Below, one piece after another: positions 1 through 64,000 of a DNA stretch of 64,000 nt; within the stretch, counting starts at the first letter, position 1, and each line of letters starts with the position of its first letter. The notes under the pieces were generated by a model. That model had not been told where the DNA came from. It did not search any database and was given only the letters and a program-made list of their open reading frames with translations. The position numbers and the translations under genes are program-made. The stretch comes from an uncultured Pseudomonadota bacterium (GTDB lineage: Bacteria; Myxococcota_A; UBA796; SXON01): positions 1-64,000 of the forward strand of contig CAIQVJ010000032.1 in assembly GCA_903875225.1 (NCBI GenBank), given 5' to 3'.

Positions 1-4
1 CGCA

Positions 5-174
5 GTACCTGCTCCGGGGGGCTCGCGCCCCCCAAACCCCCCGGCCGAACGGAAAAAGACGCCGGCCGCGAGTACGCTGCCAACGCCTTTTTCCTGCGGA
101 CCGGTCCCGGCCGGAGCACCGGCCTGCGGACCGACCCGCCGGCTGTACCTGCTCCGGGGGGCTCACGCCCCCCA
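5..174. repeat. 30-bp direct repeat pair with internal hairpin
   Basis: The bases at 5-34 recur at 145-174 with one mismatch (G to A at the 25th base of the window). Each copy contains a G-run, a four-base loop and a C-run (GGGGGGC / GCCCCCC), so it can fold into a strong hairpin. Between them 51-58 (GGAAAAAG) is the inverted complement of 87-94. Nothing in 1-243 looks coding. The elements may be terminators of an upstream gene or members of a dispersed GC-rich repeat family. A TACCAT hexamer at 210-215 is a weak candidate -10 for the operon starting at 244. Confidence 0.55.
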
Positions 175-243
175 CAGGCCGCGGAGCCCCGTCGGGTCCC
201 CGGACGAATTACCATCGGAGCCCGTCACTCCCGGAGCCCCCGC

Positions 244-888
244 GTGTTGCTTGAACAGAAGATGTCGCAGTTCGCGTTGCTGGGGGCCGGTTGGGTCCTG
301 TGGTTGATGGTGGGGCTCTCCGTGCTCTGCGTGGCGCTCGCGTTCGAACGCGCCCTGTACTTCATGCTCAACCGCTCGCCTTCCGACGCGTTCGAGGCCG
401 CCCTCGGCGGTTTTCTGACTGGAGGTGACAGGCCCAGGCTGGAGGCTGCGCTCAGCGAGATGAAGGGCCTCGAGGCCCGCGTCATCCGGGCCGGCCTGGC
501 GGTGGCAGGCGACGGCAAGGTGGACGCCGCGGAGTCAGCGATGGTGGGCACGCTGCAGTTCGAGCGCGGTCGGCTCGAGCGCGGGATCCTGATCGTGGGC
601 ACCGTGGCCTCGAGCGTGCCGTTCGTCGGCCTGTTCGGCACGGTGCTCGGCATCATCAAGGCGTTCCACGACCTGTCACTCACCACGGGCGGCGCGGCGG
701 GCGACAACGCAGGGGCCGTCATGTCCGGCATCTCCGAGGCGCTGGTCTCGACCGCGATGGGCCTCGCCGTCGCCATCCCCGCGGTGGTGCTCTACAACCT
801 GATGCAGAACCACATCAAGGGCATCTGCGGGCGCGTGGAGAGCATGGGCCAGCTCGTGCTCGCGCGGCTGCAGGCAGCGGCGGGCTGA
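244..888 (+). CDS. MotA/TolQ/ExbB proton channel family protein
   Basis: Inner-membrane proton-channel subunit that, with an ExbD/TolR partner, converts proton-motive force into work on a TonB-like or motility protein. The 214-residue protein has three apparent membrane spans: about residues 12-35, 115-138 and 160-182. The last two hold the typical small-residue pattern (GLFGTVLGIIKAF and the EALVSTAMGLAVAIPAV segment). Length is normal for the family. The start is GTG at 244; no good Shine-Dalgarno sequence is seen. The stop overlaps the ATG of the ExbD-like gene (TGATG), so the two are translationally coupled. It could energise the TonB encoded next, or serve as an AglR-like motor subunit for the Glt/Nfs-like cluster downstream; the sequence alone cannot decide. 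Confidence 0.9.
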   Translation: MLLEQKMSQFALLGAGWVLWLMVGLSVLCVALAFERALYFMLNRSPSDAFEAALGGFLTGGDRPRLEAALSEMKGLEARVIRAGLAVAGDGKVDAAESAMVGTLQFERGRLERGILIVGTVASSVPFVGLFGTVLGIIKAFHDLSLTTGGAAGDNAGAVMSGISEALVSTAMGLAVAIPAVVLYNLMQNHIKGICGRVESMGQLVLARLQAAAG

Positions 889-1325
889 TGGCAGGCGGCA
901 AGCTCAAGGGCGGCGGCGACGAGCCGATCACCGACATCAACATCGTGCCCCTCGTGGACATCGTGCTCGTGGTGCTCATCATCTTCATGGTCACGGCCAC
1001 GTACATCGTGAAGCCGGCCATCAAGATCGACCTCCCCGATGCCGCTACCGGGGAGAACGTGGAGCCCACCTCGCTCGGGATCAGCGTCGCGGCCGACGGT
1101 CGCCTCATGCTCGACGGCGAGCAGATCACCGAGGCCGCCCTGACAGCCCGCGTGGCCGAGGAGTTCGCGAAGGACAAGAACGTCGTCTGCCTGATCTCGG
1201 GCGACAAGGAAGCCCGCCACGGCGATGTGACGCACATCATCGACGTGGTGAAGGGCCTGGGCGTCACCAAGTTCGCGATCAACATCGACCCGACGAGCAC
1301 GCCCGCCCCCACCGTGCCAGGGTAG
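888..1325 (+). CDS. ExbD/TolR family biopolymer transport protein
   Basis: Partner of the preceding channel protein. The 145-residue sequence has a short cytoplasmic N terminus, the DINIVPLVDIVLVVLIIFM signature with the membrane-buried Asp at residue 24 that carries protons in this family, and then a periplasmic domain of about 100 residues ending with a Pro-rich tail. Its start overlaps the previous stop by one base, and the next gene begins 4 bases downstream, so it sits in one operon. Only one ExbD-like gene is present, whereas the M. xanthus AglRQS motor has two. That favours a classical ExbB-ExbD-TonB role. Confidence 0.92.
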   Translation: MAGGKLKGGGDEPITDINIVPLVDIVLVVLIIFMVTATYIVKPAIKIDLPDAATGENVEPTSLGISVAADGRLMLDGEQITEAALTARVAEEFAKDKNVVCLISGDKEARHGDVTHIIDVVKGLGVTKFAINIDPTSTPAPTVPG

Positions 1326-1329
1326 GCCG

Positions 1330-2058
1330 GTGAGCTCGATCTCCCCGTTCCACAGCACGCCGCGCTGGCAGCAGGCCCTGCGCAGCACCGCGGGGGTGCT
1401 GTCGATCGGGTTTCACGCGCTGCTCGCGCTGCTGTTCGTGGTGAACCCGGAGCCGGCGAAGAAGGCCGCCCAGTGGGTCCAGGTGCAGGTGGAGAAGAAG
1501 GCGCCAGAACCACCGAAGCCCGAGCCGCCGAAGCCCGAGCCCCCCAAGGAGAAACCCAAGCCGGTGAAGTTCAAGGACATCCCCCCCGTTCCCGCGCCCC
1601 CTCCGCCCGACGTCGCACCCACCCCGGCGCCGCCGCGGCGCGTGCAGGGCCTCTCCGCGAACAGCTTCTCGAACAGCGGCTCCGGGCTCTCGGTGCGGGC
1701 GGGCAACACCACCGACGTCGCGGCTTCAGGCAAGGGCCTCTCGCTCGACGAGGCGAACGGCCCTCGCGCCTGGGCAGCCGTCACCACGCGGCCGAAGATG
1801 AGCCTGCGGCCGGTGTTCGAGGCACCGGAGGCGGCGCAGAAGGCGAACGTGGAGGGCACCGTGGAGGTACGCCTGGACATCGACGAGCACGGCGTCGTCA
1901 CGAGCGCGAAGGTGGTCTCCAAGCCGCTCGGCTACGGCATCGAGGAGGCGTGCATCGCAGCATGGCGGCTCGCGAAGTGGAAGCCCGCGATGCAGGACGG
2001 GGTGGCCGTGGCCGTGACCGGCATGCCCCAATACTGCACGGTCACGGCAAACCCGTGA
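1330..2058 (+). CDS. tonB: TonB family energy transducer
   Basis: Transmits energy from ExbB-ExbD to outer-membrane receptors. The 242-residue protein has an N-terminal membrane anchor at about residues 20-38, a Pro/Glu/Lys-rich periplasmic spacer with repeated EPPKP units at about 55-105, and a TonB C-terminal domain at about 155-242 (VEGTVEVRLDIDEHG...). The start is GTG at 1330, four bases after the ExbD stop. Its stop overlaps the GTG start of the receptor gene. This tight packing suggests a dedicated transporter system rather than a general TonB. Confidence 0.88.
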   Translation: MSSISPFHSTPRWQQALRSTAGVLSIGFHALLALLFVVNPEPAKKAAQWVQVQVEKKAPEPPKPEPPKPEPPKEKPKPVKFKDIPPVPAPPPPDVAPTPAPPRRVQGLSANSFSNSGSGLSVRAGNTTDVAASGKGLSLDEANGPRAWAAVTTRPKMSLRPVFEAPEAAQKANVEGTVEVRLDIDEHGVVTSAKVVSKPLGYGIEEACIAAWRLAKWKPAMQDGVAVAVTGMPQYCTVTANP

Positions 2059-4724
2059 CCAGCGCGCTCCTCCTCCTCGCCCTCTGCACCCCCGCGTTTG
2101 CGGGAGACGGCCCTCCTACGGACCCCGCCGCCGCCCCGTCAGCCGCGCCCGAGGAGCCGCCGCCGCTCACGAAAAACCCCGTCCTCATCACGTTCGTGGA
2201 CGCGCCTTACCCTCCAGAGGCCCAGGCCGCCGCGATCGAGGGCCACGTCGTGCTCGACATCGAGATCGACGCCACGGGGAAGGTCACGAACGTCACCGTC
2301 GAGACGCCCGCCGGCTACGGGTTCGACGAAGCCGCCGTGGCGGCGGCCCAACAGTTCGTTTTCTCCCCCGCCGAGGACGCCACGGGGCCGGTGCCCGTGA
2401 TCATCCAGTTCGACTACGGCTTCGTCTTCAAGGCCGCGGAGCCCGCGCCCGACGCCGTTCCGGCAGAAGCCGGCGTGAACGTCTCCGGAACGCTGCGCGA
2501 GATGGGCTCCCGAAAGCTGCTCCCGCACGTGGCTGTCAGCGTGCTCGCCCCCGCGAACGCCGACGAGGCGCAGAAGCAGATCGCCCGCGATGGCGAGTGG
2601 GTCACCGAGACGGACGACAAGGGCGCGTTCTCCCTGCGCGGCGTGCCGGACGGCACCTGGTCGCTTCGCGCTGCGGACCCGGGCCTCGGCACGGTCAGCC
2701 AGGAGATCACCCTCGCTGCCGGCCAGGCCGTCGAGGTCAAGCTGTGGATGCGTACGGTTCAGACCGACGACACGCTGTACGCCTACTACGACAAGGACAA
2801 GAACGAGGTCACCCAGCGCACGATCTCGATGGACACGGTGCGACGCATCCCCGGAACGTTCGGGGACCCGATCCGCGTCGTCCAGAGCCTGCCCGGCGCC
2901 GCCCGCTCGCCCTTCGGCACCGGTCTCCTGATCATCCGCGGCTCGAACCCGGAGGACTCCGGCGTCTATGTGGACGGCATCCGCATCCCGTACATCTACC
3001 ACCTCGGCGGCTTCGAATCCGTCATCAACCCCGGGCTGGTGGGCGCAGTGGACTACCTCCCCGGCGGCTTCGGCGTGCAATACGGCCGGGGGATGGGCGG
3101 GGTCGTGGATGTCACCACCATCTCCAAGTGGCCCGACCGGAACAAGATCACCTGGAAGACCGACGCGCTCGACTCGGGCGCCATGATCCAGGGCCGGTTC
3201 GGCAAGCACAAGCAGCATGCCATCGGCCTCGCAGGGCGCCGCTCGTACATCGACGCGCTCCTGGGACCGATCCTCGACCTCACCGGGAACCAGGGGTACA
3301 CCATCAAGCCCGTCTGGTACGACTACCAGGCGAAGTACGAACTGCTCGACCACCGCGACAGCTTCAGCGTGCTCGCCTTCGGGTTCGAGGACGTGCTCAC
3401 CGCGCAGAGCCCAGCGGGCACCGCGCAGGGCACCGACCAGGACACCCAGGGCAGCTTCGGCACGACCTACTCCACCCACCGCATCGTGGTGAAGTGGGAG
3501 CACCCGTTCAACGACCACCTCTCGCTCCGGTTCCTGCCGTCCTTCGGGCGGGACTACGCCAGTCTCGTCGTCGGGGACTCCTGGCGCCTCTACCAGACGC
3601 AGTGGCTCGCGGAGGTGCGCACCGAGCTGCCCTGGAAGATCAACGACCATCTCAAGGTCGTGCCCGGCATCGACTTCGTCGGTGGCTGGTCTCCGTTCGA
3701 GGTCGACCTTCCGTTCGACCCGTCCAATTTCGCGTCGACCGACCCGTTGGCCGAACGGCAACCCTTCGCGCTCACCGCCGATCAGACGGGCTGGGGACCC
3801 GATCCCTACCTGTTCGCCAGCATTCGTCCGCTGAAGGACGCCGACCGCTGGGTCATCACCCCAGGCATCCGCGGCACCGTCGCCTGGATCCCGGGGGAGC
3901 TGGAGACAGCGGCCCTGGACCCGCGCATCTCGAGCAAGTTCAGCATCAACCCGCGCATGCGTGTCAAGGGCTCCCTCGGCCTCTACCACCAGCCGCCGCA
4001 GCCGTACCAGATGTACCGGACGGACGACGTGCTCGTGAACCTCACCTCCGAACAGTGCCTCTCGGGCGCCGTCGGCTGGGAGCAGGACGTGGGACAGGCG
4101 ATCCATGGCGAGATTGAAGGGTTCTACAAGGACTTCTCGAACCTCATCGTGGGAAACCCGAACTTCGCCAGCCTGGACGATCCGTTCTTCGTGAACGACG
4201 GCGTCGGGCGCGCCTACGGGGTCGAGATCATCCTCCGGCACGACCCGATCGGGCACTTCTTCGGGTGGGTCAGCTACACGCTCTCCCGAAGCGAGCGCCG
4301 CGACGAGCCCGGAGACGACTGGTACGCCTACGACTACGACCAGACGCACAACCTCGTCGGCGTCGGGGGCTACAAGCTCCCGTGGCAGACCGAGGTCTCG
4401 GCGCGGTTCCAGTACACCACGGGCAACCCGACCACGCCGTACAACCTCGGCGTGTATGACGTCGACCAGGACACCTACTCCGGGTACTCGACCGCGCCAT
4501 ACAACTCCGACCGCCTCCCCCCCTACTGGACCGTGAGCGCACGGATTGACAAGGTCTTTACCTTCAAGGTGTGGAGCCTCGACCTCTTCGTAGACCTGAT
4601 CAACGTTGTGCATGGAACAAACCCGGAATTCCAGATCTACAACTACGACTACACCGAGACGGCGTACATCAAGTCGCTGCCGTTCATCCCGAGTCCGGGC
4701 TTCGAGGCGAAGTTTGAGTTCTAG
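2055..4724 (+). CDS. TonB-dependent receptor with N-terminal TonB-like domain
   Basis: Predicted outer-membrane gated channel of 889 residues. The start chosen is GTG at 2055, overlapping the tonB stop by 4 bases and giving a clean signal peptide (SALLLLALCTPAFA, cleavage near residue 15). The order is: a TonB C-terminal-like domain at about 40-125 (EGHVVLDIEIDATGKV), a carboxypeptidase-regulatory-like domain at about 138-230, a plug at about 255-370 (IIRGSNPEDSGVYVDGI) and a beta-barrel to the end. It finishes with the aromatic residue (EAKFEF) usual for outer-membrane barrels. The N-terminal TonB-like domain is an uncommon fusion. The substrate is unknown. Confidence 0.88.
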   Translation: MTSALLLLALCTPAFAGDGPPTDPAAAPSAAPEEPPPLTKNPVLITFVDAPYPPEAQAAAIEGHVVLDIEIDATGKVTNVTVETPAGYGFDEAAVAAAQQFVFSPAEDATGPVPVIIQFDYGFVFKAAEPAPDAVPAEAGVNVSGTLREMGSRKLLPHVAVSVLAPANADEAQKQIARDGEWVTETDDKGAFSLRGVPDGTWSLRAADPGLGTVSQEITLAAGQAVEVKLWMRTVQTDDTLYAYYDKDKNEVTQRTISMDTVRRIPGTFGDPIRVVQSLPGAARSPFGTGLLIIRGSNPEDSGVYVDGIRIPYIYHLGGFESVINPGLVGAVDYLPGGFGVQYGRGMGGVVDVTTISKWPDRNKITWKTDALDSGAMIQGRFGKHKQHAIGLAGRRSYIDALLGPILDLTGNQGYTIKPVWYDYQAKYELLDHRDSFSVLAFGFEDVLTAQSPAGTAQGTDQDTQGSFGTTYSTHRIVVKWEHPFNDHLSLRFLPSFGRDYASLVVGDSWRLYQTQWLAEVRTELPWKINDHLKVVPGIDFVGGWSPFEVDLPFDPSNFASTDPLAERQPFALTADQTGWGPDPYLFASIRPLKDADRWVITPGIRGTVAWIPGELETAALDPRISSKFSINPRMRVKGSLGLYHQPPQPYQMYRTDDVLVNLTSEQCLSGAVGWEQDVGQAIHGEIEGFYKDFSNLIVGNPNFASLDDPFFVNDGVGRAYGVEIILRHDPIGHFFGWVSYTLSRSERRDEPGDDWYAYDYDQTHNLVGVGGYKLPWQTEVSARFQYTTGNPTTPYNLGVYDVDQDTYSGYSTAPYNSDRLPPYWTVSARIDKVFTFKVWSLDLFVDLINVVHGTNPEFQIYNYDYTETAYIKSLPFIPSPGFEAKFEF

Positions 4725-5643
4725 CAATGCTTCGGCGCGACGCGGGCTGCTCCTCGCCACCCTGCTCCCGGCGCTCGGCGCGTGCGACAGCCTCGGACTG
4801 TCGCAGTCCTTCCAGATCGATCGCCTGCGCATCCTGGCCATCGCCGCAGAGCCCGCGGAGCCCCAACCGGGTGACACGGTCTCGTTCACCTCCCTGGTGG
4901 TCTCCCCGGTCGCCACGGTCGGACTGACGACGTGGTTCGCATGCGACATCTCCGATGGCTACGGCTGCACCCTCGACACGGAGCTGCTCTCGAGCCTCAC
5001 CGGCGACACCTCGAACCTCACGCCTGACGAACTCGCCGCATTGTTCGCCCAGCTTCAGGAAGCCGGCATGATCGGGGTGCAGCCGTATTTCGAGCCTTCC
5101 TGGACGGTCCCCGACGACTACCTGGACGCCCTCACCGACGACCAGAAGCTCGAAGGCACCACCGCGATCGTGACGGTGAGCGCGATCCCCACGGTGGAGG
5201 GCGACTCGGGCACGCTTGACACGGCGGTCGAGGACGTCGAGGTCGCGTACAAGCGCGTGCCTGTCAGCCTCGCGACCACCCCGAACCGCAACCCGCTGGT
5301 CACCGGTCTCACCATCGACGGCGTCGCGATCACCCCCGGCGCCACGGTCACGCTCACCCGCGGCCAGACCTACGCCATCGAGTGCGAGCTCGCAGACGAC
5401 GCGATCGAAGACTACACCTTCGTCGACGACGCGGGCGTCGCCGAGACCCGCACCGAAGAGCCCTACTTCGCATGGTACCTGCAAGAAGGAAGCTTCGACC
5501 AGTCCAATACGCTCTGGCCCTACCATGCGGTGGAGTACACGGCGCCGAGCGATGCCACGATGACAGAGCAGTCCCTGTGGGTCGTCGTGCGGGATCGTCG
5601 CGGTGGAATGGGCTGGATCGAGCAGAAGCTCATCCTGCAGTGA
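4714..5643 (+). CDS. Predicted lipoprotein of the TonB operon
   Basis: A 309-residue predicted lipoprotein of unknown function. The start TTG at 4714 is inferred: it overlaps the end of the receptor gene by 11 bases and places a lipobox (LGAC, Cys 24) after a hydrophobic stretch with two arginines in front. The remainder is Ile/Val/Thr-rich and acidic, as in secreted beta-sandwich proteins, and contains cysteines (CDISDGYGC) likely to form disulfides. Being last in the exbB-exbD-tonB-receptor operon suggests a surface or periplasmic substrate-binding partner of the receptor, but this is inference. I do not recognise a family. Confidence 0.75.
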   Translation: MSSSNASARRGLLLATLLPALGACDSLGLSQSFQIDRLRILAIAAEPAEPQPGDTVSFTSLVVSPVATVGLTTWFACDISDGYGCTLDTELLSSLTGDTSNLTPDELAALFAQLQEAGMIGVQPYFEPSWTVPDDYLDALTDDQKLEGTTAIVTVSAIPTVEGDSGTLDTAVEDVEVAYKRVPVSLATTPNRNPLVTGLTIDGVAITPGATVTLTRGQTYAIECELADDAIEDYTFVDDAGVAETRTEEPYFAWYLQEGSFDQSNTLWPYHAVEYTAPSDATMTEQSLWVVVRDRRGGMGWIEQKLILQ

Positions 5644-5647
5644 AGCC

Positions 5648-6079
5648 CTACTTCGTCTTCGGGGCCACCACGAAGGGCTCCGAGGTCACGCTGCCCATCT
5701 GCTCACAGATGGCGGTCGTGAGCGGGAAGCCGGGCGCGCACCCGGTCCCCCAGGTGAGGATCACGCGGTAGGCACCGGAGCCGGAGGCAGGGCCCGGGAT
5801 GGAGAACGCGAGATCCCCGTCCAACTGCGTGGCCGGGACCTGGGAGTCGCACACCTTCACCGCGGTGGTGAGCCACTTTCCGCCCGTCTTGCGCTCGATC
5901 TCGAGCGGCGCACAGCCGTCGATGAACACCGGTCCATCGACGGTTTCGTGCACGCCGAAGGCGATGGCCTGCCCTTCCTCCGGAGGCGTGGCGGGGATCT
6001 CGATCTGCACGGGGCCGGTCTGCGACGCGGCGGCCGCCCGATGGACGAGAAGGATCAGAGCGGGCAAAGAGAGCGTCAC
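5648..6079 (-). CDS. Secreted hypothetical protein
   Basis: A 143-residue protein starting at GTG on the minus strand, with a probable signal peptide (LSLPALILLVHRAAAAS). The mature part has four cysteines and a pattern (PPEEGQAIAFGV... LEIERKTGGKW... YRVILTWGTGC) that resembles the small Ig-like secreted domains common in bacterial hypothetical proteins. It converges with the lipoprotein gene, four bases away, and diverges from the gene at 6174. Function unknown. Confidence 0.65.
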   Translation of the reverse strand: MTLSLPALILLVHRAAAASQTGPVQIEIPATPPEEGQAIAFGVHETVDGPVFIDGCAPLEIERKTGGKWLTTAVKVCDSQVPATQLDGDLAFSIPGPASGSGAYRVILTWGTGCAPGFPLTTAICEQMGSVTSEPFVVAPKTK

Positions 6080-6104
6080 GAATCCACGACTAACCCCGCG
6101 GCCG

Positions 6105-6113
6105 TGCTATGGT
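6105..6113 (+). promoter_or_regulatory. Candidate extended -10 element upstream of the Glt/Nfs-like operon
   Basis: TGCTATGGT reads as an extended -10 (TGn followed by TATGGT), 60 bases before the ATG at 6174 in a 94-base divergent intergenic region. No convincing -35 hexamer is visible at the right distance, so this is a weak call. Confidence 0.3.
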
Positions 6114-6173
6114 GCGCTGCCGCGCGCCTTGTGGCGCGGATTCTTGCTGACGGAGCCCCCGGAGAAAGCCCTG

Positions 6174-7055
6174 ATGAACATGCTGGCCCGCCTGAAACGA
6201 CGCTCCCCTCTCACGCTGCTCGCCTCCCTCGCCCCCCTGTTGGGCCTGATGGCTGCGCTGCTTCCCGCCCAGGCGCACGCGGGAGACACACACCCGGCCA
6301 CGCAGGCCCTCGACGAGCTGCAGGGCAAGAAAGCCCAGCTCTCGGTCATCCAGAACAAGTTCTTCGTCAAGTCGAACCGGTTCGAGATCGCCCCGATGGT
6401 CGGCTACGTCCCGAACAACTCGTTCGTCTCCAGTCCGGTCGGTGGGGCGTTCCTGGCCTACCACTTCTCCGAGACGTTCGCGGCAGAGGGCAGCATCCTC
6501 TACGGGCCGAACACGGGCGATGGCGGCATCAAGAACCTCACGCAAACGCTCGTCGGCATCGCCTACGAGGGCGACGAGCAGACCACGTTCAAGCAGCCGC
6601 TCGACCGCATCCAGCTCGGGGCCATCTTCGATGCGCGGCTCGCGCCGGTGTACGGCAAGATCAACCTGCTCGGCGAGGGCGTGTTGAACTTCGACTTCTA
6701 CGGCACCGCGGGGCTCGGCCTCCTGCTGATCACCAAGGACTACGCGATCGTGAACCCGGAGTACGTGAACGGGAACGACCCGGGGCACCCCGCCACGAGC
6801 GCGACAGACCCCACGACCGCCGCGAACGTCGCCGTGAACCTCGGCGTCGGCTTCGACTTCTTCCTCACGCAGAGCATCGCGCTGAAGATCGACGCACGCA
6901 GCCTGCTCTACGTCGCGAAGGAGCCCGACTACGGCAACAAGCTGGCCAACGGTCAACCCGTCGACCTGAACAGCCGGCTCTACAACTCGTTCATCACCAC
7001 CGCCGGTGTTTCGATCTTCGTGCCGAAGATGAAGCCGCGCCTCTCCAACTTCTAA
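6174..7055 (+). CDS. Outer-membrane beta-barrel protein, Glt/Nfs (GltA/NfsA) type
   Basis: Predicted outer-membrane barrel of 293 residues, probably the outer anchor of the envelope-spanning complex encoded downstream. The start ATG at 6174 has a GGAGAAAG Shine-Dalgarno sequence 6 bases upstream and gives a signal peptide cleaved after AQAHA (near residue 36). The mature part begins with a short helical stretch (LDELQGKKAQLSVIQNKFF), then alternating beta-strands typical of the myxobacterial outer_membrane beta-barrel domain family. The next gene encodes a related barrel. In M. xanthus, paired barrels of this type (NfsA/NfsB, GltA/GltB) head comparable clusters. The family call is from memory. 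Confidence 0.75.
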   Translation: MNMLARLKRRSPLTLLASLAPLLGLMAALLPAQAHAGDTHPATQALDELQGKKAQLSVIQNKFFVKSNRFEIAPMVGYVPNNSFVSSPVGGAFLAYHFSETFAAEGSILYGPNTGDGGIKNLTQTLVGIAYEGDEQTTFKQPLDRIQLGAIFDARLAPVYGKINLLGEGVLNFDFYGTAGLGLLLITKDYAIVNPEYVNGNDPGHPATSATDPTTAANVAVNLGVGFDFFLTQSIALKIDARSLLYVAKEPDYGNKLANGQPVDLNSRLYNSFITTAGVSIFVPKMKPRLSNF

Positions 7056-7062
7056 GCAGACG

Positions 7063-7980
7063 GTGGCCACCCCCATGATGTTGCTCGCTCTCTCTCTCGC
7101 TGCGCTGCCTGCCCAGGCTTCGACGACCGACCCGGTCGTGGAGGCCCCAGCGGCGTCTGCCCCTGTCACCGTGCACTACCTCGCAAGTGATGCCGTCGCC
7201 GACGACACCCCGACCGACACGTCCTCGGACGACACCGACGACCAGGACGAGAGCTCGGTGAAGTCCGAGAAGGACGACGTCAAGTCCGGCCGCGCCGATG
7301 CGAAGAAGGCGGACGAGGACGACCTCACCAAGAAGTCCAAGAAGCGCGTCATCAAGGTCATCCAGAAGAAGACCTTCATGAAGATCGGACGGTACGAAGT
7401 GGGTCCCGAGATCGGGTTCGTCACGAACGACCCCTTCCTCAACCGCTACGTGATCGGGGCGACGCTCGACTACCACATCACCGAGATCTTCGCTGCGGAA
7501 GTGCAGATCAACTACTCGCCGATCCTCGGGTCCGGCGGAGAGAACGATCCGGACTGGAAGGCACTCTCCAAGCAGCTCCTGCTCGAGAACAGCGTCTCGC
7601 CCGACATCTCCAAGCTCGACGCGATGGGCTCTGCCGCGCTCTCGTTCTCCCCGATCTACGGAAAGGCCGCAGTCGGCCGGAAGATCATCGCGTTCGACAT
7701 GTACGGCGCGTTCGGGTTGGGCGTGGTTCACACGGCAGACGACCCGAAGGCCCTCCAGGTGGACTCGGGGGACGAGCACTTCGTCGGCAGCGACCAGGAA
7801 TGGCACCCGACCACGGTCATCTCGGGCGGCGCACGCGTTGCGTTCGGCGAGAGCATCGCCGCCCGCATCGAGGGCAAGTCGATGTCGTACATCGAGACCA
7901 TCAACAGCACCACCCTCGAGATGAAGAACAACTTCATCCTGCAGGGCGGCGTGACCTTCTTCTTCCCCTCCATGAAGTGA
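7063..7980 (+). CDS. Outer-membrane beta-barrel protein, Glt/Nfs (GltB/NfsB) type
   Basis: A 305-residue paralogue of the preceding barrel, starting at GTG 7063 (an in-frame ATG at 7075 is possible) with a signal peptide ending AQAS. A strongly charged segment of Asp/Glu/Lys follows at about residues 45-95, then the shared motif (VIKVIQKKTFMKIGRYEVGP) and a beta-barrel ending FFFPSMK. The shared sequence is KFF/KTF plus an R(F/Y)E(I/V) strand seen in both proteins. The charged linker is absent from the first barrel and may interact with peptidoglycan or the periplasmic TPR partners. It is the second gene of the operon, seven bases after the first. Confidence 0.75.
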   Translation: MATPMMLLALSLAALPAQASTTDPVVEAPAASAPVTVHYLASDAVADDTPTDTSSDDTDDQDESSVKSEKDDVKSGRADAKKADEDDLTKKSKKRVIKVIQKKTFMKIGRYEVGPEIGFVTNDPFLNRYVIGATLDYHITEIFAAEVQINYSPILGSGGENDPDWKALSKQLLLENSVSPDISKLDAMGSAALSFSPIYGKAAVGRKIIAFDMYGAFGLGVVHTADDPKALQVDSGDEHFVGSDQEWHPTTVISGGARVAFGESIAARIEGKSMSYIETINSTTLEMKNNFILQGGVTFFFPSMK

Positions 7981-7990
7981 GCTGACGGCG

Positions 7991-9853
7991 ATGAAAAGCG
8001 TTTCCATCACCCGGTTTTTCCTGCCCGCTTCCGTAGCGCTCACCCTTGCGCTCCTCGGCGCACGCCCCGCCTTCGCGCTCTCGTGCGACGAGCTGATGAA
8101 CATGGTGGACGTCTCCGTACCCACCGACATCATCGTGCAAACGGTGCAGGGTTCGGGCGAGACGTTCTCCGCAGCGGAGGTCAAGTGCCTCCAGGACAAG
8201 GGCGCGCCCGCAGAGGTCGTCGCCGCAGCCAAGGGCATGATGGCGGCTCCCGCGGAGGATGACCAGCCCACCACCGCCACCCCGACCGCCAGGCCGACGC
8301 CGAAGGACACCTTCGACAGCGACGAGGGCATCGGCGACAAGCAGGCCAAGAAGACCGAACTGCAGGACAAGGGCGGGGACGAGGACGACACGACGAGGGA
8401 CCCGGAGAAGCTCGACAGCGCGATCAAGGCCTACGAGGCCAAGAAGCCGCTCACCGCGAGCCTCGCCTTCTTCCAGATGCTCCAGGACAACCAGTTTCCC
8501 GACAAGGAAGCCAAGATCCAGTACTACCTGGCGCGGTCGCTCTACGACCTCCAGATGTACCACTCGGCGCAGTACTACTTCACCGAGGTCATCAAGAAGG
8601 GCCCGAGCACGCCCTACTTCTCCAAGGCGCTGCCCAAGCTGGTGACCATCGCGAAGTACACCGGCGACGACTCGGACCTCGCGAAGATCGTGGCGAAGGT
8701 GCCCGCAGAGGAGTTCCCGGCCTCCGCGCGCAACCAGTACTACTACCTCGCCGGCCTGCGGCTCTATGAGCAGGACAAGCTCACGGACGCCCGCAAGAGC
8801 TTCGCCCAGGTGTCCGAGAAGTCGGACCTCTACTCGAAGTCGAAGTACTTCGAGGGCGTGATCTACTACAAGCAGGAGAAGCTCCGCTCCGCGGTGAAGA
8901 GCTTCACCGAGGTCGTGAAGTCCAACCCCGACGCCACGACCGCACAGGAGATCGACGCGAGCAAGCGCCTGCGGGACCTCTCGCTGCTCAACATCGCGCG
9001 CATCTACTACAGCATCCAGCGCTACCCCGAGGCCAACACCTGGTACGACAACGTGCCGCGTGACAGCCGCTACTGGGCCGAGGCCCAGTTCGAGAGCGGG
9101 TGGGCGGACTTCGTCACCTCGGACGTCAACCGCACGCTCGGGCAGATGCTCACGGTCCAGAGCCCCTTCTTCGACAAGGAGGAGTTCATCCCCGAGGCGA
9201 AGATCCTCCGGGCGCTGACCTTCTTCAACCTGTGCGAGTACAAGGAGGTCGACAAGACGCTCGCGTCGTTCGACCAGACGTACAAGCCCATGCAGGAAGA
9301 GATGAAGGACTTCCTCAAGCAGTACACCGGTGACAACTCGAAGCTCTCCGACCAGGCGTACGACCGCTACTTCGGCGCCAAGCCGGACAAGACCCTCATC
9401 CCCAAGTCCGCGTTCGTGCGGATGCTGCGAAACCAGGATCTTGCGGGCATCGTGAGCCACCTTCAGGTCATGGACAGCGAAGAGAAGCTGATCGATGAAC
9501 AGAAGAGCCAGTGGAAGGACAGCCTGGGCGAGAACCTGCACAAGGTGATCGCGGAGGACCGCGACCGGCTCAAGCGTCGCGCCGGCGTCTACCTGCTGAA
9601 GGAGATGAGCGGCATGGCGACGATGCTGGGCGGCCTGCTCGGGCAGTCGCAGATCATCAACTTCGAGAAAACGGACGCCATCCGCGGCGACTACCAGTAC
9701 AAGCTCACCTCGCAGGACGTTCAGGACACCTCCAAGGAGTTCCAGATCGATTTCGCGACATCTCCCGACCGGATCTTCTGGCCGTTCAACGGCGAGTTCT
9801 GGCAGGACGAGCTCGGGTACTACTGGTACACCGAACAAGGCAACTGCAAGTAA
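7991..9853 (+). CDS. Periplasmic TPR protein, GltC/NfsC-like
   Basis: A 620-residue exported protein with a clean signal peptide (cleavage after RPAFA, near residue 29). A short conserved-looking domain with Cys (LSCDELMNMVDVSVP) comes first, then an acidic low-complexity linker at about 85-140, then TPR-like helical pairs from about 140 to 480 (YYLARSLYDLQMYHSAQYYF and similar), and an alpha/beta C terminus with a final Cys. It is third in the operon after two beta-barrels, the position of nfsC in M. xanthus; GltC there is a periplasmic TPR protein. Homology is inferred from architecture and order, not from an alignment. Confidence 0.68.
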   Translation: MKSVSITRFFLPASVALTLALLGARPAFALSCDELMNMVDVSVPTDIIVQTVQGSGETFSAAEVKCLQDKGAPAEVVAAAKGMMAAPAEDDQPTTATPTARPTPKDTFDSDEGIGDKQAKKTELQDKGGDEDDTTRDPEKLDSAIKAYEAKKPLTASLAFFQMLQDNQFPDKEAKIQYYLARSLYDLQMYHSAQYYFTEVIKKGPSTPYFSKALPKLVTIAKYTGDDSDLAKIVAKVPAEEFPASARNQYYYLAGLRLYEQDKLTDARKSFAQVSEKSDLYSKSKYFEGVIYYKQEKLRSAVKSFTEVVKSNPDATTAQEIDASKRLRDLSLLNIARIYYSIQRYPEANTWYDNVPRDSRYWAEAQFESGWADFVTSDVNRTLGQMLTVQSPFFDKEEFIPEAKILRALTFFNLCEYKEVDKTLASFDQTYKPMQEEMKDFLKQYTGDNSKLSDQAYDRYFGAKPDKTLIPKSAFVRMLRNQDLAGIVSHLQVMDSEEKLIDEQKSQWKDSLGENLHKVIAEDRDRLKRRAGVYLLKEMSGMATMLGGLLGQSQIINFEKTDAIRGDYQYKLTSQDVQDTSKEFQIDFATSPDRIFWPFNGEFWQDELGYYWYTEQGNCK

Positions 9854-9954
9854 GCCTGCCAAGGCAACCCTTTCGCGGCGATCCCAGGTTCATTCCGACG
9901 ATTACCCGCCCACCCCCCGCCACTGGCGTACCCCGCCTTCCCCTGGAAACGTAG

Positions 9955-12900
9955 ATGTCCATCTCCGTACCTTCTGATCTCAACGTCGCGACCCTGCTTC
10001 GTCGCGCCGCACGCATGGGCTTCGTGCTCGCGCTCGCTCTGGCCGTCGCGCCGCTGAACCCAGCACACGCCGCTGACACCGAGCGCCGTCGCTTGTCTGC
10101 CACGGACCTCTCCGTGCAGGACCAGCAGACCGCCGAGCTCCGCGCCAAGGCACACGAGGCCCGGCTGGCCTCGATCGACCAGCTCAAGGCCCTGCTCAAG
10201 GACTTCCAGGGCCCGCCCGACCAGAAGGCCGAGCTGATCCTGCGCCTGGCGGACCTCTACTTCGACGAGGGCCGAGACCTCTACCTCGACGAGATGAAGG
10301 CCTGCAACGCCGAGATCGACAAGGTGTTCAACGCCGGCGGTGCTCCGGACACCGTCGACTGCAAGACCTACACCACGGGCTCACGGCAGTGGCAGGACCG
10401 GTCCATCAAGCTGTACCAGCAGATCCTGTCGAACTACCCGCAGTTCTCGCGTGCGGACGAGGCGACCTTCTTCCTCGCCAGCGCGTACAACGACACGGAT
10501 CAGAAGGATCTCGCCGCCCAGGAGTTCACCCGTCTGGTCAAGCAGTACCCCGACTCCACCTACGTCAGCGACTCGTACGTGCAGATCGGCGAGTACTACT
10601 TCGAGGAGAAGTCCGACGCGAACAAGGCCATGCTCGCGTACAAGAAGGCAGCGAGCAACAAGACTTTCGACAAGTACCCCTTCGCGATGTACAAGCTCGC
10701 GTGGTGCTACTACAACCTGGGTGAGTTCGGCACCGCCATCAGCACGATGAAGGTGGTCGTGAGCTACTCGGACTCGACGAGCGGCGGCAAGAGCAACATC
10801 CAGCTCCAGGAAGAGGCCCTGAAGGACCTGGTCCGCTTCTTCGCCGACGGCGGGGACATGGACGAGGCCATCGCCTACTTCAACCAGATCGGCAAGAAGC
10901 AGATGATCCCCGAGCTCCTCAAGAAGCTCGCCGGGACCTACGTCGAGCAGGGGAAGTTCGACCTCGCCATCGAGATGTACCGCCGGCTCATCACCGAGAG
11001 CCCGAGCGCTCCGGTGTCTGCGGACTTCCAGAACGAGATCATCACCGCCTACACCAAGATGGGCAAGAAGGAGGAGACCCTTCAGGAGATCGATCGACTG
11101 CGCACGACCTACGGGAAGCAGTCGTCCTGGGCCCGCGCCAACGCCTCCAACCAGGACGCCGTCAAGAACGCCGGCGACATGATCGAGAAGGCGCTTCGCA
11201 CCGTCGCGACCAACTACCACAACGAGGCGAAGAAGCTGGGTACCGGCTCCGGCGCGGTCAAGGTCTACGGCCTCGCCGAGCAGGCGTACCGCACCTACCT
11301 CCAGGAGTTCCCCACCGGGCAGTACACGTACGAGATGCGGTACTCCTTCGCCGAGCTTCTGTACAAGGTCAAGAAGTTCGACGAGGCGTACGACCAGTAC
11401 ATGCAGGTCGTGGCGATCGATCCGAAGGGCCAGCACTCCGAGTTCTGCGCTTCTTCCTCGATCTTTGCTGCTGACGAGATGATCAAGAAGGAGAAGAAGA
11501 CGCTCACTGCCGGTGGGCCCGATCCCGGCAGCAAGACAGAGCAGCCCCTCACCGAGTGGGAAGGCAAGTCGCTCAAGGCGCTCGACCAGTACGCGCAGTT
11601 GTTCCCCACGGATCCCAAGGTCCGGAACATCATCTACAAGTCGGCGTACCTCCTCAACGGCCGAAACCACTTCAAGGAGGCCTCCGATCGGTTCAACGTC
11701 GTCATCAAGATGGACCCTTCCTCCAAGGAAGCGGAGCAGGCGGCAAACTTGATCCTGGACGACTTCAACCTCGTCGAGGACTGGGACAACCTCAAGTCGA
11801 ACGCCAAGCTGTACTACGACCAGGCTGGTCTGGGAGACGCCGACTTCAAGAAGGGCGTGTTCACGATCTACGAGAACTCTTCGCTCAAGCTCATCGAGGT
11901 CAACTTCAAGAAGACCGGCGACAAGGCGAAGGGCGCGGCGGACTACCAGGCGTTCTACAAGGAATTCCCGCAGTCGACCAACGCCGATCTCGCGCTCAAC
12001 AACGCAACCGTCTACCTGCACGACCTCGGCCGCGCCACGGAGGGCGTGCCGCTGCGGCTCGAGCTCATCAACAAGTTCCCCAAGTCCAAGTACTACAAGG
12101 ACCAGGTCGCCGCCCTCGGCTACGACTACGAGTCCGAGGCGGACTTTGCGGACGCCGCGAACTGGTACGAGAAGCTCTTCACCCTCGACCAGAAGCACCC
12201 CGGATCGGCAGACGCGATCTACTCCGCGGCCCTGTTCCGCGGGGCGCTCGGCCAGTGGGAGGTGTCCATCAAGGACTACCAGGCCTACATGCTTGCGTAC
12301 CCCGACAAGCCAGGGCTGAACGCGCTGCAGTTGGGCATCGCCAAGACCTACGAGCAGCAGGGCAAGTACCCTGAGGCATCCAAGATCTACCTGAACTTCT
12401 TCACGCCGCCCAAGAGCGCACCCAAGCTCGCCCCCGGCGCGGTCGCCCCGACCCCGCCCACGCTCGACGAGCTCATGTTCGCTCGCCTGCGCTACGGCCT
12501 CTTGATGGACAAGCTCGGTCAGGGAGCGAACGTCACCAAGCACTGGCAGGAGACGCTCGCGTTCTTCGACAAGTCGAGCGCGGCCCCCAAGGGGGGGACG
12601 GCGCCTGCATACGAGCTGTCGCACGAGTACGTCGGGCAGATCAAGTACATCCTCGCAGAGCCCGAATTCAAGAAGTTCGTGACGATGCGCATCAACGGCC
12701 CGACCAGCAAGGTGAGCCAGAAGGTCGAGGACAAGACCTATACCGAGCAGCTGCTCGGCAAGGCGAAGGCGCTCGTCGCCATCGAGAAGACCTACACCGA
12801 CGTCCTCAACACGGGCGCCGGCGAATGGGGTCTGGCCTCGCTCGTCAAGCTCGGTCAGGTCTACGAGGACATGGCCGACACCTTCACCACCTCGAAGTGC

Positions 12901-13170
12901 CCGAGCTACCTCACCGCAGACCAGTGCGAGATCTACAGCGCGCAGATCGGCGACAAGGCGTTCCCGCAGATCGAAAAGGCCGTCGCGACCTACTCCGAAG
13001 CCCTGAAGAAGGCCTACGAGCTGAACCTGTACAACGACAACACCGCCTACGCGACACGCCAACTCGGCGTGCTGCGGCCCCTCGACTACCCTCCTCTCTA
13101 CGAGATCGTCCCCCAGAACCGCTTCACCGCCCCCGCGGTGACCACCGCGTCCTTCGAGACCGAGCCGTAG
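9955..13170 (+). CDS. Large periplasmic TPR protein, GltD/NfsD-like
   Basis: A 1071-residue exported protein. The start ATG at 9955 has a GGAAA about 6 bases upstream and yields a signal peptide cleaved after PAHA (near residue 39). The mature protein is almost entirely TPR-like: repeated motifs such as ADEATFFLASAYNDTDQKDL and FAMYKLAWCYYNLGEF occur through the whole length, first as coiled helices (KAHEARLASIDQLKALLKDF) and later as long-period repeats. Such solenoids usually scaffold protein complexes. In the M. xanthus gliding and spore-coat systems the equivalent protein (GltD/NfsD) is the largest periplasmic component and precedes the TPR lipoprotein, as here. Confidence 0.72.
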   Translation: MSISVPSDLNVATLLRRAARMGFVLALALAVAPLNPAHAADTERRRLSATDLSVQDQQTAELRAKAHEARLASIDQLKALLKDFQGPPDQKAELILRLADLYFDEGRDLYLDEMKACNAEIDKVFNAGGAPDTVDCKTYTTGSRQWQDRSIKLYQQILSNYPQFSRADEATFFLASAYNDTDQKDLAAQEFTRLVKQYPDSTYVSDSYVQIGEYYFEEKSDANKAMLAYKKAASNKTFDKYPFAMYKLAWCYYNLGEFGTAISTMKVVVSYSDSTSGGKSNIQLQEEALKDLVRFFADGGDMDEAIAYFNQIGKKQMIPELLKKLAGTYVEQGKFDLAIEMYRRLITESPSAPVSADFQNEIITAYTKMGKKEETLQEIDRLRTTYGKQSSWARANASNQDAVKNAGDMIEKALRTVATNYHNEAKKLGTGSGAVKVYGLAEQAYRTYLQEFPTGQYTYEMRYSFAELLYKVKKFDEAYDQYMQVVAIDPKGQHSEFCASSSIFAADEMIKKEKKTLTAGGPDPGSKTEQPLTEWEGKSLKALDQYAQLFPTDPKVRNIIYKSAYLLNGRNHFKEASDRFNVVIKMDPSSKEAEQAANLILDDFNLVEDWDNLKSNAKLYYDQAGLGDADFKKGVFTIYENSSLKLIEVNFKKTGDKAKGAADYQAFYKEFPQSTNADLALNNATVYLHDLGRATEGVPLRLELINKFPKSKYYKDQVAALGYDYESEADFADAANWYEKLFTLDQKHPGSADAIYSAALFRGALGQWEVSIKDYQAYMLAYPDKPGLNALQLGIAKTYEQQGKYPEASKIYLNFFTPPKSAPKLAPGAVAPTPPTLDELMFARLRYGLLMDKLGQGANVTKHWQETLAFFDKSSAAPKGGTAPAYELSHEYVGQIKYILAEPEFKKFVTMRINGPTSKVSQKVEDKTYTEQLLGKAKALVAIEKTYTDVLNTGAGEWGLASLVKLGQVYEDMADTFTTSKCPSYLTADQCEIYSAQIGDKAFPQIEKAVATYSEALKKAYELNLYNDNTAYATRQLGVLRPLDYPPLYEIVPQNRFTAPAVTTASFETEP

Positions 13171-13185
13171 GCCAAAGGAACCACC

Positions 13186-14679
13186 ATGAACCGCACCATC
13201 CCCTCCCTCCTGATCCTGCTCGCGGCGTTCGGTCCTGTCGCGCTCACCGGTTGTGGTGAGCCGAAGGTCGTCCAACCGACCGTCGATTCCGCCAACGTGA
13301 ACCCCAAGCAGGCGTACACCCAGGGCGTCGACCTGCTCAAGGGCGACACGCCGAACTATGCAGGCGCGCTCGCGCTTTTCGAGTCAGCCACCACGCAGGA
13401 CCCGAACTTCACCAAGGCCTGGTTCAACGCCGGCTGGGCTGCCGAGCGCACCGGCGACTATGCCAAGGCGGAGCAGTACTACAAGCGGGCGCTCGAGCAG
13501 AAGCCCGACTACACCCAGGCCCTGTTCAACCTGGGCAACGTGCTCGTGGAAGGCAACAAGGCGACCGAAGCCACCGGGATCTACAAGGCGTACGTGGAGA
13601 GCCACCCCGAGGATCTCGTGGCCAAGAACAACTACGCGGACGCGCTGGTGGGCGCCCAGTCGTACGCGGAGGCCGTCGCGACCGCCCAGGACATCCTCGG
13701 GCGCGACCCGAAGAACGTCTCGGCCTACCGCAACCTCTCGCGCACCTACTATGCGCAGGGCAACTACGAGATGAGCATCCTGTGCGCGGAGAAGGCCAAG
13801 ACGCTCTCCGACACGGACCCCGGCATCTACAACAACATGGGCGTGACCTACCTCGCCCAGAAGAACGCCCCTGCGGCCATCGAGCAGTTCAAGACCGCGA
13901 TCAAGCTCGACCCCGCGAACGTCGAGGCCAACCTCAACCTCGGCTACCTCGCAGCGGACTCGGGCGACTTCGCGCTGGCGAAGCAGACCTTCGAGTCGGT
14001 CGTGCGCCAGTACCCCGGCAACATGGACGGCCAGCTCGGCTACGCCATCGCGCTTCGCGGCATGAAGGACAACGACGGCGCCCAGAAGGCCTACGAGTCG
14101 CTGCTCAAGAACAATCCGACCAACCGCACGGTGGTGAAGAACGCCATCACCTTCAACATGAAGTACGCGAAGGACTTCAAGACCGCGCAGAAGATCGTCG
14201 ACGACTTCAAGAAGGCGATGACCGGCCAGCTTTCCCCGACCGATGAGATCTTCACGCTGGAGACCGACATCAAGAAGGAGCAGGCTGCCGAAGACAAGCG
14301 GGTCGCGGACGCCGCCGCAGCGGAAAAGGAAGAGAAGGAGCGCAAGGAGCGCGGCGAGAAGAAGCTCAAGGAGCTCGGCGACGCCGTGGCGGGCATCGAG
14401 AAGGACCTCAAGGATTGCCCCACCCTGGCCCCGGACGTCCTCGAGCTCATCCAGATGACCCTGGAGCAGGTCAAGCCCGTTCTCGACGAGAAGGACTACA
14501 GCCTCGCCGGCGACGTCGAGCCCTTCATCCTGGACGCCCGCTCCCAGTTGGACGCGGCGAAGACGGGCGGGCAGTGTGGAGCAGCCGCGGCGCCAGCCGA
14601 GGCCCCCGCGCCAGCCGGGGCCCCCGCGCCCACCGAGCCGGCGCCCGCTACACCCGCTCCCACGCCGACCCCCGGCTGA
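13186..14679 (+). CDS. TPR lipoprotein, GltE/NfsE-like
   Basis: A 497-residue lipoprotein with a clear lipobox (LTGC, Cys 23). Canonical TPR units run from about 45 to 330 (AWFNAGWAAERTGDYAKAEQ, GIYNNMGVTYLAQKNAPAAI). A highly charged coiled-coil follows at about 355-400, then an Ala/Pro-rich tail from about 465. It begins 15 bases after the GltD-like gene with an AAAGGA Shine-Dalgarno sequence, so it belongs to the same operon. The outer-membrane TPR lipoprotein GltE/NfsE is the expected neighbour in the M. xanthus order. A strong hairpin follows the stop. Confidence 0.75.
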   Translation: MNRTIPSLLILLAAFGPVALTGCGEPKVVQPTVDSANVNPKQAYTQGVDLLKGDTPNYAGALALFESATTQDPNFTKAWFNAGWAAERTGDYAKAEQYYKRALEQKPDYTQALFNLGNVLVEGNKATEATGIYKAYVESHPEDLVAKNNYADALVGAQSYAEAVATAQDILGRDPKNVSAYRNLSRTYYAQGNYEMSILCAEKAKTLSDTDPGIYNNMGVTYLAQKNAPAAIEQFKTAIKLDPANVEANLNLGYLAADSGDFALAKQTFESVVRQYPGNMDGQLGYAIALRGMKDNDGAQKAYESLLKNNPTNRTVVKNAITFNMKYAKDFKTAQKIVDDFKKAMTGQLSPTDEIFTLETDIKKEQAAEDKRVADAAAAEKEEKERKERGEKKLKELGDAVAGIEKDLKDCPTLAPDVLELIQMTLEQVKPVLDEKDYSLAGDVEPFILDARSQLDAAKTGGQCGAAAAPAEAPAPAGAPAPTEPAPATPAPTPTPG

Positions 14680-14691
14680 TCGAATCGGCCC

Positions 14692-14747
14692 ACCCGAGCC
14701 GCCGAGACGTCGTCACCCCCAGGCGGCTCGGCGGCTCGGGTCGTTTT
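14692..14747 (+). terminator. Intrinsic terminator after the TPR lipoprotein gene
   Basis: A perfect 15-bp inverted repeat (14692-14706 with 14727-14741) with a 20-base loop is followed by CGTTTTG. It lies 12 bases after the stop of the GltE-like gene and likely ends or attenuates the transcript before the two small genes. Confidence 0.75.
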
Positions 14748-14856
14748 GCGGCCGCGCGTGCAGACCCGCCATTCCCGGACCCCGTCTGGCGGTTCCGGAT
14801 CATTTTGGGAACCCGAGCCGACCCGCGTTGTCCACTGGAGCACACCCGGACTCCCG

Positions 14857-15135
14857 ATGCTGATCTCCCTCGCCAGCTTCCTCCTCACCCCCGCCTTCGC
14901 CGAGCCGGCGGGATCCCCCGTCCCCGAGCTCGTGGACACGCCGGACGGCGCGCACCGCGTGACCTGGAAGCCGGTCACCGAGATCGACATGGGAGAGCTG
15001 AACGTCGAGGGCACGATGTACAAGCCGGAGGGCGTGGTCGTCTCCGAGGCCCGTCACCCCTCACATCCCCCGCAGATTCGCCTCCGCGCCAATTTCGACG
15101 ACCTCACATCCGAATCCGTGGACCTCGTTCGTTGA
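14857..15135 (+). CDS. Small exported protein, GltF/CglF-like paralogue 1
   Basis: A 92-residue protein with a signal peptide (LISLASFLLTPAFA, cleavage near residue 15). The mature part carries the pattern TEIDMGELNVEGTMYKPEG followed by LRANFDDLTSESVDLVR. The gene at 15241 repeats this layout, so the two are tandem paralogues. Position between the GltE-like lipoprotein and the FHA/AgmX-type gene matches the small F component (NfsF/GltF, also named CglF) of M. xanthus clusters; the motif match is from memory. The ATG at 14857 is chosen because it begins the signal peptide; no strong Shine-Dalgarno sequence is seen. Confidence 0.65.
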   Translation: MLISLASFLLTPAFAEPAGSPVPELVDTPDGAHRVTWKPVTEIDMGELNVEGTMYKPEGVVVSEARHPSHPPQIRLRANFDDLTSESVDLVR

Positions 15136-15240
15136 CCCGTCGGTCGCTGCGCGATCTTTTGACGGGAACCTTTCCGTCCCTCGCTTGTCTCAACGCCCCA
15201 AGTCGGCGAAGATAAGCCCGACCTCTCACAGGAGTGCGTC

Positions 15241-15537
15241 ATGTTCCGTTCCCTCACCCGTCTGCTCCCTCTCGCCATTGGGCTCCTCGCGCTCAGTACC
15301 TACGCCCGGCCTGCCCGCGCGGACGATACTGACGAGATCGACGCCGAAAGCGGCCGCAAGATCCAGTACAAGTCCAAGACCGAGATCGATTTCGAAGGTC
15401 TGGACGTGGAAGGCGAGATGGTGAAGCCTTCGAGCGCCCTCGTGCTCGACCGCAAGAAGGCTGCATTCAACCCGCTCATCAAGATGCGGGAGAACTTCAA
15501 CCCCGAGATGGAAGAGTCGATCGACGAAGTCCGCTAG
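15241..15537 (+). CDS. Small exported protein, GltF/CglF-like paralogue 2
   Basis: A 98-residue exported protein with an AGGAG Shine-Dalgarno sequence 7 bases before the ATG and a signal peptide ending ARPARA (near residue 28). The mature protein has TEIDFEGLDVEGEMVKPSS, a basic DRKK step, and LIKMRENFNPEMEESIDEVR. The core VEG-x(2)-(Y/V)KP and the terminal (V/E)R residues align with the 92-residue neighbour. Acidic, helical, without cysteines. Probably a periplasmic adaptor of the same complex. Confidence 0.68.
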   Translation: MFRSLTRLLPLAIGLLALSTYARPARADDTDEIDAESGRKIQYKSKTEIDFEGLDVEGEMVKPSSALVLDRKKAAFNPLIKMRENFNPEMEESIDEVR

Positions 15538-15683
15538 CCCGGCTCGTCGACTCTTCCCGGCCGCGTGGCCGACCGCATCGTCGCTCGACGCGCGTTCGAG
15601 ATCTGTCTGACACTCCTGCTTCTGTCGCCGGTCCCCGGCCCCTCCTCTCTTCGCTTTGATTCAGCGCCCCGAGGTTCACTCCG

Positions 15684-17522
15684 ATGGCTTCCAACTCCCT
15701 CGTCCTCACCTTCGAGATCTTCAACAGCGGCGAGTTCCTCCGCAAGGAAGAGCTCAGCGCCGAGAGCGTCACGATCGGCAAGGGCCCGGCCGCGATGCTC
15801 CGCATCGAGTCCGACGCGCTCTCCGATCTGCACGCAGTCCTGAACGTCAACGAAGACGGCTCCGTGCAGCTGCTGGATCTCGTGGGCGACAACGCGACCA
15901 CCGTGAACGGGCAGGCGGTCAGCAACGTCATCCTCAGCAGCGGCGACACCATCGGCTTCGGCGCCATCCGCGTCGTCGTGCGCATCACGGACGAGGCGGC
16001 GTTCTCGGAAGACGAGGAGAAGACCCGCGTAGACGTCCCTGCGCCCAGTGAGGACGAGACCGACCCCGGCATGGCCGGACAGCCCCATGAGCTGGGCGAG
16101 GACGAGCCCGTAGAGGACGTCATGTCCTTCGTGATGCGCGCTTCCGCCTCAGCGAACGACAGCTCCGCGGACCGTTCCCAGGGCCGCGTGCTCGAGGTGG
16201 CGCAGGTCTTCGGCGACTCCGTCGTGGACATGAAGCTGTTCTCGAAGTCGCAGCGCGTCACGCTCGGCACCGAGGTCATCGGCGTGACGCCCGACGAGAG
16301 CAAGATGAAGCAGGCCTTCTTCGTGCCCGCCGAGCTCCTCCCGCAGCAGAACTACCCGCTGTTCACCTGGGTGGGCAACGGATGGGAAGCGAACGTCCAC
16401 GACAAGTGGGCCGGCTTCGTGGACATCGGCGAGACCCGCTACTCGTTCGACGACCTGGTCACGGCGGGCCGCGCCAAGAAGAACGGGCAGTCCTACGCCG
16501 TGCAGATCGGCGAGGATGCACGCCTCGTCGTCGACCTCGGGTACACGATCTTCGTCGCGCACCAGGTGTTCCCCGGCAAGAAGGCGATCGCCAAGTCCGG
16601 CGACAACATCGACTACCCGCTGCTCGCCATCCTCGGATTCGTGGCGTTCGTCGGGATCATGTTCGGAATCGCGCTCGCCGTCGTGCCGCCCCCGCCTGAG
16701 GACTCCGAGCTCCGCCTCGACCAGCACCTCGTGGACCTGCTCCTCGAGAAGAAGGAAGAGATCAAGGACAAGAAGCCCGACGCCAACCCGGACGCCGGCG
16801 AAGGCGCCAAGGCCAAGAAGGAAGAGGGCAAGGTCGGCAAGAAGGACGCCAAGATGGAGAAGGCCAAGGGCGACAAGGTCCAGCTCCAGAAGCAGCAGTT
16901 GGACCGCGAGATCGCGCAGAACGCCGGTATCCTCGGCGCTCTCCGTGACGACTCCACGCTCGACTCCGCGCTCGGCGCCACCGGCCTGAACGCGAACATG
17001 ATGAACGGCATCGGCGGCCTCATCGGGTCCAAGGGCACCCAGATGGGCTCCGGCGGCCTCGGCGCACGTGGCGGCGGCCTCGGCGGCGGCGGTACGGCAG
17101 ACGGCCTCGGCGGCCTCGGCACGAAGGGCCGTGGGTCCGGCTCGAGCGGCTACGGCTCCGGCGGCGGCCAGTTCGGCTCCAAGGGCGAAGGCGGCATCGG
17201 CAGCGTCGGTGGTGACCCGATCATCCTCGGCGCCCTCGACAAGGCCCTCATCGACGCCGTCATCAAGCGCAACATGGCCTCCATCCGGTACTGCTACCAG
17301 AAGGAGCTCACCAAGAACCCCGCGCTGGGCGGCAAGATCCAGGTCAAGTTCGTCATCGCCAAGGACGGCACGGTGTCTTCGGCCACCACCGGCTCGACCA
17401 CGATGAACAACCCCGCGGTCGAGAGCTGCATCAACGGGCGCTTCCAGAAGTTCCAGTTCCCGGAGCCCAAGGGCGGCGGCATCGTCATCGTCAAGTACCC
17501 GTTCATCTTCTCGCCCGGGTAG
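15684..17522 (+). CDS. FHA-like / AgmX-PglI C-terminal domain membrane protein, GltG/NfsG-like (copy 1)
   Basis: A 612-residue single-span inner-membrane protein. An FHA-like beta-sandwich comes first (about residues 20-105; VTIGKGPAAMLRIESDALSD, then DLHAVL and NATTVNG), a second cytoplasmic beta-rich domain (about 170-300), one membrane span (about 311-331), a Lys/Glu-rich helix, a Gly/Ser-rich linker (about 430-505), and a TonB-like AgmX/PglI C-terminal domain (about 515-612) with the RNMASIRYCYQKEL motif. This is the layout of M. xanthus GltG/NfsG, which links cytoplasmic signals to the periplasm. The start ATG at 15684 has GAGG 9 bases upstream. A terminator follows. Confidence 0.8.
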   Translation: MASNSLVLTFEIFNSGEFLRKEELSAESVTIGKGPAAMLRIESDALSDLHAVLNVNEDGSVQLLDLVGDNATTVNGQAVSNVILSSGDTIGFGAIRVVVRITDEAAFSEDEEKTRVDVPAPSEDETDPGMAGQPHELGEDEPVEDVMSFVMRASASANDSSADRSQGRVLEVAQVFGDSVVDMKLFSKSQRVTLGTEVIGVTPDESKMKQAFFVPAELLPQQNYPLFTWVGNGWEANVHDKWAGFVDIGETRYSFDDLVTAGRAKKNGQSYAVQIGEDARLVVDLGYTIFVAHQVFPGKKAIAKSGDNIDYPLLAILGFVAFVGIMFGIALAVVPPPPEDSELRLDQHLVDLLLEKKEEIKDKKPDANPDAGEGAKAKKEEGKVGKKDAKMEKAKGDKVQLQKQQLDREIAQNAGILGALRDDSTLDSALGATGLNANMMNGIGGLIGSKGTQMGSGGLGARGGGLGGGGTADGLGGLGTKGRGSGSSGYGSGGGQFGSKGEGGIGSVGGDPIILGALDKALIDAVIKRNMASIRYCYQKELTKNPALGGKIQVKFVIAKDGTVSSATTGSTTMNNPAVESCINGRFQKFQFPEPKGGGIVIVKYPFIFSPG

Positions 17523-17540
17523 TCGGTCCCGCGAGTCGAC

Positions 17541-17580
17541 CCGGGCCGGGGGAGCAATCCTCCGGCCCGGTTTCGTTTTG
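17541..17580 (+). terminator. Strong intrinsic terminator with GCAA tetraloop
   Basis: A 13-bp stem (17541-17553 with 17558-17570, one G-T pair) closes on a GCAA loop and is followed by TTTCGTTTTG. The rest of the gene-free stretch to 17791 is GC-rich and shows no other clear element. Confidence 0.85.
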
Positions 17581-17791
17581 GGCGGTGGGTGGCGGCCTGC
17601 GCAAACGGATGTCGCAGGCCATCGCCGCAGCGGGCCGGCCGTTTGCAACGGCGGGAGCCCGACCCGCACGCCCCCGCCCGCGCCTTCACACAAACCCCAC
17701 CCCCCCTTCACGATCCCTTTGCGAACCTCCCGGCCCGGCCGCGGTCCGAGTGTATGTGCCGCTGATCCGGCGCTTCACCCCCGAGGCCCCC

Positions 17792-19126
17792 ATGTACGAC
17801 ATCGATTTCTCCGATCCCGACTGCGATTCCACCAGCCCCGGCGAGAACGCCCTCGCCTTCCTCCTGCGCACCGCGCCGCTGGCAACACCGGCACGGGGCA
17901 CCGCCCGCCAGCTCGAGATCGTCGCGTTCGTCGGCGAGGAGGTCGTCGAGGTGCGCCAGGTCGCGTCGGGCCAGATGCGGGGGTTCACGATCGCGCTCGG
18001 CTGCGACCTCGTGGACCCCACCGCGCCGGACCTGATCCGCACCGGCGCCGACCCGGCGAGCCCGCAGCTGGTTCACGACGGGCGGGGCTGGGTGTTCCTC
18101 CCGACCTTCGACATGGTGGCGTTCGTGGACACCGGGGCCGACGAGCCGGAGCGCCGCGTCGTGACCGGGGAGACCGCGCTCTCGGCCGGGGACCGGCTGC
18201 TGGTCGAGATCGGGCCGGTCATCTACGTCATCCAGGAGGTGCAGCCGTCCAAGCGGGTGCCCGGTGAGGCCCTCGCCATCGACACCCCGATGCTCTCGCT
18301 GTTGAGCTTCCTCGGCATCAGCGCAGGGCTGTTCGGGTACGCGCTGGGGACCGTGCCGCCCCCGCCGGAATCGAACACAATGGGACTCGTCGAGTCGAGC
18401 ATCATGATCGACCTCGCCCGCATCAAGCCCCCGCCGCCCGCGCCGAAGCAGAAGGCGCACACCGAGAGCGTCGGCGCGCACAGCGGCCCGGAGGGGAGGT
18501 CCCACGCGGGGCACCCGAAGCCGCAAGGTCGGCCGAGCGACAAGGACACCGCCATGAACGTTTTCAAGGGGCTCGGGAGCGTGTTCGCGAGCATCGGGGG
18601 CACGGACCTGACTCCTGGGGTGCGCGCGGGCATCATCGGGCTTCAGGGCACCCACACCGGCAACGGGCCGGGGTTCGGCCTGCGTGGGGACGACATCGGC
18701 GGCGGCGGCCACACGGACAGCGTCGGCATCGACCGGCTGAGCACCCGCGGCGAGGGCGACGACCTGGCGACAGGCGGCACCTGGAAGAAGAAGGACGAGG
18801 GCCCGTCTGTCGCGACGGGCGAGGCGATCACCATCGGGGCGCTGGACCCCAGCGAGATCGATCGCGTGATCAAGCGCAACCTCGCGTCGATCCGGTACTG
18901 CTACCAGAAGGAGCTGCAGTCCCACCCCGGAATTGGCGGCAAGGTGAGCGTGAAGTTCACGATCGCGGCCGACGGCAGCGTCTCCTCGGCCACGACCCGC
19001 CCGACCAACCCGATGCCCAGCGTCGAGGCCTGCCTGACCAGCCGGTTCCTGACGCTCCACTTCCCCGAGCCCAAGGGCGGCGGCGTGGTGCTGGTGAGCT
19101 ACCCGTTCGTCTTTTCGCAGGGGTAG
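17792..19126 (+). CDS. AgmX-PglI C-terminal domain membrane protein without FHA domain (GltG-like copy 2)
   Basis: A 444-residue paralogue of the preceding gene. The start ATG at 17792 is chosen because GAGG lies 5-6 bases upstream; the open frame extends further upstream but that part is compositionally non-coding. The protein has the second cytoplasmic beta-domain (about 25-150), one membrane span (about 167-188) followed by PPPPE as in copy 1, a His/Gly-rich linker, and the C-terminal domain (about 345-444) with RNLASIRYCYQKEL and FPEPKGGGVVLVSYPFVF. The FHA domain is missing. Duplication and loss of the phosphopeptide-binding module suggests a specialised or constitutively active partner. 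Confidence 0.8.
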   Translation: MYDIDFSDPDCDSTSPGENALAFLLRTAPLATPARGTARQLEIVAFVGEEVVEVRQVASGQMRGFTIALGCDLVDPTAPDLIRTGADPASPQLVHDGRGWVFLPTFDMVAFVDTGADEPERRVVTGETALSAGDRLLVEIGPVIYVIQEVQPSKRVPGEALAIDTPMLSLLSFLGISAGLFGYALGTVPPPPESNTMGLVESSIMIDLARIKPPPPAPKQKAHTESVGAHSGPEGRSHAGHPKPQGRPSDKDTAMNVFKGLGSVFASIGGTDLTPGVRAGIIGLQGTHTGNGPGFGLRGDDIGGGGHTDSVGIDRLSTRGEGDDLATGGTWKKKDEGPSVATGEAITIGALDPSEIDRVIKRNLASIRYCYQKELQSHPGIGGKVSVKFTIAADGSVSSATTRPTNPMPSVEACLTSRFLTLHFPEPKGGGVVLVSYPFVFSQG

Positions 19127-19316
19127 CTGGCGCGGAGCGAGCCGCTGAGGGCGAGCTGGCGAGCCCTCGCAGCGGCGACCGCCGGCCGGTTCTAAAACTC
19201 GCGGGGCCCCGTGCGCGACCGAGCGCTGGCGCGGAGCGAGCCGCTGAGGGCGAGCTGGCGAGCCCTCGCAGCGGCGACCGCCGGCCGGTTCTAAAACTCG
19301 CGGGGCCCCGTGCGCG
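19126..19316. repeat. Tandem 92-bp direct repeat with nested hairpins
   Basis: Bases 19126-19217 and 19225-19316 appear identical, separated by 7 bases (period 99). Each copy has an imperfect inverted repeat (19141-19152 with 19163-19176, two-base bulge). The repeat fills the space between two convergent genes and starts on the last base of a stop codon. Confidence 0.85.
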
Positions 19317-19334
19317 CGTACTCGCGCGCACGGG
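19307..19334. terminator. Bidirectional hairpin between convergent genes
   Basis: A perfect 12-bp stem (19307-19318 with 19323-19334) with a TACT loop. On the minus strand a GTTTTAG tract follows about 25 bases later, so it may terminate the helicase transcript; the plus side has no T-run. Confidence 0.5.
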
Positions 19335-19335
19335 T

Positions 19336-21570
19336 CTAGTCGACCCGGTCGAACCGCACACCCGGCTCCTTCTTGTCCGGACGCGCGACGGACTCGGCGA
19401 AGGCCTCGGCCGCCGCCGGATCGATCTCGAACCAGGTCTCACGCTCGCGGATGTCGATGCGCCCGATCACGTCCCTGTCCACCCGGCCTCGTCGGCAGAA
19501 CAGCGGCACGAGCCAGAAGGGCTCTGCGTTGTGCTGAAAGCCGCGGTTCACGCGAAACATCGCGGCGCCACGGCCACGGGGACGGGGAGCGTCCCCTTCC
19601 GGCGGGCGAGCGCGGGTCGGCGGGCGCATGCCGCCCTGGTCATCGGGGCGCGGGCGGTCGTCGCGCGGGCCGAAGCGCGGCGCCGGGCGCTCTTCCGGCG
19701 GGCGATCGTCGCGCGGGCCGAAGCGCGGCGCCGGCCGGTCGTTCGGGCGGTCGTCGCGGGGGCCGAAGCGCGGGCGGTCGTCAGGGCGGTCGTCGCGGGG
19801 GCCAACACGGGGACGATCGTCGGGACGGTCGGGGCCCAGCCGCTGTGCGGGAAAGCGCTGCGCCGCGCGATGATCCTGCTGCGGGGGTGTGAAGTGCTGG
19901 GGGCGATGATCCTGGGGAGGCCGCTGGGGCTCCTGGCGCTGCGGCTCCTGCGCCGGACGCTGCTCGGGGCGTTCGGGCGCGCCGCGCTGCACGACGTCGC
20001 GGTCGTTCCACGAGCCGCGGTCCTGGGGCGCATCATCGCGCGGACGGCTGAAGTCGCGATCGTCGCGGGGACCGCGGTCCTCCCGCTGCAGCCGATCGTC
20101 CCGACCCCGCGGACCCTGCCCGTCACCACGCTGCTCGAAGCGGTCACCGCGCTGTTCGAACCGATTCTCCCGCGGCTGGAACACCCGGTCCTGGTTGAAC
20201 GCGCGCTGCGGCTGGTGCGGGCGCTCCGCCTGGCGCCCGAGCGCGAAGGTCTCCGGCAGGTCCTCGGGCGTGGGGAGCTGCATGCGGTAGGACGCGACCA
20301 GCGATGCGACCAGCGCAGCCGGCGAGTGCTCTGCGAGCAGCTTCTCGGCGAGCACCACGTCCTCCTCGCCGCTCTCCGCCAGGCCCGCGAGCACGGACTG
20401 GGTCAGCCGGCCCTCGTCCGCGGTGCGGATGGCGTCCGGCTTCGGCGGCATCAACCGCTCGGGGTTCACGCGCGCAGCCTGGAACAGGCGATCCGCCGCC
20501 CGCCTGCGCGAAGCCGCGACCAACACCACTGCGATGCCCTTGCGCCCCGCCCGACCGGTGCGGCCCGACCGGTGCGTGAAGCTCTCGACGTCGTTCGGGA
20601 GATCCGCGTGGATGACCAGATCCAACGTGGGCAGATCGAGGCCGCGGGCGGCCACGTTCGTCGCCACGAGCACGCGCGCGCGACCGTCCCGAACCGCGGC
20701 GAGCGCACGGCTGCGCTCGGCCTGGCCGAGATCTCCGGAGAGCACGACCGCCGAGAACCCGCGCTCCGAGAGGATCGCGTGGATCCTGTGCACCGTCTCG
20801 CGCGTGTGGCAGAACACCAGGGCAGCGCGCGAATCGTAGTGCCGCAGCACGTTGACCACCACGGCCTCCCGCTCCCGCGGGGCGTGCAACATCGCGACCC
20901 ACTGGATGTCCCCGTGGGGCTCCCGCGCGTCCGAGAGCGCGAGCCGTACAGGCTGCTGGGTGTACTGCTCGGCGAGCGCGACGGCGAGCGGGGGGAACGT
21001 GGCCGAGAACAGGAGGGTCTGGCGCTCTTTCGGGCAGGCCTGGAGGATCAGCTCCAGCTCGTCGCGAAAGCCCATGTCGAGCATCTCGTCGGCCTCGTCG
21101 AGCACGGTGAACCGCAACCCGTCCAACCGCAGGTTCTTGCGGTTGATGTGGTCGCACAGCCGGCCCGGCGTCCCGACGACGATGTCGACCCCCGCGCCCA
21201 GCGCCATCGACTCGCGCCGCGGGTCCATCCCGCCGACGCACGCCACGACACGCAGCCCGGCGTTTCCGAACAACCACTGCAGCTCTTTTGCGACCTGCAT
21301 CGCGAGCTCACGGGTGGGGCAGACCACCAGCGCGCGCGCCTTGCCACGCGCCCCCTCGGGGTCGAGCACCGCTGGCCCCATGCGGAGCCCGAACGCCACG
21401 GTCTTGCCGGATCCGGTGCGGGCGGAAACAAGCAGATCGCGACCGGGCTCGGCGGCCAGCACTGCAGCTTGTACGGGTGTAAGTTCGGTGAACCCCCGGG
21501 AGGCCAGGGCAGCCGCGAGGGGCGCTGGCACCTGCGCAAAGGGGGACACGGGTTCAGTAGTTTCAGACAT
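19336..21570 (-). CDS. DEAD-box ATP-dependent RNA helicase
   Basis: Unwinds structured RNA in ribosome assembly or mRNA turnover. The 744-residue protein starts at the ATG at 21570 (MSETTEPVSPF). Q-motif region at about 11-38, motif I SARTGSGKT (49-57), PTRELA, GTPGRL, DEAD box followed by EMLDMGF (about 156-165), SATFP, then in the second domain VLVATNVAARGLDLPTLD and HRSGRTGRAGRKG. A long Arg/Asp/Pro/Gln-rich disordered region (about 450-665) includes four GPRDDRP-type repeats. The C terminus (about 670-744) resembles the DbpA RNA-binding domain of the DeaD/CsdA/DbpA group. It is convergent with the Glt/Nfs-like cluster and unrelated to it. Confidence 0.93.
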   Translation of the reverse strand: MSETTEPVSPFAQVPAPLAAALASRGFTELTPVQAAVLAAEPGRDLLVSARTGSGKTVAFGLRMGPAVLDPEGARGKARALVVCPTRELAMQVAKELQWLFGNAGLRVVACVGGMDPRRESMALGAGVDIVVGTPGRLCDHINRKNLRLDGLRFTVLDEADEMLDMGFRDELELILQACPKERQTLLFSATFPPLAVALAEQYTQQPVRLALSDAREPHGDIQWVAMLHAPREREAVVVNVLRHYDSRAALVFCHTRETVHRIHAILSERGFSAVVLSGDLGQAERSRALAAVRDGRARVLVATNVAARGLDLPTLDLVIHADLPNDVESFTHRSGRTGRAGRKGIAVVLVAASRRRAADRLFQAARVNPERLMPPKPDAIRTADEGRLTQSVLAGLAESGEEDVVLAEKLLAEHSPAALVASLVASYRMQLPTPEDLPETFALGRQAERPHQPQRAFNQDRVFQPRENRFEQRGDRFEQRGDGQGPRGRDDRLQREDRGPRDDRDFSRPRDDAPQDRGSWNDRDVVQRGAPERPEQRPAQEPQRQEPQRPPQDHRPQHFTPPQQDHRAAQRFPAQRLGPDRPDDRPRVGPRDDRPDDRPRFGPRDDRPNDRPAPRFGPRDDRPPEERPAPRFGPRDDRPRPDDQGGMRPPTRARPPEGDAPRPRGRGAAMFRVNRGFQHNAEPFWLVPLFCRRGRVDRDVIGRIDIRERETWFEIDPAAAEAFAESVARPDKKEPGVRFDRVD

Positions 21571-21644
21571 CTGGGCGGATAGCCCGATCAGCCCACATCG
21601 GCCCGTGAGCCGATGTGCTCCAGTGCGCCAGGCGCGCCGCCCCC

Positions 21645-22667
21645 CTACTTCGCCAGCCGCTCGGCCAGCTCCACGATCGACAGCGGTGCGCATCCCTCGG
21701 CCTTGTTGTTCACCACGACCCAGGCCGCCTTTGCGCCGCGTACCACCTCGATCACGGCCTCCCGCCCCGCCGCGTCGGGCGCGCGCAGTGCTTGGAACGG
21801 CGCGTACTGATCCTTCGCCGACTCGTAGGTGTGCCCGGGGTGCAACATCCAGCGCACCACGCGCTCCGGCCGGGTGTGCGCGCGCGTCCGCGCGGCCTGC
21901 TCGGCCACACTCGGCATGCCCGCCCAGCCCACGAGCCCGGGCAACACACCGTGGGCCTCCAGCACGTCAGCGAACGCAGGCGTCATCGCCTCCGCGTTGC
22001 GTAGCTCCACGGCATACCGCCACGGCCCCCGAGGGAGCTGCCCAAGGAACCTGTCCAGCAGGTCCGGGAAGTTCCGGGGCAGGTTCTGCGGCGAGAACGG
22101 AAAGAGCAGCACGCCGTCCGCGAGCCCCTGGACGAACGGCCCCACGACCTCGGCCATCGCGTAGCCCACGTCGAGGAACCGCGGGTTCCGCGCGCCCGAC
22201 CGCGCGCCGTGCCGCGCATGGCGGGGAAACCGCGTTGCGGTCACGTCCTCGTGCGCCTTCACCAGGAACGAGAAGTCGGGCGGCACCTGGGCCCGCATCG
22301 AGGCGTACTCGCTGGCCGGTATCGGCCGGTACCAGGTGCGGTCCACCCCCACCGTCCGGAAAAGCGGATGGGTGGCGTACGCCCTCAGCCCCTCCTCCAC
22401 GAGGCGCTCCATGGTGTACTTCGCAGACCAGACCGGCCATCCCGGGAACGTCCAGGACGACGTCCCGAACCGGACGCCTGCATGGGGACCGTGGCCCAGC
22501 CGGGCTGCGAGCCGCACGCTGTCGGGGCCTGGATCGAGGCGCACGGGCGCGGGCCGGGTCGGCGAGAACAGCGGCTGCTGATCCTCCACACGCCACTGAT
22601 CGGTCGAGTCGGGCTCCCCGTGCACCGATCGGTCGAGGGCAGGAAAGAGGGGGACCTGCGCCTTCAC
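21645..22667 (-). CDS. DUF72 family protein (YecE-like)
   Basis: A 340-residue member of the DUF72 family, TIM-barrel proteins of uncertain function. Family marks visible are GVRFGTSSWTFPGWP near residue 65, NPRFLDVGYAMAEVV in the middle, and RYAVELRNAE followed by WMLHPGHTYESAKD. An N-terminal extension of about 60 residues precedes the domain. The start lies 1 base from the stop of the upstream enoyl-CoA hydratase gene, so both share a transcript. The downstream end is 74 bases from the helicase start, suggesting the helicase may have its own promoter or be cotranscribed. Confidence 0.88.
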   Translation of the reverse strand: MKAQVPLFPALDRSVHGEPDSTDQWRVEDQQPLFSPTRPAPVRLDPGPDSVRLAARLGHGPHAGVRFGTSSWTFPGWPVWSAKYTMERLVEEGLRAYATHPLFRTVGVDRTWYRPIPASEYASMRAQVPPDFSFLVKAHEDVTATRFPRHARHGARSGARNPRFLDVGYAMAEVVGPFVQGLADGVLLFPFSPQNLPRNFPDLLDRFLGQLPRGPWRYAVELRNAEAMTPAFADVLEAHGVLPGLVGWAGMPSVAEQAARTRAHTRPERVVRWMLHPGHTYESAKDQYAPFQALRAPDAAGREAVIEVVRGAKAAWVVVNNKAEGCAPLSIVELAERLAK

Positions 22668-22668
22668 G

Positions 22669-23421
22669 CTACACCCGGGGTGCCAGGAACCGGGTGAACG
22701 CCGCGATCGCCTCCGGCGAGCTCAACCGCGCCACGAACTCGGCTCCTTCCCGCGCCATCGCGACCTGCACGGCATCCCGCTCCGGCCCCCGGAGGAGCTC
22801 CTTCGCGGCCATCAGCGCAGCCGGGGGCTTGGTGGCGAGCGCCGCACACCGCGCCCGCGCATGAGCCTCGAGCTCCGCCGCGGGCACGATCGCGTTCACC
22901 ATCCCCGCGGCCCTGGCCTCCTCGGCGGAGAATGCCTCGCCGAAGAACAGCCAACTGCTGGCGCGTTGGTACCCGACCGCGCGCGGGAGCAGGTACGAGC
23001 TTCCACCCTCCGGCGTGAGCCCGAGGTTGACGAAGGGGACCTGGAACCGCGCCCGCTCCGAACAGTAGACCAGATCGCAGTGCAGCAGCATCGTCGTACC
23101 GAGCCCGATGGCCACGCCATCGACCGCTGCGACGAGCGGCTTCGGGAACGTCCGCAGCGCCTCGAGCAGCCGGAAAACCGGCGAGTTCTCGCCCGAAGGC
23201 GGGTTCTGCAGGAAGTCGGCGAGATCGTTGCCCGCAGTGAACGCTCCGTCCGAGCCGACGAACAAGGCCACGCGAACCGCGTCGTCGGAAGCGGCGGCGT
23301 TCAACCCGTCTGCGAACGCCGTGTACATGGCTGCGGTGATCGCGTTCTTCTTCAGCGGACGATTGAACCGGAGGATGGTGACAACCCCCGGCTCGATCAG
23401 GACGTTTGGATCGGTGTTCAC
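22669..23421 (-). CDS. Enoyl-CoA hydratase/isomerase family protein
   Basis: Crotonase-fold enzyme of fatty-acid or related acyl-CoA metabolism, 250 residues, starting at GTG 23421. The oxyanion-hole region (DGAFTAGNDLADFL) and the second signature (KPLVAAVDGVAIGLGTTMLL then CDLVYCSERARFQVPFVNLG) are present, and GLTPEGGSSYLLPR carries the Glu common in isomerases or hydratases. Usual family length. A TAAGCC hexamer lies 5 bases upstream of the GTG with no Shine-Dalgarno sequence, so a leaderless transcript is possible. Exact substrate cannot be told. Confidence 0.9.
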   Translation of the reverse strand: MNTDPNVLIEPGVVTILRFNRPLKKNAITAAMYTAFADGLNAAASDDAVRVALFVGSDGAFTAGNDLADFLQNPPSGENSPVFRLLEALRTFPKPLVAAVDGVAIGLGTTMLLHCDLVYCSERARFQVPFVNLGLTPEGGSSYLLPRAVGYQRASSWLFFGEAFSAEEARAAGMVNAIVPAAELEAHARARCAALATKPPAALMAAKELLRGPERDAVQVAMAREGAEFVARLSSPEAIAAFTRFLAPRV

Positions 23422-23489
23422 GCGGGGGCTTAACCCGTGGGGGGGTGGCGGCCCCGGCAAAACCCCCGCGCGCAGCGAATGATCTCCGT

Positions 23490-23495
23490 TAGACT
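23490..23495 (+). promoter_or_regulatory. Candidate leaderless -10 (TAGACT)
   Basis: TAGACT ends exactly 6 bases before the ATG at 23502, leaving no space for a Shine-Dalgarno sequence. The same arrangement occurs at 25740 and 58508, and on the minus strand at 43468. Confidence 0.45.
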
Positions 23496-23501
23496 GCGTG
23501 G

Positions 23502-24803
23502 ATGCGCGCGCTCTCGATGCCTCTCCTCCCCTTCCTGCTCCTCGCGGCGTGCACCGAATACGGGCTCGGCAAGCAGGGCAAGGATCCCGCGGCGGCGGTG
23601 CCCGACATCGCCGTGGATCCCCAGAGCATCTCGGAGATCGTCTGCACCGCACCGTACGAGAGCTCCGTCCTGGTCACGAACGAGGGCGACGGCCCGCTCA
23701 CCGTCTCGCTGGTGTCGACCACCGGCGACTGGACGGCCACCGCCGATCTCCCCGTCACCCTGCTCACCGGCGAGGGCATCCCCGTGGCGCTCTCGGGCAG
23801 CGGCCCCGGAACACTCACGCTCTCCAGCGACGATCCCGACGAGGCCGAGCTCGCAGTGCCCCTGGACGTAGCCGTGAACCTGCCGCCCACTGCCACGGTC
23901 GACAGCCCTACGGATGGCACGATCCTCGCCGAGCCCGCGGCAGACCAGACGCTCGCCGGCACCGTCTACGACCCCGATGGCGACACGCTCGACGTGACCT
24001 GGCTGGTGGACGGGGCGCCGCTCACGAGCGGGAGCGCGGTCTCGGGTCCGGTGAGCGCCCTCTGGCTGGCGCCCGCGGCCGGTGACCACACGATCGGCAT
24101 CACCGCGAGCGACGCCTGCGGATCGAGCGCCGCCGACGTCGCTGTCTGCCAGGACGAGACGATCACCTATGAGAACCTCGGGATCTCCACCTGGCACTAC
24201 GAGGGCGCCGCGTACTGGGACACCGTGGCTGGCAACCTCGTGCTCACCGACGCGATCCAGGATCAGGTGGGCAGCGCCTTCGACACCACGGCCACCGTGT
24301 CCGGCGGCTCCGTGGACATCGACTTCGACTTCTACATCGGGGACGGCAGCGGGGCGGATGGCATCTCGCTCACCGCGCTCGACAGCGGACGGATGACGAG
24401 CTTCCTCGGGGGTACCGGGTGCGGCATCGGCTATGGAGGAAGCGCAGATTGCACCCCCGGTCCCGCGCTGCCGGGGTGGAGCATCGAGGTCGACACCTAC
24501 TACAACGGCGGCTACGACCCCACCCCGGAGGACCACATCGCCTTCACCTTCGACGGCGACGTGGACGGTCCCGCCGTGTGGGCGGCGCTCCCCGAGATGG
24601 AGGACACCGGGTGGCACACGATGCAGGTGAGCGTCACCGATCCGCACGTCACCGTCGTGATCGACGGGATCACCTACATCGACCAGGATCTCAGCGGGTA
24701 CTTCGGTTTCCCCGCCTACGTCGGGTTCACCGCGGGCACCGGGGGCGAGACGAACCGGCACCTGATCCAGGCGCTCACCGTGACCGACCGGGCGTGCGAC
24801 TAG
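23502..24803 (+). CDS. Lipoprotein with L-type lectin-like domain
   Basis: A 433-residue lipoprotein (lipobox LAAC, Cys 17). After a short linker come one or two Ig-like beta-sandwich modules (about 30-120 and 125-210; the second is PKD/cadherin-like with PTATVDSPTDGT and GTVYDPDGD). The C-terminal part (about 215-433) has the pattern of an L-type or concanavalin A-like lectin: DFDFYIGDGSGADGISL, GGTGCGIGYGGS, WSIEVDTYYNGG and DHIAFTFDGD, with acidic residues suited to Ca/Mn binding. It probably binds glycans at the cell surface. Ends 9 bases from a convergent gene. Confidence 0.82.
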   Translation: MRALSMPLLPFLLLAACTEYGLGKQGKDPAAAVPDIAVDPQSISEIVCTAPYESSVLVTNEGDGPLTVSLVSTTGDWTATADLPVTLLTGEGIPVALSGSGPGTLTLSSDDPDEAELAVPLDVAVNLPPTATVDSPTDGTILAEPAADQTLAGTVYDPDGDTLDVTWLVDGAPLTSGSAVSGPVSALWLAPAAGDHTIGITASDACGSSAADVAVCQDETITYENLGISTWHYEGAAYWDTVAGNLVLTDAIQDQVGSAFDTTATVSGGSVDIDFDFYIGDGSGADGISLTALDSGRMTSFLGGTGCGIGYGGSADCTPGPALPGWSIEVDTYYNGGYDPTPEDHIAFTFDGDVDGPAVWAALPEMEDTGWHTMQVSVTDPHVTVVIDGITYIDQDLSGYFGFPAYVGFTAGTGGETNRHLIQALTVTDRACD

Positions 24804-24812
24804 CCTCGCGAG

Positions 24813-25619
24813 TCATTCGCAGGTGAACGTCCCTGCCTGCAGCACACACCGCGCCGCGCCCCCGGCGCCCGGCACGACCACCTGCGCGGAGAGCGGCACG
24901 CCCCCCTCCACGGTGACGGTACACGCGCCCGGGATGGCGGAGAACTGCACGCTGGCCATAGGACGCGCCAGGGTCCGCGACTGGCGCGCCCCCCCACACG
25001 TGAGGTCGATCTGGCGGATCGGCGAATCGGTGTCCACGGTTACGGCGTAGACGACCTCACCGGGGCCTTGTGCCCCGAGAAGCTCGAGAACCTGTTGGAC
25101 CGCGTCTTCGTAGGAGCGGCCGGTCGGCACCTTCGCCAAACAGTCCTCACAGCCCGTCGTGTCGATCACGGCACGCCCGCCCACGACCTCCACCATGTGG
25201 TTCCCGGAGGTCATCTCGATGGTCACGTGGGTGGTCAGCCCGGCCCGCACCTCGACGCCGAGCCGCCTGGAGATGTTGAAGCCCTCCATCTGCGCCAGCA
25301 CCTCGTAGATGCCCGGCGAGAGCTCCTCGAACCGGTAGCTGCCACGATCGTCGGTGGTCACCTGCCGGGCGCCGCCGGGAAGCGCGGGTGACCCGAGGGT
25401 GACCAGCGCGCCAGCCTGTGCCCGCTCGCCGTCGTCCAGCACGGTCCCCTCGATCTGCCCGACGCCTGGGACCGGGGCAGTCCCGAACGGCGTGTGTCGT
25501 GGGGTGATCGGGTGGGGCGGGGCAGTCGGCAGCGGCTCGCTGGTTCCCGGCGAATCGGGGGGATCGGCGGCCCGGGCCGAGGCGCTGAACCAGGACATCA
25601 GGGCGACGAGGGGGAGCAT
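24813..25619 (-). CDS. Secreted protein with carboxypeptidase regulatory-like domain
   Basis: A 268-residue exported protein starting at ATG 25619, with a signal peptide (LPLVALMSWFSASARA). A Pro/Thr-rich stretch is followed by a carboxypeptidase-regulatory-like fold (about 60-140; VEGT-type IEGTVLDDGERAQAGALVTL and GSYRFEELSPGIYEV), then a Cys-containing domain of unknown type (TTGCEDCLAKVPTGRSYEDA, final CVLQAGTFTCE). The segment after TTHVTIEM resembles the start of a TonB receptor, but no barrel follows; the protein may be a truncated relative or an independent surface protein. A -10-like TACGAT with a -35-like TGGGCA 17 bases upstream sits on the minus strand near 25643-25648. Confidence 0.7.
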   Translation of the reverse strand: MLPLVALMSWFSASARAADPPDSPGTSEPLPTAPPHPITPRHTPFGTAPVPGVGQIEGTVLDDGERAQAGALVTLGSPALPGGARQVTTDDRGSYRFEELSPGIYEVLAQMEGFNISRRLGVEVRAGLTTHVTIEMTSGNHMVEVVGGRAVIDTTGCEDCLAKVPTGRSYEDAVQQVLELLGAQGPGEVVYAVTVDTDSPIRQIDLTCGGARQSRTLARPMASVQFSAIPGACTVTVEGGVPLSAQVVVPGAGGAARCVLQAGTFTCE

Positions 25620-25739
25620 CACGCGTTCCGGGCAGGCCCCATCGTACACGGGCCGCACGGAGATGCCCACGGCCGTCCGACTGCGGGCGTGGCCCCGCGG
25701 AGCCGGGGAGCGAGGCCGCCAGCCCCTCGGCCGCAACGC

Positions 25740-25745
25740 TAAGCT
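25740..25745 (+). promoter_or_regulatory. Candidate leaderless -10 (TAAGCT)
   Basis: TAAGCT is separated by exactly 6 bases (CCCGGG) from the ATG at 25752; no Shine-Dalgarno sequence can fit. Confidence 0.4.
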
Positions 25746-25751
25746 CCCGGG

Positions 25752-26348
25752 ATGCTCCTCCTGCTCGCGCAAATCGCCCTCGCCGACTCCTTCCTCACCT
25801 CCGTGGACCTGCCCCTGCCCCGCGGCTCGGTCGCGCCCGGAGCTGCCGGGCCATGCGGGCCGGAGGTCACGAAGCTCGCGAACAGCGCAGACGCCTTCGA
25901 GCACGCCATGATCCTCGGCGCCTGCCACGGCTACGACCCGAACCCCGCGCTCGTGAGCCAGGTCCGCAAGGGCACGGGCCCGCTGCACGACCTCGACCTC
26001 GGGTGGACCCTGATGTACGAGGCGACCTATGGGGGAAAGAGCCAGAAGGAAGGGGAGGCCGCGATCCGCGCAGCGATGAAGGCGCGGGCCTCGGACCCGC
26101 GCGTGTTGCTGGTTTCGGCGCTGGTCCTGGCGCAGGAGGACCTGTTCGTGAAGCAGGGTAGCTGGGACGCGCCGACCGCGCGCACGCGGGAGATCGTGAA
26201 GATCGTCCACACCGCCGCGGCGCTCGGGCGGAGCGCCCCCGACGCGGACTTCCAGCGGGGCCTGAACGCCGCCGTGGACTATCTGGTGATGTACGCCGTC
26301 TTTGAGGAGCTGGCCGGGGATCGCGCTGACCTCTCCGGCGGGGATTGA
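25752..26348 (+). CDS. Secreted hypothetical protein, helical
   Basis: A 198-residue protein with a short signal peptide (LLLLAQIALA, cleavage near residue 11). Two cysteines lie early (GPCGPE and GACHGYDP), the rest is helical with TPR-like spacing (AAIRAAMKARASDPRVLLVS). No family recognised. It is divergent from the gene at 25619, sharing a 132-base intergenic region, and is followed by 119 non-coding bases before the membrane-protein operon. Confidence 0.7.
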   Translation: MLLLLAQIALADSFLTSVDLPLPRGSVAPGAAGPCGPEVTKLANSADAFEHAMILGACHGYDPNPALVSQVRKGTGPLHDLDLGWTLMYEATYGGKSQKEGEAAIRAAMKARASDPRVLLVSALVLAQEDLFVKQGSWDAPTARTREIVKIVHTAAALGRSAPDADFQRGLNAAVDYLVMYAVFEELAGDRADLSGGD

Positions 26349-26467
26349 GCCGTGGCGGTTGCGGCGCGCGAGGCGGTGCTGGTGAACTCGCGGCGTGCAC
26401 GTTCGTCGGGTCGAAACGGCCCGGCTTTCGGGACCTTGGGTTACCCTCCCCCTGCGAGGAGCTGGCA

Positions 26468-27877
26468 TTGAACGAAAAGCACCGGTCGGCTCTCCTACAC
26501 GGCCTCGCGATCTGTCTGGTGCTCGCCACAGGCTGGGCCTGGTTCTGCACGATGGCGAACCAGACCGACGCCCGCATCCTGTCCGGGAAGGTGGATGCCT
26601 ACTCGATCGCAGTCGTCGAGCAGATCATCTACTCCTACGCCACCACCGGCACCTGGGCGCAGACCATCCACACCACCTACACCGACGCCTGGACGTGGTC
26701 GGAGCACCGGCCGCTCTGGATCTTCCCGTCGGCCTGGCTCTACGGGCTCTCGCCCGGGCCGCTCGTGCTCGGCCACATCCAGCTTGGCATCGTCGCGCTC
26801 GGCGGGCTCTTCGCCTTCGGGCTGGGGCACCGGGTGCTCGGCGGAGTCGCAGGCGGGCTCGCTGCTGCCCTCATGTGGTACGGCTCGCCGAGCCTGGCCG
26901 TCGTGTCGATCAACGTCTTCCAGGAGCTGGTGTTCGGCATGCCCTGGCTGATGCTCGCGGCCTGGGGCCTGCGGGGCGGGAGGCCCATCCTGTTCCTGGT
27001 GGGCGCGTTCGCGTGCCTCGCAGCGCGTGAGGAGTGGCTCCCCGCGGTAGCGCTGCTGGGGTTGGGCCAGCCGGGGGGCTTCATGACCCGGGTCAAGGCA
27101 ACCGCCTCGTCCGTGGCGGTCGCGGTGGTGTACCTCGGCCTGCTCAGCGCCATCGACGGCCCGCTCCCGTCCAACAACCCGATGCTGGTGCTCGGCCACG
27201 CGATCGCCGGGAAGCTGGACTGGCACAGGACACCTGCCCAGATCCACGACTTCTACGTCCCCTTCCTCGCACCCTACGCGCTGGGGGTGCTCGCGCCGCT
27301 CACCGCGCTCCCGGGGGTCGCCGCGCTGGTCTTTCAGGTGCTGACTCCAAAATACCAGACGGGTGTGGACGCGGGCTGGACCGAGCACATCCACCACCTC
27401 GCGCCGGTGATCGGGTTCTTCACGCTCGCGACCGTCGACGCCCTCGGCTGGATGCGCCGCCTCGTCAACGCGCGCAAGCCCGCCTGGGCAAAGTTCACCT
27501 CCTGGGCCGTGCTCGGCATCGCCATCTGCGGCACCGGCGCGACGTCGGTCAACTGGCAACGCATCGAGGGGCTGTACCCCGCCATCCGGCTCACGCACGC
27601 GAAACCCGCCCCCGAGTGGGCGCTGGTGGACGACAACGTCCCGCCCGATGCGTCGATCGCGACGGACACGCACGGCAGCCTGTACATCGCGCGGCGGCTG
27701 CACGCGTACACCTACGACGACAGCTTCGAGGACAAGCTCAAGGGCAACCGGCTGGCCCAGGTCGACTGGATCCTGCTCAACAAGAACGACACCGCGTTCA
27801 AGGCCCAGCTCCTCGATCAACCCGGCATCGTCGAGGTCGCCAGGACGCCGCACTACCTGCTGTACCGGCTGCGCTGA
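26468..27877 (+). CDS. DUF2079-like polytopic membrane protein
   Basis: A 469-residue membrane protein with about 10 spans, resembling the DUF2079 family of GT-C-like integral-membrane proteins. The start TTG at 26468 is chosen because an AGGAG lies 7 bases upstream. An acidic residue in the first periplasmic loop (GKVDAYSIAVVEQIIYS) fits the family. The soluble C-terminal tail (SIATDTHGSLYIARRLHAYT, VDWILLNKND, YLLYRLR) is typical. It overlaps the next gene by TGATG coupling. Likely a lipid-linked sugar glycosyltransferase or a relative; substrate unknown. Confidence 0.75.
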   Translation: MNEKHRSALLHGLAICLVLATGWAWFCTMANQTDARILSGKVDAYSIAVVEQIIYSYATTGTWAQTIHTTYTDAWTWSEHRPLWIFPSAWLYGLSPGPLVLGHIQLGIVALGGLFAFGLGHRVLGGVAGGLAAALMWYGSPSLAVVSINVFQELVFGMPWLMLAAWGLRGGRPILFLVGAFACLAAREEWLPAVALLGLGQPGGFMTRVKATASSVAVAVVYLGLLSAIDGPLPSNNPMLVLGHAIAGKLDWHRTPAQIHDFYVPFLAPYALGVLAPLTALPGVAALVFQVLTPKYQTGVDAGWTEHIHHLAPVIGFFTLATVDALGWMRRLVNARKPAWAKFTSWAVLGIAICGTGATSVNWQRIEGLYPAIRLTHAKPAPEWALVDDNVPPDASIATDTHGSLYIARRLHAYTYDDSFEDKLKGNRLAQVDWILLNKNDTAFKAQLLDQPGIVEVARTPHYLLYRLR

Positions 27878-29478
27878 TGCGGGAGCTGATGTGGAGCGTG
27901 TGGCCCCTGTTGGCCGTGATCGGCGCATGCGTGGCGTGGGCCCGGTTGCGCCCGGCCAGGACGTCTGCAGACGACGCGTGGGTGTGGCGCACGGATCTGG
28001 CGCTCGCGCTGGCGGTCGCCGTTCTCTACGGGGTGGCCGCGGGCTTCCTGATGCCCCGCTTCGACCTCACCGGCGGGGACTACGTCGAGGTCGACTTTGC
28101 CGGCTACTGCAGGTCGCTGGGCGCATTGCGGGACAACTCGCTGAAGGACTGGGGGGTGAAGCACTCCGTGATGACGGGGCTGCTGCTGCTCGGGCCCACG
28201 CGCGCGATCGGGCTGCTCGGAGCGCTCACCGTGGGCGCCCTGGTCTCTGGCGGCGTGTTCGGCCTGGGGATCTACCTGTGGGCGCGCGTCGCCGCCGGCC
28301 GGGTGGCCGGGATCTGGGCGGTGCTCTTCACGCTCGCCAACCAGAGCCTGGTCTGGCTCTCCCGCAGCCCGTCGTTCTACCCGGAGACAACCGCTGCATG
28401 CGTGCTCGGCACAGCAGGCGTAGCGGCCTCCCTGCGCTGGCGAACTCCTCGCGCCGTGCTCGCAGGGGGGTGTGGGGTCGGCCTGATCCTGGCGACAGAC
28501 GTGCGCTTCTTCAACATCGGGGTGTGGGCGTTCGCGCTGCTCATGCTGGCGGTGCTGGCGGGGCCCCCGCGGCAGTTGCCGATCCGCGCGCTCGCGGCCG
28601 TGGCCCCGATCGCGCTCTCGTGGTGGGTCGTGTTCTACGGCCACCAGGCCGTGATGGGCCACGTCCCCGGCCCCGGCGCCGTCCGTCAGGCTGCCGGCTT
28701 CCTGAACGACGTACAGGGGTTTCCACGCTACGAGATCCTGCCCCGGCCCAAGGGCATCGACTTCGTCTGGGGGGTGGACGCTCCCTGGGCGGCCCCGATC
28801 GCGTTCCTCGAGCTGCTCCACCTCGGCGCCTCCGTGCCCGCGAGCGCCGGGGAGCTGACCTCGCCGGTGATGGCCCGGGAAGCCTACCTGAACCCCTGGT
28901 TGCCCCTCATCGGTCTCGCTGGCGCAGGCGCGTTGTGCATGCTCCCGCGCAGGCCCTGGGCGCTCCTCGCAGCCCTCGCCCCCACCGCGCCCTTCCTGGC
29001 AAACCTCTACCTCGTGTTCCACACGCTGCCCCACGGACGCCACTACCCGCTCGGGATGAGCGCAGTGCCCGTCATCCTCGCAGTCGGGCTCGCCGCCGCC
29101 GGGGGCGAGCGGTGGTCGCGTGCGCCGGCGCTGATCCTCGGGACGTTCCTGGCAGCCGGGATCTTCGACCTCGTTCCGGCCTATCTGGCGCCGACCTCGC
29201 CGTGGCGGCAGCCCGAGACGGCCCGGAACCGGGTGTACGACTCGCTGGCACGCGCGACAGGCGCACCGCCCGTCCCGAACCTGGTGAATGAATGGCCCAC
29301 CGGTGAGGACGCCGTTGCGTGCGTGGAGGCGCTGGGACCGGACGTCGCGGCAGGCCACCTGTGGATGCCGTTCTCGGATGTGCCGGTGAAGCCGGATCCG
29401 ACGCCGACGAAGCGGTGGTTGTTCGAGACGCCGCCCGAGCAGAACGCCGACGAAACAACCCCAGAGAGCGCGAAGTGA
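27877..29478 (+). CDS. Polytopic membrane protein, GT-C/glycosyltransferase-39-like
   Basis: A 533-residue protein with about 11 predicted spans. Its first periplasmic loop contains two acidic clusters (GGDYVEVDFAGYCRSLGAL) of the kind that act as base in GT-C enzymes. The C terminus is soluble, Thr/Pro-rich (KPDPTPTKRWLFETPPE). The start overlaps the upstream stop by one base, and the giant pentapeptide-TPR gene follows 4 bases after the stop, so all three form one operon. Function is inferred from topology only. Confidence 0.7.
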   Translation: MRELMWSVWPLLAVIGACVAWARLRPARTSADDAWVWRTDLALALAVAVLYGVAAGFLMPRFDLTGGDYVEVDFAGYCRSLGALRDNSLKDWGVKHSVMTGLLLLGPTRAIGLLGALTVGALVSGGVFGLGIYLWARVAAGRVAGIWAVLFTLANQSLVWLSRSPSFYPETTAACVLGTAGVAASLRWRTPRAVLAGGCGVGLILATDVRFFNIGVWAFALLMLAVLAGPPRQLPIRALAAVAPIALSWWVVFYGHQAVMGHVPGPGAVRQAAGFLNDVQGFPRYEILPRPKGIDFVWGVDAPWAAPIAFLELLHLGASVPASAGELTSPVMAREAYLNPWLPLIGLAGAGALCMLPRRPWALLAALAPTAPFLANLYLVFHTLPHGRHYPLGMSAVPVILAVGLAAAGGERWSRAPALILGTFLAAGIFDLVPAYLAPTSPWRQPETARNRVYDSLARATGAPPVPNLVNEWPTGEDAVACVEALGPDVAAGHLWMPFSDVPVKPDPTPTKRWLFETPPEQNADETTPESAK

Positions 29479-29482
29479 CCCC

Positions 29483-32400
29483 ATGAGCAACACCATGATC
29501 GCGGAGGGCAGGGTCCTTCGAGGCAAGTCCCTGGACGGGGCCGACCTGCGCGGCCTGAACCTCTCCCGCGTCCTCCTGGATCGGGTCACCCTGCGCGGTG
29601 CGGACCTCTCGGGCGCTGTGCTCTCGGGCGCGACGCTCCGGCGGGTGGACCTCACCGATGCGCGGCTCGACGGTGCGGACCTCCAGGGCATCACCGTGCG
29701 GCAGGCCCTCCTGCTCCGCACCTCCCTGGACAACGTCGATGCCCGCGGCGCGCTCCTGGCCGACTGCAAGCTGACCACCGTGACATCCCGGGGCCTCCGG
29801 GCAGATGGCGCGAGGTTGACGGACGTGGGCGTGCTCGACAGCCGTTTTGAGGGGATGTCTCTCGCTGGGGCAGCCCTGACCAACGTCACGCTCGGAAGTG
29901 TGGTGATCGAGGAGGGATCCTTCGTCGGCATGCGGGCGTCCGACTGCACGCTCGAGGGCGGGGCGCTCCAGGGATGCGACCTGCGGAGCGCGACGTTCGA
30001 GCGGGCCAGCATCTCCGGCACGAAGATCTCGGAGTGTCAACTCCGGGCTGCACTCTTCCGGGAAGCAAGGTTCTCCCGGGTCGACTGGGGTTCGGGCGAT
30101 TGGTCCGGAGCGGTCTTCGACCTGTGCCGGGGCATCGAGTTGGAGCGCGAGCGCACGATCACCGAGGCGGGCGCCCGTTTCGAGCATGGGATCTGGGTCC
30201 GGATGGGCCGGCGGGTGCGGGGGAGCCGGCCGCTGCAGGTGGCGGTTGCAAGCACCGTCGTGCTCACCATCGCTGGGCTCGTGGTCGTTGCCTACGTGCC
30301 GTCGATGCAGCCAACCCTGGTCCTGGCCACCCGTCTGTCCGCGCTCCCGCCAGACCCGAGCGTGGAGACGTGCTCGAGGGTGCTGGCCCTGGGTGCGCCG
30401 CTCTCGGAGCGCACCGGCCACGACCCCACGAAGCGAATGGGTATTTTCGAACGCATGGCGGACTGCCAACGCGCGTTGGGGCATCTGGACCTGGCGGCGG
30501 ATTTGCTGCGCGAAGCGGTGGGTATCGCGGACCACGAGAGCGATCGGATGGGCGCGCTGCTCCTGCTCAGTCACGTCCTGATGGAGAGCAAAGACCTTGA
30601 TGCGGCGAGGGATACCGCACTTCAGGCCGAGGATCTGGCGAGCACGCCGGACGAGCGAGTGCGGGTACTCCGCCTGAAGGCGGAGATCCTCGCTGCCCAG
30701 GGCGGGCACGCGACGGCCCGCTCCCCGGGAACCACCCCGGCGGCGGGGGACGAATGGCTGGATTTGCAGCTTGCGATCGCTGACGAAATCGAGAAAGCAC
30801 CGTCGAACACTCGACCGGCGCCGGAGAACACACCAAGCGACCTCTACGTTCTCGGCGAGTGGGACCGCGCGGACAGGCTCCTGTCCGGGGACCCCAACAT
30901 CAGCGCCGCTCAAGCCTGGTCGATGGCCCAGACCGCCGTCGAGCGAATCGTGCAATCCGGTGATGTGGACCTGGCCGTTGCGCTGCTCGACCACTTCTAC
31001 ACCCCCGGAGCCCTCACCACGACCGACGAACTGGCACGGTTCCGGTCGCAGGTCGAGATCCTCATCCGCGTGGGGCGGACCGACCGGGTGGCTGGGCTCC
31101 TGGCTGACCAGCAGGGCGCGACCGACCCCATCGTGCTGGCGGAACTCACCCTTCTGCGGGGAAAGCTCCTCCTGGCCACCCAACAGCCAGCGGCAGCCGC
31201 CGCGCTGCTCCTCGGGAGTCCGCTGGCCTCGGGGGCGTCGTACGACCTGACGTGTCGCTTTGCCTGGGCGCTGGCAGACGCGCAGCTACGGAGTGGGAAC
31301 GAATCCGGGGCGGTCGAAGCACTCGGCCCGATGTTGCGCGCGGTCACCGACCCCAGTGACGCCGCCGACCTCACCCGCCGCTTGGCGGAGTGGTCTACGC
31401 ATCTCTCCCAGCCCGGGCTGCTGATCGCCGCTCTGGACGCTGCCGGTAACCCTCTGCTGGAGGGAGACGGAAGGGGACAGGCCATGCAATTGGCGCGGCT
31501 GGCGCTCCAGGTTCGGGCGGGGCCAGTGAGCGCGCAGGACCCGACCTACCTGTCAGTATTGGCGAGTGGATCCCCTGAGGAATCCGAGCAGGCGCTCAGG
31601 TTGATGGCATCCGGGATCGCGGGCCAGGGGGACATCGTCGCCCAACTGGACACTCTCGTGGCGCAGGCGGCGGCGATGCGCAACGCCGACAGCAGGGGCC
31701 GCGCGGGGATCACCCTGGCCCAGTTCGCCAATTCCGATGGACGGCCGGACAAGGCGCTGGACGTCATCACCAAAATGCAGTTGGAGCAGGCCCCACTCGC
31801 CCAGGTCCGAACCGCCGCACGTGAACTCCGCGCTGGTATTCAGTTGGATCGCGGGCAGGTCGACGACGTCATCGCAGAGTACCACCTGCTCTCCTCGAGT
31901 CCCGATGCCGTCGATGATGCCGCGAGCTTCGGCCTGCGCATGCGGGTCGCCCAGGCGCTCCAAGGGGCCTCGCGTTGGAGCGAAGCACTCCCCCTGATTC
32001 GGAGTCTGCGATCCGGCGATCATGCCACTGACCCCGACCTGTGGAAGATGGCGCTGACCTCTCTGGCGGGGGCGTCGACCGCCGGTGAATTCGAAAGCGA
32101 GGCCGCCGCCGCTGCACGGGTGCTGCCACCCTGCCAGACCCAGGCCATCGCTGCGGAAGCATGGATGGACCGGGGCTTGGGCCCCCCCAGTCTGAGTGCT
32201 CTTGAGCAGGAGTGCACCCGGGACGACGCTACACCTGGCGACCGACTGGCCGCCGCGCGAGACCTGCACCGTGGAGGGGCGACGACTTCCGCTGTCCGCG
32301 TGCTTCAAGCGGTCGACACAGCCACAGTCTCGAACGACGTTCGCTGGCAAGTGGACTGCGACCTTGCCTCCTACCTTTCCGAGGCAGGCCGGCGAGCCGA

Positions 32401-34222
32401 GGGTCTGGCCGTGCTGGAAGCGGGCTACCTTGGAAACCCTGATCCCCAAGGGCGAGAGCGAGTGACCGCGGCGATCGTGGACATCCTCGCTGCCGAAAAG
32501 CAGCCGGACCCAATGGTTGCAGCCTACGCGCGCCTAGCGGCGGACCAGCCCAACGCCGACCTCGCACCCCTGCGGGCCCACGTTGCCGACTTGTTGGACC
32601 AGTTGGGGGCAACCGGGCAGGCTCACAAATTCGAAAATTCGTCCCCACCCTCCGCCGAGCAGAACGCGCCCTGGTCAGACGCCTTTCAGGAGCTTGCGGA
32701 GGCCCACGACTACGCTCGCGCCTGGGACTCCCTGGACGCAGCCAGGGCAAGTGTTCGGGCGTACTATGCACGAGCGGACCTCATCTCGAGGGCAGAATGG
32801 TTGGAGGGCCAGAGCGGGGACCCGGAGAGGTTGATTGCACTGCTCGTCGCGATGGAGCCCGAGCTCGGGCGCCCATCCACCCTCTCCCAGGCGGCAGATC
32901 TGGCACGAGCGCGGGCCCTCACGACGGCGGGCCGCAGCGCCGACGCCGAAGCCATCCTTGTTTCCCTGATGGGGTCGGACCTGCCCACGGCGCAGAGGGT
33001 CGCTGCTCTCCAGGCCTACGGACAGCTGCTTGGCCGCTACGGCTCCTCCAGCAGGGTCGAGCCCGCGGTCGCCCACATCGTAGGAGCGCATCACGGGAGC
33101 ATCGACGAGCAGGTCCTCCGTGCTGCGGCTGCGCAAGAACTCGGCGCGCGAAACGAGCCCACTGCCGCGCTCGCCCTGCTGGAGCCCCTTGCGGGGCTGC
33201 AACTCGACCCATCAGTAGTCGGGCCGGTCCAGGGCACCGCAGTTGGCGCGAGCATCGCAACCCGTCAGTTCGATCTCGCTCTCACCGTTCCGACCAGGTT
33301 CCCCTCTCCCGCCGGGGTCTGCGCTGCCTGGGTTTCCATTGCGCAGGCCATGCCGCCCGACCAGCCCCAGGCACAGCGGGCTCGCGACGCCGCGGTCACC
33401 AGTTGCGATCCGACCTGGATACCGGCCGACAGTGCCATCGCGCTCTCCAACGCGCTGGTCTCCGCCGAACCTGAACGGGGCCTCGGTGTCATCGAGAAGG
33501 CACTTCAGAACACGCACCTGTGGCCACGGGAGCGGGACTCGCTGGTTATCCAGCAGGCGCGGCTGCTGGCGGCGTCGGGACGAACCGAGGATGCCAAATC
33601 CACGTTACGTAAGCTTGCTCAGGACCCCGAACGCCCCGACGTCGGACTCCAAGCCGGAATGGCGTTGATCCGAGTGCTGCAGGCGGAGAAAGCGCCCAAC
33701 TCGAGCGCCGAGGTCGGTTCCGTAGCCGACGACTGCCTGGCCCGACTCGGCCCCGAACTCCCTCCCAGACGGGATCTGTTCGCGACGACGGTGGAGGCCC
33801 TCCGGACGATGCAGGCCTGGAAGCCAGCGCTCGCGTGGGACACCCGGCGGCTTGAGCTTTTTCCCAACCCCGACAACGACCGCGCGGCGGTGCTGAGCGA
33901 TCTGGCCCTTCTGGAGTTCCGCGCAAACCCCGGGGCAGCCGGTGCACTCAGCTCGCGCGGCCACGCCTATCTGATCGAGGCCCTCGGGATCGGCGCAGCG
34001 TCTCCCCAGGTCCGCGCCGACCTGACGGGGCTGGACATCGCCTGGCGGGCCGCGCAGGCAGGCCCCGGCGACGAGCATCTCCGCCCCCTGGTCCAGGCGG
34101 CGCTGGCCGACAACGAGGGGCCCGTTCACGTCGAGCGAGCAGCGCAGTTTCTGGATGAGCTGGCCCGGCCCGAGTTGGCGAGCGCAATCCGGACGACCGC
34201 AGCCGCCCTGGCGAAGCGTTGA
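29483..34222 (+). CDS. Giant pentapeptide-repeat / TM / TPR-solenoid protein (copy 1)
   Basis: A 1579-residue protein. Residues about 10-215 form a pentapeptide-repeat beta-helix (LDGADLRGLNLSRV, LRGADLSGAVLSGATL), followed by a basic stretch (RRVRGSRP), one membrane span (about 250-272) and then about 1300 residues of helical TPR-like repeats with little to no other domain. By the positive-inside rule the pentapeptide domain is cytoplasmic and the solenoid periplasmic. A second, equally long paralogue is encoded at 43549. Both are beside GT-C-like membrane proteins. I know of no characterised protein with this combination. The start ATG at 29483 follows the upstream stop by 4 bases. Confidence 0.85.
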   Translation: MSNTMIAEGRVLRGKSLDGADLRGLNLSRVLLDRVTLRGADLSGAVLSGATLRRVDLTDARLDGADLQGITVRQALLLRTSLDNVDARGALLADCKLTTVTSRGLRADGARLTDVGVLDSRFEGMSLAGAALTNVTLGSVVIEEGSFVGMRASDCTLEGGALQGCDLRSATFERASISGTKISECQLRAALFREARFSRVDWGSGDWSGAVFDLCRGIELERERTITEAGARFEHGIWVRMGRRVRGSRPLQVAVASTVVLTIAGLVVVAYVPSMQPTLVLATRLSALPPDPSVETCSRVLALGAPLSERTGHDPTKRMGIFERMADCQRALGHLDLAADLLREAVGIADHESDRMGALLLLSHVLMESKDLDAARDTALQAEDLASTPDERVRVLRLKAEILAAQGGHATARSPGTTPAAGDEWLDLQLAIADEIEKAPSNTRPAPENTPSDLYVLGEWDRADRLLSGDPNISAAQAWSMAQTAVERIVQSGDVDLAVALLDHFYTPGALTTTDELARFRSQVEILIRVGRTDRVAGLLADQQGATDPIVLAELTLLRGKLLLATQQPAAAAALLLGSPLASGASYDLTCRFAWALADAQLRSGNESGAVEALGPMLRAVTDPSDAADLTRRLAEWSTHLSQPGLLIAALDAAGNPLLEGDGRGQAMQLARLALQVRAGPVSAQDPTYLSVLASGSPEESEQALRLMASGIAGQGDIVAQLDTLVAQAAAMRNADSRGRAGITLAQFANSDGRPDKALDVITKMQLEQAPLAQVRTAARELRAGIQLDRGQVDDVIAEYHLLSSSPDAVDDAASFGLRMRVAQALQGASRWSEALPLIRSLRSGDHATDPDLWKMALTSLAGASTAGEFESEAAAAARVLPPCQTQAIAAEAWMDRGLGPPSLSALEQECTRDDATPGDRLAAARDLHRGGATTSAVRVLQAVDTATVSNDVRWQVDCDLASYLSEAGRRAEGLAVLEAGYLGNPDPQGRERVTAAIVDILAAEKQPDPMVAAYARLAADQPNADLAPLRAHVADLLDQLGATGQAHKFENSSPPSAEQNAPWSDAFQELAEAHDYARAWDSLDAARASVRAYYARADLISRAEWLEGQSGDPERLIALLVAMEPELGRPSTLSQAADLARARALTTAGRSADAEAILVSLMGSDLPTAQRVAALQAYGQLLGRYGSSSRVEPAVAHIVGAHHGSIDEQVLRAAAAQELGARNEPTAALALLEPLAGLQLDPSVVGPVQGTAVGASIATRQFDLALTVPTRFPSPAGVCAAWVSIAQAMPPDQPQAQRARDAAVTSCDPTWIPADSAIALSNALVSAEPERGLGVIEKALQNTHLWPRERDSLVIQQARLLAASGRTEDAKSTLRKLAQDPERPDVGLQAGMALIRVLQAEKAPNSSAEVGSVADDCLARLGPELPPRRDLFATTVEALRTMQAWKPALAWDTRRLELFPNPDNDRAAVLSDLALLEFRANPGAAGALSSRGHAYLIEALGIGAASPQVRADLTGLDIAWRAAQAGPGDEHLRPLVQAALADNEGPVHVERAAQFLDELARPELASAIRTTAAALAKR

Positions 34223-34231
34223 GGAGTACCT

Positions 34232-35296
34232 GTGTGGATGCTGGACGGGACGCTCGGCGTGCGTCCACCGGAAAGGGCCCGGCCCGTGCCCTGGCCACCC
34301 GCGACCAGCCGTTGGGAGGCGACCGTGCCTAGCGTGGTGAAGCATGCCCTCGAGGACATCTGTTTCCCGGAATTCCTCGACCTGCTCCGCGAGGCGCACG
34401 CGGAAATCGTTGGCGGTACGGGGATGGAAGGAGTGATCTCTGAGCCGCACTATCGCTGGAAATATGCGTCACCATTTGGGGCGGCGGTCGCCGCGCTCGT
34501 GGTTCACGGAAACAAATACATAGCATCTACCTCCATGTTTCCACTTGAAGTCGTTTCAAGCGCAGGAGTGGTACGAGCGTGGCAGTGCTGTGATGCAGCA
34601 ACCCGTGCGGACGCGCGTGGACAGGGCTGGTTCACGCGATGCCTGACCTCACTGCGCACGGAGATCGGCGAGAACGAGATCTTCTTCGCCTTTCCAAACA
34701 AGAACTCCGCGCCAGGATTTCGGAAGTTCGGCTGGCAACATCACGGCGACGTCCATACCCGCATCCGCCTGCTCCCCTCGGCGCAGGTGCACCCGTCACC
34801 AGGGATGCTTCGCCTCACCCGATTCGGTGATGCGCAGGACCGGCTGGTCACCCAGCTGGTCTCGGGATCGCCCATGCTCAACAAGACCGCCGCATACATG
34901 AACTGGCGCTACTTCGACCACCCACTGAACCGGGCCCAGTACGAGTGCTTCACCGGCCATGAGGAGGGGTTCGGAACGCTTGTCATGCGGGACCTGTCCG
35001 TGCTCGGCCAGCGTTTTGCCGTGATCATGGAGCTGCTGGGCCGGAACCCTGGGGAGGAACTCCAGATGCTTCGTTTTGCAACGCGGTGGGCGGCCCGAAG
35101 GGGAATCCAGCGCGTGCTCGCCATGGACAACACGCTCGCGAACTCGATCGCCCTGCGTGCCGGCTACTGCCTGGTGCCCCAACGACTTCTTCCGAAACGC
35201 CAGATGCTCATGGGCGCTGACTACGGGGGGGGGGTCGCGCGGCGGATCTGGGCCGCACCATGGAGGGTGGCGATCGGAGATTGGGATGCGTTTTAG
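34232..35296 (+). CDS. GNAT-type acyltransferase-like protein
   Basis: A 354-residue protein with features of GNAT N-acyltransferases: ATRADARGQGWFTRCLTSL resembles the acetyl-CoA binding loop (R/Q-x-x-G-x-G/A) and FPNKNSAPGFRKFGW is common in sugar- or exopolysaccharide-linked GNAT proteins; a second half (FATRWAARRGIQRVLAMDNT) looks like another GNAT-like lobe. The GTG at 34232 has GAGGAG 5 bases upstream, but the first 30 residues are Pro/Arg-rich and the conserved part begins near residue 31, so a start near 34325 is possible. It overlaps the deacetylase-like gene by 11 bases. Likely acylates a surface sugar. Confidence 0.68.
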   Translation: MWMLDGTLGVRPPERARPVPWPPATSRWEATVPSVVKHALEDICFPEFLDLLREAHAEIVGGTGMEGVISEPHYRWKYASPFGAAVAALVVHGNKYIASTSMFPLEVVSSAGVVRAWQCCDAATRADARGQGWFTRCLTSLRTEIGENEIFFAFPNKNSAPGFRKFGWQHHGDVHTRIRLLPSAQVHPSPGMLRLTRFGDAQDRLVTQLVSGSPMLNKTAAYMNWRYFDHPLNRAQYECFTGHEEGFGTLVMRDLSVLGQRFAVIMELLGRNPGEELQMLRFATRWAARRGIQRVLAMDNTLANSIALRAGYCLVPQRLLPKRQMLMGADYGGGVARRIWAAPWRVAIGDWDAF

Positions 35297-36233
35297 CCCA
35301 GACCCAACCGAACTCCCCAAAGTGCCCCGCCCGAAAACGACCGTTTTCACCCACACAGACGATGCAGGAGTAACCCCCTCCGTCAGCAGGGCCGTGGCCG
35401 ATCTCTGGAGAGCCGGGATCCTCGATGGATTCAGCGTGATTGCCAACGGAGACGGGATGGCCGAACTCCGGGAGGCAGCGCTCTCTGCGCCGGAACGCCC
35501 GCTGCGCCTCGCCGTTCACCTCAACCTGAGTGAGGGTCAGAGCAGCGCGCCCCCAGCCCGTGTGCCGCTCCTGGTCGACGATCGGGGACACCTGCGACAC
35601 TCATTTGGGAGTCTGCTTTCGTTTTGGATTGGTGGTTCTCCGGCAAGGCGACGAGCCCTGGTCCAGCAGGCTGCCGAGGAGTGGCGCGCACAGACAGCCA
35701 GGGTCACCGACGGTTTCGCGCCGCGCCGCTTGGCCAGTCTGGACGGCCACATCCATGTCCACGCGCTTCCATTTCTCTTTCGCGTAGCGTGCGAAATCGC
35801 GTTGGAATTCGGCGTTCCCGGAGTTCGGATTTCCAGAGAACCGCTCTTCCTACCGCCCGGCCGTTTTTTCCCACCGCGATCCTGGTGGGACAATCTGCCC
35901 AAGCATGTCGTGTTGCGCGCCTGTTCGCGGCTGAACGAACCCACCGCCAATGCGGCGGGCCTGTCACACCCCGACCGAATCGTCGGAATCTTGAGCAGCG
36001 GTAGGATGTCGGCGGCGGATGCTCTCGCAGGCGTTTCCGCCGCTGAGCGCGGCGGGGCGAAGGTCATCGAGGTGGTTTTTCACGCCGGACGCGAAACCGG
36101 TCCCCCCGTTTCCCGCTGGGCGAATCGGGCCGACCTCGAACGCTCATATCGGTCCGTCGGTCGGCAGTTTGAGGCGGAAGAATCGGCGCGACTTCGTGAA
36201 ACCCTGATTCGCCGAGGCTACCGCTCTGACTAA
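35286..36233 (+). CDS. ChbG/YdjC-family carbohydrate deacetylase
   Basis: A 315-residue enzyme of the YdjC/ChbG family, which removes acetyl groups from acetylated sugars using a bound metal. The metal-binding motifs are seen: THTDDAGVTPS (Asp 25, Asp 26), LAVHLNLSEG, and SLDGHIHVHALP (around 150-160). The start ATG at 35286 has a GGAG 6 bases upstream and overlaps the GNAT gene end. Placed with acyltransferase and glycosyltransferases, it would process a polysaccharide or its precursor. Its 3' end overlaps the convergent membrane protein gene by 4 bases. Confidence 0.85.
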   Translation: MRFSPDPTELPKVPRPKTTVFTHTDDAGVTPSVSRAVADLWRAGILDGFSVIANGDGMAELREAALSAPERPLRLAVHLNLSEGQSSAPPARVPLLVDDRGHLRHSFGSLLSFWIGGSPARRRALVQQAAEEWRAQTARVTDGFAPRRLASLDGHIHVHALPFLFRVACEIALEFGVPGVRISREPLFLPPGRFFPPRSWWDNLPKHVVLRACSRLNEPTANAAGLSHPDRIVGILSSGRMSAADALAGVSAAERGGAKVIEVVFHAGRETGPPVSRWANRADLERSYRSVGRQFEAEESARLRETLIRRGYRSD

Positions 36234-38095
36234 CGGCGTGCTCCTGCTCCACCCGCCCAAAGCGCGACACAGCCCGCGACACCGAGCACGGACAACAACA
36301 GTCCAGGCATCAACTCGCGAGGCGCGTAGCTGATCCTCACCTGACTCGACCCGGCTGGAACGCCCCGTACGACGACGCGCCCCAATGCATCCGCCTCGAC
36401 CCGACCGACGTTCGAGACCCAGTCCGGTGCCCACGTCCGGTTGAACGTGAGGTCGCCCTCGCTCGCCAGCGTGACGTCTGCTGTAGCAGTGTTCGCGGTC
36501 ATGGAAAACGCGTTCAGCCGCCCGGACTCCACCCGTACCTGCGGCCCTGGCCCGGTCCACAGTCCCGGCGCCGGGTAATAGGGTGTGCCGGCAACACAGG
36601 CGACCTGCCCGACCCCCCTGGCGGGGAAGTGGATGCCCTCCTCTAGAAAGGCACTCTCGTCCGGACCCGGGGCGGGGACCAGATAGAACTCGGGTTCTTC
36701 AGTGGCCTGGGGATGAATCGGCTCATAGTGTACCTCCCCTATGACGTCCTCCGAACCCATCTGGCAGGCGATGCCTCCCACCACGAGGAGGGCGAGCACG
36801 CTCGGCACTACACGGGACCTGAGCAGCGCCCGCCCCACCGCGACGGCGCGGTCCAGAGCCAGTCCCGCGGCCAGCGCCAGGTAGAAGGTGAGCAGAATGA
36901 TGAACCGGGAGGGAACGCGCATGGAACCAAACCCCGGCAGCATGTGCAGCAGCGACCAAGGAGCAAACCTCGAAAAATCGCCGAGGGTAAGCAACAAGAA
37001 GAACGTCGCCCCCACGACGACCCAGCGCCGCCCGCGGAGTGCAAGCAAGAGGCCAAGCCCCCCGATCAACACACCCCACGGGCCGATGAATCCACCATAC
37101 TCACCAAGCGGGTACCTACCGGAGGGAACCAGCGTGGAGGCCCGCTCCGTCAGGTTGGAATACACCTGCATCAACGTCGCTGCATCCAAGTCGTCGGTCG
37201 GGCGCGGGAACCGCCCCACCGTCTCAAGGATCGGCAACAAGCGGAATGCACCCACCAGGGCGAAGAGCACGCCCGAAACCAGCCAGGCAACGACCACGCC
37301 GCGCAGTCGACGCAGGTCGGTGGCCAGCGTGACACCATCGAGGATGAGCACCAGCCAAAGATGGGCCAATGGATATGCTCCTCCCTCCGCGATCGTCATC
37401 GTGAGCACCATGGCTATCGCCGCCGCCCACTTGACCTCATCAATCGCCGCACGCCAAGCCATCAGGAGCCATGGCAGCAAGTAGTAGGGCAGAAAGCACG
37501 GGTGGCCAGCCAGGACGTGCAGTGAGAAAAAGCTGCTTGCACCGAACACGACCGCCCCAAGCGCCGCCCCCTCCCAGCCCACGCCGAGAAGGCGCCTGCA
37601 GCAGAGGTACATACCAGCGATGCCCGCCGCGGTGTTCAGAACGATCGTCAACTTCAAGGCCGACACTGTGCCGAGGAGAAAAGCGAGCAGGAACAATGGC
37701 GAATAGATCTGCGCTACGGGGTCGCCCAGCAGAAAGATCCCACCGCATTTCCACGGATCCCAAAGCGGGATCTCAGAATACCGCGTCACGGCGACGTATG
37801 CCGCCTCCCACTGATGCCGAAATAGGAACCAATCGGTTCCCAGCATCTCCGTGCGGTCCCAATCCCGGACCATGTCCCTCCAGAATGCCAAAGCTCCCGT
37901 CAATGACGCGACAGCGATGCACAGGCCGCGAAAGACCGTCCCGCCGCTCCTGGCTCGGCGGGGCAATGCAGCGCCGGGCGAGCGGGCGTCCGGGACCTTG
38001 AGCAGGGGGGGCATGCGCAGAGGTATCCTCTCTCGGATCCTTAGCTCGTCTGCCGGCAAGGTAGGTGTCTCCGCGATGGCCCCACGGGGAGACAC
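36230..38095 (-). CDS. YfhO-like polytopic membrane protein
   Basis: A 621-residue protein with about 12 spans. The loop after span 1 (GTDWFLFRHQWEAAYVAVTR and IPLWDPWKCGGIF) and the later LPGFGSMRVPSRFI motif are hallmarks of YfhO-like bacterial membrane proteins related to GT-C enzymes. The C-terminal soluble domain (FNRTWAPDWVSNVGRVEADA, then a last span) agrees. The start is GTG at 38095; an ATG at 38014 (MPPLLKV) is also plausible because the first 28 residues look non-essential. In B. subtilis YfhO is linked to lipoteichoic acid glycosylation. Its substrate here is unknown. Confidence 0.78.
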   Translation of the reverse strand: MSPRGAIAETPTLPADELRIRERIPLRMPPLLKVPDARSPGAALPRRARSGGTVFRGLCIAVASLTGALAFWRDMVRDWDRTEMLGTDWFLFRHQWEAAYVAVTRYSEIPLWDPWKCGGIFLLGDPVAQIYSPLFLLAFLLGTVSALKLTIVLNTAAGIAGMYLCCRRLLGVGWEGAALGAVVFGASSFFSLHVLAGHPCFLPYYLLPWLLMAWRAAIDEVKWAAAIAMVLTMTIAEGGAYPLAHLWLVLILDGVTLATDLRRLRGVVVAWLVSGVLFALVGAFRLLPILETVGRFPRPTDDLDAATLMQVYSNLTERASTLVPSGRYPLGEYGGFIGPWGVLIGGLGLLLALRGRRWVVVGATFFLLLTLGDFSRFAPWSLLHMLPGFGSMRVPSRFIILLTFYLALAAGLALDRAVAVGRALLRSRVVPSVLALLVVGGIACQMGSEDVIGEVHYEPIHPQATEEPEFYLVPAPGPDESAFLEEGIHFPARGVGQVACVAGTPYYPAPGLWTGPGPQVRVESGRLNAFSMTANTATADVTLASEGDLTFNRTWAPDWVSNVGRVEADALGRVVVRGVPAGSSQVRISYAPRELMPGLLLSVLGVAGCVALWAGGAGARR

Positions 38096-38117
38096 CGGGC
38101 GTTATGGTCTGCCTCGA

Positions 38118-38186
38118 ATGATCGCGATGCCCGACAGACCGCGCCCCTACGCCGTCCGATGCGGCTTTTTCCGCGTGTCGGCATGA
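38118..38186 (+). CDS. Candidate 22-residue leader ORF coupled to the methyltransferase
   Basis: A short frame (MIAMPDRPRPYAVRCGFFRV...) begins 9 bases after a TATGGT hexamer (38103-38108) and its TGA overlaps the ATG of the methyltransferase at 38183 (ATGA). There is no Shine-Dalgarno sequence before 38183, so coupling through this leader is possible. Coding status is uncertain. Confidence 0.3.
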   Translation: MIAMPDRPRPYAVRCGFFRVSA

Positions 38187-39076
38187 GCGGGACTTCCCTG
38201 GGGTTAGACGAGTGCTCGTGTCCCCTCTGCGGCGAGCCCCCGCCGGTCCGTGCGCGCGTCGTTTCGGCCCCCTACCGGGTGGTAGACTGCCCGTTCTGCT
38301 CGATGAGGTACCTCACGCCGCGTGCCCACGAGGCCGACATCAACAGGCTCTACAGCGCCCCGGCATACTGGAAGCACGATGGCGCTTCATGCGGATATTC
38401 ATCCTATACAGCGATGAATTCCTTGCTGGAGAGGACCTTCGTCCGACGACTGGAGCGACTGGGGGACGCCCGGGGAGCTCGACTGCTCGACGTTGGGTGC
38501 GGACCGGGCGCGGGTATCGCGGCAGCAGCCTCGCTCGGCTACGAGGCGTGGGGCCTGGACGTCTCGCAGAGTGCCGTGTCCATCGCATCCGCCCGGTTTC
38601 CGGGGCGGGTTTGCCGCGGCGCGTTGTCAGATCGACAATTTCCGCAAGGTTCGTTCGACGTCATCACCCTTTTCGATGTGATCGAGCACCTGTACCAGCC
38701 TCGCAGGATCGCAGCAGACCTCGCGTGGCATCTGGCCCCACGGGGACGGATCCTGATCGCTACGCCAAATGTGAACAGCATTCTATCGCGAGTGACAGGG
38801 AGCCGATGGGTCTCGTACAAGATTCCCGAGCATGTCTCGTTCTTCTCACCGCACACGCTTCGCCGCGCGCTGGCGCCGGAAATTGAGATCGAACGGATAT
38901 CCAGCTGCGGTCAATACGTATCGCCAGACTTCCTGCTCAAGCGTGTCGGAGACGCCCTGCCGTATTGTCGAACCGCGTGCAGGAGAGGGGCCGAACTGCT
39001 ACGGGCCAGCGATAGGCAGATCTATGTAAACTCGGGCTCCATGCTGGTGACGGCAGGCCACGGCAAGGCTCCATGA
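38183..39076 (+). CDS. SAM-dependent methyltransferase with N-terminal zinc-ribbon-like motif
   Basis: A 297-residue class I methyltransferase. An N-terminal pair of CxxC motifs (Cys 13/16 and Cys 36/39) precedes the domain, as in many sugar C- or O-methyltransferases of polysaccharide clusters. The SAM-binding motif LLDVGCGPGAG lies at about 99-109, GLDVS after it, and FDVITLFDVIEHLYQP follows. The start ATG at 38183 is preferred over ATG 38159 because the leader frame ends there; both are in frame. It overlaps the glycosyltransferase gene by 4 bases (ATGA). Confidence 0.85.
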   Translation: MSGTSLGLDECSCPLCGEPPPVRARVVSAPYRVVDCPFCSMRYLTPRAHEADINRLYSAPAYWKHDGASCGYSSYTAMNSLLERTFVRRLERLGDARGARLLDVGCGPGAGIAAAASLGYEAWGLDVSQSAVSIASARFPGRVCRGALSDRQFPQGSFDVITLFDVIEHLYQPRRIAADLAWHLAPRGRILIATPNVNSILSRVTGSRWVSYKIPEHVSFFSPHTLRRALAPEIEIERISSCGQYVSPDFLLKRVGDALPYCRTACRRGAELLRASDRQIYVNSGSMLVTAGHGKAP

Positions 39077-39885
39077 GACCTGTGGACATCTCGGTGGTGC
39101 TGCCCGTGTTCAACGCGGCATCGTTCGTGGACAAGAGCCTTGCCCAGCTCGCCCATTTCCTGGGGGCGGGGGCCGCCACCTGGGAGATCGTCGCGGTGGA
39201 TGACGGCAGCACCGATGAAACGCTGGCTCGACTCACCGGCTCTTCCGTTTCGAACCTGAGGGTCGTCGCCCTGCCAGCGAATCTCGGTAAATTCGGGGCG
39301 TTGAAGACTGGGATGCAAGCGAGTCGTGGTCGGTGTAGAGTGTTCATGGACGTGGACATCCCGTTCGACCTCTCTGCCGTCCCCTACATGGCCCATCTGG
39401 TCAACGAGCGAGGATTTCACATAGTGACCGGCGACCGAACGCTCATGGGCTCTGACTATCGCCCCCACCTTTCGTTGCGCCGCGGTACCGCCTCGACCCT
39501 GTTTTCCTTCCTCGTCCGGGAAATTGTGGCCGGGGGACTTTTCGACACGCAATGCGGTTTGAAGGCGTTTCGCGGCGACGTAGCCGAGGCGTTGTTTCCG
39601 CTCCTGCGGGAGAACGGCTTTGCGGGCGATGTGGAGCTCCTCTACATCGCCCTGAAGTACAACCTCGAGATCAAGCGGGTACCCGTGCGATTGCTGCAAT
39701 CGGGACCCAGCTCAGTCAGGTTGGGCCCCGACTCCATCCGCATGATGTCGGGCATCGCGTCGCTGCGGCGACAGTGGCGCTCCGGTCAGTACCGGTCCCA
39801 GACGCTCGCCACGATAGCGGAGCAGGAGTACTGGACGGAGCCCGGAGAACCGAGGGCGCCGATTCATCACCGTAGTCTACGGTAG
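39073..39885 (+). CDS. Family 2 glycosyltransferase, dolichol-phosphate mannosyltransferase type
   Basis: A 270-residue GT-A fold transferase. DISVVLPVFNAASFV (about 5-19), EIVAVDDGSTDET (about 38-50), MDVDIPFDLS near 95 (the D-x-D type metal site), and DTQCGLKAFRGD plus GFAGDVELLYIALK match the polyprenyl-phosphate mannose/glucose synthases. Such enzymes charge a lipid carrier with a sugar, which GT-C membrane enzymes then use; this fits the seven polytopic proteins in this region. Its start overlaps the methyltransferase stop, and its 3' end overlaps a convergent gene by 19 bases. Confidence 0.88.
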   Translation: MRPVDISVVLPVFNAASFVDKSLAQLAHFLGAGAATWEIVAVDDGSTDETLARLTGSSVSNLRVVALPANLGKFGALKTGMQASRGRCRVFMDVDIPFDLSAVPYMAHLVNERGFHIVTGDRTLMGSDYRPHLSLRRGTASTLFSFLVREIVAGGLFDTQCGLKAFRGDVAEALFPLLRENGFAGDVELLYIALKYNLEIKRVPVRLLQSGPSSVRLGPDSIRMMSGIASLRRQWRSGQYRSQTLATIAEQEYWTEPGEPRAPIHHRSLR

Positions 39886-41666
39886 ACCGGGCCTGCCGGC
39901 GTCTGCACCCGCTCCCATCGGAGTTGCACAAGCCCGCGTAGAAGCGGCTCTGCAACCGCCCGATCCTGCGTCCCGAGTTCCCGCAGGGGGCCCGTCAGCG
40001 GGTCGGGCAGCCCATCACTTGTTCCAAGGGGGACCTCGCGCAGACCTTCTCTCTCAAACCACACCAGGAAGTCGTAGCGACTTGGGTCGAGTAACTCCAT
40101 TGGCTGGTACTGCGAATTTTCGAAGATGGGCGAATAACATGTCGAATTCGGAACTTCCAATTCGATGAGCCAGCACCCCTCCAGAGCCAGCTTCTTGGAG
40201 TACCCCTGGGGAGGAAGGAAGGAGAGCATCAACACCCGGAGGGGCGGGCCATCACTTCCCGCCCCCCTCACAACGTCAGCCACCGCATGCATCGCCGCAC
40301 CGTACGCCGGCCGCGGAAACTGGAGGAGTGGGTCGCCCTGGATTACGGGGCGCACCAGGGCGTCGTCCTGCCAGTGAGGGCCGGACGCGAACACCACTTC
40401 GAGGCGTTCAACGACGGCAGCCCCGAGGGCAGCAGTGCAAAGCAGTCCGCGAAGGAGGGGTCGCCGAATCGACGTGAGCCCGACGGCGCCCCCCACCACC
40501 AGTCCAGTGAGGGAGGGGATGAGATACCAGTTGCCGATGCGAACCGAACTGGAAAGGACGAGCAGGGGTAGCGCGTGCATGCCCACAAGGGCAACTCGCT
40601 CGCGGGTCAGCGGGCGCAGGCTGGCCGCCAGTCCAACCCAAAGGAGCGCGACCAGGGGAAAGAGCACGAGGTGCGTCGCACACTCCTCGACGTAGGCGAA
40701 CTGGCGCGGCAGCACCGCATGGTCGGGAAGCCAGTTGCCATCGGCCGCGCCCGGCACACCCTTGTCGCCCAGCTTCGCCCCGAACGACATGTACTCGATG
40801 GCTGCACCACGACCGGACCACAAACCGGCCACCAGCAACACCGGGGCCACGATGACCACGAACCCCAGCAGCCGCCTCCACGGCCGATCGCCTCGCCATG
40901 CCCGCCGAAGCGAGGTATCGATGGCGATCCACCCGGGCAGGAGCGCCACCTGGGCCACATTGAGCGTGCCGCTGGTGTTCTCAGCGACGCGAAAAGCAAC
41001 CAGCGCCAGCAAGGCCACCCCGATGCACGACCCGACATTGGCGAAGCCATCCCCGACCAGCAGCAGCAGGGACATCCATGCGGCGATTGCCGCGAGTGGC
41101 ACCGCATCGACGTGGGAGATGGCCGCACCTACGAACGCCGGCGTGCCGCAGGCCAGAACTGCCGCGAACAACCCCGTCAGCGGCCCCCGGCCGAGTTTGC
41201 CAAGCCGATAGCATGCCATTGCGAGCAGGGCGAACCAGAACCTGAGCCCGAGCGCCGCGACCGCCGCAGAACCGGGAAAAAGCACCACGAGAATGGCCGC
41301 AGGCAGAGCATGCAGCGGGAACGCATTGATGTAGTCGTCACCTTGATACCAGATCCACCGGGTACGTTCAACCCACGACATGGCCGTCGGCGTGGGCGCA
41401 TCGAAGCCTGCAGGGCAGAAATACGAAACCGAGCAAAGGGGCTGGATTGGTGACCAGCCCTCCATCACACGGGCCAATCGGACCAGCGCTCCGTAGCTCT
41501 CGTGATGGGTATCCTGGGGGAACGACAGGCTGCGCTGGTCCCGGTACACGCCGAGCCCGGTGTCCACCAACAAGATCAGCGCGAGGAGCAGCGGTGCCAT
41601 ACGCCGGATCCATGCGACGAACCCGGCTGCCCTGACGGAGACCGAGGGTGGATTCACAGCGCTCAT
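39867..41666 (-). CDS. Polytopic membrane protein, family A paralogue 1
   Basis: A 599-residue protein with about 11 spans, starting at ATG 41666 (MSAVNPP). First periplasmic loop: RDQRSLSFPQDTHHESYG, with acidic residues near conserved His. Later a GVPG-rich loop, NWYLIPSLTGLVVGG, and a soluble C-terminal domain of about 120 residues (RYDFLVWFEREGLREVP, QTPAGPVYRRLR). It is clearly homologous to the proteins at 41663-43429 and 50168-51979. Its start overlaps the previous minus-strand gene by 4 bases. Probably GT-C-like, no family name recognised with certainty. Confidence 0.72.
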   Translation of the reverse strand: MSAVNPPSVSVRAAGFVAWIRRMAPLLLALILLVDTGLGVYRDQRSLSFPQDTHHESYGALVRLARVMEGWSPIQPLCSVSYFCPAGFDAPTPTAMSWVERTRWIWYQGDDYINAFPLHALPAAILVVLFPGSAAVAALGLRFWFALLAMACYRLGKLGRGPLTGLFAAVLACGTPAFVGAAISHVDAVPLAAIAAWMSLLLLVGDGFANVGSCIGVALLALVAFRVAENTSGTLNVAQVALLPGWIAIDTSLRRAWRGDRPWRRLLGFVVIVAPVLLVAGLWSGRGAAIEYMSFGAKLGDKGVPGAADGNWLPDHAVLPRQFAYVEECATHLVLFPLVALLWVGLAASLRPLTRERVALVGMHALPLLVLSSSVRIGNWYLIPSLTGLVVGGAVGLTSIRRPLLRGLLCTAALGAAVVERLEVVFASGPHWQDDALVRPVIQGDPLLQFPRPAYGAAMHAVADVVRGAGSDGPPLRVLMLSFLPPQGYSKKLALEGCWLIELEVPNSTCYSPIFENSQYQPMELLDPSRYDFLVWFEREGLREVPLGTSDGLPDPLTGPLRELGTQDRAVAEPLLRGLVQLRWERVQTPAGPVYRRLR

Positions 41667-43429
41667 CCGCCCCCCGGCACAGGCCCGCTGCCCGGAATCT
41701 TCCGGTAGACCGGGCCGGACGGGGTGTGCACGGTCTCCCATCGAAAGCGGCGGAGGCCCTCGACCAGTTTCTGGGACACCTGTTGAGCGGGCGACATATG
41801 GTTGAAGGCATCCAGCAACATGCTGGGCAGCGGTCCGGACTCCCCCATCGGCATTTCGAACAACCCCTGCCTCTCGAACCAGGCCAGGACATCATACCGA
41901 CCGGGATCGAGCACTACCGCGGGCGTTCGCAGGTCACTCTCGTACATTGGTGCGTAGCACGTCGCGTCCGGGGCATCGAACTCGACCACCCAGCATGTTC
42001 GGAGGCCCCGCGTTCGCATCGTCGCGAGGACCAGCACCCTCACCGGCTTGCCATCGGCGCGAGGCTCCCGGGCCACCTTAGATATCTCGGCGACCGCCGC
42101 GCCCTCGTCGGGGCGGGGGTACTGGAGCACCTTGTCCCCCTGAATGACGGGCTGCACCAACTCGTCGCCGGTCCATCTGGGGACCTCGGCGACAGTGGCT
42201 GCAAAGCGCTCGACCCCCGCGCTCGTGAGGGCGGCGCCGCAGAACAGGGCCCTGAGATACCTGTTCGGCACCAACGCAAGGCCGATCGCCCCAGCGACTA
42301 CGAGGCCCGGGAGCGAAGGGATGAGGTACCAGTTCGCCACCCGGACGGACAGGGAGAGCACCAGCAGGGGGAGGAGGTGCATCCCCGCGACCGCGATCGC
42401 CGGCCGCCTGCCAGAAGAGACGGCCGCGATCAATCCGGCCCAGAGGAGATACACGAGAGGTTGAAGTACGAGATGTCGCGCCGACTCCTCGAGATAGGCC
42501 AGCCGGCGAGGCAGCACCGCGACCTCGGGCACCCAGTTTCCGTCGACAGTCCCCGGCACCCCGTTGTCGCCCAGCTGAGCGCCGAAAAACATGTACTGGA
42601 GAGCCCCATCGCGCCCCGGCCAGAACAGCAGCACTAGCACTGCAGGAGCGAGGATGGTAGCAACGCCGAGCAGTCGGCGCCACCGACGATCACCCCTCCA
42701 GCCTGGAGCCAACCCCGCCTGGGCCGCCACCAGCCACGGCCCCGCACACGTGAGCGCCACGAGGAGGGTACCGCTGACATTCTCGGAGACGCGAAAGGCC
42801 AACATGGTCAGCGCCGACACTCCCAGGCACGGCAGGAGCCTCGAAAATCCTTCCGTGGCAAAAAGAAGCACAGCGATCCACGCAGCAATCGCGGCGAGCG
42901 CGATGTCGTCGCGATGCTCCATCGCGGCTCCGAAAAGGCCAGGGGTTCCACAGGCGAGGAGGACTGCGAACAGCCCAGTCACCGGCCCGCGGCCGAGACG
43001 TCCCAGCAAGAAGCACGCGACGAGCAGGCAGGCAAACCACAGCCGGGGCCCCAACGCTGCAACTGCCGCCGACCCGGGAAACAGCGCCACCAGCGCCGCC
43101 GCCGGCAGCGCATTCAGGGGGTAGGCGTTTGCGTACACCCCCCCCTGGGTCCAGAGCCAGCGGTAGCGCGATACCCACGACGTTGGGGCGGTTGATCGCT
43201 CCTCAAAGCCGTAGGGACAGAACAGACCGATGTCGCAGTCCGACTCGACCGGCCGCCACCCTTCGATGACCCGCGCGAGGCGGCTGACCATCAGGTAGGT
43301 GTCGTGATGGGTCTCCTGCGGGTAGGACAAGCTCCTGTGGTCGCGGTACATCCCAGCACCGACGTCGACCGCAAGGAAGAGAAGAAGGAGCAGAGGTGCA
43401 AACCGGCGACAGACCCGGCCCATGCTCAT
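41663..43429 (-). CDS. Polytopic membrane protein, family A paralogue 2
   Basis: A 588-residue paralogue of its downstream neighbour, overlapping it by 4 bases. The first loop reads RDHRSLSYPQETHHDTYL, with the acidic residues kept; later segments FPGSAAVAALG, LACGTPGLFGAA and NWYLIPSLPGLVVAG match the family. The soluble C terminus contains RYDVLAWFERQGLFEMP and TPSGPVYRKI, then a Gly/Pro tail. The start ATG at 43429 is chosen from the mini-frame that ends on it (ATGA). It is divergent from the second giant pentapeptide-TPR gene. Confidence 0.72.
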   Translation of the reverse strand: MSMGRVCRRFAPLLLLLFLAVDVGAGMYRDHRSLSYPQETHHDTYLMVSRLARVIEGWRPVESDCDIGLFCPYGFEERSTAPTSWVSRYRWLWTQGGVYANAYPLNALPAAALVALFPGSAAVAALGPRLWFACLLVACFLLGRLGRGPVTGLFAVLLACGTPGLFGAAMEHRDDIALAAIAAWIAVLLFATEGFSRLLPCLGVSALTMLAFRVSENVSGTLLVALTCAGPWLVAAQAGLAPGWRGDRRWRRLLGVATILAPAVLVLLFWPGRDGALQYMFFGAQLGDNGVPGTVDGNWVPEVAVLPRRLAYLEESARHLVLQPLVYLLWAGLIAAVSSGRRPAIAVAGMHLLPLLVLSLSVRVANWYLIPSLPGLVVAGAIGLALVPNRYLRALFCGAALTSAGVERFAATVAEVPRWTGDELVQPVIQGDKVLQYPRPDEGAAVAEISKVAREPRADGKPVRVLVLATMRTRGLRTCWVVEFDAPDATCYAPMYESDLRTPAVVLDPGRYDVLAWFERQGLFEMPMGESGPLPSMLLDAFNHMSPAQQVSQKLVEGLRRFRWETVHTPSGPVYRKIPGSGPVPGGG

Positions 43430-43461
43430 GCGGGCGACTCGGACGCGGGGGCACACACCAT
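43426..43461 (-). CDS. Candidate 11-residue leaderless mini-ORF
   Basis: On the minus strand a TAGGCT hexamer (43468-43473) is followed after exactly 6 bases by an ATG that opens MVCAPASESPA and stops at a TGA overlapping the ATG of the membrane-protein gene at 43429. That is the same spacing as at three other genes in the window. It may be a coupled leader peptide; no amino-acid run suggests attenuation. Low certainty. Confidence 0.3.
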   Translation of the reverse strand: MVCAPASESPA

Positions 43462-43548
43462 GCTGGGAGCCTATCCCGCTGAAGCCGCCCCGGGCCCCCG
43501 CCCGCCGCCATCTTCCTGTGATACAGCAGCAGCCGCCGTGAGAGCCGA

Positions 43549-46500
43549 TTGAGCGACCCGAACAGCAGGACCACCCTCCCGTCTGCTGGCCAGCGCTGGC
43601 GGCGCAGGTCTTTCGACGGCGCCGATCTCCGAGGAACGAACCTCGCCTTGCTGCACCTCCAGCGAGTGAGTCTCCGAGGGGCCGATCTCTCCGGTGCCAA
43701 CCTCGACGGGGCCACACTCACACACGTGGACCTCACCGGCGCGCGCCTCGCTGGTGCCTCGATGCGCGGGGCATCGTTGAAGCAGGTCGTGCTCGGCCAA
43801 GCCGTTCTGGACGGCATCGACGCGCGCGGCGCGGCGCTCGAATCCTGCACATTCACGGGACTGACCGGAACGAGCCTGACGCTCGCAGGGGGTTCGCTCA
43901 CAGAGGTCACGTTCAGCGGAAGCCGCTTCGTTGGGCTCGATCTGGATGGCGCGACGCTCCGGTCTGTGAAATTCGAGAACGTGCAGATCGATGGAGGCTC
44001 ACTCGTCGCCTTGAGAGCGCTCACTTCTGCGTTTTCAGGCGGCCGCATCTCCGGGTGCGACCTCCGGGGCGCGAGCGCCCACGACCTTGAGCTGCACACC
44101 ACGCACCTGATCGACTGCCGGCTGGACGGGCTGCTGCTGCGCCGCTGCGGACTCAAGGGTCTGGTGGTGCAGAACGGCACGGCAGTGGGCTGCATGCTGG
44201 ACCACTGCCACGGACTAGCCGACTCGTGCGAAGCCGCTCTGCTCGCAGCGGGCGCGACGATCGTCCTGCCCCGGCACATCCGCGCGTGGCGCCGTATGCG
44301 AGGGAACCGGCCTTTGCAGATCGCGATCGCGGCGCTCGCGCTCGCCGTCGCCATCGGCAGTGGCGCCGTCGTCAGCAACCCGGCCCTGCAGCCGAGTCCG
44401 GTGCTGAACTACCGGATGTCCCTCCACGCCGACGACGCGGAGGGATGCGCCGCCGTCGTCTCACTGGGGACCATCCTCGTGGAGCGGATGCGCGGAACCC
44501 CCGCCGAGACCACGGCGCTGCTCGAGCGAATCGCGGATTGTCAACGGCAACTCGGACACCCCGACGAGGCGGAGGGCCTGCTTCGACGAGCCGCCGCGTT
44601 GACCGGCAACGACCCAACGATGTCCGCGCACGCCCTCCTTGCGCTGGGGGACCTGTTGCTCGCTCGCCGGGACCTCGCGGGCGCGCAGCAACTGCTGGCC
44701 GAACTCCAGGTGTTGAGCCTCGAAGCACCGGAGCGTCTGGCCGCGCTGCGATTCGGTGAGCAGGTGCTTGTTGCCGACCACGTGTCCCCAAGGCCACGTG
44801 GGGCGGAGCCCGGGCCGGTGTCCAACGACCCCTGGCTGCCGATCGAGCTGGGCATCGCGGACGCCGTGACCGCGCTGCCCCCCCCCCGGGGGCCGTTGCT
44901 TGGCGACACCCCCTCGAAGCTCTACGTCCTCGGGGAGTGGGACCGGGCCGACGCGCTCCTCGGTGCCTGCTCGGAGCTGGGCGACGATGCGAAGTGGCAG
45001 CAGGTTCGCAGCGCCGCGAAGCAGATGGTGCTGGGCGGAGCGCAGGACGCCGCCCTGGCACTGCTGGATCGGCAGCGGCCCGGGGGGGGCCTCTCGACGC
45101 CACAACGGCTCGGGAGCTTGAGGATGCAGGTCGAACTGCTCCTTGATCTCGATCGGGCGGCCAGCGCTGCGGCCCTCGTCGATCAACAGGCGCCGCTCCA
45201 GGAGCCCGCGGCCGCCACCGAACTGGCGCTGTTGAGAGCCGAAGTGTACCTGAAGACCGGGGCGCTCTCGAACGCCGAAGCCACGCTCTCGGGGTTGCGG
45301 CCAGCGCCGGGGTGGGCGTTCGACACCACGCAGCGGTACGCCTGGCTCCTGGCCGAGGTGCGGCTGCAGTCCGGGGCGGAAAAGGCGGCTGTGGAGGCAC
45401 TCGATCCGCTGATCCATGCGGTCACGGATGCCGACTCCGCCGCAGAGGTCATCCAGCGTCTGGCAGAATGGGCGCCCAGGCTGTCGGACCCGACCCTGCT
45501 CCAGGCCCTCCTGGACCGAGCACACAACCCGTTGATCCAGGCAGCGAACGAACGGCAGGCGCTGGCGATGGTAACGCTGCGCCTGAAATCCCAGAATCGG
45601 CAGCTCTCCGCCACCGACCCGACCTTCGTCGCCCTCCTCAGCACGGGTCCAGAGGAGACTCTCCCTGAAGCACTGGCCCTCCTGCTCGACGCCGCCCGGG
45701 AGCGCGGCACTCTCAACGCCGACCTCGACAGCCTCCTGTCCACAAGTCGCGCGATGGAAGATCCAGTCCGCCGGGATCGCGTTGCGCTGATCCTGGCGAC
45801 TGCCGCCCGAGATGACGGACAGCCTGCGCGCGCTCAGTCCATCCTCCACGGCGCGAACCTCGACTCCAGCCCCGACCCTGCCACTCGCCGCGGCGGCTGG
45901 GAGTTGGGGATCCTCACCGCTCTGGAGCTGGGCCGGCTGGACCAGGCCGCCGAGCAGTGCAAACGCTTCCCGGCGCTTGACGGCGAGTTGTCCTCGCCGG
46001 GCTTCCTCGACGTACTCTCTCGGGTCATCCAGGCATTGCAGGCATCGGGGCGCTGGCCCGAGTCGCTGGAGTTGGCCCGCGCCGCACGCCAGGCACCGCT
46101 GGACACCGACCCCGGACTGTGGCGAGAGGTCCTGGTTTCGCTGGAGGCGCAAGGCCTGGAGGCCGAGTACGCGAAGGAGAAAGAGGCCGCCCGCCAGAAA
46201 CTGGGCGCCTGTCAGGCGGAGCGCATCCAGATGGAGGCGCTCCTCGACCTGAGCCGGGCTCCCGGTGCCCCTGACGGCATCGTAGAGGCGTGCAAATCCA
46301 GCGGGCGCGTGGAGGACAGGCTTGCGGCAGCGCAGGTCATGGGACGCGCGGGGTGGCACGACCGCGCCGACGCGCTCCTCGCGTCCATCGACCCCTCGGT
46401 GCCCACCGATGATCAGCGTCTGGGCATCGACTGCGACAGAGCGTCGTACCTGATGGCCTCGGGTCGTGGTCAGGATGCCGCGAACTTGCTGGAGAAGAGC

Positions 46501-48294
46501 TACGCACGCGCCACCACCGAAGCCCAGCGCACTCGCCTCACCCAGGCGCGGCTGGGGCTCCTGGATGCGGCGTCCGACCCAGCGAAGGTGATCGCCCTCT
46601 GGGTGCATTTCGCAGGGGAGAACCCGGGCGCCGAAGGGCGTCAGGTCTGGACCCAGGCGGCCGAGTTACTGCTGCGAATGGGCGCGCAGGACCGAATCCC
46701 CGAGTTGAAGGGAGACCCGGCGTGGGAGCGGGAGCTGATGGAGGGCCAGTCCCCCTCGACACTGCAGGGGCTGATCGACGCCGGGGACTATGCGGGGGCC
46801 TGGGCACTCGTAGAGCGAAAGCCCCAGGGATCGGGCGGCCTCGACGAACGCACCGACTTCCTCCGGCGGGTCGAGTTCCTTGCCGGGGCGAGTGGCGAGC
46901 ACGACCGGATGGAAACCTTCCTCGATGCGTTCACCGCGGCGGTCGACCGCCGATCGGTTCTCGCTCAGCGTGCGGACGTCGCCCGAGCCCGAAATCTGGA
47001 GGCGATGGGACGGGGGTGCGACGCGCTCCCGGTCCTCGCCAAGTTGACACACGGAGGCGTGGCCCCGGCCATCGAGAATGAAGTCGGCGAAGTCTACGGA
47101 AGAACGCTCGGACGCTGCAAGTCCCCATCGGACGTCGAAGCAGCAGCGGAGCGGGTCGCCCTGGGCGGACCCGGCTCTGTGAACGAGCAACTCCTCCGCG
47201 CGTTCGCAGCGCAGCAACTGCTCGCGCGCCAGGATCCATCCGGGGCGATGACGGTGCTGGCCCCCCTTCGGGGGAGCGTGCTCGCACCGTCCGCCGCGTC
47301 CCTGGTCTACGAAACGCTTGTCTCCGGATTCGTCGCCACGGGGAACGCCCCGGGTGCGCTCGACGTCCCGACAGGGTTTCCCGCGGACGAGGGGCCATGC
47401 CCAGCCTGGATCGCGCTCGTTCGACAGTTGCCACCGGGGTCTCCCGAGGCCCCGAAAGCCCGGGAGGGCGCTATATCCCACTGTGACACCGCCACCATGC
47501 CCGTGGACGGGGTGCTCACACTTTCGAACGGGCTTGCCGCTGCAGATCCGACCGCTGCCGCCGCGATTGTCGATGAGGCGCAGCGCGGAACCCAGCGCTC
47601 CGCGACTGACATCGGGCGCCTGAAGATACAGGGCGCCCGAATCCTTGCTGTGCAGGGACAACCGGCAAAGGCCCAGGCAGAACTTCGGGACCTGCTGGGG
47701 AACACCCAACGTCTCGAAACCGCATTGGAGGCGTGCAACGAGCTCGTCCGGGTCGCCCAGTCGCCGGGCGGAGCAGACGCAGTCTCGGTGGAGGCTGGGG
47801 GATGTCTGGCCCGCTTCGGCGCCGATCCCAGGGCGACACAGACCCTGCTGAGCACCACGGTCGACGCGCTGCGCGCGCTTCAAGCCTGGGGCCCTGCGGC
47901 TGACTGGCAGCGTCGGGTCGTGGAGACCCACCCGGCAGCGGGAGACGCGCGCTCCAATGCGCTCTATGAACTTGCCCAGCTCCAACTGCACGGCGGGCTC
48001 GGCGCCCCGCGTGGCGCGAAGCCCTCGTGGCACGACGCGGTCGTAGAGGCGCTTCCGATGGCCACACCGGGGACCCCGCTGCGCGATAGCCTGATGGCCA
48101 TGGACCTCGCCTGGCAAGTCGAGCCCCTCACTTCAAACCCCGCTGCGCTCTCCGCCCTGCTCGACAGGACCCTGGGGCGAGCGCAGGACGGCTTGGCGGT
48201 GTTGGACCAGGCCGCTGGGGATCTCGACGCGTGGGGAAGAAGGGAGGGGGCGGAAGCCTTGCGTCAACAGCGATCGCGAAGATCTCCCCCATGA
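43549..48294 (+). CDS. Giant pentapeptide-repeat / TM / TPR-solenoid protein (copy 2)
   Basis: A 1581-residue paralogue of the protein at 29483, with the same layout: pentapeptide-repeat helix (about 18-215; FDGADLRGTNLALLHL, LRGADLSGANLDGATL), basic stretch (RAWRRMRGNRP), one span (about 255-278), and a 1300-residue TPR-like solenoid. The first residues after the span (NPALQPSPVLNYRMSL) recall copy 1 (MQPTLVLATRLSAL). The TTG start at 43549 is inferred from where the homologous region begins. The stop overlaps the ATG of the membrane protein at 48291 (ATGA), so these two are coupled, as copy 1 is with its own partner. Confidence 0.85.
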   Translation: MSDPNSRTTLPSAGQRWRRRSFDGADLRGTNLALLHLQRVSLRGADLSGANLDGATLTHVDLTGARLAGASMRGASLKQVVLGQAVLDGIDARGAALESCTFTGLTGTSLTLAGGSLTEVTFSGSRFVGLDLDGATLRSVKFENVQIDGGSLVALRALTSAFSGGRISGCDLRGASAHDLELHTTHLIDCRLDGLLLRRCGLKGLVVQNGTAVGCMLDHCHGLADSCEAALLAAGATIVLPRHIRAWRRMRGNRPLQIAIAALALAVAIGSGAVVSNPALQPSPVLNYRMSLHADDAEGCAAVVSLGTILVERMRGTPAETTALLERIADCQRQLGHPDEAEGLLRRAAALTGNDPTMSAHALLALGDLLLARRDLAGAQQLLAELQVLSLEAPERLAALRFGEQVLVADHVSPRPRGAEPGPVSNDPWLPIELGIADAVTALPPPRGPLLGDTPSKLYVLGEWDRADALLGACSELGDDAKWQQVRSAAKQMVLGGAQDAALALLDRQRPGGGLSTPQRLGSLRMQVELLLDLDRAASAAALVDQQAPLQEPAAATELALLRAEVYLKTGALSNAEATLSGLRPAPGWAFDTTQRYAWLLAEVRLQSGAEKAAVEALDPLIHAVTDADSAAEVIQRLAEWAPRLSDPTLLQALLDRAHNPLIQAANERQALAMVTLRLKSQNRQLSATDPTFVALLSTGPEETLPEALALLLDAARERGTLNADLDSLLSTSRAMEDPVRRDRVALILATAARDDGQPARAQSILHGANLDSSPDPATRRGGWELGILTALELGRLDQAAEQCKRFPALDGELSSPGFLDVLSRVIQALQASGRWPESLELARAARQAPLDTDPGLWREVLVSLEAQGLEAEYAKEKEAARQKLGACQAERIQMEALLDLSRAPGAPDGIVEACKSSGRVEDRLAAAQVMGRAGWHDRADALLASIDPSVPTDDQRLGIDCDRASYLMASGRGQDAANLLEKSYARATTEAQRTRLTQARLGLLDAASDPAKVIALWVHFAGENPGAEGRQVWTQAAELLLRMGAQDRIPELKGDPAWERELMEGQSPSTLQGLIDAGDYAGAWALVERKPQGSGGLDERTDFLRRVEFLAGASGEHDRMETFLDAFTAAVDRRSVLAQRADVARARNLEAMGRGCDALPVLAKLTHGGVAPAIENEVGEVYGRTLGRCKSPSDVEAAAERVALGGPGSVNEQLLRAFAAQQLLARQDPSGAMTVLAPLRGSVLAPSAASLVYETLVSGFVATGNAPGALDVPTGFPADEGPCPAWIALVRQLPPGSPEAPKAREGAISHCDTATMPVDGVLTLSNGLAAADPTAAAAIVDEAQRGTQRSATDIGRLKIQGARILAVQGQPAKAQAELRDLLGNTQRLETALEACNELVRVAQSPGGADAVSVEAGGCLARFGADPRATQTLLSTTVDALRALQAWGPAADWQRRVVETHPAAGDARSNALYELAQLQLHGGLGAPRGAKPSWHDAVVEALPMATPGTPLRDSLMAMDLAWQVEPLTSNPAALSALLDRTLGRAQDGLAVLDQAAGDLDAWGRREGAEALRQQRSRRSPP

Positions 48295-50123
48295 ACCTCA
48301 CGGACTGGTCGCTGCTGCTGGGGGCGACCCTCCTGGGGGCGCTGAACCTGCGGGCATGGCACGCGTGGAGGCCGATCGGGGCTCTGCGCGTCCACTCGAG
48401 GTCGGAGTTCGTCCTGGATGTGGTGCTCTGGGTCACACTTTTCGCGATTTCGATCGCGTACCTGTGCCCGAGGTACTCGCTGATGAACCCGCGGCAAGTC
48501 CCATACGGCCAGGACGCCGGCGACTACCTGCGCTGCATGCTGGCGATTCGGGATGGTGATCCGGCGATCTGGCAACCCCATCGGTACCCGCTGTTTCCCA
48601 GCCTGAGCGTGCTGTGGGCCCGCGCGTCCGGGGTGGACATCGCACGTGGCGCGCAGATGGTGGCGCTCTCGGCCGCCGTCGTCACCCCCCCGATCGTCTA
48701 CGCCTTCGGCCGGACCCTCACCTCTCGGCCAGTCGCCTTCGCCGGAGCCGCACTTTCTCTGGAGCTCTGCTTCGAGCCCACCCTGCTGGGCAGCATAAAT
48801 GCCTACCCCCTCACCACCGCAATGTTCATACTCTCTTTGGCGACGGTCACGGCTGCCGTCCGCGACGGAGGTATGCTCCGCCACGTCGCGGCGGGTGTGG
48901 GACTGTCGCTGTATGGCAGCTCCACCGCAGCTGCATTTCCGACACTAGGCCTCGGTGCCGTTGCCGTCTGCGTGGCGACGATGGCGACGCACGGGCGGCG
49001 ACCTTGGAGTCACCTGATCGGATTCATGCTCCCGCTGGGAATCTTCTGGGCGGTCTTCGCTGTTCTTCCGTTCCGGCTGTACCCACTGGAGGCGCTACTC
49101 TACGAGGTCCAGGAGTTCGAGCACCTGCTGGACCCCAGGCGACCTTTCCCAGACGTTGGCTGGAACGGGTCCACGGAAGCAGGGCTTCGCGGGTATTGGA
49201 TACCGGGGCACGCATCGGCGTTGTTGCACCTTCGGGAAGTATTCACCTACCTGATCTTCCCGCCGGTCCATCCGGTTGGGCTGCCCGAGCGGTACAACCT
49301 GCTGGTGCCGTCCCTGGCCAGCGCGGTCGGCGCCCCCGAGCACCCCCTGTTCATGCTCGCTTCGCTGGTAGGCGTCGCCGGCGCGGGAGCGGGGGCAGCC
49401 GCCACACCGCGCAAGGTCGTCGCCGCGCTCGCCCTCAGCGGTCTGCTTGTGGCGCAGGCATGGAGCCTCACAGGCGCTTCGAGCTTTGTCTTTCGGTACG
49501 CCCAGGGGATGATCCTCGTCACCCCGGTCCTGCTCCTCGCCGCGGCCGCACTACCTGCGCGCCAGCTGCGGAGCTCGCTACCCAGGGCGGCAATTTGCTG
49601 GGCGCCGCTGATCGGGGTGATGTGGTGGGTGCTGGGGCCATCGCCGGGCGCCTTCGGGCGCGACGGATCGAACGACCGGCTCAAGCAGTGGAGCAACCCC
49701 CAGATCCCTGTCGAGGCCGTGCTCTCGCTCAAGGCCCGGATCCAGCCGGACGACGTGCTGCTCGGGGTCAACGACGGCTTGCTCGGTCGAGCGCTGTTCG
49801 GCGGCAACACAGCCGAGGAGGGGGTGCTGGAGATGACGTCCACTGGCTCCTTCCGATTCAGGGCACCCGGGCTCGCCACCCGCCAGCGATGGCTGCTGTT
49901 GGGCTGCGTGGATCAGGCCGCACTGGATCAGAACCCCGGCATGATGGCGCTCAGGACGTTCCTCGACCAGAATGCCGACCGGTTTGAGCCTGTGGACCGC
50001 TGCATCTACCACGACCTTCAGCCCACCCAGGCGATCGAGTTCGAGCCGATCGGGTGTATCCCGCGATCACCCCCCCTCCCCCCGGCGCCTCCGCTCCTGG
50101 GCGGCCCCCGGACCACTCCTTGA
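48291..50123 (+). CDS. Polytopic membrane protein, glycosyltransferase-39-like
   Basis: A 610-residue protein with about 11 spans. The loop after the early spans contains YGQDAGDYLRCMLAIRDGD, a good match to the D-x(2)-D type acidic loop of GT39/GT-C enzymes, and later HRYPLFPSLSVLW. The C-terminal soluble part holds ILLGCVDQAAL-type and Pro-rich ends. The start ATG at 48291 overlaps the giant protein's stop. The tail after residue 585 is Pro/Leu-rich and may be unstructured. Likely works with the pentapeptide-TPR protein, but that is inferred from coupling only. Confidence 0.75.
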   Translation: MNLTDWSLLLGATLLGALNLRAWHAWRPIGALRVHSRSEFVLDVVLWVTLFAISIAYLCPRYSLMNPRQVPYGQDAGDYLRCMLAIRDGDPAIWQPHRYPLFPSLSVLWARASGVDIARGAQMVALSAAVVTPPIVYAFGRTLTSRPVAFAGAALSLELCFEPTLLGSINAYPLTTAMFILSLATVTAAVRDGGMLRHVAAGVGLSLYGSSTAAAFPTLGLGAVAVCVATMATHGRRPWSHLIGFMLPLGIFWAVFAVLPFRLYPLEALLYEVQEFEHLLDPRRPFPDVGWNGSTEAGLRGYWIPGHASALLHLREVFTYLIFPPVHPVGLPERYNLLVPSLASAVGAPEHPLFMLASLVGVAGAGAGAAATPRKVVAALALSGLLVAQAWSLTGASSFVFRYAQGMILVTPVLLLAAAALPARQLRSSLPRAAICWAPLIGVMWWVLGPSPGAFGRDGSNDRLKQWSNPQIPVEAVLSLKARIQPDDVLLGVNDGLLGRALFGGNTAEEGVLEMTSTGSFRFRAPGLATRQRWLLLGCVDQAALDQNPGMMALRTFLDQNADRFEPVDRCIYHDLQPTQAIEFEPIGCIPRSPPLPPAPPLLGGPRTTP

Positions 50124-50167
50124 ATTCAGCCCGACCCCGGCGTCACCGCGTTCCCGCCGCCCCCCCG

Positions 50168-51979
50168 TCAATCCGACCCCTCACCCGGAACCACGCTGTT
50201 CATGTCCGCCCGCACGTAGACGGGGCCCACCGGAGTGTGCAGACGCACCCACTCCACGTCCGACAGGTGATCCATGACCTTGTGGGCGACGTACCTCGCA
50301 CTGTCGTCCATGCGGTTGATCGACTCCTGCAGCAGGCTGGGTAGCGGCCCTGGAGCACCCAGGGGGATCTCCCGCAGCCCGTCCTGTTCAATCCAGGCCA
50401 GCACCTCGTAGCGGTTGGGGTCGAGGAGCTCGCCGGGCAGATCGCGCCGAAGCCCCCACAGCGGCGAGAGACAGGTGGCCATCGGGTCGTCGAGCCGCAC
50501 GATCCAGCAGGTCGCGAGGCCGCGCTGCCGAACCGCCGAGATCACCAGCACCCTGTGTGGCGTCCCGGTATTCGGCAGGGCGTCGACGACGTCCGCGATG
50601 CCATGTGCCGCCGCGCCCTCGGTGGCCCGGGGGCCCTCGATGACGAAGTTCCCGACGAGCACCTTGTGCAGCAGCACATCGGCCGCGGTCCTCGGGCGTT
50701 GCCAGAACGTGAGCGCACCCCGCTCGTAGGAAGCCGCGAGGAGCGCCCCGGCGCACAACGCAGCCCGGAGCCGGGGGTGCTGCAAAGCGGTGAGGCCGGA
50801 CGCCCCGCCAACGACCAGCGCGGGCAAGGCGGGGATGATGTACCAGTTCCCGAGGCGCTCGGTGAACGACAGCAGCACGAGCGGGATCAGGTGCATCCCC
50901 AGCACCCCGAGGTTCGTACGACTGCGGTCGCGAAAACTGACACACAGCCCGAACCACACGAAGAAGACCAGCGGCATCCAGACGAGATGTCGGGCCAGCT
51001 CCTCGATGTAGCCAAGCTGCTGGAACGGGAGAACGGCGTCCTCTGCGAACCAGTTGATGTTCGGCGCCGCGGGGGTCCCGATGTCTCCGTTCGCCGCCCC
51101 GTACCACACATAGTGCCACGCATACTCCCGGCCCCGCCAGTAGATCGCGATCAGCACAGGCGGAGCCACGATAAGCACCAGCCCGAGCAGCCGACGCAAC
51201 GGCTTCACGCCCTGCCAGGCCTGCCCGACCGCGAGATGAACCTGGGTGACGAAAGGCGCGAACACCGAGAGGGCGACGAGGAGCGTCCCGCTCGTGTTCT
51301 CCGGAAGGCGGAACGCCAGGAGCGTCAGGAGCACGACGCCCACGCAGTTCGCGAGCCTCGAGAACCCCTCCGACGACAGCAGCAGCACCGCCATCCAGAC
51401 CGTGACGGTGGCGAGCGGGATGCTGTCCTGGTGCACGAGGGAGAGGCCGAACAGGCCCGGCGTCCCGCAGGCCAGCACGGCCGCGAGCAGCCCGGTGAGC
51501 GGGCCACGGAGCATACGACCAAGCTGGAAGGTGCCACCGAGCAGCAGTGCGAACCAGAACCTGAGCCCGAGCGCCGCGATGGCCGCGGAGCCCGGGATCA
51601 ACGTCACGAACACCGCCGCTGGCAACACGTAGAGCGGGTACGCGTTGTTGTAGTCGTGGCCCTGGTCCCAGATCCACCGCGTGGCCTCCCACCACGACCG
51701 CGGCTCTGCGGAGGGTGCATCGAACCCGGCCGCACAGTCCCATCCCACGTTGCAGTGCCCCACCGGCCTCCAGCCCTGGAGGACGCGAGCGAACCGGCTC
51801 ATGACGACATATGAGAAATGCTGGGTTGCCTGTGGGTAGTTCAGGCTCAGGTGGTCCCTGTACAGGCCCAGCGCGCCATCGCCCAGGAGGAGGAGCAGCA
51901 ACAGGAGCACCGCCCGTTTCTGGATCCAGCTGAGAACGCCGGAAAGTGCGGGCTGGGTAGGGTCGGGGCTCGCTTGCAT
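50168..51979 (-). CDS. Polytopic membrane protein, family A paralogue 3
   Basis: A 603-residue third member of the family at 39867 and 41663, starting at ATG 51979. It keeps the framework (YRDHLSLNYPQ, LIPGSAAIAALGLRFWFALL, LACGTPGLFG, NWYIIPALPALVVGG) and the soluble tail (RYEVLAWIEQDGLREIP, HTPVGPVYVRAD). The first-loop acidic pair is gone (QATQHFSY instead of Q-[DE]-THH-[ED]). If those residues are catalytic in the paralogues, this copy may be inactive or use a different mechanism. It is divergent from the nucleotide-sugar operon. Confidence 0.72.
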   Translation of the reverse strand: MQASPDPTQPALSGVLSWIQKRAVLLLLLLLLGDGALGLYRDHLSLNYPQATQHFSYVVMSRFARVLQGWRPVGHCNVGWDCAAGFDAPSAEPRSWWEATRWIWDQGHDYNNAYPLYVLPAAVFVTLIPGSAAIAALGLRFWFALLLGGTFQLGRMLRGPLTGLLAAVLACGTPGLFGLSLVHQDSIPLATVTVWMAVLLLSSEGFSRLANCVGVVLLTLLAFRLPENTSGTLLVALSVFAPFVTQVHLAVGQAWQGVKPLRRLLGLVLIVAPPVLIAIYWRGREYAWHYVWYGAANGDIGTPAAPNINWFAEDAVLPFQQLGYIEELARHLVWMPLVFFVWFGLCVSFRDRSRTNLGVLGMHLIPLVLLSFTERLGNWYIIPALPALVVGGASGLTALQHPRLRAALCAGALLAASYERGALTFWQRPRTAADVLLHKVLVGNFVIEGPRATEGAAAHGIADVVDALPNTGTPHRVLVISAVRQRGLATCWIVRLDDPMATCLSPLWGLRRDLPGELLDPNRYEVLAWIEQDGLREIPLGAPGPLPSLLQESINRMDDSARYVAHKVMDHLSDVEWVRLHTPVGPVYVRADMNSVVPGEGSD

Positions 51980-52164
51980 CGGCCGCGCCCACTAACACCA
52001 CGCTCACACGAGTGGCGGGAAGTTCACGCCTTGCCCCCTCTCTTTCGACGACCAGACGTTCGAATTCGAAGAAAATTCAGGCGGATCGAACCTTGTACGG
52101 CGTATCTCCACGAGTATCTGCCTGCGGCCTTACGAAAGCGGCTGCCGCGCGCGGCGATCCCGGT

Positions 52165-52170
52165 TAGAAT
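52165..52170 (+). promoter_or_regulatory. Candidate -10 (TAGAAT)
   Basis: TAGAAT (five of six matches to TATAAT) lies 15 bases before the ATG at 52186, in a 206-base divergent region that is locally AT-richer (about 52060-52100). A GAGG Shine-Dalgarno sequence follows. No clear -35 hexamer. Confidence 0.4.
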
Positions 52171-52185
52171 CGCTCGCGAGGTTCC

Positions 52186-52926
52186 ATGCGTACGAGTCTG
52201 ATGCTGATTGCGTTGATGCTCATCAGCGGCTGCCCCACCACTGCTCCCGAGGGAGGGGTGCCGAACACCGCACCCGCAGATCCGCCTCCTCCGGGGCTCG
52301 GAGAGCCCACCGAGGATGTCCGCGTCGAGCCGGGCACCGGTGTGATGGTCTCCGGCGTGTTCACCTACACAGGAGACGCGGAGGGCGTCTTTCGCGTCGA
52401 CATCGCTTCTCCGCAGCCATCCGGCCCTCCGCGCGTCGTGACCAAGACGGTCGTGCCCGAGGCGGGCCCCTGGGAGGTCGAGCTGCCCAAGAACCTCGGC
52501 CCGATCATCGTCACCGGGTTTGTCGAGCAGGGCCACGGGCCTGGGCCGACGACGCCGAACGCGACGGTCTACGGGCTGACCGTCGGCGAGACGCCGTTGG
52601 TCGACATCGTCATCGCCCCGGCAGTCCCAGGGGTCGTGGTGGGCAGCCCGCCGATCGTGACGTCCGCTCCCGCAGGCACCACCACCCTCGAAGGGACAGC
52701 ACCGGTCGGCGACGGCACGCCGCCTACCGGCACGCCGCCCACCGGCGCGCCGCTCGAGGGCACGGCGCCGACGGGCCCGGGGTCCACCCCGCCCCCGGAC
52801 GAGGCCGCACCGGTACCGGCAGACCCTGCCGCCGCCCCGGCCGGCACTGCCACTCCCGTCAGCACTGGAACGCCCGCCGCCGGAACCGCCGCGCCCAAGG
52901 CGACGCCCGCGACGCCGAAGCCCTAG
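52186..52926 (+). CDS. Lipoprotein with Pro/Thr/Gly-rich tail
   Basis: A 246-residue lipoprotein (lipobox ISGC). About 110 residues form a beta-sandwich-like domain (SGVFTYTGDAEGVFRVDIAS, VTGFVEQGHGPGP), followed by a low-complexity region from about 165 rich in Gly, Thr, Pro and Ala (PPTGTPPTGAPLEGTAPTGP). It overlaps the Fcl-like gene by one base, so it is the first gene of the nucleotide-sugar operon. Function unknown; the tail could reach through the cell surface layer. Confidence 0.72.
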   Translation: MRTSLMLIALMLISGCPTTAPEGGVPNTAPADPPPPGLGEPTEDVRVEPGTGVMVSGVFTYTGDAEGVFRVDIASPQPSGPPRVVTKTVVPEAGPWEVELPKNLGPIIVTGFVEQGHGPGPTTPNATVYGLTVGETPLVDIVIAPAVPGVVVGSPPIVTSAPAGTTTLEGTAPVGDGTPPTGTPPTGAPLEGTAPTGPGSTPPPDEAAPVPADPAAAPAGTATPVSTGTPAAGTAAPKATPATPKP

Positions 52927-53864
52927 TGCACGACGGCACCGGCGTCCTGATCACCGGCGGGAGCGGGTTCGTCGGGAGGGCGGTGGCGAGGGTGCTCCCA
53001 CGCGCACGAGCGCTGGCATCCCGCGACCTCGACCTCACGGACGGCGCGGCGGTTGCCTCGCGCATCGCCGAATGGCGGCCGGAGGTGGTCCTGCACCTTG
53101 CGGCGCGGGTGGGAGGCATCACCGCCAACATCGCCCTGCAGGCGGACTTCCTGATCGACAACCTGCGGATCGACGCCAACCTGATGGCGGCGCTCCGGGC
53201 GCACCCTCCCCGCCACTTCATCCCCATGCTGTCCACGTGCATGTACCCGGACCGGCTGGCGGACTCGTACTACCCGCTGGACGAGACCCGCGTCGAGGAC
53301 GGCCCCCCGCCCCCCACGAACGCGGCCTACGCCGCGGCAAAACGGGCCTTGTGGTATGGCGCACGGGCGCTGTACGCCCAGTACGGGGTTCCCTACACCG
53401 CGCTCATCCCCGCGAACCTGTACGGCCCGGGCGACCACTACGGCAGCGACAACAGTCATTTCCTTGCTGCAGCCATCACGAAGATCGAGGCTGCGCGCCG
53501 AAGCGGTGCCCCGAGCGTCTCGTTCATGGGGACGGGGCGGGCGCTGCGTCAGTACCTGCTGGTGGACGACCTCGCCCGCCTCGTGCAGGAGGTCGTCGCC
53601 GGGCCAGCCCACAACGCGACCTTCAACGTCGCACCCAGCGCGTGCCACACGATCGCGGACCTCACCCGCGCCGTCGCAGACGCGAGCGCGTATAGCGGAG
53701 AGATCCTGTTCACCGGCGCCGGACCGGACGGCCAGTACCGCAAGGACGTGACCTGCGAGCGGCTTCGGAGCGCGGTGCCGGCCTGGTCGCGGATCGAGAC
53801 CCCCCTGATCGAGGGGATAGAGCAGACGCTCACCTGGTACCGGACTCATGTGGCACCTCGCTAG
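52926..53864 (+). CDS. GDP-L-fucose/GDP-L-colitose synthase-like epimerase-reductase
   Basis: A 312-residue short-chain dehydrogenase of the WcaG/Fcl group. NADP-binding ITGGSGFVGRAV (about 9-20), a Ser-Thr-Cys segment STCMYPDR (about 107-113) equivalent to the Ser/Cys active-site loop of Fcl, and YAAAKR with the Y-x(3)-K pair. FMGTGRALRQYLLVDDLA matches the family's sugar-binding region. Normal length. The start is GTG 52926, overlapping the lipoprotein stop. Next to a ColD-like dehydratase and Gmd, it is more likely the GDP-colitose synthase (ColC) than fucose synthase, which would act on the same intermediate without ColD. Confidence 0.8.
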   Translation: MHDGTGVLITGGSGFVGRAVARVLPRARALASRDLDLTDGAAVASRIAEWRPEVVLHLAARVGGITANIALQADFLIDNLRIDANLMAALRAHPPRHFIPMLSTCMYPDRLADSYYPLDETRVEDGPPPPTNAAYAAAKRALWYGARALYAQYGVPYTALIPANLYGPGDHYGSDNSHFLAAAITKIEAARRSGAPSVSFMGTGRALRQYLLVDDLARLVQEVVAGPAHNATFNVAPSACHTIADLTRAVADASAYSGEILFTGAGPDGQYRKDVTCERLRSAVPAWSRIETPLIEGIEQTLTWYRTHVAPR

Positions 53865-55011
53865 CGACACGCTCGCTGCCAGCGACATCGATGCGCTCGC
53901 GGACTGGCTCCGCACGCATCCCCGGCTCACACAGGGCGAGCAGGTCCGCGCGTTCGAGCGGCAGTGGTCCTCGTGGCTCGGCTCGGCAGAGTCCGTGATG
54001 GTCTCCAACGGGTCCACGGCGAACTTCGCGTTGCTGGCCTGCACGGCGCGGAGAATCGGGAAGCGGCACCCCCGCGTGGGCGTGGCCGCGGTCACCTGGT
54101 CCACGAACGTGACGCCTGCGCTCCTGATGGGATGGCCCGTGACCGTGTTCGACGTGGATCCGCGCACGCTCGGGGTCGATGCAGAGCAGGTGTGCAGCGC
54201 GATGCGCAACGGCGATCTGGACATCCTGTTCGTCACCCACCTGCTCGGCCTGAACGCACTGTCACCCGCGATCGTGGAGACCGCGGCGGCCACCGGGGTC
54301 GCGCTCGTCGAGGACTGCTGCGAGGCGCACGGCGCCCGGTACGGCGCCCGGCGTGTCGGGACCGTAGGCCTCGGGTCGACCTTCTCGTTCTACTTCGGAC
54401 ACCACATGTCCACCATCGAAGGCGGGATGATCTGCACCGACGATCCCGCGTTCGCCGACGACCTGCGCCTGATGCGCGCCCATGGCCTCGCGCGCGAGAG
54501 CCACGACTTCGACGCCCTCGCCGCGCAACATCCGGAGATCGATCGACGTTTCCTCTTCGTCATGCCCGGCCTGAACTTCCGCTCGACCGAGCTCAACGCC
54601 TTTCTCGGCAAGCGCCAGCTGGCCCAGCTCGACGAACGGATCGGCGTGCGCAACCGGAACATGAGCACGTTCCTCGACCGCGTCCGGAATTCGCCGGTCG
54701 CCGGCGCGATCCGGACCGACTACGCGACCGAGGGCATGAGCTCCTTCGCGCTCCCGCTCGTCTCGCGCGACGCCGCCACGCACCGCCGGGTGCGGGAGAT
54801 CGTCGACCAGCTGGGCGTGGAGAGCCGACCCGTCGTCGCCGGGAACCTCGCACATCAGCCCATGCTCGCCGGGTACGACGTGACCGTGCGCCCCACGCCC
54901 GTCGCCGATCACGTGCACACGTGCGGGCTCTACGTCGGAAACGGACATCACGTCGGAGAACCCATGGTTCATCAGCTCGTCGACGGCCTGGTCGCGGGGC
55001 TCGCCACATGA
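53848..55011 (+). CDS. ColD-like GDP-4-keto-6-deoxymannose 3-dehydratase
   Basis: A 387-residue PLP enzyme of the DegT/DnrJ/EryC1/StrS superfamily. The usual Schiff-base Lys before the E/G-G segment is replaced by His: the motif reads [16 protein letters not shown], with His 185/186 aligned to the lysine. That substitution marks ColD, which removes the 3-hydroxyl of GDP-4-keto-6-deoxymannose; E1-type dehydratases also have it but carry an iron-sulfur cluster, and the required extra cysteines are not seen here. [12 protein letters not shown] is a family signature. Together with Gmd and the Fcl/ColC-like neighbour it gives GDP-L-colitose. It overlaps both neighbours. Confidence 0.82.
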
Positions 55012-55994
55012 AGCGCGCCCTCATCACCGGCATCACCGGCCAGGACGGGAGCTACCTCGCCGAGCTCCTGCTCGCGAAGGGGTACCAGGTACACGGCATC
55101 ATCCGCCGCTCGTCCTCCTTCAACACCTCGCGCATCACCCACATGTTCGAGGAGCCCCAGGCGGAGGAGCAACGCCTCGTGCTCCACTACGGGGACGTGG
55201 CAGACGCCACGCGACTCGCGAGGCTGATCAGTCGCATCGAGCCCGACGAGATCTACAACCTCGCGGCCCAGAGCCAGGTGCGGGTGAGCTTCGACATCCC
55301 GGAGTACACCGCAGACATCACCGGCCTCGGCGCGATCCGTCTGCTCGAGGCGATCCGCGACGCACGGGTGCAATGCAGGTTCTACCAGGCATCGAGCTCC
55401 GAGATGTTCGGCTCGACACCCCCACCGCACCGTGAGGACACCCCGTTCCACCCCCGCTCGCCGTACGCGGTGGCCAAGCTCTACGCGCACTGGGCGACCA
55501 TCAACTACCGTGAGGCCTACGGGCTCCACGCGTCCACCGGAATCCTGTTCAACCACGAGTCCCCCCGCCGCGGCGAGACCTTCGTGACCCGCAAGATCAC
55601 CATGGCGATCCCGAAGCTGCTCAAGAAGGAGCAGCCGTTCCTCTACCTGGGCAACCTCTCCGCCCGCCGGGACTGGGGCCACGCCCGCGACTACATGGAA
55701 GCCGTCCACGCGATCGTGCAGCACGATGCCGCGGACGACTTCGTGATCGGGACCGGCGAGTCGCACTCCGTCGAGGACTTCCTCGACGTGGCATTCGGGC
55801 TCGTGAAGCTGGACTGGCACGACTATGTGCGCATGGACCCCCGGTACCTGCGTCCCTCCGAGGTGGAGACGCTCTGCGCAGACGCCACCAAGGCCCGCGA
55901 GGTGCTCGGTTGGCGCCCCCGCACGACGTTCCCCGAGCTGGTCCGCGAGATGGTCACGTCCGATCTCGCGGCAGCGAACATGTCACTCCCCTGA
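55008..55994 (+). CDS. gmd: GDP-mannose 4,6-dehydratase
   Basis: Converts GDP-mannose into GDP-4-keto-6-deoxymannose. The 328-residue protein has [15 protein letters not shown] (about 7-21), the [11 protein letters not shown] nucleotide region, [17 protein letters not shown] with the Y-x(3)-K pair, and [17 protein letters not shown]. All are diagnostic of Gmd. It overlaps the ColD-like gene by 4 bases (ATGA). GDP-mannose itself (ManB/ManC) must come from elsewhere in the genome. Length is slightly shorter than the typical 345-370 residues. Confidence 0.93.
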
Positions 55995-56007
55995 TGCGAG
56001 GCACCGG

Positions 56008-56694
56008 ATGCGGATCGGCCTCGCAATCCTGAACCGCAACGAGGAAGCCGCGCTTCCCAGCGTGCTGCCCCGGTTGCCTCGCGAATCGGTCGATCTCTGC
56101 TTTGCCGTGGACGGGGGGTCGACCGATGGATCCAGGGCGATCTTCGCGACCCACGGCATCGAGGTCCTGCCGGAAGCTTCCGCTGGCCGTGGCGAGGCGT
56201 TCCGCATCGCCTTCGACCACGCCCGCGGCAAGGTGGACGCTCTCGTGCTGTTCAGCGCAGACGGGAACGAGGAGCCCACCGACATCCCGCGCTTCCGGCC
56301 CGCGCTGGAGGCAGGTGCCGGGCTCGTCATCGCCTCGAGGATGCTCCCGGGCAGCGTGAACGAGGAGGACGGGAGCAGGCTCCCCATTCGGAAGTGGGCC
56401 AATCTCGCCTTCGGCGAGGCCGCCCACAGGCGGTGGGGAGCAGGACAGCCGAAGATCTCGGACCCGATCAACGGCTTTCGCGCGCTGACCGTGGCCGCCT
56501 GGGATCGCCTCCAGTTGGACGGTCGAGGCTACACCATCGAGTACCAGAGCTCCATCCGGGCCTACAAGCTCGGCCTCCCGGTGGCCGAGTTTCCCACGGT
56601 GGAAGGTCAACGCATCGGGGGGGAGTCCGGGGCACGATCCATCCCGACCGGACTCCGGTTCCTGCGCCTGCTGCTCTCCGAGGAACGCAGGTAG
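56008..56694 (+). CDS. Family 2 glycosyltransferase
   Basis: A 228-residue GT-A transferase similar to DPM1-type enzymes. IGLAILNRNEEAALPSVLP (N terminus), CFAVDGGSTDGS, VLFSADGNEEPTDI (metal-binding region) and DPINGFRALTVAAW with the later YTIEYQSSIRAYKLGL support the call. The ATG at 56008 has GAGG 8 bases upstream. It starts 13 bases after gmd and probably belongs to the same operon, so it may transfer a deoxy sugar or mannose to a lipid carrier. A convergent methyltransferase lies 10 bases away. Confidence 0.82.
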   Translation: MRIGLAILNRNEEAALPSVLPRLPRESVDLCFAVDGGSTDGSRAIFATHGIEVLPEASAGRGEAFRIAFDHARGKVDALVLFSADGNEEPTDIPRFRPALEAGAGLVIASRMLPGSVNEEDGSRLPIRKWANLAFGEAAHRRWGAGQPKISDPINGFRALTVAAWDRLQLDGRGYTIEYQSSIRAYKLGLPVAEFPTVEGQRIGGESGARSIPTGLRFLRLLLSEERR

Positions 56695-56704
56695 CGAAGC
56701 AGCT

Positions 56705-57496
56705 TCAGGAGGACCGGGCGCGCCCGGCGCCCCCCGCCCCACCGATCGGGATCGTGCTGGCGAAACCGGCCGGAAGTGCGAACGCGCGGGACAACGCGGG
56801 CGAGACGTAGGCCGAGGCCTCCACCGGAACCTCGAAGGGCAGCAGCTCGCCGGGGACCCCGAACGTCAACCCGTAGAGGCTCAGGGAGACCCGGTAGTGC
56901 ACCTCTGCAGGTCGCATCTGCGCGCCGAGGAGCCAGCGGGACAAGGGCCAGACCCCGGCAGTCACGACAGGCGCGGCGACGCGCGCGTACAGCGGCTCCG
57001 GGATCCGGGACAAGCCGCGCACCGCCAGCGTGAGCGCAAGCGGCTTCTCCCGCTGCAACAGCACGCGCACCTCCCCTCGCGCGTTGCAGAGCCGGGCCAT
57101 CCCGGCGAGGGAGGCCAGCCACGTGGACGACGGCGTGTAGGGGAGCACGCCCACGCAGGTGACGAGGTCGAAGTCCGCTTCCCCCAGACCGGTCAGGTTC
57201 CGCAGGTCCGCTTGCGCGTACCGGTCCGCCAGCTCTGGGAACCGGCGCTTCGCGTGCTCGACGCAGCGCTGCGCCACGTCGACGCCAAACGCGTCCGCGC
57301 CCAGATCGGTGAGCGCCCGCACCGACTCGCCGTTCCGACAGCCCACGTCCAACACCTTCAAGCCCGCGAGCGGACGATGCGAGGTGAACTTCTCCATCAT
57401 GTCCCGCGCAGTCGCCACCGAGAGCTCGAAGCCAGATGTCCGGTTGAACACGCGCACCGGAGGGACGATGCTCGGCCCTGCACGGCGCGGGCTCAT
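56705..57496 (-). CDS. SAM-dependent methyltransferase
   Basis: A 263-residue class I methyltransferase starting at ATG 57496. It has VLDVGCRNGESVRAL (SAM motif I, about 48-62), GVDVAQRCVEHA (motif after strand 2) and DFDLVTCVGVLPYTPSSTW (motif IV area). The C-terminal half, with LYGLTFGVPGELLPFEVPVE, is not typical and may hold the acceptor site. The start overlaps the HupE-like gene stop by 4 bases. It may methylate a sugar or small metabolite; no direct evidence. Confidence 0.8.
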   Translation of the reverse strand: MSPRRAGPSIVPPVRVFNRTSGFELSVATARDMMEKFTSHRPLAGLKVLDVGCRNGESVRALTDLGADAFGVDVAQRCVEHAKRRFPELADRYAQADLRNLTGLGEADFDLVTCVGVLPYTPSSTWLASLAGMARLCNARGEVRVLLQREKPLALTLAVRGLSRIPEPLYARVAAPVVTAGVWPLSRWLLGAQMRPAEVHYRVSLSLYGLTFGVPGELLPFEVPVEASAYVSPALSRAFALPAGFASTIPIGGAGGAGRARSS

Positions 57497-58497
57497 GTCC
57501 GCACCCGCTGCACGAGCCACACGAGCCCCGCCAGCGCGACCGCGACCGAGATCCCCGGCACCCCTCTCCGCTCCCACCAGGACGTCCTGCGGAGGAGGAG
57601 CAGCACCGGCATCGCCAGGGCCACGACAGTCGCCTGTCCCACCTCGACCCCCCCGTTGAACGAGACCAGTGCGAGCACCAGCGCATCCCGGGGCAGGCCC
57701 AGCTCGATCAGCAGGCCCGCAAAGCCGAAACCGTGGATCAAGCCCAGGAGGAACGTCACGATCACGCGCCTTTTCGGCGGAGGACGCCAGAAGTTCTCGA
57801 TGCCCACGAAGGCGATGGACGCCGCGATGGCGGGCTCGACGAACGCTGGCGAGAGGTGCACGATCCCAAGGGCCGCGAGGGAGAGGGTGATCGAATGGGC
57901 GACGGTGAACCCGGTGGTGATGAACAACATCGCCCGGAGGCTCGGGGCGGCGATCAGGAGCCCGAGCAGGAACAGCAGGTGGTCGTACCCTGTCCAGATG
58001 TGCTCGATGCCGAGCTTTCCGAACCGCAGACCGACATCCAGCGTGTCGGGCACGCCCGTGAATTCGGCGTGGGTGTGCGCGGCGTCCAGCACCGCGACGG
58101 ATTGGCCGAACGCCTCCACGTAGTGGCGGTGCCCCTGCTCCACGCCGGCGAGGAAGCTCGCGTCGTACGTCCCGTGTTCACCCCCGGGGCAGTGGACCAC
58201 GCTCCGGATCTCGACCCCGTCCCCCTCGACCCCGGAGATGAGGGGCTCGTCGATCGTGCAGGGGCCGCCGAGGTCGAGCCGGACCGAGTGCACGGTGAGG
58301 TCCGCGATGATGAGCCGCGACTCCTGCAGATCCGTGACCGGGAACTGCGCCTCCAGCTCAGGCCGCGCGATCGTGATCGTCAGGGAGTCCGCGTCGATGC
58401 GCGCGTAGGAGAGCCCGGGACGGTGAGCCAGGACACGGGGAACGAGCCATAAGAACACGTCCACCCGTAGCCCGGTCCCAGGATGCCGGCCGCGCAC
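57493..58497 (-). CDS. HupE/UreJ family membrane protein
   Basis: A 334-residue protein of the HupE/UreJ family of predicted metal or permease-like membrane proteins. The C-terminal half carries the diagnostic segments GIEHIWTGYDHLLFLLG, FTVAHSITLSLA, AFVGIEN, LLGLIHGFGFAGLL and FNGGVEVGQ. The first 130 residues form a periplasmic beta-domain. The start is GTG at 58497; a GTG at 58464 gives a shorter N terminus. The minus-strand hexamer TATAGC overlaps the plus-strand TATACT that serves the next gene, so the two genes may share a promoter core. Transported substrate unknown. Confidence 0.8.
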   Translation of the reverse strand: MRGRHPGTGLRVDVFLWLVPRVLAHRPGLSYARIDADSLTITIARPELEAQFPVTDLQESRLIIADLTVHSVRLDLGGPCTIDEPLISGVEGDGVEIRSVVHCPGGEHGTYDASFLAGVEQGHRHYVEAFGQSVAVLDAAHTHAEFTGVPDTLDVGLRFGKLGIEHIWTGYDHLLFLLGLLIAAPSLRAMLFITTGFTVAHSITLSLAALGIVHLSPAFVEPAIAASIAFVGIENFWRPPPKRRVIVTFLLGLIHGFGFAGLLIELGLPRDALVLALVSFNGGVEVGQATVVALAMPVLLLLRRTSWWERRGVPGISVAVALAGLVWLVQRVRT

Positions 58498-58507
58498 GAG
58501 GCTGCGC

Positions 58508-58513
58508 TATACT
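58508..58513 (+). promoter_or_regulatory. Candidate leaderless -10 (TATACT), shared with divergent gene
   Basis: TATACT ends exactly 6 bases before ATG 58520. On the opposite strand the same core reads TATAGC, 8 bases before the GTG at 58497. The 22-base intergenic region has no room for a Shine-Dalgarno sequence on either side. Confidence 0.5.
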
Positions 58514-58519
58514 GCACGG

Positions 58520-59701
58520 ATGCTCGCTCTGGCCCTCTTTTCGCCCCTCCTCGTCGCGCCCGCGGAGGCCGGACCGGTCTTCACCGAAGCGAGCGCGGAG
58601 GTGTACCTCGACGACAACGGGAACTGGCCGCGAGCCTACCCCTACAACGACGGGTGGATGGTGTTTCACGCCGGCGGGGGCGACTACCAGTTGACGCACG
58701 CGCACGCCGATCTCAGCCCCGACCGCACCGACGACCGGGCGCTCACCGGGCGCACCGATCTCAAGGACCACGACGTGCGGCCCTGCCCCGACGGCACGTT
58801 TCTCCACGTCGCCACCGCAGACTTCGTCCCCCAGGGCCACGACTCCGCATACTCCTGGCGCTACGATGCCGACGCCCACTTGATCAGCAACGGCACGATC
58901 GCCGAGGCCGACACGTCGGGCAGCGTGTACGTGGACATGCCCGGCGTATGTGGCAACCACTTCCAGGGAGCGTTGTTCGAGTACCCGCCTTCGTCCCCCG
59001 GGCGCTTCGTGGAGATCGGGCCTGACGGATCCCCCGGTGCGCTCCACGACATGGAGGGGTCCCCCGCGTCCAATGGTTCGTCGCTGCTCGAGGACCTTGA
59101 CGGCACGCTCTGGATCAGCGGTTCGCCGCCCCACGGCCCCTGGACCGACTTCTCCTTCGTGCACTACGACACCGCATTCAACCTGCTGGGATCGGTGGAG
59201 GTGCCCGTGGTGGACGCCGGGCAGACCGCCATCCAACCGCAGACGACCATCCGCGTGGGCAACACGTACATCGTTGCATACCTGTATTCGGCCTACTCCG
59301 AGTCGAAGGTCCTGGACCTCGCGCTCGCGGCGTTCGACCAGGACTGGAACCTGATCGACAACATCCAGCTCTCGGAGAACAGCGGCACGGTCGGCGGGAT
59401 GACACCCTACGTGGTGTACGACGGACACGGCTCCCTGCTCGCGCTCTATGCGAAGGACCTCCAGAACTACGCGTTCACGGTGACCCTCGACCCGAGCGTG
59501 TACGACGTGGTCGTCGACACCGGCACGCCCCCGGACACCTCGACGGACAGCCCGTCCGACAGCGAGAGCGGCTCGGACACCTGGGTGGACGCCAAACCGG
59601 GATGTGGCTGCGCGACATCAACGCCCGGCGGCCCGATGCTCGCCCTCATGATCGCGGGAGCCGCTGCGACCGCGTGCCGAAGGCGGGATCTGGCCGGATA
59701 G
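58520..59701 (+). CDS. Secreted surface protein with MYXO-CTERM sorting signal
   Basis: A 393-residue exported protein. Signal peptide LALALFSPLLVAPAEA (cleavage near 17); the body is a beta-rich domain of unknown type, probably a propeller (repeated DLD/GTLW and YVVYDGHGSL patterns). The C terminus has a Thr/Ser/Asp-rich linker, then Cys-Gly-Cys (GCGCATSTPGG), a hydrophobic stretch (MLALMIAGAAATA) and a basic end (CRRRD). This is the MYXO-CTERM tripartite signal used in Myxococcota for processing by a rhombosortase-type or similar protease and surface attachment. The start ATG at 58520 is leaderless in appearance. Its function is unknown. Confidence 0.85.
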   Translation: MLALALFSPLLVAPAEAGPVFTEASAEVYLDDNGNWPRAYPYNDGWMVFHAGGGDYQLTHAHADLSPDRTDDRALTGRTDLKDHDVRPCPDGTFLHVATADFVPQGHDSAYSWRYDADAHLISNGTIAEADTSGSVYVDMPGVCGNHFQGALFEYPPSSPGRFVEIGPDGSPGALHDMEGSPASNGSSLLEDLDGTLWISGSPPHGPWTDFSFVHYDTAFNLLGSVEVPVVDAGQTAIQPQTTIRVGNTYIVAYLYSAYSESKVLDLALAAFDQDWNLIDNIQLSENSGTVGGMTPYVVYDGHGSLLALYAKDLQNYAFTVTLDPSVYDVVVDTGTPPDTSTDSPSDSESGSDTWVDAKPGCGCATSTPGGPMLALMIAGAAATACRRRDLAG

Positions 59702-59738
59702 AGGGCTACGACGGTGCGTTCGGGGAGCCCCGTGTTAA

Positions 59739-60515
<777 letters not shown>

Positions 60516-60529
60516 CCGCGAGACCTCCG

Positions 60530-61093
60530 ATGCAAAACGAATACCTCAAGTCCATGCAGGACGACATGAACAAGACGATCGACGCCCTCAAGCGTGATCT
60601 GATCGGCGTTCGCACCGGGCGCGCCTCGCCGGCCCTGGTGGAGAACCTGCAGGTGACTGTCGCGAGCTACGGTTCGACGATGCCCTTGCGGGACATCGCC
60701 GGGATCACGGCCCCGGATCCCCGCATGATCGTGGTCAATCCCTGGGACAAGGGCACGATCCAGGACATCGAGCGCGCCATCGCCACCTCGGGACTCGGGT
60801 TCAACCCGTCCAACGACGGCGTGGTCGTGCGCATCCCCATCCCGCCCCTCACCGGCGACCGCCGGCAGGGCCTGGTCAAGATCGTCAAGCAGCACGCCGA
60901 GGAGGCCAAGGTGCGCGTCCGCGGTGTCCGCCGCGAGTACAACGAGATGTTCAAGGCGCTCTCCGACGACGGCGACATGACCGAGGACGAGCTGAAACGC
61001 GTGCTGGAGAAGGTGCAGAAGGCCACCGACGAGCACGTCAAGAAGGTGGACGACATCTGCAACGCGAAGGAGAAAGAGGTCCTGGAGGTCTGA
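60530..61093 (+). CDS. frr: Ribosome recycling factor
   Basis: Splits post-termination ribosomes together with EF-G. The 187-residue sequence has the family pattern: MQDDMNKTIDALKRDLIGVRTGRAS at the start (helical domain I), LRDIAGITAPDPRMIVVNPWD, and RRQGLVKIVKQHAEEAKVRVR followed by a C-terminal coiled region. Standard length. It lies 14 bases after pyrH and its stop overlaps the uppS ATG (TGATG). Confidence 0.96.
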   Translation: MQNEYLKSMQDDMNKTIDALKRDLIGVRTGRASPALVENLQVTVASYGSTMPLRDIAGITAPDPRMIVVNPWDKGTIQDIERAIATSGLGFNPSNDGVVVRIPIPPLTGDRRQGLVKIVKQHAEEAKVRVRGVRREYNEMFKALSDDGDMTEDELKRVLEKVQKATDEHVKKVDDICNAKEKEVLEV

Positions 61094-61839
61094 TGGCCGC
61101 CGACCGACCCGGCGTGCCTCGCCACGTTGCCGTGATCATGGACGGCAACGGCCGCTGGGCGCAGGCGCGCGGACTGCCGAGGCTCCAGGGCCACGAAGAG
61201 GGCGCGAACAGCGTGCGCGAGATCACGCGAGCATGCCGCGAGAAGGGCATCGAAGCGCTCACCCTGTACAGCTTCTCCACCGAGAACTGGAAGCGCCCCG
61301 CCGACGAGGTCGCTGGCCTCATGGCGCTCCTCGCCCGGTACCTGGGGCAGGAGCGCGCGGAGATCCTCGACAACGGGGTTCGTCTCAACGCCATCGGACA
61401 GACCGACAAGCTCCCCGCGCCCGTCCGGCTCGCGCTCAAGGAGCTGATGCACGCCAGCCGGAAGAACGCGCGACCGGACAAGCCCGGAATGGTGCTCACC
61501 CTCGCGCTCTCCTACGGTGGGCGCGCCGAGATCGTCGAGGCCGCTCGCACGCTCGCGAAGCAGTGCCAGACCGGGCGCCTGCGCCCTGACGCCATCACCG
61601 AGGACCTGTTCAGCAACTCGCTCGGCACCGCCGGGCTGCCGGACCCGGATCTCCTCATCCGCACCTCCGGCGAGCTGCGCCTCTCCAACTTCCTGCTCTG
61701 GCAGCTCGCCTATGCCGAGATGTACGTGACGGAGACGCACTGGCCGGACTTCCGGCGCCCGCAGCTCGATCTGGCCCTCGCGGCCTACGGCGGGCGCGAG
61801 CGCAGGTTCGGCAAGACGGGAGCGCAGGTGAACGCGTGA
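61093..61839 (+). CDS. uppS: Isoprenyl transferase (undecaprenyl diphosphate synthase)
   Basis: Makes the C55 lipid carrier used for peptidoglycan and surface polysaccharides, which is relevant here because the neighbouring locus depends on it. The 248-residue protein has VAVIMDGNGRWAQARG (catalytic Asp), LYSFSTENWKRP, RTSGELRLSNFLLWQ and YAEMYVTETHWPDF. All are diagnostic. Translation is coupled to frr upstream and cdsA downstream. Confidence 0.96.
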   Translation: MAADRPGVPRHVAVIMDGNGRWAQARGLPRLQGHEEGANSVREITRACREKGIEALTLYSFSTENWKRPADEVAGLMALLARYLGQERAEILDNGVRLNAIGQTDKLPAPVRLALKELMHASRKNARPDKPGMVLTLALSYGGRAEIVEAARTLAKQCQTGRLRPDAITEDLFSNSLGTAGLPDPDLLIRTSGELRLSNFLLWQLAYAEMYVTETHWPDFRRPQLDLALAAYGGRERRFGKTGAQVNA

Positions 61840-62630
61840 AACAACGCCTCATCGCCGGCCTCACCGGCCTCGGGATCATCCTGCCCGGCCTCATCTGGGG
61901 TGGCGTGACCGCGATCGCGATCATCGTCGCGATCGCCCTGCTGATCTGCCTCGACGAGTTCGCCCGCATGGCCGCGCCCGACCACAAGAAGCTCGCCCTC
62001 GCGGTGCTGCTTCCCGTCGGCCTCGCCGTGCACCTCACCTGGACCTGGGCGCCGGAGGCCGCGCCCGTCGTCACCGCCATCGGGACCATGGCCGCGCTCG
62101 CCGTCCCGATGTTCGCAGTCTCCGAGGTGGAGATCGCCGCACAGTTGGCGATGCGCATCGGCTTCGGGCTAGTCTACACCCCGCTGCTGATGGCGCCGCT
62201 CGTGTGGCTGCGTCGGGAGCCCGATGGACTCGCGCTGGTCTTCCTCGTGCTCGCCGTCACCTGGCTCGGAGACACTGGCGCCTATTTTGCCGGTCGCTTC
62301 GCAGGAAAAACACCGCTCTTCCCGCGCGTGAGCCCCAAGAAGACCCGCGAGGGCGTCGTCGGAGGTGTGCTCGCCGCAGTGGTCGGCGCCTGCGTCGTCA
62401 AGGCCGTCGGGGGGCTCGACATCGGCTGGGCCGCGCTGGTCGGGCTCGCCGCCGTGCTCGACCTCGCGGGGGTGGTCGGAGACCTCACGGAGAGCCTGTT
62501 GAAGCGCGCCTTCGGCGTGAAGGACTCGGGCTGGATCATGCCCGGACACGGCGGGATCCTCGATCGCGTCGACGCGCTCTTGTTCACCGGCCCCCTGCTG
62601 TGGGGGTTCGTGCTGCTGCGGCATCTGTAG
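61836..62630 (+). CDS. cdsA: Phosphatidate cytidylyltransferase
   Basis: Forms CDP-diacylglycerol from phosphatidate and CTP. The 264-residue membrane protein (about 8 spans) ends with the family signature SLLKRAFGVKDSGWIMPGHG followed by GILDRVDAL, matching the conserved K-R-x(4)-K-D...H-G-G-x-x-D-R-x-D block. The start is GTG 61836, overlapping uppS by 4 bases. In many genomes dxr follows; here a beta-helix lipoprotein does. Confidence 0.96.
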   Translation: MKQRLIAGLTGLGIILPGLIWGGVTAIAIIVAIALLICLDEFARMAAPDHKKLALAVLLPVGLAVHLTWTWAPEAAPVVTAIGTMAALAVPMFAVSEVEIAAQLAMRIGFGLVYTPLLMAPLVWLRREPDGLALVFLVLAVTWLGDTGAYFAGRFAGKTPLFPRVSPKKTREGVVGGVLAAVVGACVVKAVGGLDIGWAALVGLAAVLDLAGVVGDLTESLLKRAFGVKDSGWIMPGHGGILDRVDALLFTGPLLWGFVLLRHL

Positions 62631-62641
62631 GCCGCACGGAA

Positions 62642-62658
62642 CCGCGCCTGGGGCGCGG
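62642..62658 (+). terminator. Hairpin after cdsA
   Basis: A perfect 7-bp stem (62642-62648 with 62652-62658, loop TGG) lies 11 bases after the cdsA stop, but without a T-run. Possible termination or pause signal. Confidence 0.35.
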
Positions 62659-62674
62659 CATGGTACGGTGAGGC

Positions 62675-64000
62675 ATGTTGCTCGCGGTTCTCCTCACTGC
62701 CTGCGTGGATCCCCCGGCCAACCAGCCAGATTCCGTGGCCTCCTGCCCGACCGGGGAGCTCCTCGACGGGGAGGCCTGCGTGCCCGACGCCTGTGGGGTC
62801 GGGCCGTGGGGAGCGCTGCAGGTGGACAGCGACACCGTGTACGTCGACGCCACCGCCGCCGGGACCGGAGACGGCTCGGAGGCCGCACCCTTGACGTCGG
62901 TGCAGGCGGGGGTGGACCTCGCCGGGGACCGGGGTGGGGCGCTTGTTGCGGTGGCGGCCGGCACCTACCCGGAGGTGGTCGGCATGGACGACGTCGACAA
63001 CGGCGTGACGCTGGCAGGGCGGTGCAGGGAGCTGGTGATCATCGACGGGAGCGAGGGCGACTCGGTGCCGGCGATCGAGATCGTCGGCGCGCGGAAGACG
63101 GTGGGGGTCGCGATCCAGGGGCTCACCGTCATGGGGGGGACTGCCGGCGGAGTGCGGGTGGAGCACGCGAAGGTGTCGATGATCGCGAGCGACGTTCGAG
63201 AAAACACCCTCGTGGGCCTCAACGCCGTCAACGCGGAGCTCAGCCTCGACGACGTCGGGGTCTACTCGACCGCCCCCGACAAACACGGCAACTTCGGGAG
63301 GGGAATCAATGCGCAGAGCGGCGCATGGCTGACCGCGACGGATTGCACGGTGCAGGAGAACACGGAGGTGGGCATCTACGTCGGGGGCGCCGGCACAGCC
63401 GCCGAGCTTGTGGACACCTCGGTCCTGGACACGTCGACGAGCCCCGACGGGACAGGGGGCCGCGGGGCAGTGGCCGAAGAGGGCGCAGCGCTCACCATCA
63501 CCGGCTCCCTGATCCGCGGGAACACCGGTCTCGGCGTGTACGGCACGGGACCCGGTACGACGATCGAGCTCGCCGCCACCTCGATCCTGGACACCTCGCC
63601 ACCGCCCGGGGACGACCCAGGGTCTGGCATCGCGATCGAGACGGGTGCGACCCTCACCGCGAACGGCTGCACCATCCAGGGAAACTCGGGGGTCGGAGTA
63701 TTCGTTGCAGGGGCGGGAGCGGTCGCTGACCTCGTTGACACCGGCATCCTCGACACCCGCCCGAGCCCGGATGGCAGGTACGGCGTCGGCGCCTGGGTCG
63801 AGCTGGGCGCGGCGCTCACCGGCTCCCGCTGCACCGTGGAGGGAAACACAGGCGATGGCGTCTTCGCCTCGGGTGTGGGATCGACCGTCGCCCTCCAGGA
63901 CACCGCAGTCCTGAACACCCTGTCCGGCCCCGACGGGACCACCGGCGCGGGCGTCTGGGTCGAGGGCGGCGCCACGCTCAGCGCCCAGCGGTGCGTGGTC
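62675..64000 (+). CDS. Lipoprotein with parallel beta-helix repeats (partial)
   Basis: The gene begins at ATG 62675 and is open to the window end (442 codons visible). A short signal with lipobox (LLTAC, Cys 10) precedes a Cys-rich segment (SCPTGELLDGEACVPDACGVG) and a DUF1565-like start (VYVDATAAGTGDGSEAAPLT). A right-handed beta-helix follows; the last 250 residues have a regular repeat of about 54 residues with (V/I)LDTS and G(V/I)G(V/I) steps. Likely a surface lipoprotein with polysaccharide-binding or lyase-like fold. A TACGGT hexamer sits 5 bases before the ATG. The 3' end is missing. Confidence 0.8.
   Translation, partial: MLLAVLLTACVDPPANQPDSVASCPTGELLDGEACVPDACGVGPWGALQVDSDTVYVDATAAGTGDGSEAAPLTSVQAGVDLAGDRGGALVAVAAGTYPEVVGMDDVDNGVTLAGRCRELVIIDGSEGDSVPAIEIVGARKTVGVAIQGLTVMGGTAGGVRVEHAKVSMIASDVRENTLVGLNAVNAELSLDDVGVYSTAPDKHGNFGRGINAQSGAWLTATDCTVQENTEVGIYVGGAGTAAELVDTSVLDTSTSPDGTGGRGAVAEEGAALTITGSLIRGNTGLGVYGTGPGTTIELAATSILDTSPPPGDDPGSGIAIETGATLTANGCTIQGNSGVGVFVAGAGAVADLVDTGILDTRPSPDGRYGVGAWVELGAALTGSRCTVEGNTGDGVFASGVGSTVALQDTAVLNTLSGPDGTTGAGVWVEGGATLSAQRCVV

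Follow-up and report, generated by a model that had tools for sequence, protein, structure and literature searches.

The window analyzed here is a 64,000-nucleotide stretch of DNA that starts at a contig end and comes from an uncultured class of Myxococcota. Between positions 6174 and 19126 it carries nine open reading frames, all on the plus strand and with coding-type GC3 values (0.82–0.94), in the order A-B-C-D-E-F-F'-G-G'. The first two encode predicted outer-membrane β-barrels in the GltA/NfsA (A, 6174..7055, 293 aa) and GltB/NfsB (B, 7063..7980) positions. Both exceed the 60-bit cut-off of TIGR04565 (OMP_myx_plus), a model of the myxobacterial outer-membrane barrel, with 95 bits (4.3e-27) and 78 bits (5.6e-22), respectively. 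They are followed by the secreted TPR protein C (7991..9853, 620 aa), a GltC homolog that matches NF033756 over profile positions 48–619 (4.2e-88; 297 bits against a cut-off of 450). The large TPR protein D (9955..13170, 1071 aa) has the position and size of GltD/NfsD. It matches TPR and tol_pal_ybgF models but hits no curated GltD model, and TPR proteins match many families; in clusters of other Myxococcota, homologs of D occupy the slot that separates C from E. The TPR lipoprotein E (13186..14679, lipobox LTGC) is a GltE homolog by NF033758 (3.2e-32; 112 bits against a cut-off of 225), with a generic TPR model scoring slightly ahead.

Two small secreted proteins come next. F2 (15241..15537) is a GltF/CglF homolog by NF033764 (4.2e-14; 52 bits against a cut-off of 90), and F1 (14857..15135, 92 aa, with 14857 as the likely start) is a diverged extra copy matching the same model at 1.2e-5. 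G1 (15684..17522) combines an FHA domain above the PF00498 cut-off (2.9e-10), one transmembrane segment and an AgmX/PglI C-terminal domain, and is homologous to GltG (NF033760, 9.3e-95; 318 bits against a cut-off of 650). A strong terminator-like hairpin on the plus strand (17541..17570; 13 pairs, 11 of them GC, then TTTCGTTTTG, with a T-rich tail) separates G1 from the second GltG copy, G2 (17792..19126, 444 aa), whose likely start is 17792 rather than 17585. This single-span protein has no FHA domain and matches NF033760 with its C-terminal part (2.6e-46). The AgmX/PglI C-terminal domain itself is recognized in both copies by NF033768 (109 bits in G1 and 92 bits in G2; cut-off 40). These genes agree, at nearly the same coordinates, with a preliminary description of the stretch that had listed two barrels, a secreted TPR protein, a 1071-residue TPR protein, a TPR lipoprotein, two small paralogs and two AgmX/PglI-type single-span proteins in one direction, and had attributed them to a Glt/Nfs-like machine in a lineage where such a machine is probably uncharacterized.

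Soil myxobacteria use Glt/Nfs-type envelope machines for gliding and for building the spore coat. The family attribution is supported by the profile searches, in which six of the nine genes (C, E, F1, F2, G1 and G2) are matched by NCBIfam's curated models for gliding-machine components of Myxococcus. That unrelated TPR and barrel genes merely resemble Glt/Nfs components is extremely improbable. The promiscuity of TPR proteins and the lack of a specific model for D would fit such a view, but the specific Glt models match at 1e-95 to 1e-14, the order is exact and it is conserved class-wide. Chance can be excluded because the E-values range from 1e-5 to 1e-95 and the order is kept in about 50 loci. 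On the other hand, the named Glt equivalog cut-offs are reached by no window gene in the NCBIfam profile search; on these scores the genes are divergent homologs, not orthologs of Glt or Nfs specifically. No GltG above the curated Myxococcus-type cut-off was detected in about 550 genomes from several groups. The best GltJ match in the genome, at 44 bits (cut-off 450), is not convincing, and a PDB sequence search with G1 returned FHA domains only. Judged by homology, then, an uncultured sister lineage here possesses an almost complete relative of the myxobacterial envelope machine for gliding and spore-coat building.

Which of the two M. xanthus systems does it resemble? The preliminary description had pointed to the same set and order as in both. 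This holds for nfsA-H, which form a single cluster, but not for the glt genes, which are split over two loci. With Nfs, the machine of spore-coat assembly, the cluster shares the A-B-C-D-E-F-G order (continued by H in relatives), an FHA/TonB-like G, TPR proteins D and E, a small secreted F, and similar protein lengths (here/Nfs, in aa: A 293/294, D 1071/1202, E 497/499, F 92–98/94, G1 612/682). The likeness is one of order, sizes and domains, and the present locus differs in having a Ton cassette alongside, doubled F and G, and an unlinked H. With the gliding machine (gltA-K), it shares the A and B barrels and, as identified with curated models, homologs of GltC, E, F, G and H (CglE). In contrast, Glt includes GltI, J and K in its two loci, whereas this genome has no convincing GltJ and the window genes stay under the equivalog cut-offs.

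The doubling of F and G was also foreseen, and is supported by the matches of NF033764 and NF033760 to both members of each pair and by trees. For the FHA/TonB-like component the claim needs qualification: the second copy is indeed an AgmX/PglI-type G, but it begins at position 149 of the GltG profile, lacks FHA and evolves fast. Its clade is well supported (95/99). G has been duplicated at least twice independently in the class; every extra copy is FHA-less and fast-evolving, and all start within one region of the profile, from position 137 onward. Between the window and L024, G1 is 90% identical and G2 55–58%, while F2 is 82–84% identical and F1, a long branch in its tree, about 40%. These long branches and low identities, together with the hairpin that parts G2 from the operon, could indicate functionless, decaying duplicates. 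We regard this as unlikely, as the open frames are retained in several genomes, and FHA-less copies also emerged separately in a second clade, with all extra copies starting at or beyond position 137. As part of our preferred explanation, G2 and F1 are instead probably partner versions that have diverged, not additional doses, and G2 has presumably lost the cytoplasmic FHA input.

The conserved block begins upstream of 6174, with four overlapping or abutting plus-strand genes as in other Ton systems with a TonB-dependent receptor. They encode an ExbB/TolQ-type proton channel subunit (244..888; PF01618, 1.8e-29; best NCBIfam matches tolQ/exbB, under the equivalog cut-offs), an ExbD/TolR-type subunit with the transmembrane Asp present (888..1325; VPLVDIVLVV; PF02472, 2.5e-28), a TonB with a single transmembrane segment bearing the SxxxH motif (SIGFH), a proline-rich linker and TonB_C (1330..2058; PF03544, 1.6e-12), and the receptor (2055..4724). 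Unlike in other Ton systems, the receptor carries an additional TonB_C domain at its N terminus (2.4e-14 in Pfam; an MxcH-like start) ahead of CarboxypepD_reg, plug and barrel, and the cassette lies beside a Glt/Nfs cluster. A PDB sequence search with the receptor gave no match; its AlphaFold2 model (pLDDT 77.7) resembles Fiu, YncD and other receptors (Foldseek E-values down to 1e-20). Downstream on the same strand is a lipoprotein with tandem Ig-like domains (4747..5643; lipobox ALGAC; start uncertain, 4693 or 4747) from the class-conserved family n1, whose model (pLDDT 89.5) has generic tandem-Ig matches only, with TM-scores below 0.4. A small secreted protein, n3, is encoded on the minus strand (5648..6079) between the two transcription units, and 20 other loci have a homolog in the corresponding position.

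How general is this arrangement? The class-wide order is ExbB-ExbD-TonB-receptor-lipoprotein-A-B-C-D-E-F-G-H, where H is CglE; that is, a Ton cassette followed by genes in the nfsA-H order. Gene order is conserved in relatives, for A-G across class loci and for C-D-E-F-G in other Myxococcota; G is missing at the locus in five class loci. The extent first assigned to the machine, 6174–19126, covers A-G, but the class-wide block also includes the Ton cassette from 244 and H. The latter directly follows G in relatives (two of three tested homologs pass the CglE cut-off) and in this genome lies on another contig, at C120:122674-123240 (NF033755; 113 bits, above the cut-off of 70). The cassette was found in no sampled cluster outside the class, and in the open-access literature we found no report of one at a Glt/Nfs cluster.

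The odds are about even that the cassette is an independent nutrient-uptake system that has merely inherited its position in a slowly rearranging region. Its Ton features are canonical, and conservation extends to the flanks (PBP1A/GT2 on the upstream side; H, an anchor-D lipoprotein and rplC on the downstream side), as seen with one gene call per stretch by a simple caller that misses some real genes. Moreover, A-G can be elsewhere: at L258 and L259 the cassette is joined directly to H, and at L258 the run continues to n7-rplC. Against this, the association persists between orders at 35–50% protein identity, in the window's genus cassette and A-G have left their usual neighbors (PBP1A, GT2, H, rplC) yet stayed together, and the receptor is retained beside A after loss of ExbBD.

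It is possible, if less likely, that the cassette is functional in the machine, with ExbB-ExbD-TonB driving it, either as the motor or as a second one, and with the receptor and Ig-like lipoprotein as an outer-membrane client. The receptor adjoins A in 34 of 37 class loci, and ExbB-ExbD-TonB are alongside in 27 of 34; the joint relocation, the cassette's absence from the clusters sampled outside the class and the receptor's own TonB_C domain point the same way. So does the SxxxH motif, a TonB-type motor-contact motif that is absent from the transmembrane segment (assigned by hydropathy only) of all class G proteins, while the cassette TonB retains the His in 25 of the 28 class members with residues at that site. 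However, the cassette is a separate transcription unit with an opposite-strand gene between it and A, three genomes have A-G apart from an intact cassette, four, strain DTSAM18 (contig JARACJ010000001.1) among them, have receptor-A-H without an ExbB ortholog (best matches 33–39% identity), and the receptor fold is like that of nutrient importers. Many GltG proteins outside the class also lack SxxxH; among 102 GltG loci, most of them from other Myxococcota, 26 have the motif, with transmembrane segments again assigned by hydropathy only. The missing motif is therefore weakened as a mark of Ton-cassette dependence, since most sampled loci lack it too. That the machine is coupled class-wide to a dedicated Ton system, with ExbB-ExbD-TonB, receptor and Ig-like lipoprotein all being machine parts, seems to us doubtful.

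The AglR protein of M. xanthus binds GltG, and Glt and Nfs share AglRQS in trans. The Agl-Glt core complex consists of GltC, D, E and G with AglR, Q and S (Luciano et al. 2011). A separate core set, C-D-E-small-TolQ-TolR-TolR-G, is present in the same genome at C19 (about 196.5–207.2 kb), and AglRQS-like TolQ-TolR-TolR triplets occur at C19, C27 and C85. The window cluster differs from the core complex in adding A, B and F (with H elsewhere) and in having no linked triplet.

We consider it probable (roughly 0.7 for the explanation as a whole) that A-G, together with the H located on another contig, encode an envelope machine of the Agl-Glt/Nfs type, with its motor in trans and the Ton cassette as a class-specific neighbor. 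In favor are the NCBIfam Glt matches, the A/B barrel model, the H homologs, the Nfs-like lengths, the kept order, the four genomes without an ExbB ortholog, the triplets in this genome and, from M. xanthus, the binding of GltG by AglR and the sharing of AglRQS in trans. The missed equivalog cut-offs, the weak GltJ match, the lack of SxxxH in the class G proteins and the five class loci without G count against it. The sequence itself shows which parts are present, their order and domains, their conservation across the class and how they were duplicated, and the mechanism is modeled on M. xanthus. By this analogy, an inner-membrane, proton-driven TolQ/TolR-type motor, most likely the separate AglRQS-like set, would act on the single-span, TonB-like G1. 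G1 would extend across the periplasm, following the TPR proteins D, E and C together with the small F, as far as the barrels A, B and H in the outer membrane; surface cargo would thereby be pushed sideways: an adhesin in the case of gliding, a polysaccharide in the case of coat assembly. The adjacent cassette may work with the machine, because the receptor usually remains beside A even where ExbB-ExbD-TonB have been lost.

To our knowledge, Agl-Glt/Nfs machines are understood functionally almost only from M. xanthus. That an uncultured sister class has A-H throughout as one cluster shows the compact nfs-like layout to be widespread. Natural comparisons also become available, between A-H sets that do or do not have a linked Ton cassette or FHA-less G copies, and between A-H and a stand-alone core system in the same genome. 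A link between Ton systems and surface transport was already suspected from the TonB-like domains common to GltG and GltJ; if the Ton cassette does take part, nutrient-type Ton energization would be tied to surface transport.

The window covers the initial 64 kb of contig C32 (83.4 kb), part of an assembly of 7.2 Mb that is about 95% complete. All nine genes that the preliminary description had assigned to a Glt/Nfs-like machine (6174–19126) were found on the same strand, here named A, B, C, D, E, F1, F2, G1 and G2 by Glt/Nfs position, and NCBIfam models corroborated the relationship to Glt families. C matched GltC (4.2e-88), E matched GltE (3.2e-32), F1 and F2 matched CglF, equivalent to GltF (1.2e-5 and 4.2e-14, respectively), and G1 and G2 matched GltG (9.3e-95 and 2.6e-46, respectively). 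The FHA domain is present in G1 and absent from G2. Against the myxobacterial outer-membrane barrel model, A and B both scored above cut-off. D matched no specific NCBIfam model; its size, repeats and position are as in GltD/NfsD. Because every named Glt equivalog scored below its NCBIfam cut-off, the window genes represent homologs outside the Myxococcus-type set. A few kb downstream, 23502–24803 encodes a predicted lipoprotein that combines a Big_7 domain with a match to the L-type (legume) lectin domain (6e-19, slightly under the Pfam gathering score).

A GTDB contig search with C produced 61 loci, mostly from metagenome bins of freshwater and marine origin that carry the labels Deltaproteobacteria, Proteobacteria or Myxococcota. 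Five MAG records carrying the Myxococcota cluster (L022, L027, L028, L060, L066) are titled Bifidobacterium breve or Klebsiella pneumoniae, labels that look wrong. L024 was placed in the same genus as the window, and two other loci, L079 (strain DTSAM18) and L054 (UBA796), in the same order. Profiles built from the loci revealed that relatives in this uncultured Myxococcota class keep the proposed order A-B-C-D-E-F-G, behind a Ton cassette (window 244–5643), giving ExbB-ExbD-TonB-receptor-lipoprotein-A-B-C-D-E-F-G. Where a locus extends far enough upstream, the receptor was found in 34 of 37 cases, and the full ExbB, ExbD and TonB trio in 27 of 35 (27 of 34 with L214, whose edge falls just past TonB, set aside). 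In other Myxococcota families, clusters comprise C-D-E-F-G; upstream, A and B are sometimes divergent, and the profile search detected neither receptor nor Ton genes in those sampled. At L041 (1153–7367), two receptor genes flank a lipoprotein upstream of the cluster, without ExbB-ExbD-TonB.

The gene directly 3′ of G in the class encodes a CglE-family barrel (H), which, given this position, we take to be GltH. Two of three barrels tested exceeded the curated cut-off of 70 bits, the third scoring 68; the window genome encodes its CglE on contig C120 (113 bits). At L051, L058, L060, L061 and L066, H directly follows F without G, and the FHA/TonB-like component is missing or encoded elsewhere.

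How tightly is the Ton cassette linked to the machine? Cassette and A are separated by an opposite-strand gene (5648–6079) that 20 other loci also conserve. In three genomes, A–G (in one, A–F with H) lie apart from the cassette, which is found intact at another site; two of these three have the cassette directly abutting H and, in one, continuing to rplC. Four genomes keep the receptor and A–H, with the best ExbB at no more than 39% identity. Set against this, cassette and A–G are found jointly in the window's genus outside the usual PBP1A, GT2, H and rplC neighborhood. In the receptor, a TonB_C domain at the N terminus is accompanied by a carboxypeptidase-regulatory domain and a plug, and the structural model matches siderophore and PQQ receptors; the cassette lipoprotein is predicted to have Ig-like domains. 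On balance, the cassette is more likely a neighbor of the machine than a part of it, but not by much.

In the G tree, window G2 groups with the second copies from its family (support 95/99). Another set of extra copies originates in a different part of the class; in five of its six loci the extra copy is sited between E and F. All extra copies start at profile position 137 or later and therefore lack FHA. Compared with its L024 counterpart, G1 is 90% identical and G2 55–58%; F1 (about 40%) and F2 (82–84%) follow the same pattern, although the short F alignment does not allow firm trees. G1 is followed by a terminator-like hairpin. We infer that G2 and F1 are diverged versions with altered partners rather than extra dose.

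The M. xanthus order invoked in the preliminary description applies to nfsA–H, which form one cluster, and not to glt, divided over two loci; the layout shared with the window is therefore that of nfs, the spore-coat genes. The nfs operon (A–H) encodes proteins of 294, 442, 512, 1202, 499, 94, 682 and 200 aa, and the window proteins measure 293 (A), 305 (B), 620 (C), 1071 (D), 497 (E), 92 (F1), 98 (F2), 612 (G1) and 444 aa (G2). Glt and Nfs have been described as recent paralogs, and gene layout does not settle which of them the window machine represents.

The window genome encodes nine MotA/TolQ/ExbB proteins. TolQ-TolR-TolR triplets occur on contigs C27 (about 60.2–62.6 kb; L098), just after a TonB-like gene, and C85 (L102). 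One of the nine lies on C19 (about 196.5–207.2 kb; L092 and L276) within a second, stand-alone core system, C-D-E-84 aa protein-TolQ-TolR-TolR-FHA-less G, which comprises the seven proteins of the Agl–Glt core complex (Luciano et al.) and a small additional gene; this gene may be the extra core gene mentioned by the same authors. An unassigned 459 aa protein comes next, with rplC further along. DTSAM18 also has a C-D-E-TolQ-G run. Since M. xanthus AglRQS works in trans for both Glt and Nfs, a motor acting in trans is our first choice for the A–H machine. The SxxxH motif is kept in the window TonB and most class TonBs (His in 25) and is absent from class G proteins. This TonB/TolA-like motif occurs in the TM helix at about a quarter of sampled GltG loci (26 of 102; TM segments in L107–L187), all 26 outside the class; as most sampled loci also lack it, we build no claim on this absence. 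Separately, C50:8883–9347 (L093) encodes a 154 aa lipoprotein-like ORF consisting mostly of an AgmX/PglI C-terminal domain (NF033760, 1.7e-32).

The A–H machine may serve either gliding or coat/polysaccharide transport. A search of the window's genome yielded no convincing GltJ, which speaks mildly against M. xanthus-style gliding; the argument is weakened by Bdellovibrio, which lacks GltH, I, J and K and is reported to glide. As a kind, the machine is already known; what is new is its Ton association across the class and the recurrent FHA-less G copies.

Follow-up and report, generated by a model that had tools for sequence, protein, structure and literature searches.

The 64,000-nucleotide stretch of DNA analysed here (the window) carries two copies of a very large protein, S1 and S2, each beside a gene for a putative membrane glycosyltransferase of GT-C type, which raises the question of what these proteins are and whether they are tied to their neighbours. 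The genes concerned are:

26468..27877, + strand: membrane protein with DUF2079 (PF09852), overlapping GTC1 by one base
27877..29478, + strand: GTC1, 533-aa polytopic GT-C-like protein, ending 4 bases before S1
29483..34222, + strand: S1, 1579-aa paralogue of S2
34334..35296, + strand: GNAT-like protein downstream of S1 (Acetyltransf_9, sub-threshold)
35283..36233, + strand: YdjC-like protein (PF04794)
39867..41600, − strand: X paralogue 2, polytopic, same direction as X paralogue 1
41663..43429, − strand: X paralogue 1, polytopic, GT-C-like, divergent from S2
43549..48294, + strand: S2, 1581-aa bitopic giant with pentapeptide beta-helix, TM helix and alpha-solenoid
48291..50123, + strand: GTC2, polytopic GT-C-like protein of 610 aa, overlapping S2 by ATGA
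50168..51979, − strand: X paralogue 3, polytopic, convergent with GTC2

A reading of the sequence alone (the sequence-only reading) had reported a 1581-residue paralogue at 43549-48294, and this is indeed a real, intact coding sequence, which starts with TTG, has no internal stops and is homologous to S1 over its full length (555/1575 identities, 35%, 17 gaps). Its codon-usage score was positive, although partly circular, as S1, S2 and the polytopic genes were in the training set. The TTG start is supported by an N-terminal ‘MS’ common to S1, S2 and a third scaffold copy, found in a genome of another family in the same order (G031). The gene arrangement was also as first described: the S2 stop (TGA, 48292-48294) is overlapped by the GTC2 ATG at 48291, a better placed start than that of the mechanical ORF (48231-50123), and 119 bp (43430-43548) separate S2 from X paralogue 1, which, like X paralogue 2 (54% identical to it), runs divergently on the minus strand.

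The same reading had called these proteins giant scaffolds, or solenoids; the solenoid stands, and S1 and S2 were found to hold a pentapeptide beta-helix and a TM helix as well. This architecture is well supported and is laid out in S2 as follows:

43591..44214, + strand: residues 15-222, pentapeptide-repeat right-handed beta-helix, predicted cytosolic (PF00805, AF2, Foldseek)
44308..44373, + strand: residues 254-275, single TM helix, immediately preceded by 6 K/R and 0 D/E (N-in, C-out)
44398..48291, + strand: residues 284-1581, TPR-like alpha-solenoid, predicted periplasmic (AF2 models, Cys pairs)

The beta-helix comprises ~11 coils of pentapeptide repeats. PF00805 scored 75.5 bits on S2 (cut-off 20.2), and PF00805/PF13599 exceeded the curated cut-off in all three copies, while the NCBIfam Alr5209/HetL/Qnr/MfpA models scored far under theirs. 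Strands every 5 residues in the AF2 model (pLDDT about 80-93) and Foldseek matches to HetL (3du1, E 1.2e-8), QnrB1 and MfpA point to the right-handed quadrilateral fold seen in the pentapeptide repeat proteins HetL, Qnr and MfpA. AF2 models of residues 1-820 (pLDDT 78.9) and 760-1581 (pLDDT 83.0) predict the beta-helix, the TM helix at 254-275 and then an unbroken alpha-solenoid, helical up to the C-terminus; the overall shape is uncertain because pTM was only 0.42-0.50. Some 1,300 residues, in roughly 75 helices, make up the solenoid, and in both models tandem antiparallel helix pairs wind into a superhelix that is TPR-like at fold level, with matches to TPR/HAT solenoids (LGN, KLC2, Ski3, Ctr9 and IFT proteins), high Z-scores being common among helical repeats. 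Pfam TPR models gave best matches under the curated cut-off in S1, S2 and the G031 copy alike.

A positive-inside charge flanks the TM helix in 3/3 copies, and the solenoid has six invariant cysteines that form three pairs (300/331, 888/915 and 1284/1312 in S2), each 27-31 residues apart and in adjacent helices of the S2 models (Monte Carlo P 0.002 for such pairing). From the charge and the cysteines, the beta-helix of S1 and S2 would be cytosolic and the solenoid periplasmic, with predicted disulfides at the three pairs.

How does this layout compare with known systems? HglK couples pentapeptide repeats with membrane-spanning segments and influences where glycolipids are placed (PMC8145042), but its repeats are C-terminal and follow four TM regions at the N-terminus, whereas in S the repeats come first, followed by one TM helix and a solenoid of 1,300 residues. 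AlgK, PelB, BcsC and PgaA resemble S in carrying a periplasmic TPR-type solenoid in glycan biology. The TPR scaffolds known to serve polysaccharide systems in the periplasm belong to the outer membrane. In S, by contrast, a beta-helix and one TM helix precede the solenoid, which predicts an anchor in the inner membrane; S has no C-terminal barrel and lacks the outer-membrane lipoprotein or barrel character of synthase-dependent TPR scaffolds. The TPR domain of PgaA binds both enzyme and polymer (PMC9384988). TMTC O-mannosyltransferases combine a GT-C membrane enzyme with a TPR solenoid that faces away from the cytosol (PMC7801869); theirs is a single chain, whereas S2 and GTC2 are separate genes, the beta-helix lies on the scaffold and GTC2 activity is only putative. 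The literature searches made for a protein with both pentapeptide repeats and TPRs gave nothing on point among the papers listed.

The one-TM in/out layout would also suit a trans-envelope sensor, with the periplasmic solenoid sensing the state of the envelope or of glycans and the beta-helix signalling in the cytosol. DdvA (8rot_A), by the title of PDB entry 8rot a transmembrane anti-sigma factor, and one with a helical-repeat part, was among the top structural matches of S (Z 14.7, 249 residues, rmsd 10.3), and proteins of the pentapeptide fold can serve as binding mimics (PMC8145042). We regard such a sensor as very unlikely: Z-scores of this size are common for helical repeats, the part of S before the TM helix is a beta-helix with no other Pfam domain, an anti-sigma domain is absent from S and no sigma-factor gene was found among the searched neighbours.

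The label ‘GT39-like’ that the sequence-only reading gave to 48291-50123 is weakly supported, in that the protein is polytopic and GT-C-like but has no Pfam or NCBIfam match of its own, whether PMT, PMT_2 or another GT-C model. Its relatives matched PMT_2 in 3/18 cases (best E 0.0012). In GT-C/GT39 enzymes the first periplasmic loop holds a conserved acidic residue with a catalytic role. D75 of the GTC2 family is invariant in 18/18 rows and aligns to the invariant D73 of the GTC1 family in the first loop, and profile comparison shows the two families to be distantly homologous (hhalign 99.3%, E 9.8e-21). The alignments covered 18/20 GTC2 loci (L070 and L074, truncated, left out), 17/20 GTC1 loci (without L093, L096 and L099) and 14/17 X loci (without L046, L048 and L053); TM helices were counted with a hydropathy script whose strict cut-off probably misses some in polytopic proteins. 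Profile searches with the polytopic families against the sequences of solved structures returned no GT-C enzyme and nothing meaningful. The neighbours of S1 and S2 are remote GT-C/PMT-like proteins. The G031 copy lies directly after two GT-C-type genes, for a PMT_2 protein (above cut-off) and a YfhO-like protein.

S1 and S2 are 35.2% identical, barely more than either shares with the G031 copy (34.3% for S2, 33.0% for S1). This near-equal distance and low identity rule out a recent S1/S2 duplication and bear out the initial impression that the copies are diverged. The scaffold was detected in 2/63 genomes of the order (E 1e-10), 2/71 of the class and 2/377 of the phylum sample (E 1e-6), these samples being nested and the counts therefore not independent. 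A contig search with the S2 solenoid alone gave 0 records, and one with a 3-row profile across 84,980 species genomes gave 1, on the same contig as the G031 copy; a plasmid search gave 36 records, none over 80% of the query, and the matches listed hit the pentapeptide region only. Three copies were thus found, in two genomes, S1 and S2 sharing one cluster.

In 3/3 copies, across these 2 genomes, a GT-C-type neighbour runs in the same direction, once with an ATGA overlap and once with a 4-base gap. The converse does not hold. Among the 63 order genomes, the scaffold occurs in 2, GTC1 in 33, GTC2 in 20 and X in 11, and relatives of the S1 and S2 neighbours occur in same-genus genomes without the scaffold, even clustered: one genome (G002) has GTC1, X, X and GTC2 in one cluster, another (G004) X and GTC2 together, and a third (G003) GTC1 and GTC2 apart. 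A tight S/GT-C pairing is thereby ruled out, and of the functional link first proposed, adjacency to GT-C-like genes stands but a mutual tie is not supported, as the polytopic genes occur independently of the scaffold, an outcome that the sequence-only reading had itself named as refuting and that was seen here in one direction. What looked mutual in one window is revealed by relatives as one-way, and at superfamily level: the scaffold implies a GT-C gene nearby, an association that is not strong with two genomes. The scaffold is present in 2/8 genomes with all three neighbour families and 0/55 others (hypergeometric 0.014, calculated by hand and ignoring kinship).

With two genomes, S1 and S2 in one cluster and differing GT-C partners, the S genes may simply be mobile or accessory passengers of variable glycan islands, with no physical tie to GT-C enzymes, a reading that we hold to be somewhat unlikely. 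It would fit the rarity of the scaffold, the near-equidistant copies (as from separate acquisitions), the conservation of the GT-C cluster without S and the G031 genome, where the GT-C families beside the scaffold differ from the S1 and S2 partners and homologues of GTC1, GTC2 and X lie on other contigs. The close, same-direction adjacency of 3/3 copies speaks against it, as does a rough estimate by hand, with gene totals assumed from genome size, that in these genomes only ~1% of randomly chosen genes have a GT-C-type gene at most one gene away.

S also has an order-wide giant relative of up to 3.5 kaa (for example L107:467-8506, 2679 aa), which was named by no model searched and combines pentapeptide, coiled-coil, TM and TPR parts. 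It is present in 22/22 family genomes and 34/63 order genomes; locus L123 gave no called gene and L128 (in G031) showed no pentapeptide repeats. The giant lies beside murA in 7/7 loci tested, and GT-C genes were near it in 0/10 loci. It has the same order of pentapeptide repeats, cap helix, linker, TM helix and TPR-like part as S, but adds an extra N-terminal beta-helix and a long coiled-coil-like stretch, and its solenoid is shorter (about 940 aa) and different in sequence; S1 and S2 begin with one beta-helix, have no second, no coiled-coil-like stretch and no murA neighbour, and adjoin GT-C-like genes instead. Across the shared junction (cap helix, linker, TM helix and first helices), S and 9/11 giants (G035 and G029 left out by the cut pattern) aligned collinearly over 190 columns, beta-helix excluded (hhalign 92.9%), and the score of 51.9 exceeded the ≤37.4 reached by other window pairs and the ≤21.6 obtained when columns were shuffled 30 times. 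Full-length homology of the solenoids was not supported, the bodies giving no convincing alignment (29.7%), and the giant's four invariant cysteines do not follow the three-pair pattern of S. On the best reading, S1 and S2 would be a rare, short offshoot of the giant or share its ancestor.

Given this kinship, S could be a general element of envelope architecture with a structural or cell-wall job, its GT-C neighbours being incidental. The shared domain order, the junction homology and the giant's wide occurrence next to murA suit that idea; the unconvincing alignment of the solenoid bodies, different cysteines and different neighbourhoods count against it, and we think it improbable.

We tentatively favour a reading in which this short offshoot, anchored in the inner membrane, was taken on as a scaffold for assembling glycans in the periplasm. 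S1 and S2 would be bitopic giants whose disulfide-held periplasmic superhelix serves as a docking scaffold, gathering GT-C-type glycosyltransferases and acceptor or modifying enzymes: GTC2 through coupled translation with S2, DUF2079 and GTC1 with S1, and the PMT_2 and YfhO-like proteins in G031. Physical contact with these enzymes, like the role in glycan assembly itself, is inferred. Counting against this reading are the frequent occurrence of the GT-C neighbour families without a scaffold, the change of partners between genomes and the distance of the giant from GT-C genes. The beta-helix may bind a cytosolic partner, such as donor-supply enzymes, and, if the predicted topology is right, S could tie donor supply inside the cell to glycan assembly outside. 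A wider and more doubtful proposal would make S and the giant separate branches of a hitherto undescribed class of trans-envelope scaffold anchored in the inner membrane, in which one TM helix links a cytosolic beta-helix, with or without coiled-coil, to a periplasmic TPR-like superhelix that disulfides would staple in S, the core branch perhaps serving cell-wall or envelope assembly at murA and the rare short branch recruited to GT-C glycan assembly as a two-gene counterpart of TMTC. The giant would itself be a conserved envelope component, found beside murA and in every sampled genome of one family.

The window holds two intact, diverged copies of a giant putative scaffold protein, S1 (1579 aa) and S2 (1581 aa), which align end to end with 555/1575 positions identical and 17 gaps. 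Both lie among polytopic GT-C-like genes, named here GTC1, GTC2 and, for three further paralogues, X.

27877-29478, plus strand: GTC1, 4 bases before S1
29483-34222, plus strand: S1
39867-41600, divergent from S2: X paralogue
41663-43429, divergent from S2: X paralogue
43549-48294, plus strand: S2
48291-50123, plus strand: GTC2
50168-51979: third X paralogue

The paralogy, the divergent polytopic pair and the ATGA overlap of the S2 stop codon with the GTC2 start (48291) described in the sequence-only reading were all recovered, but its GT39 label exceeds the data. Remote homology links the GTC1 family to the GTC2 family (99.3%, E 9.8e-21), while kinship of GTC2 with X is less sure (94.3%); weak PMT_2 matches occurred in 3/18 GTC2, 3/14 X and 1/17 GTC1 alignment members, and all three families are, on these profiles, likely akin to GT-C.

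AlphaFold2 models of S2, built as two overlapping parts from a three-row alignment, predict an architecture of beta-helix, transmembrane (TM) helix (254-275) and an alpha-solenoid running to the C-terminus, with about 75 helices counted by hand over both helix lists. The models reached a pLDDT of 78.9 for residues 1-820 and 83.0 for 760-1581; pTM values of 0.42 and 0.50 make the global curvature unreliable. Pentapeptide repeats exceeded Pfam cut-offs in S1, S2 and the single copy from another genome, G031 (3/3), and the first part matched the pentapeptide proteins HetL, QnrB1 and MfpA in structure searches. Both parts matched TPR/HAT solenoids; we call the solenoid ‘TPR-like’ because no Pfam TPR model rose above cut-off in it. 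All three copies carry 5-6 Lys/Arg versus 0-2 Asp/Glu before the TM helix, and a cytosolic N-terminus with a periplasmic solenoid is therefore predicted. Six solenoid cysteines are invariant across the copies and fall as pairs on adjacent helices (300/331, 888/915 and 1284/1312, S2 numbering; P ~0.002 for three such pairs by random placement), suggesting disulfides between them.

Searches with the S solenoid profile showed the family to be rare: matches were found in 2/63 genomes of the order, 2/71 of the class and 2/377 sampled from the phylum, namely the window's genome (two copies) and G031 (one). A pattern scan of a genome contig collection returned one relative, the same G031 contig, in a record titled uncultured proteobacterium MAG. 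Pairwise identities are nearly equal (S2-S1, 35.2%; S2-G031, 34.3%; S1-G031, 33.0%); the window copies are therefore old and may have been acquired separately.

GT-C-type genes adjoin 3/3 S copies, in keeping with the functional link first proposed: S1 is preceded by a DUF2079 (PF09852) protein and GTC1, S2 lies upstream of GTC2 amid the three X genes, and ahead of the G031 copy are a PMT_2 protein (60.5 bits against a cut-off of 26.1) and a probably YfhO-like protein related to window gene 36230-38014. The converse did not hold. Independent occurrence, which the sequence-only reading had set against such a link, is common for the polytopic families, with relatives of GTC1, GTC2 and X in 33, 20 and 11 of 63 genomes versus 2 for S. 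G002 carries a PMT_2 protein, GTC1, two X genes and GTC2 in a single stretch lacking the scaffold, G004 has X and GTC2, and G003 has a PMT_2-like gene with GTC1, and GTC2 on a separate contig. Another GTC1 in the window's genome (L104:8897-10492, 55% identical) adjoins a calcineurin-like phosphoesterase and no scaffold, and the G031 homologues of GTC1, GTC2 and X are all on contigs other than that of S. By hand count, S occurs in 2/8 genomes holding GTC1, GTC2 and X and in 0/55 others (P 0.014, kinship not corrected for). The association is thus one-way and rests on two genomes, and a main rival is that S hitch-hikes, carried along in glycan islands. A small secreted or lipoprotein-like protein (52201-52926) is a steadier GT-C neighbour than the scaffold; its relatives L103:4218-4997 (52%), L103:12315-13022 and L101:12930-13580, from other genomes, adjoin GTC1 and GTC2.

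We propose that S would act as a scaffold binding GT-C enzymes. AlgK, PelB, BcsC and PgaA are precedents for a periplasmic TPR solenoid organising glycan enzymes (excerpts of PMC9384988), TMTCs unite GT-C and TPR in one chain (excerpts of PMC7801869), and pentapeptide repeats in HglK are tied to the membrane and glycolipid placement (excerpts of PMC8145042); S belongs to none of these systems. A DdvA-like sensing role is another main rival: in VIA-align, run on the second S2 part, DdvA was among the top matches with LGN, KLC2 and LapB (Z ~14-15), values that helical repeats commonly reach.

Pentapeptide searches also surfaced very long reading frames in the same genus, here termed the giant, which is possibly more important than the S1/S2 finding.

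L107:467-8506: giant
L109:5674-16221: giant
L106:12610-18570: giant
L108:7234-13086: giant
L122-L130: giant loci

From the N-terminus it comprises pentapeptide repeats, what looks by eye like a long coiled-coil stretch, another pentapeptide block, a TM helix and a TPR-like solenoid of ~940 residues, whose profile matched 34/63 genomes of the order, including 22/22 of the family (4 of the 22 only partially). With the beta-helix left out, hhalign joined S to this core protein in an alignment of 190 columns that covers the cap helix and the TM helix and extends into the first helices (92.9%, score 51.9; controls, at most: reversed 13.2, shuffled 21.6, other-window 37.4), and the solenoid bodies gave no convincing alignment (29.7%). 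We hold with moderate confidence that the two share descent of this junction module, and a structural envelope role for S, as for the giant, is a further main rival. The neighbour on the beta-helix side, visible in seven of 13 fetched loci, matched murA (NCBIfam) in 7/7, L122 by a 316-aa partial match; of the other six, L106, L108, L129 and L130 have the giant's gene running up to or almost up to the end of the contig, L123 yielded no gene call, and in the L128 protein no pentapeptide repeats were seen. GT-C relatives were found at 0/10 giant loci (tblastn, 1e-5); the same search detects them in the window, L038, L100, L101 and L104, partly as self-matches.

Elsewhere in the window, the stretch 52926-56694 beside the GT-C cluster carries nucleotide-sugar genes, for an NAD-dependent epimerase, a DegT-type aminotransferase, a GDP-mannose 4,6-dehydratase and a GT2. 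Between the S1 and S2 loci, 38159-39885 encodes a methyltransferase and a family 2 glycosyltransferase, the latter presumably resembling polyprenyl-phosphate sugar synthases. A lipoprotein-like protein at 23502-24803 combines a Big_7 domain with an L-type lectin domain that scores below threshold, and by eye we take 59757-62630 to be the housekeeping cluster pyrH, frr, uppS and cdsA.
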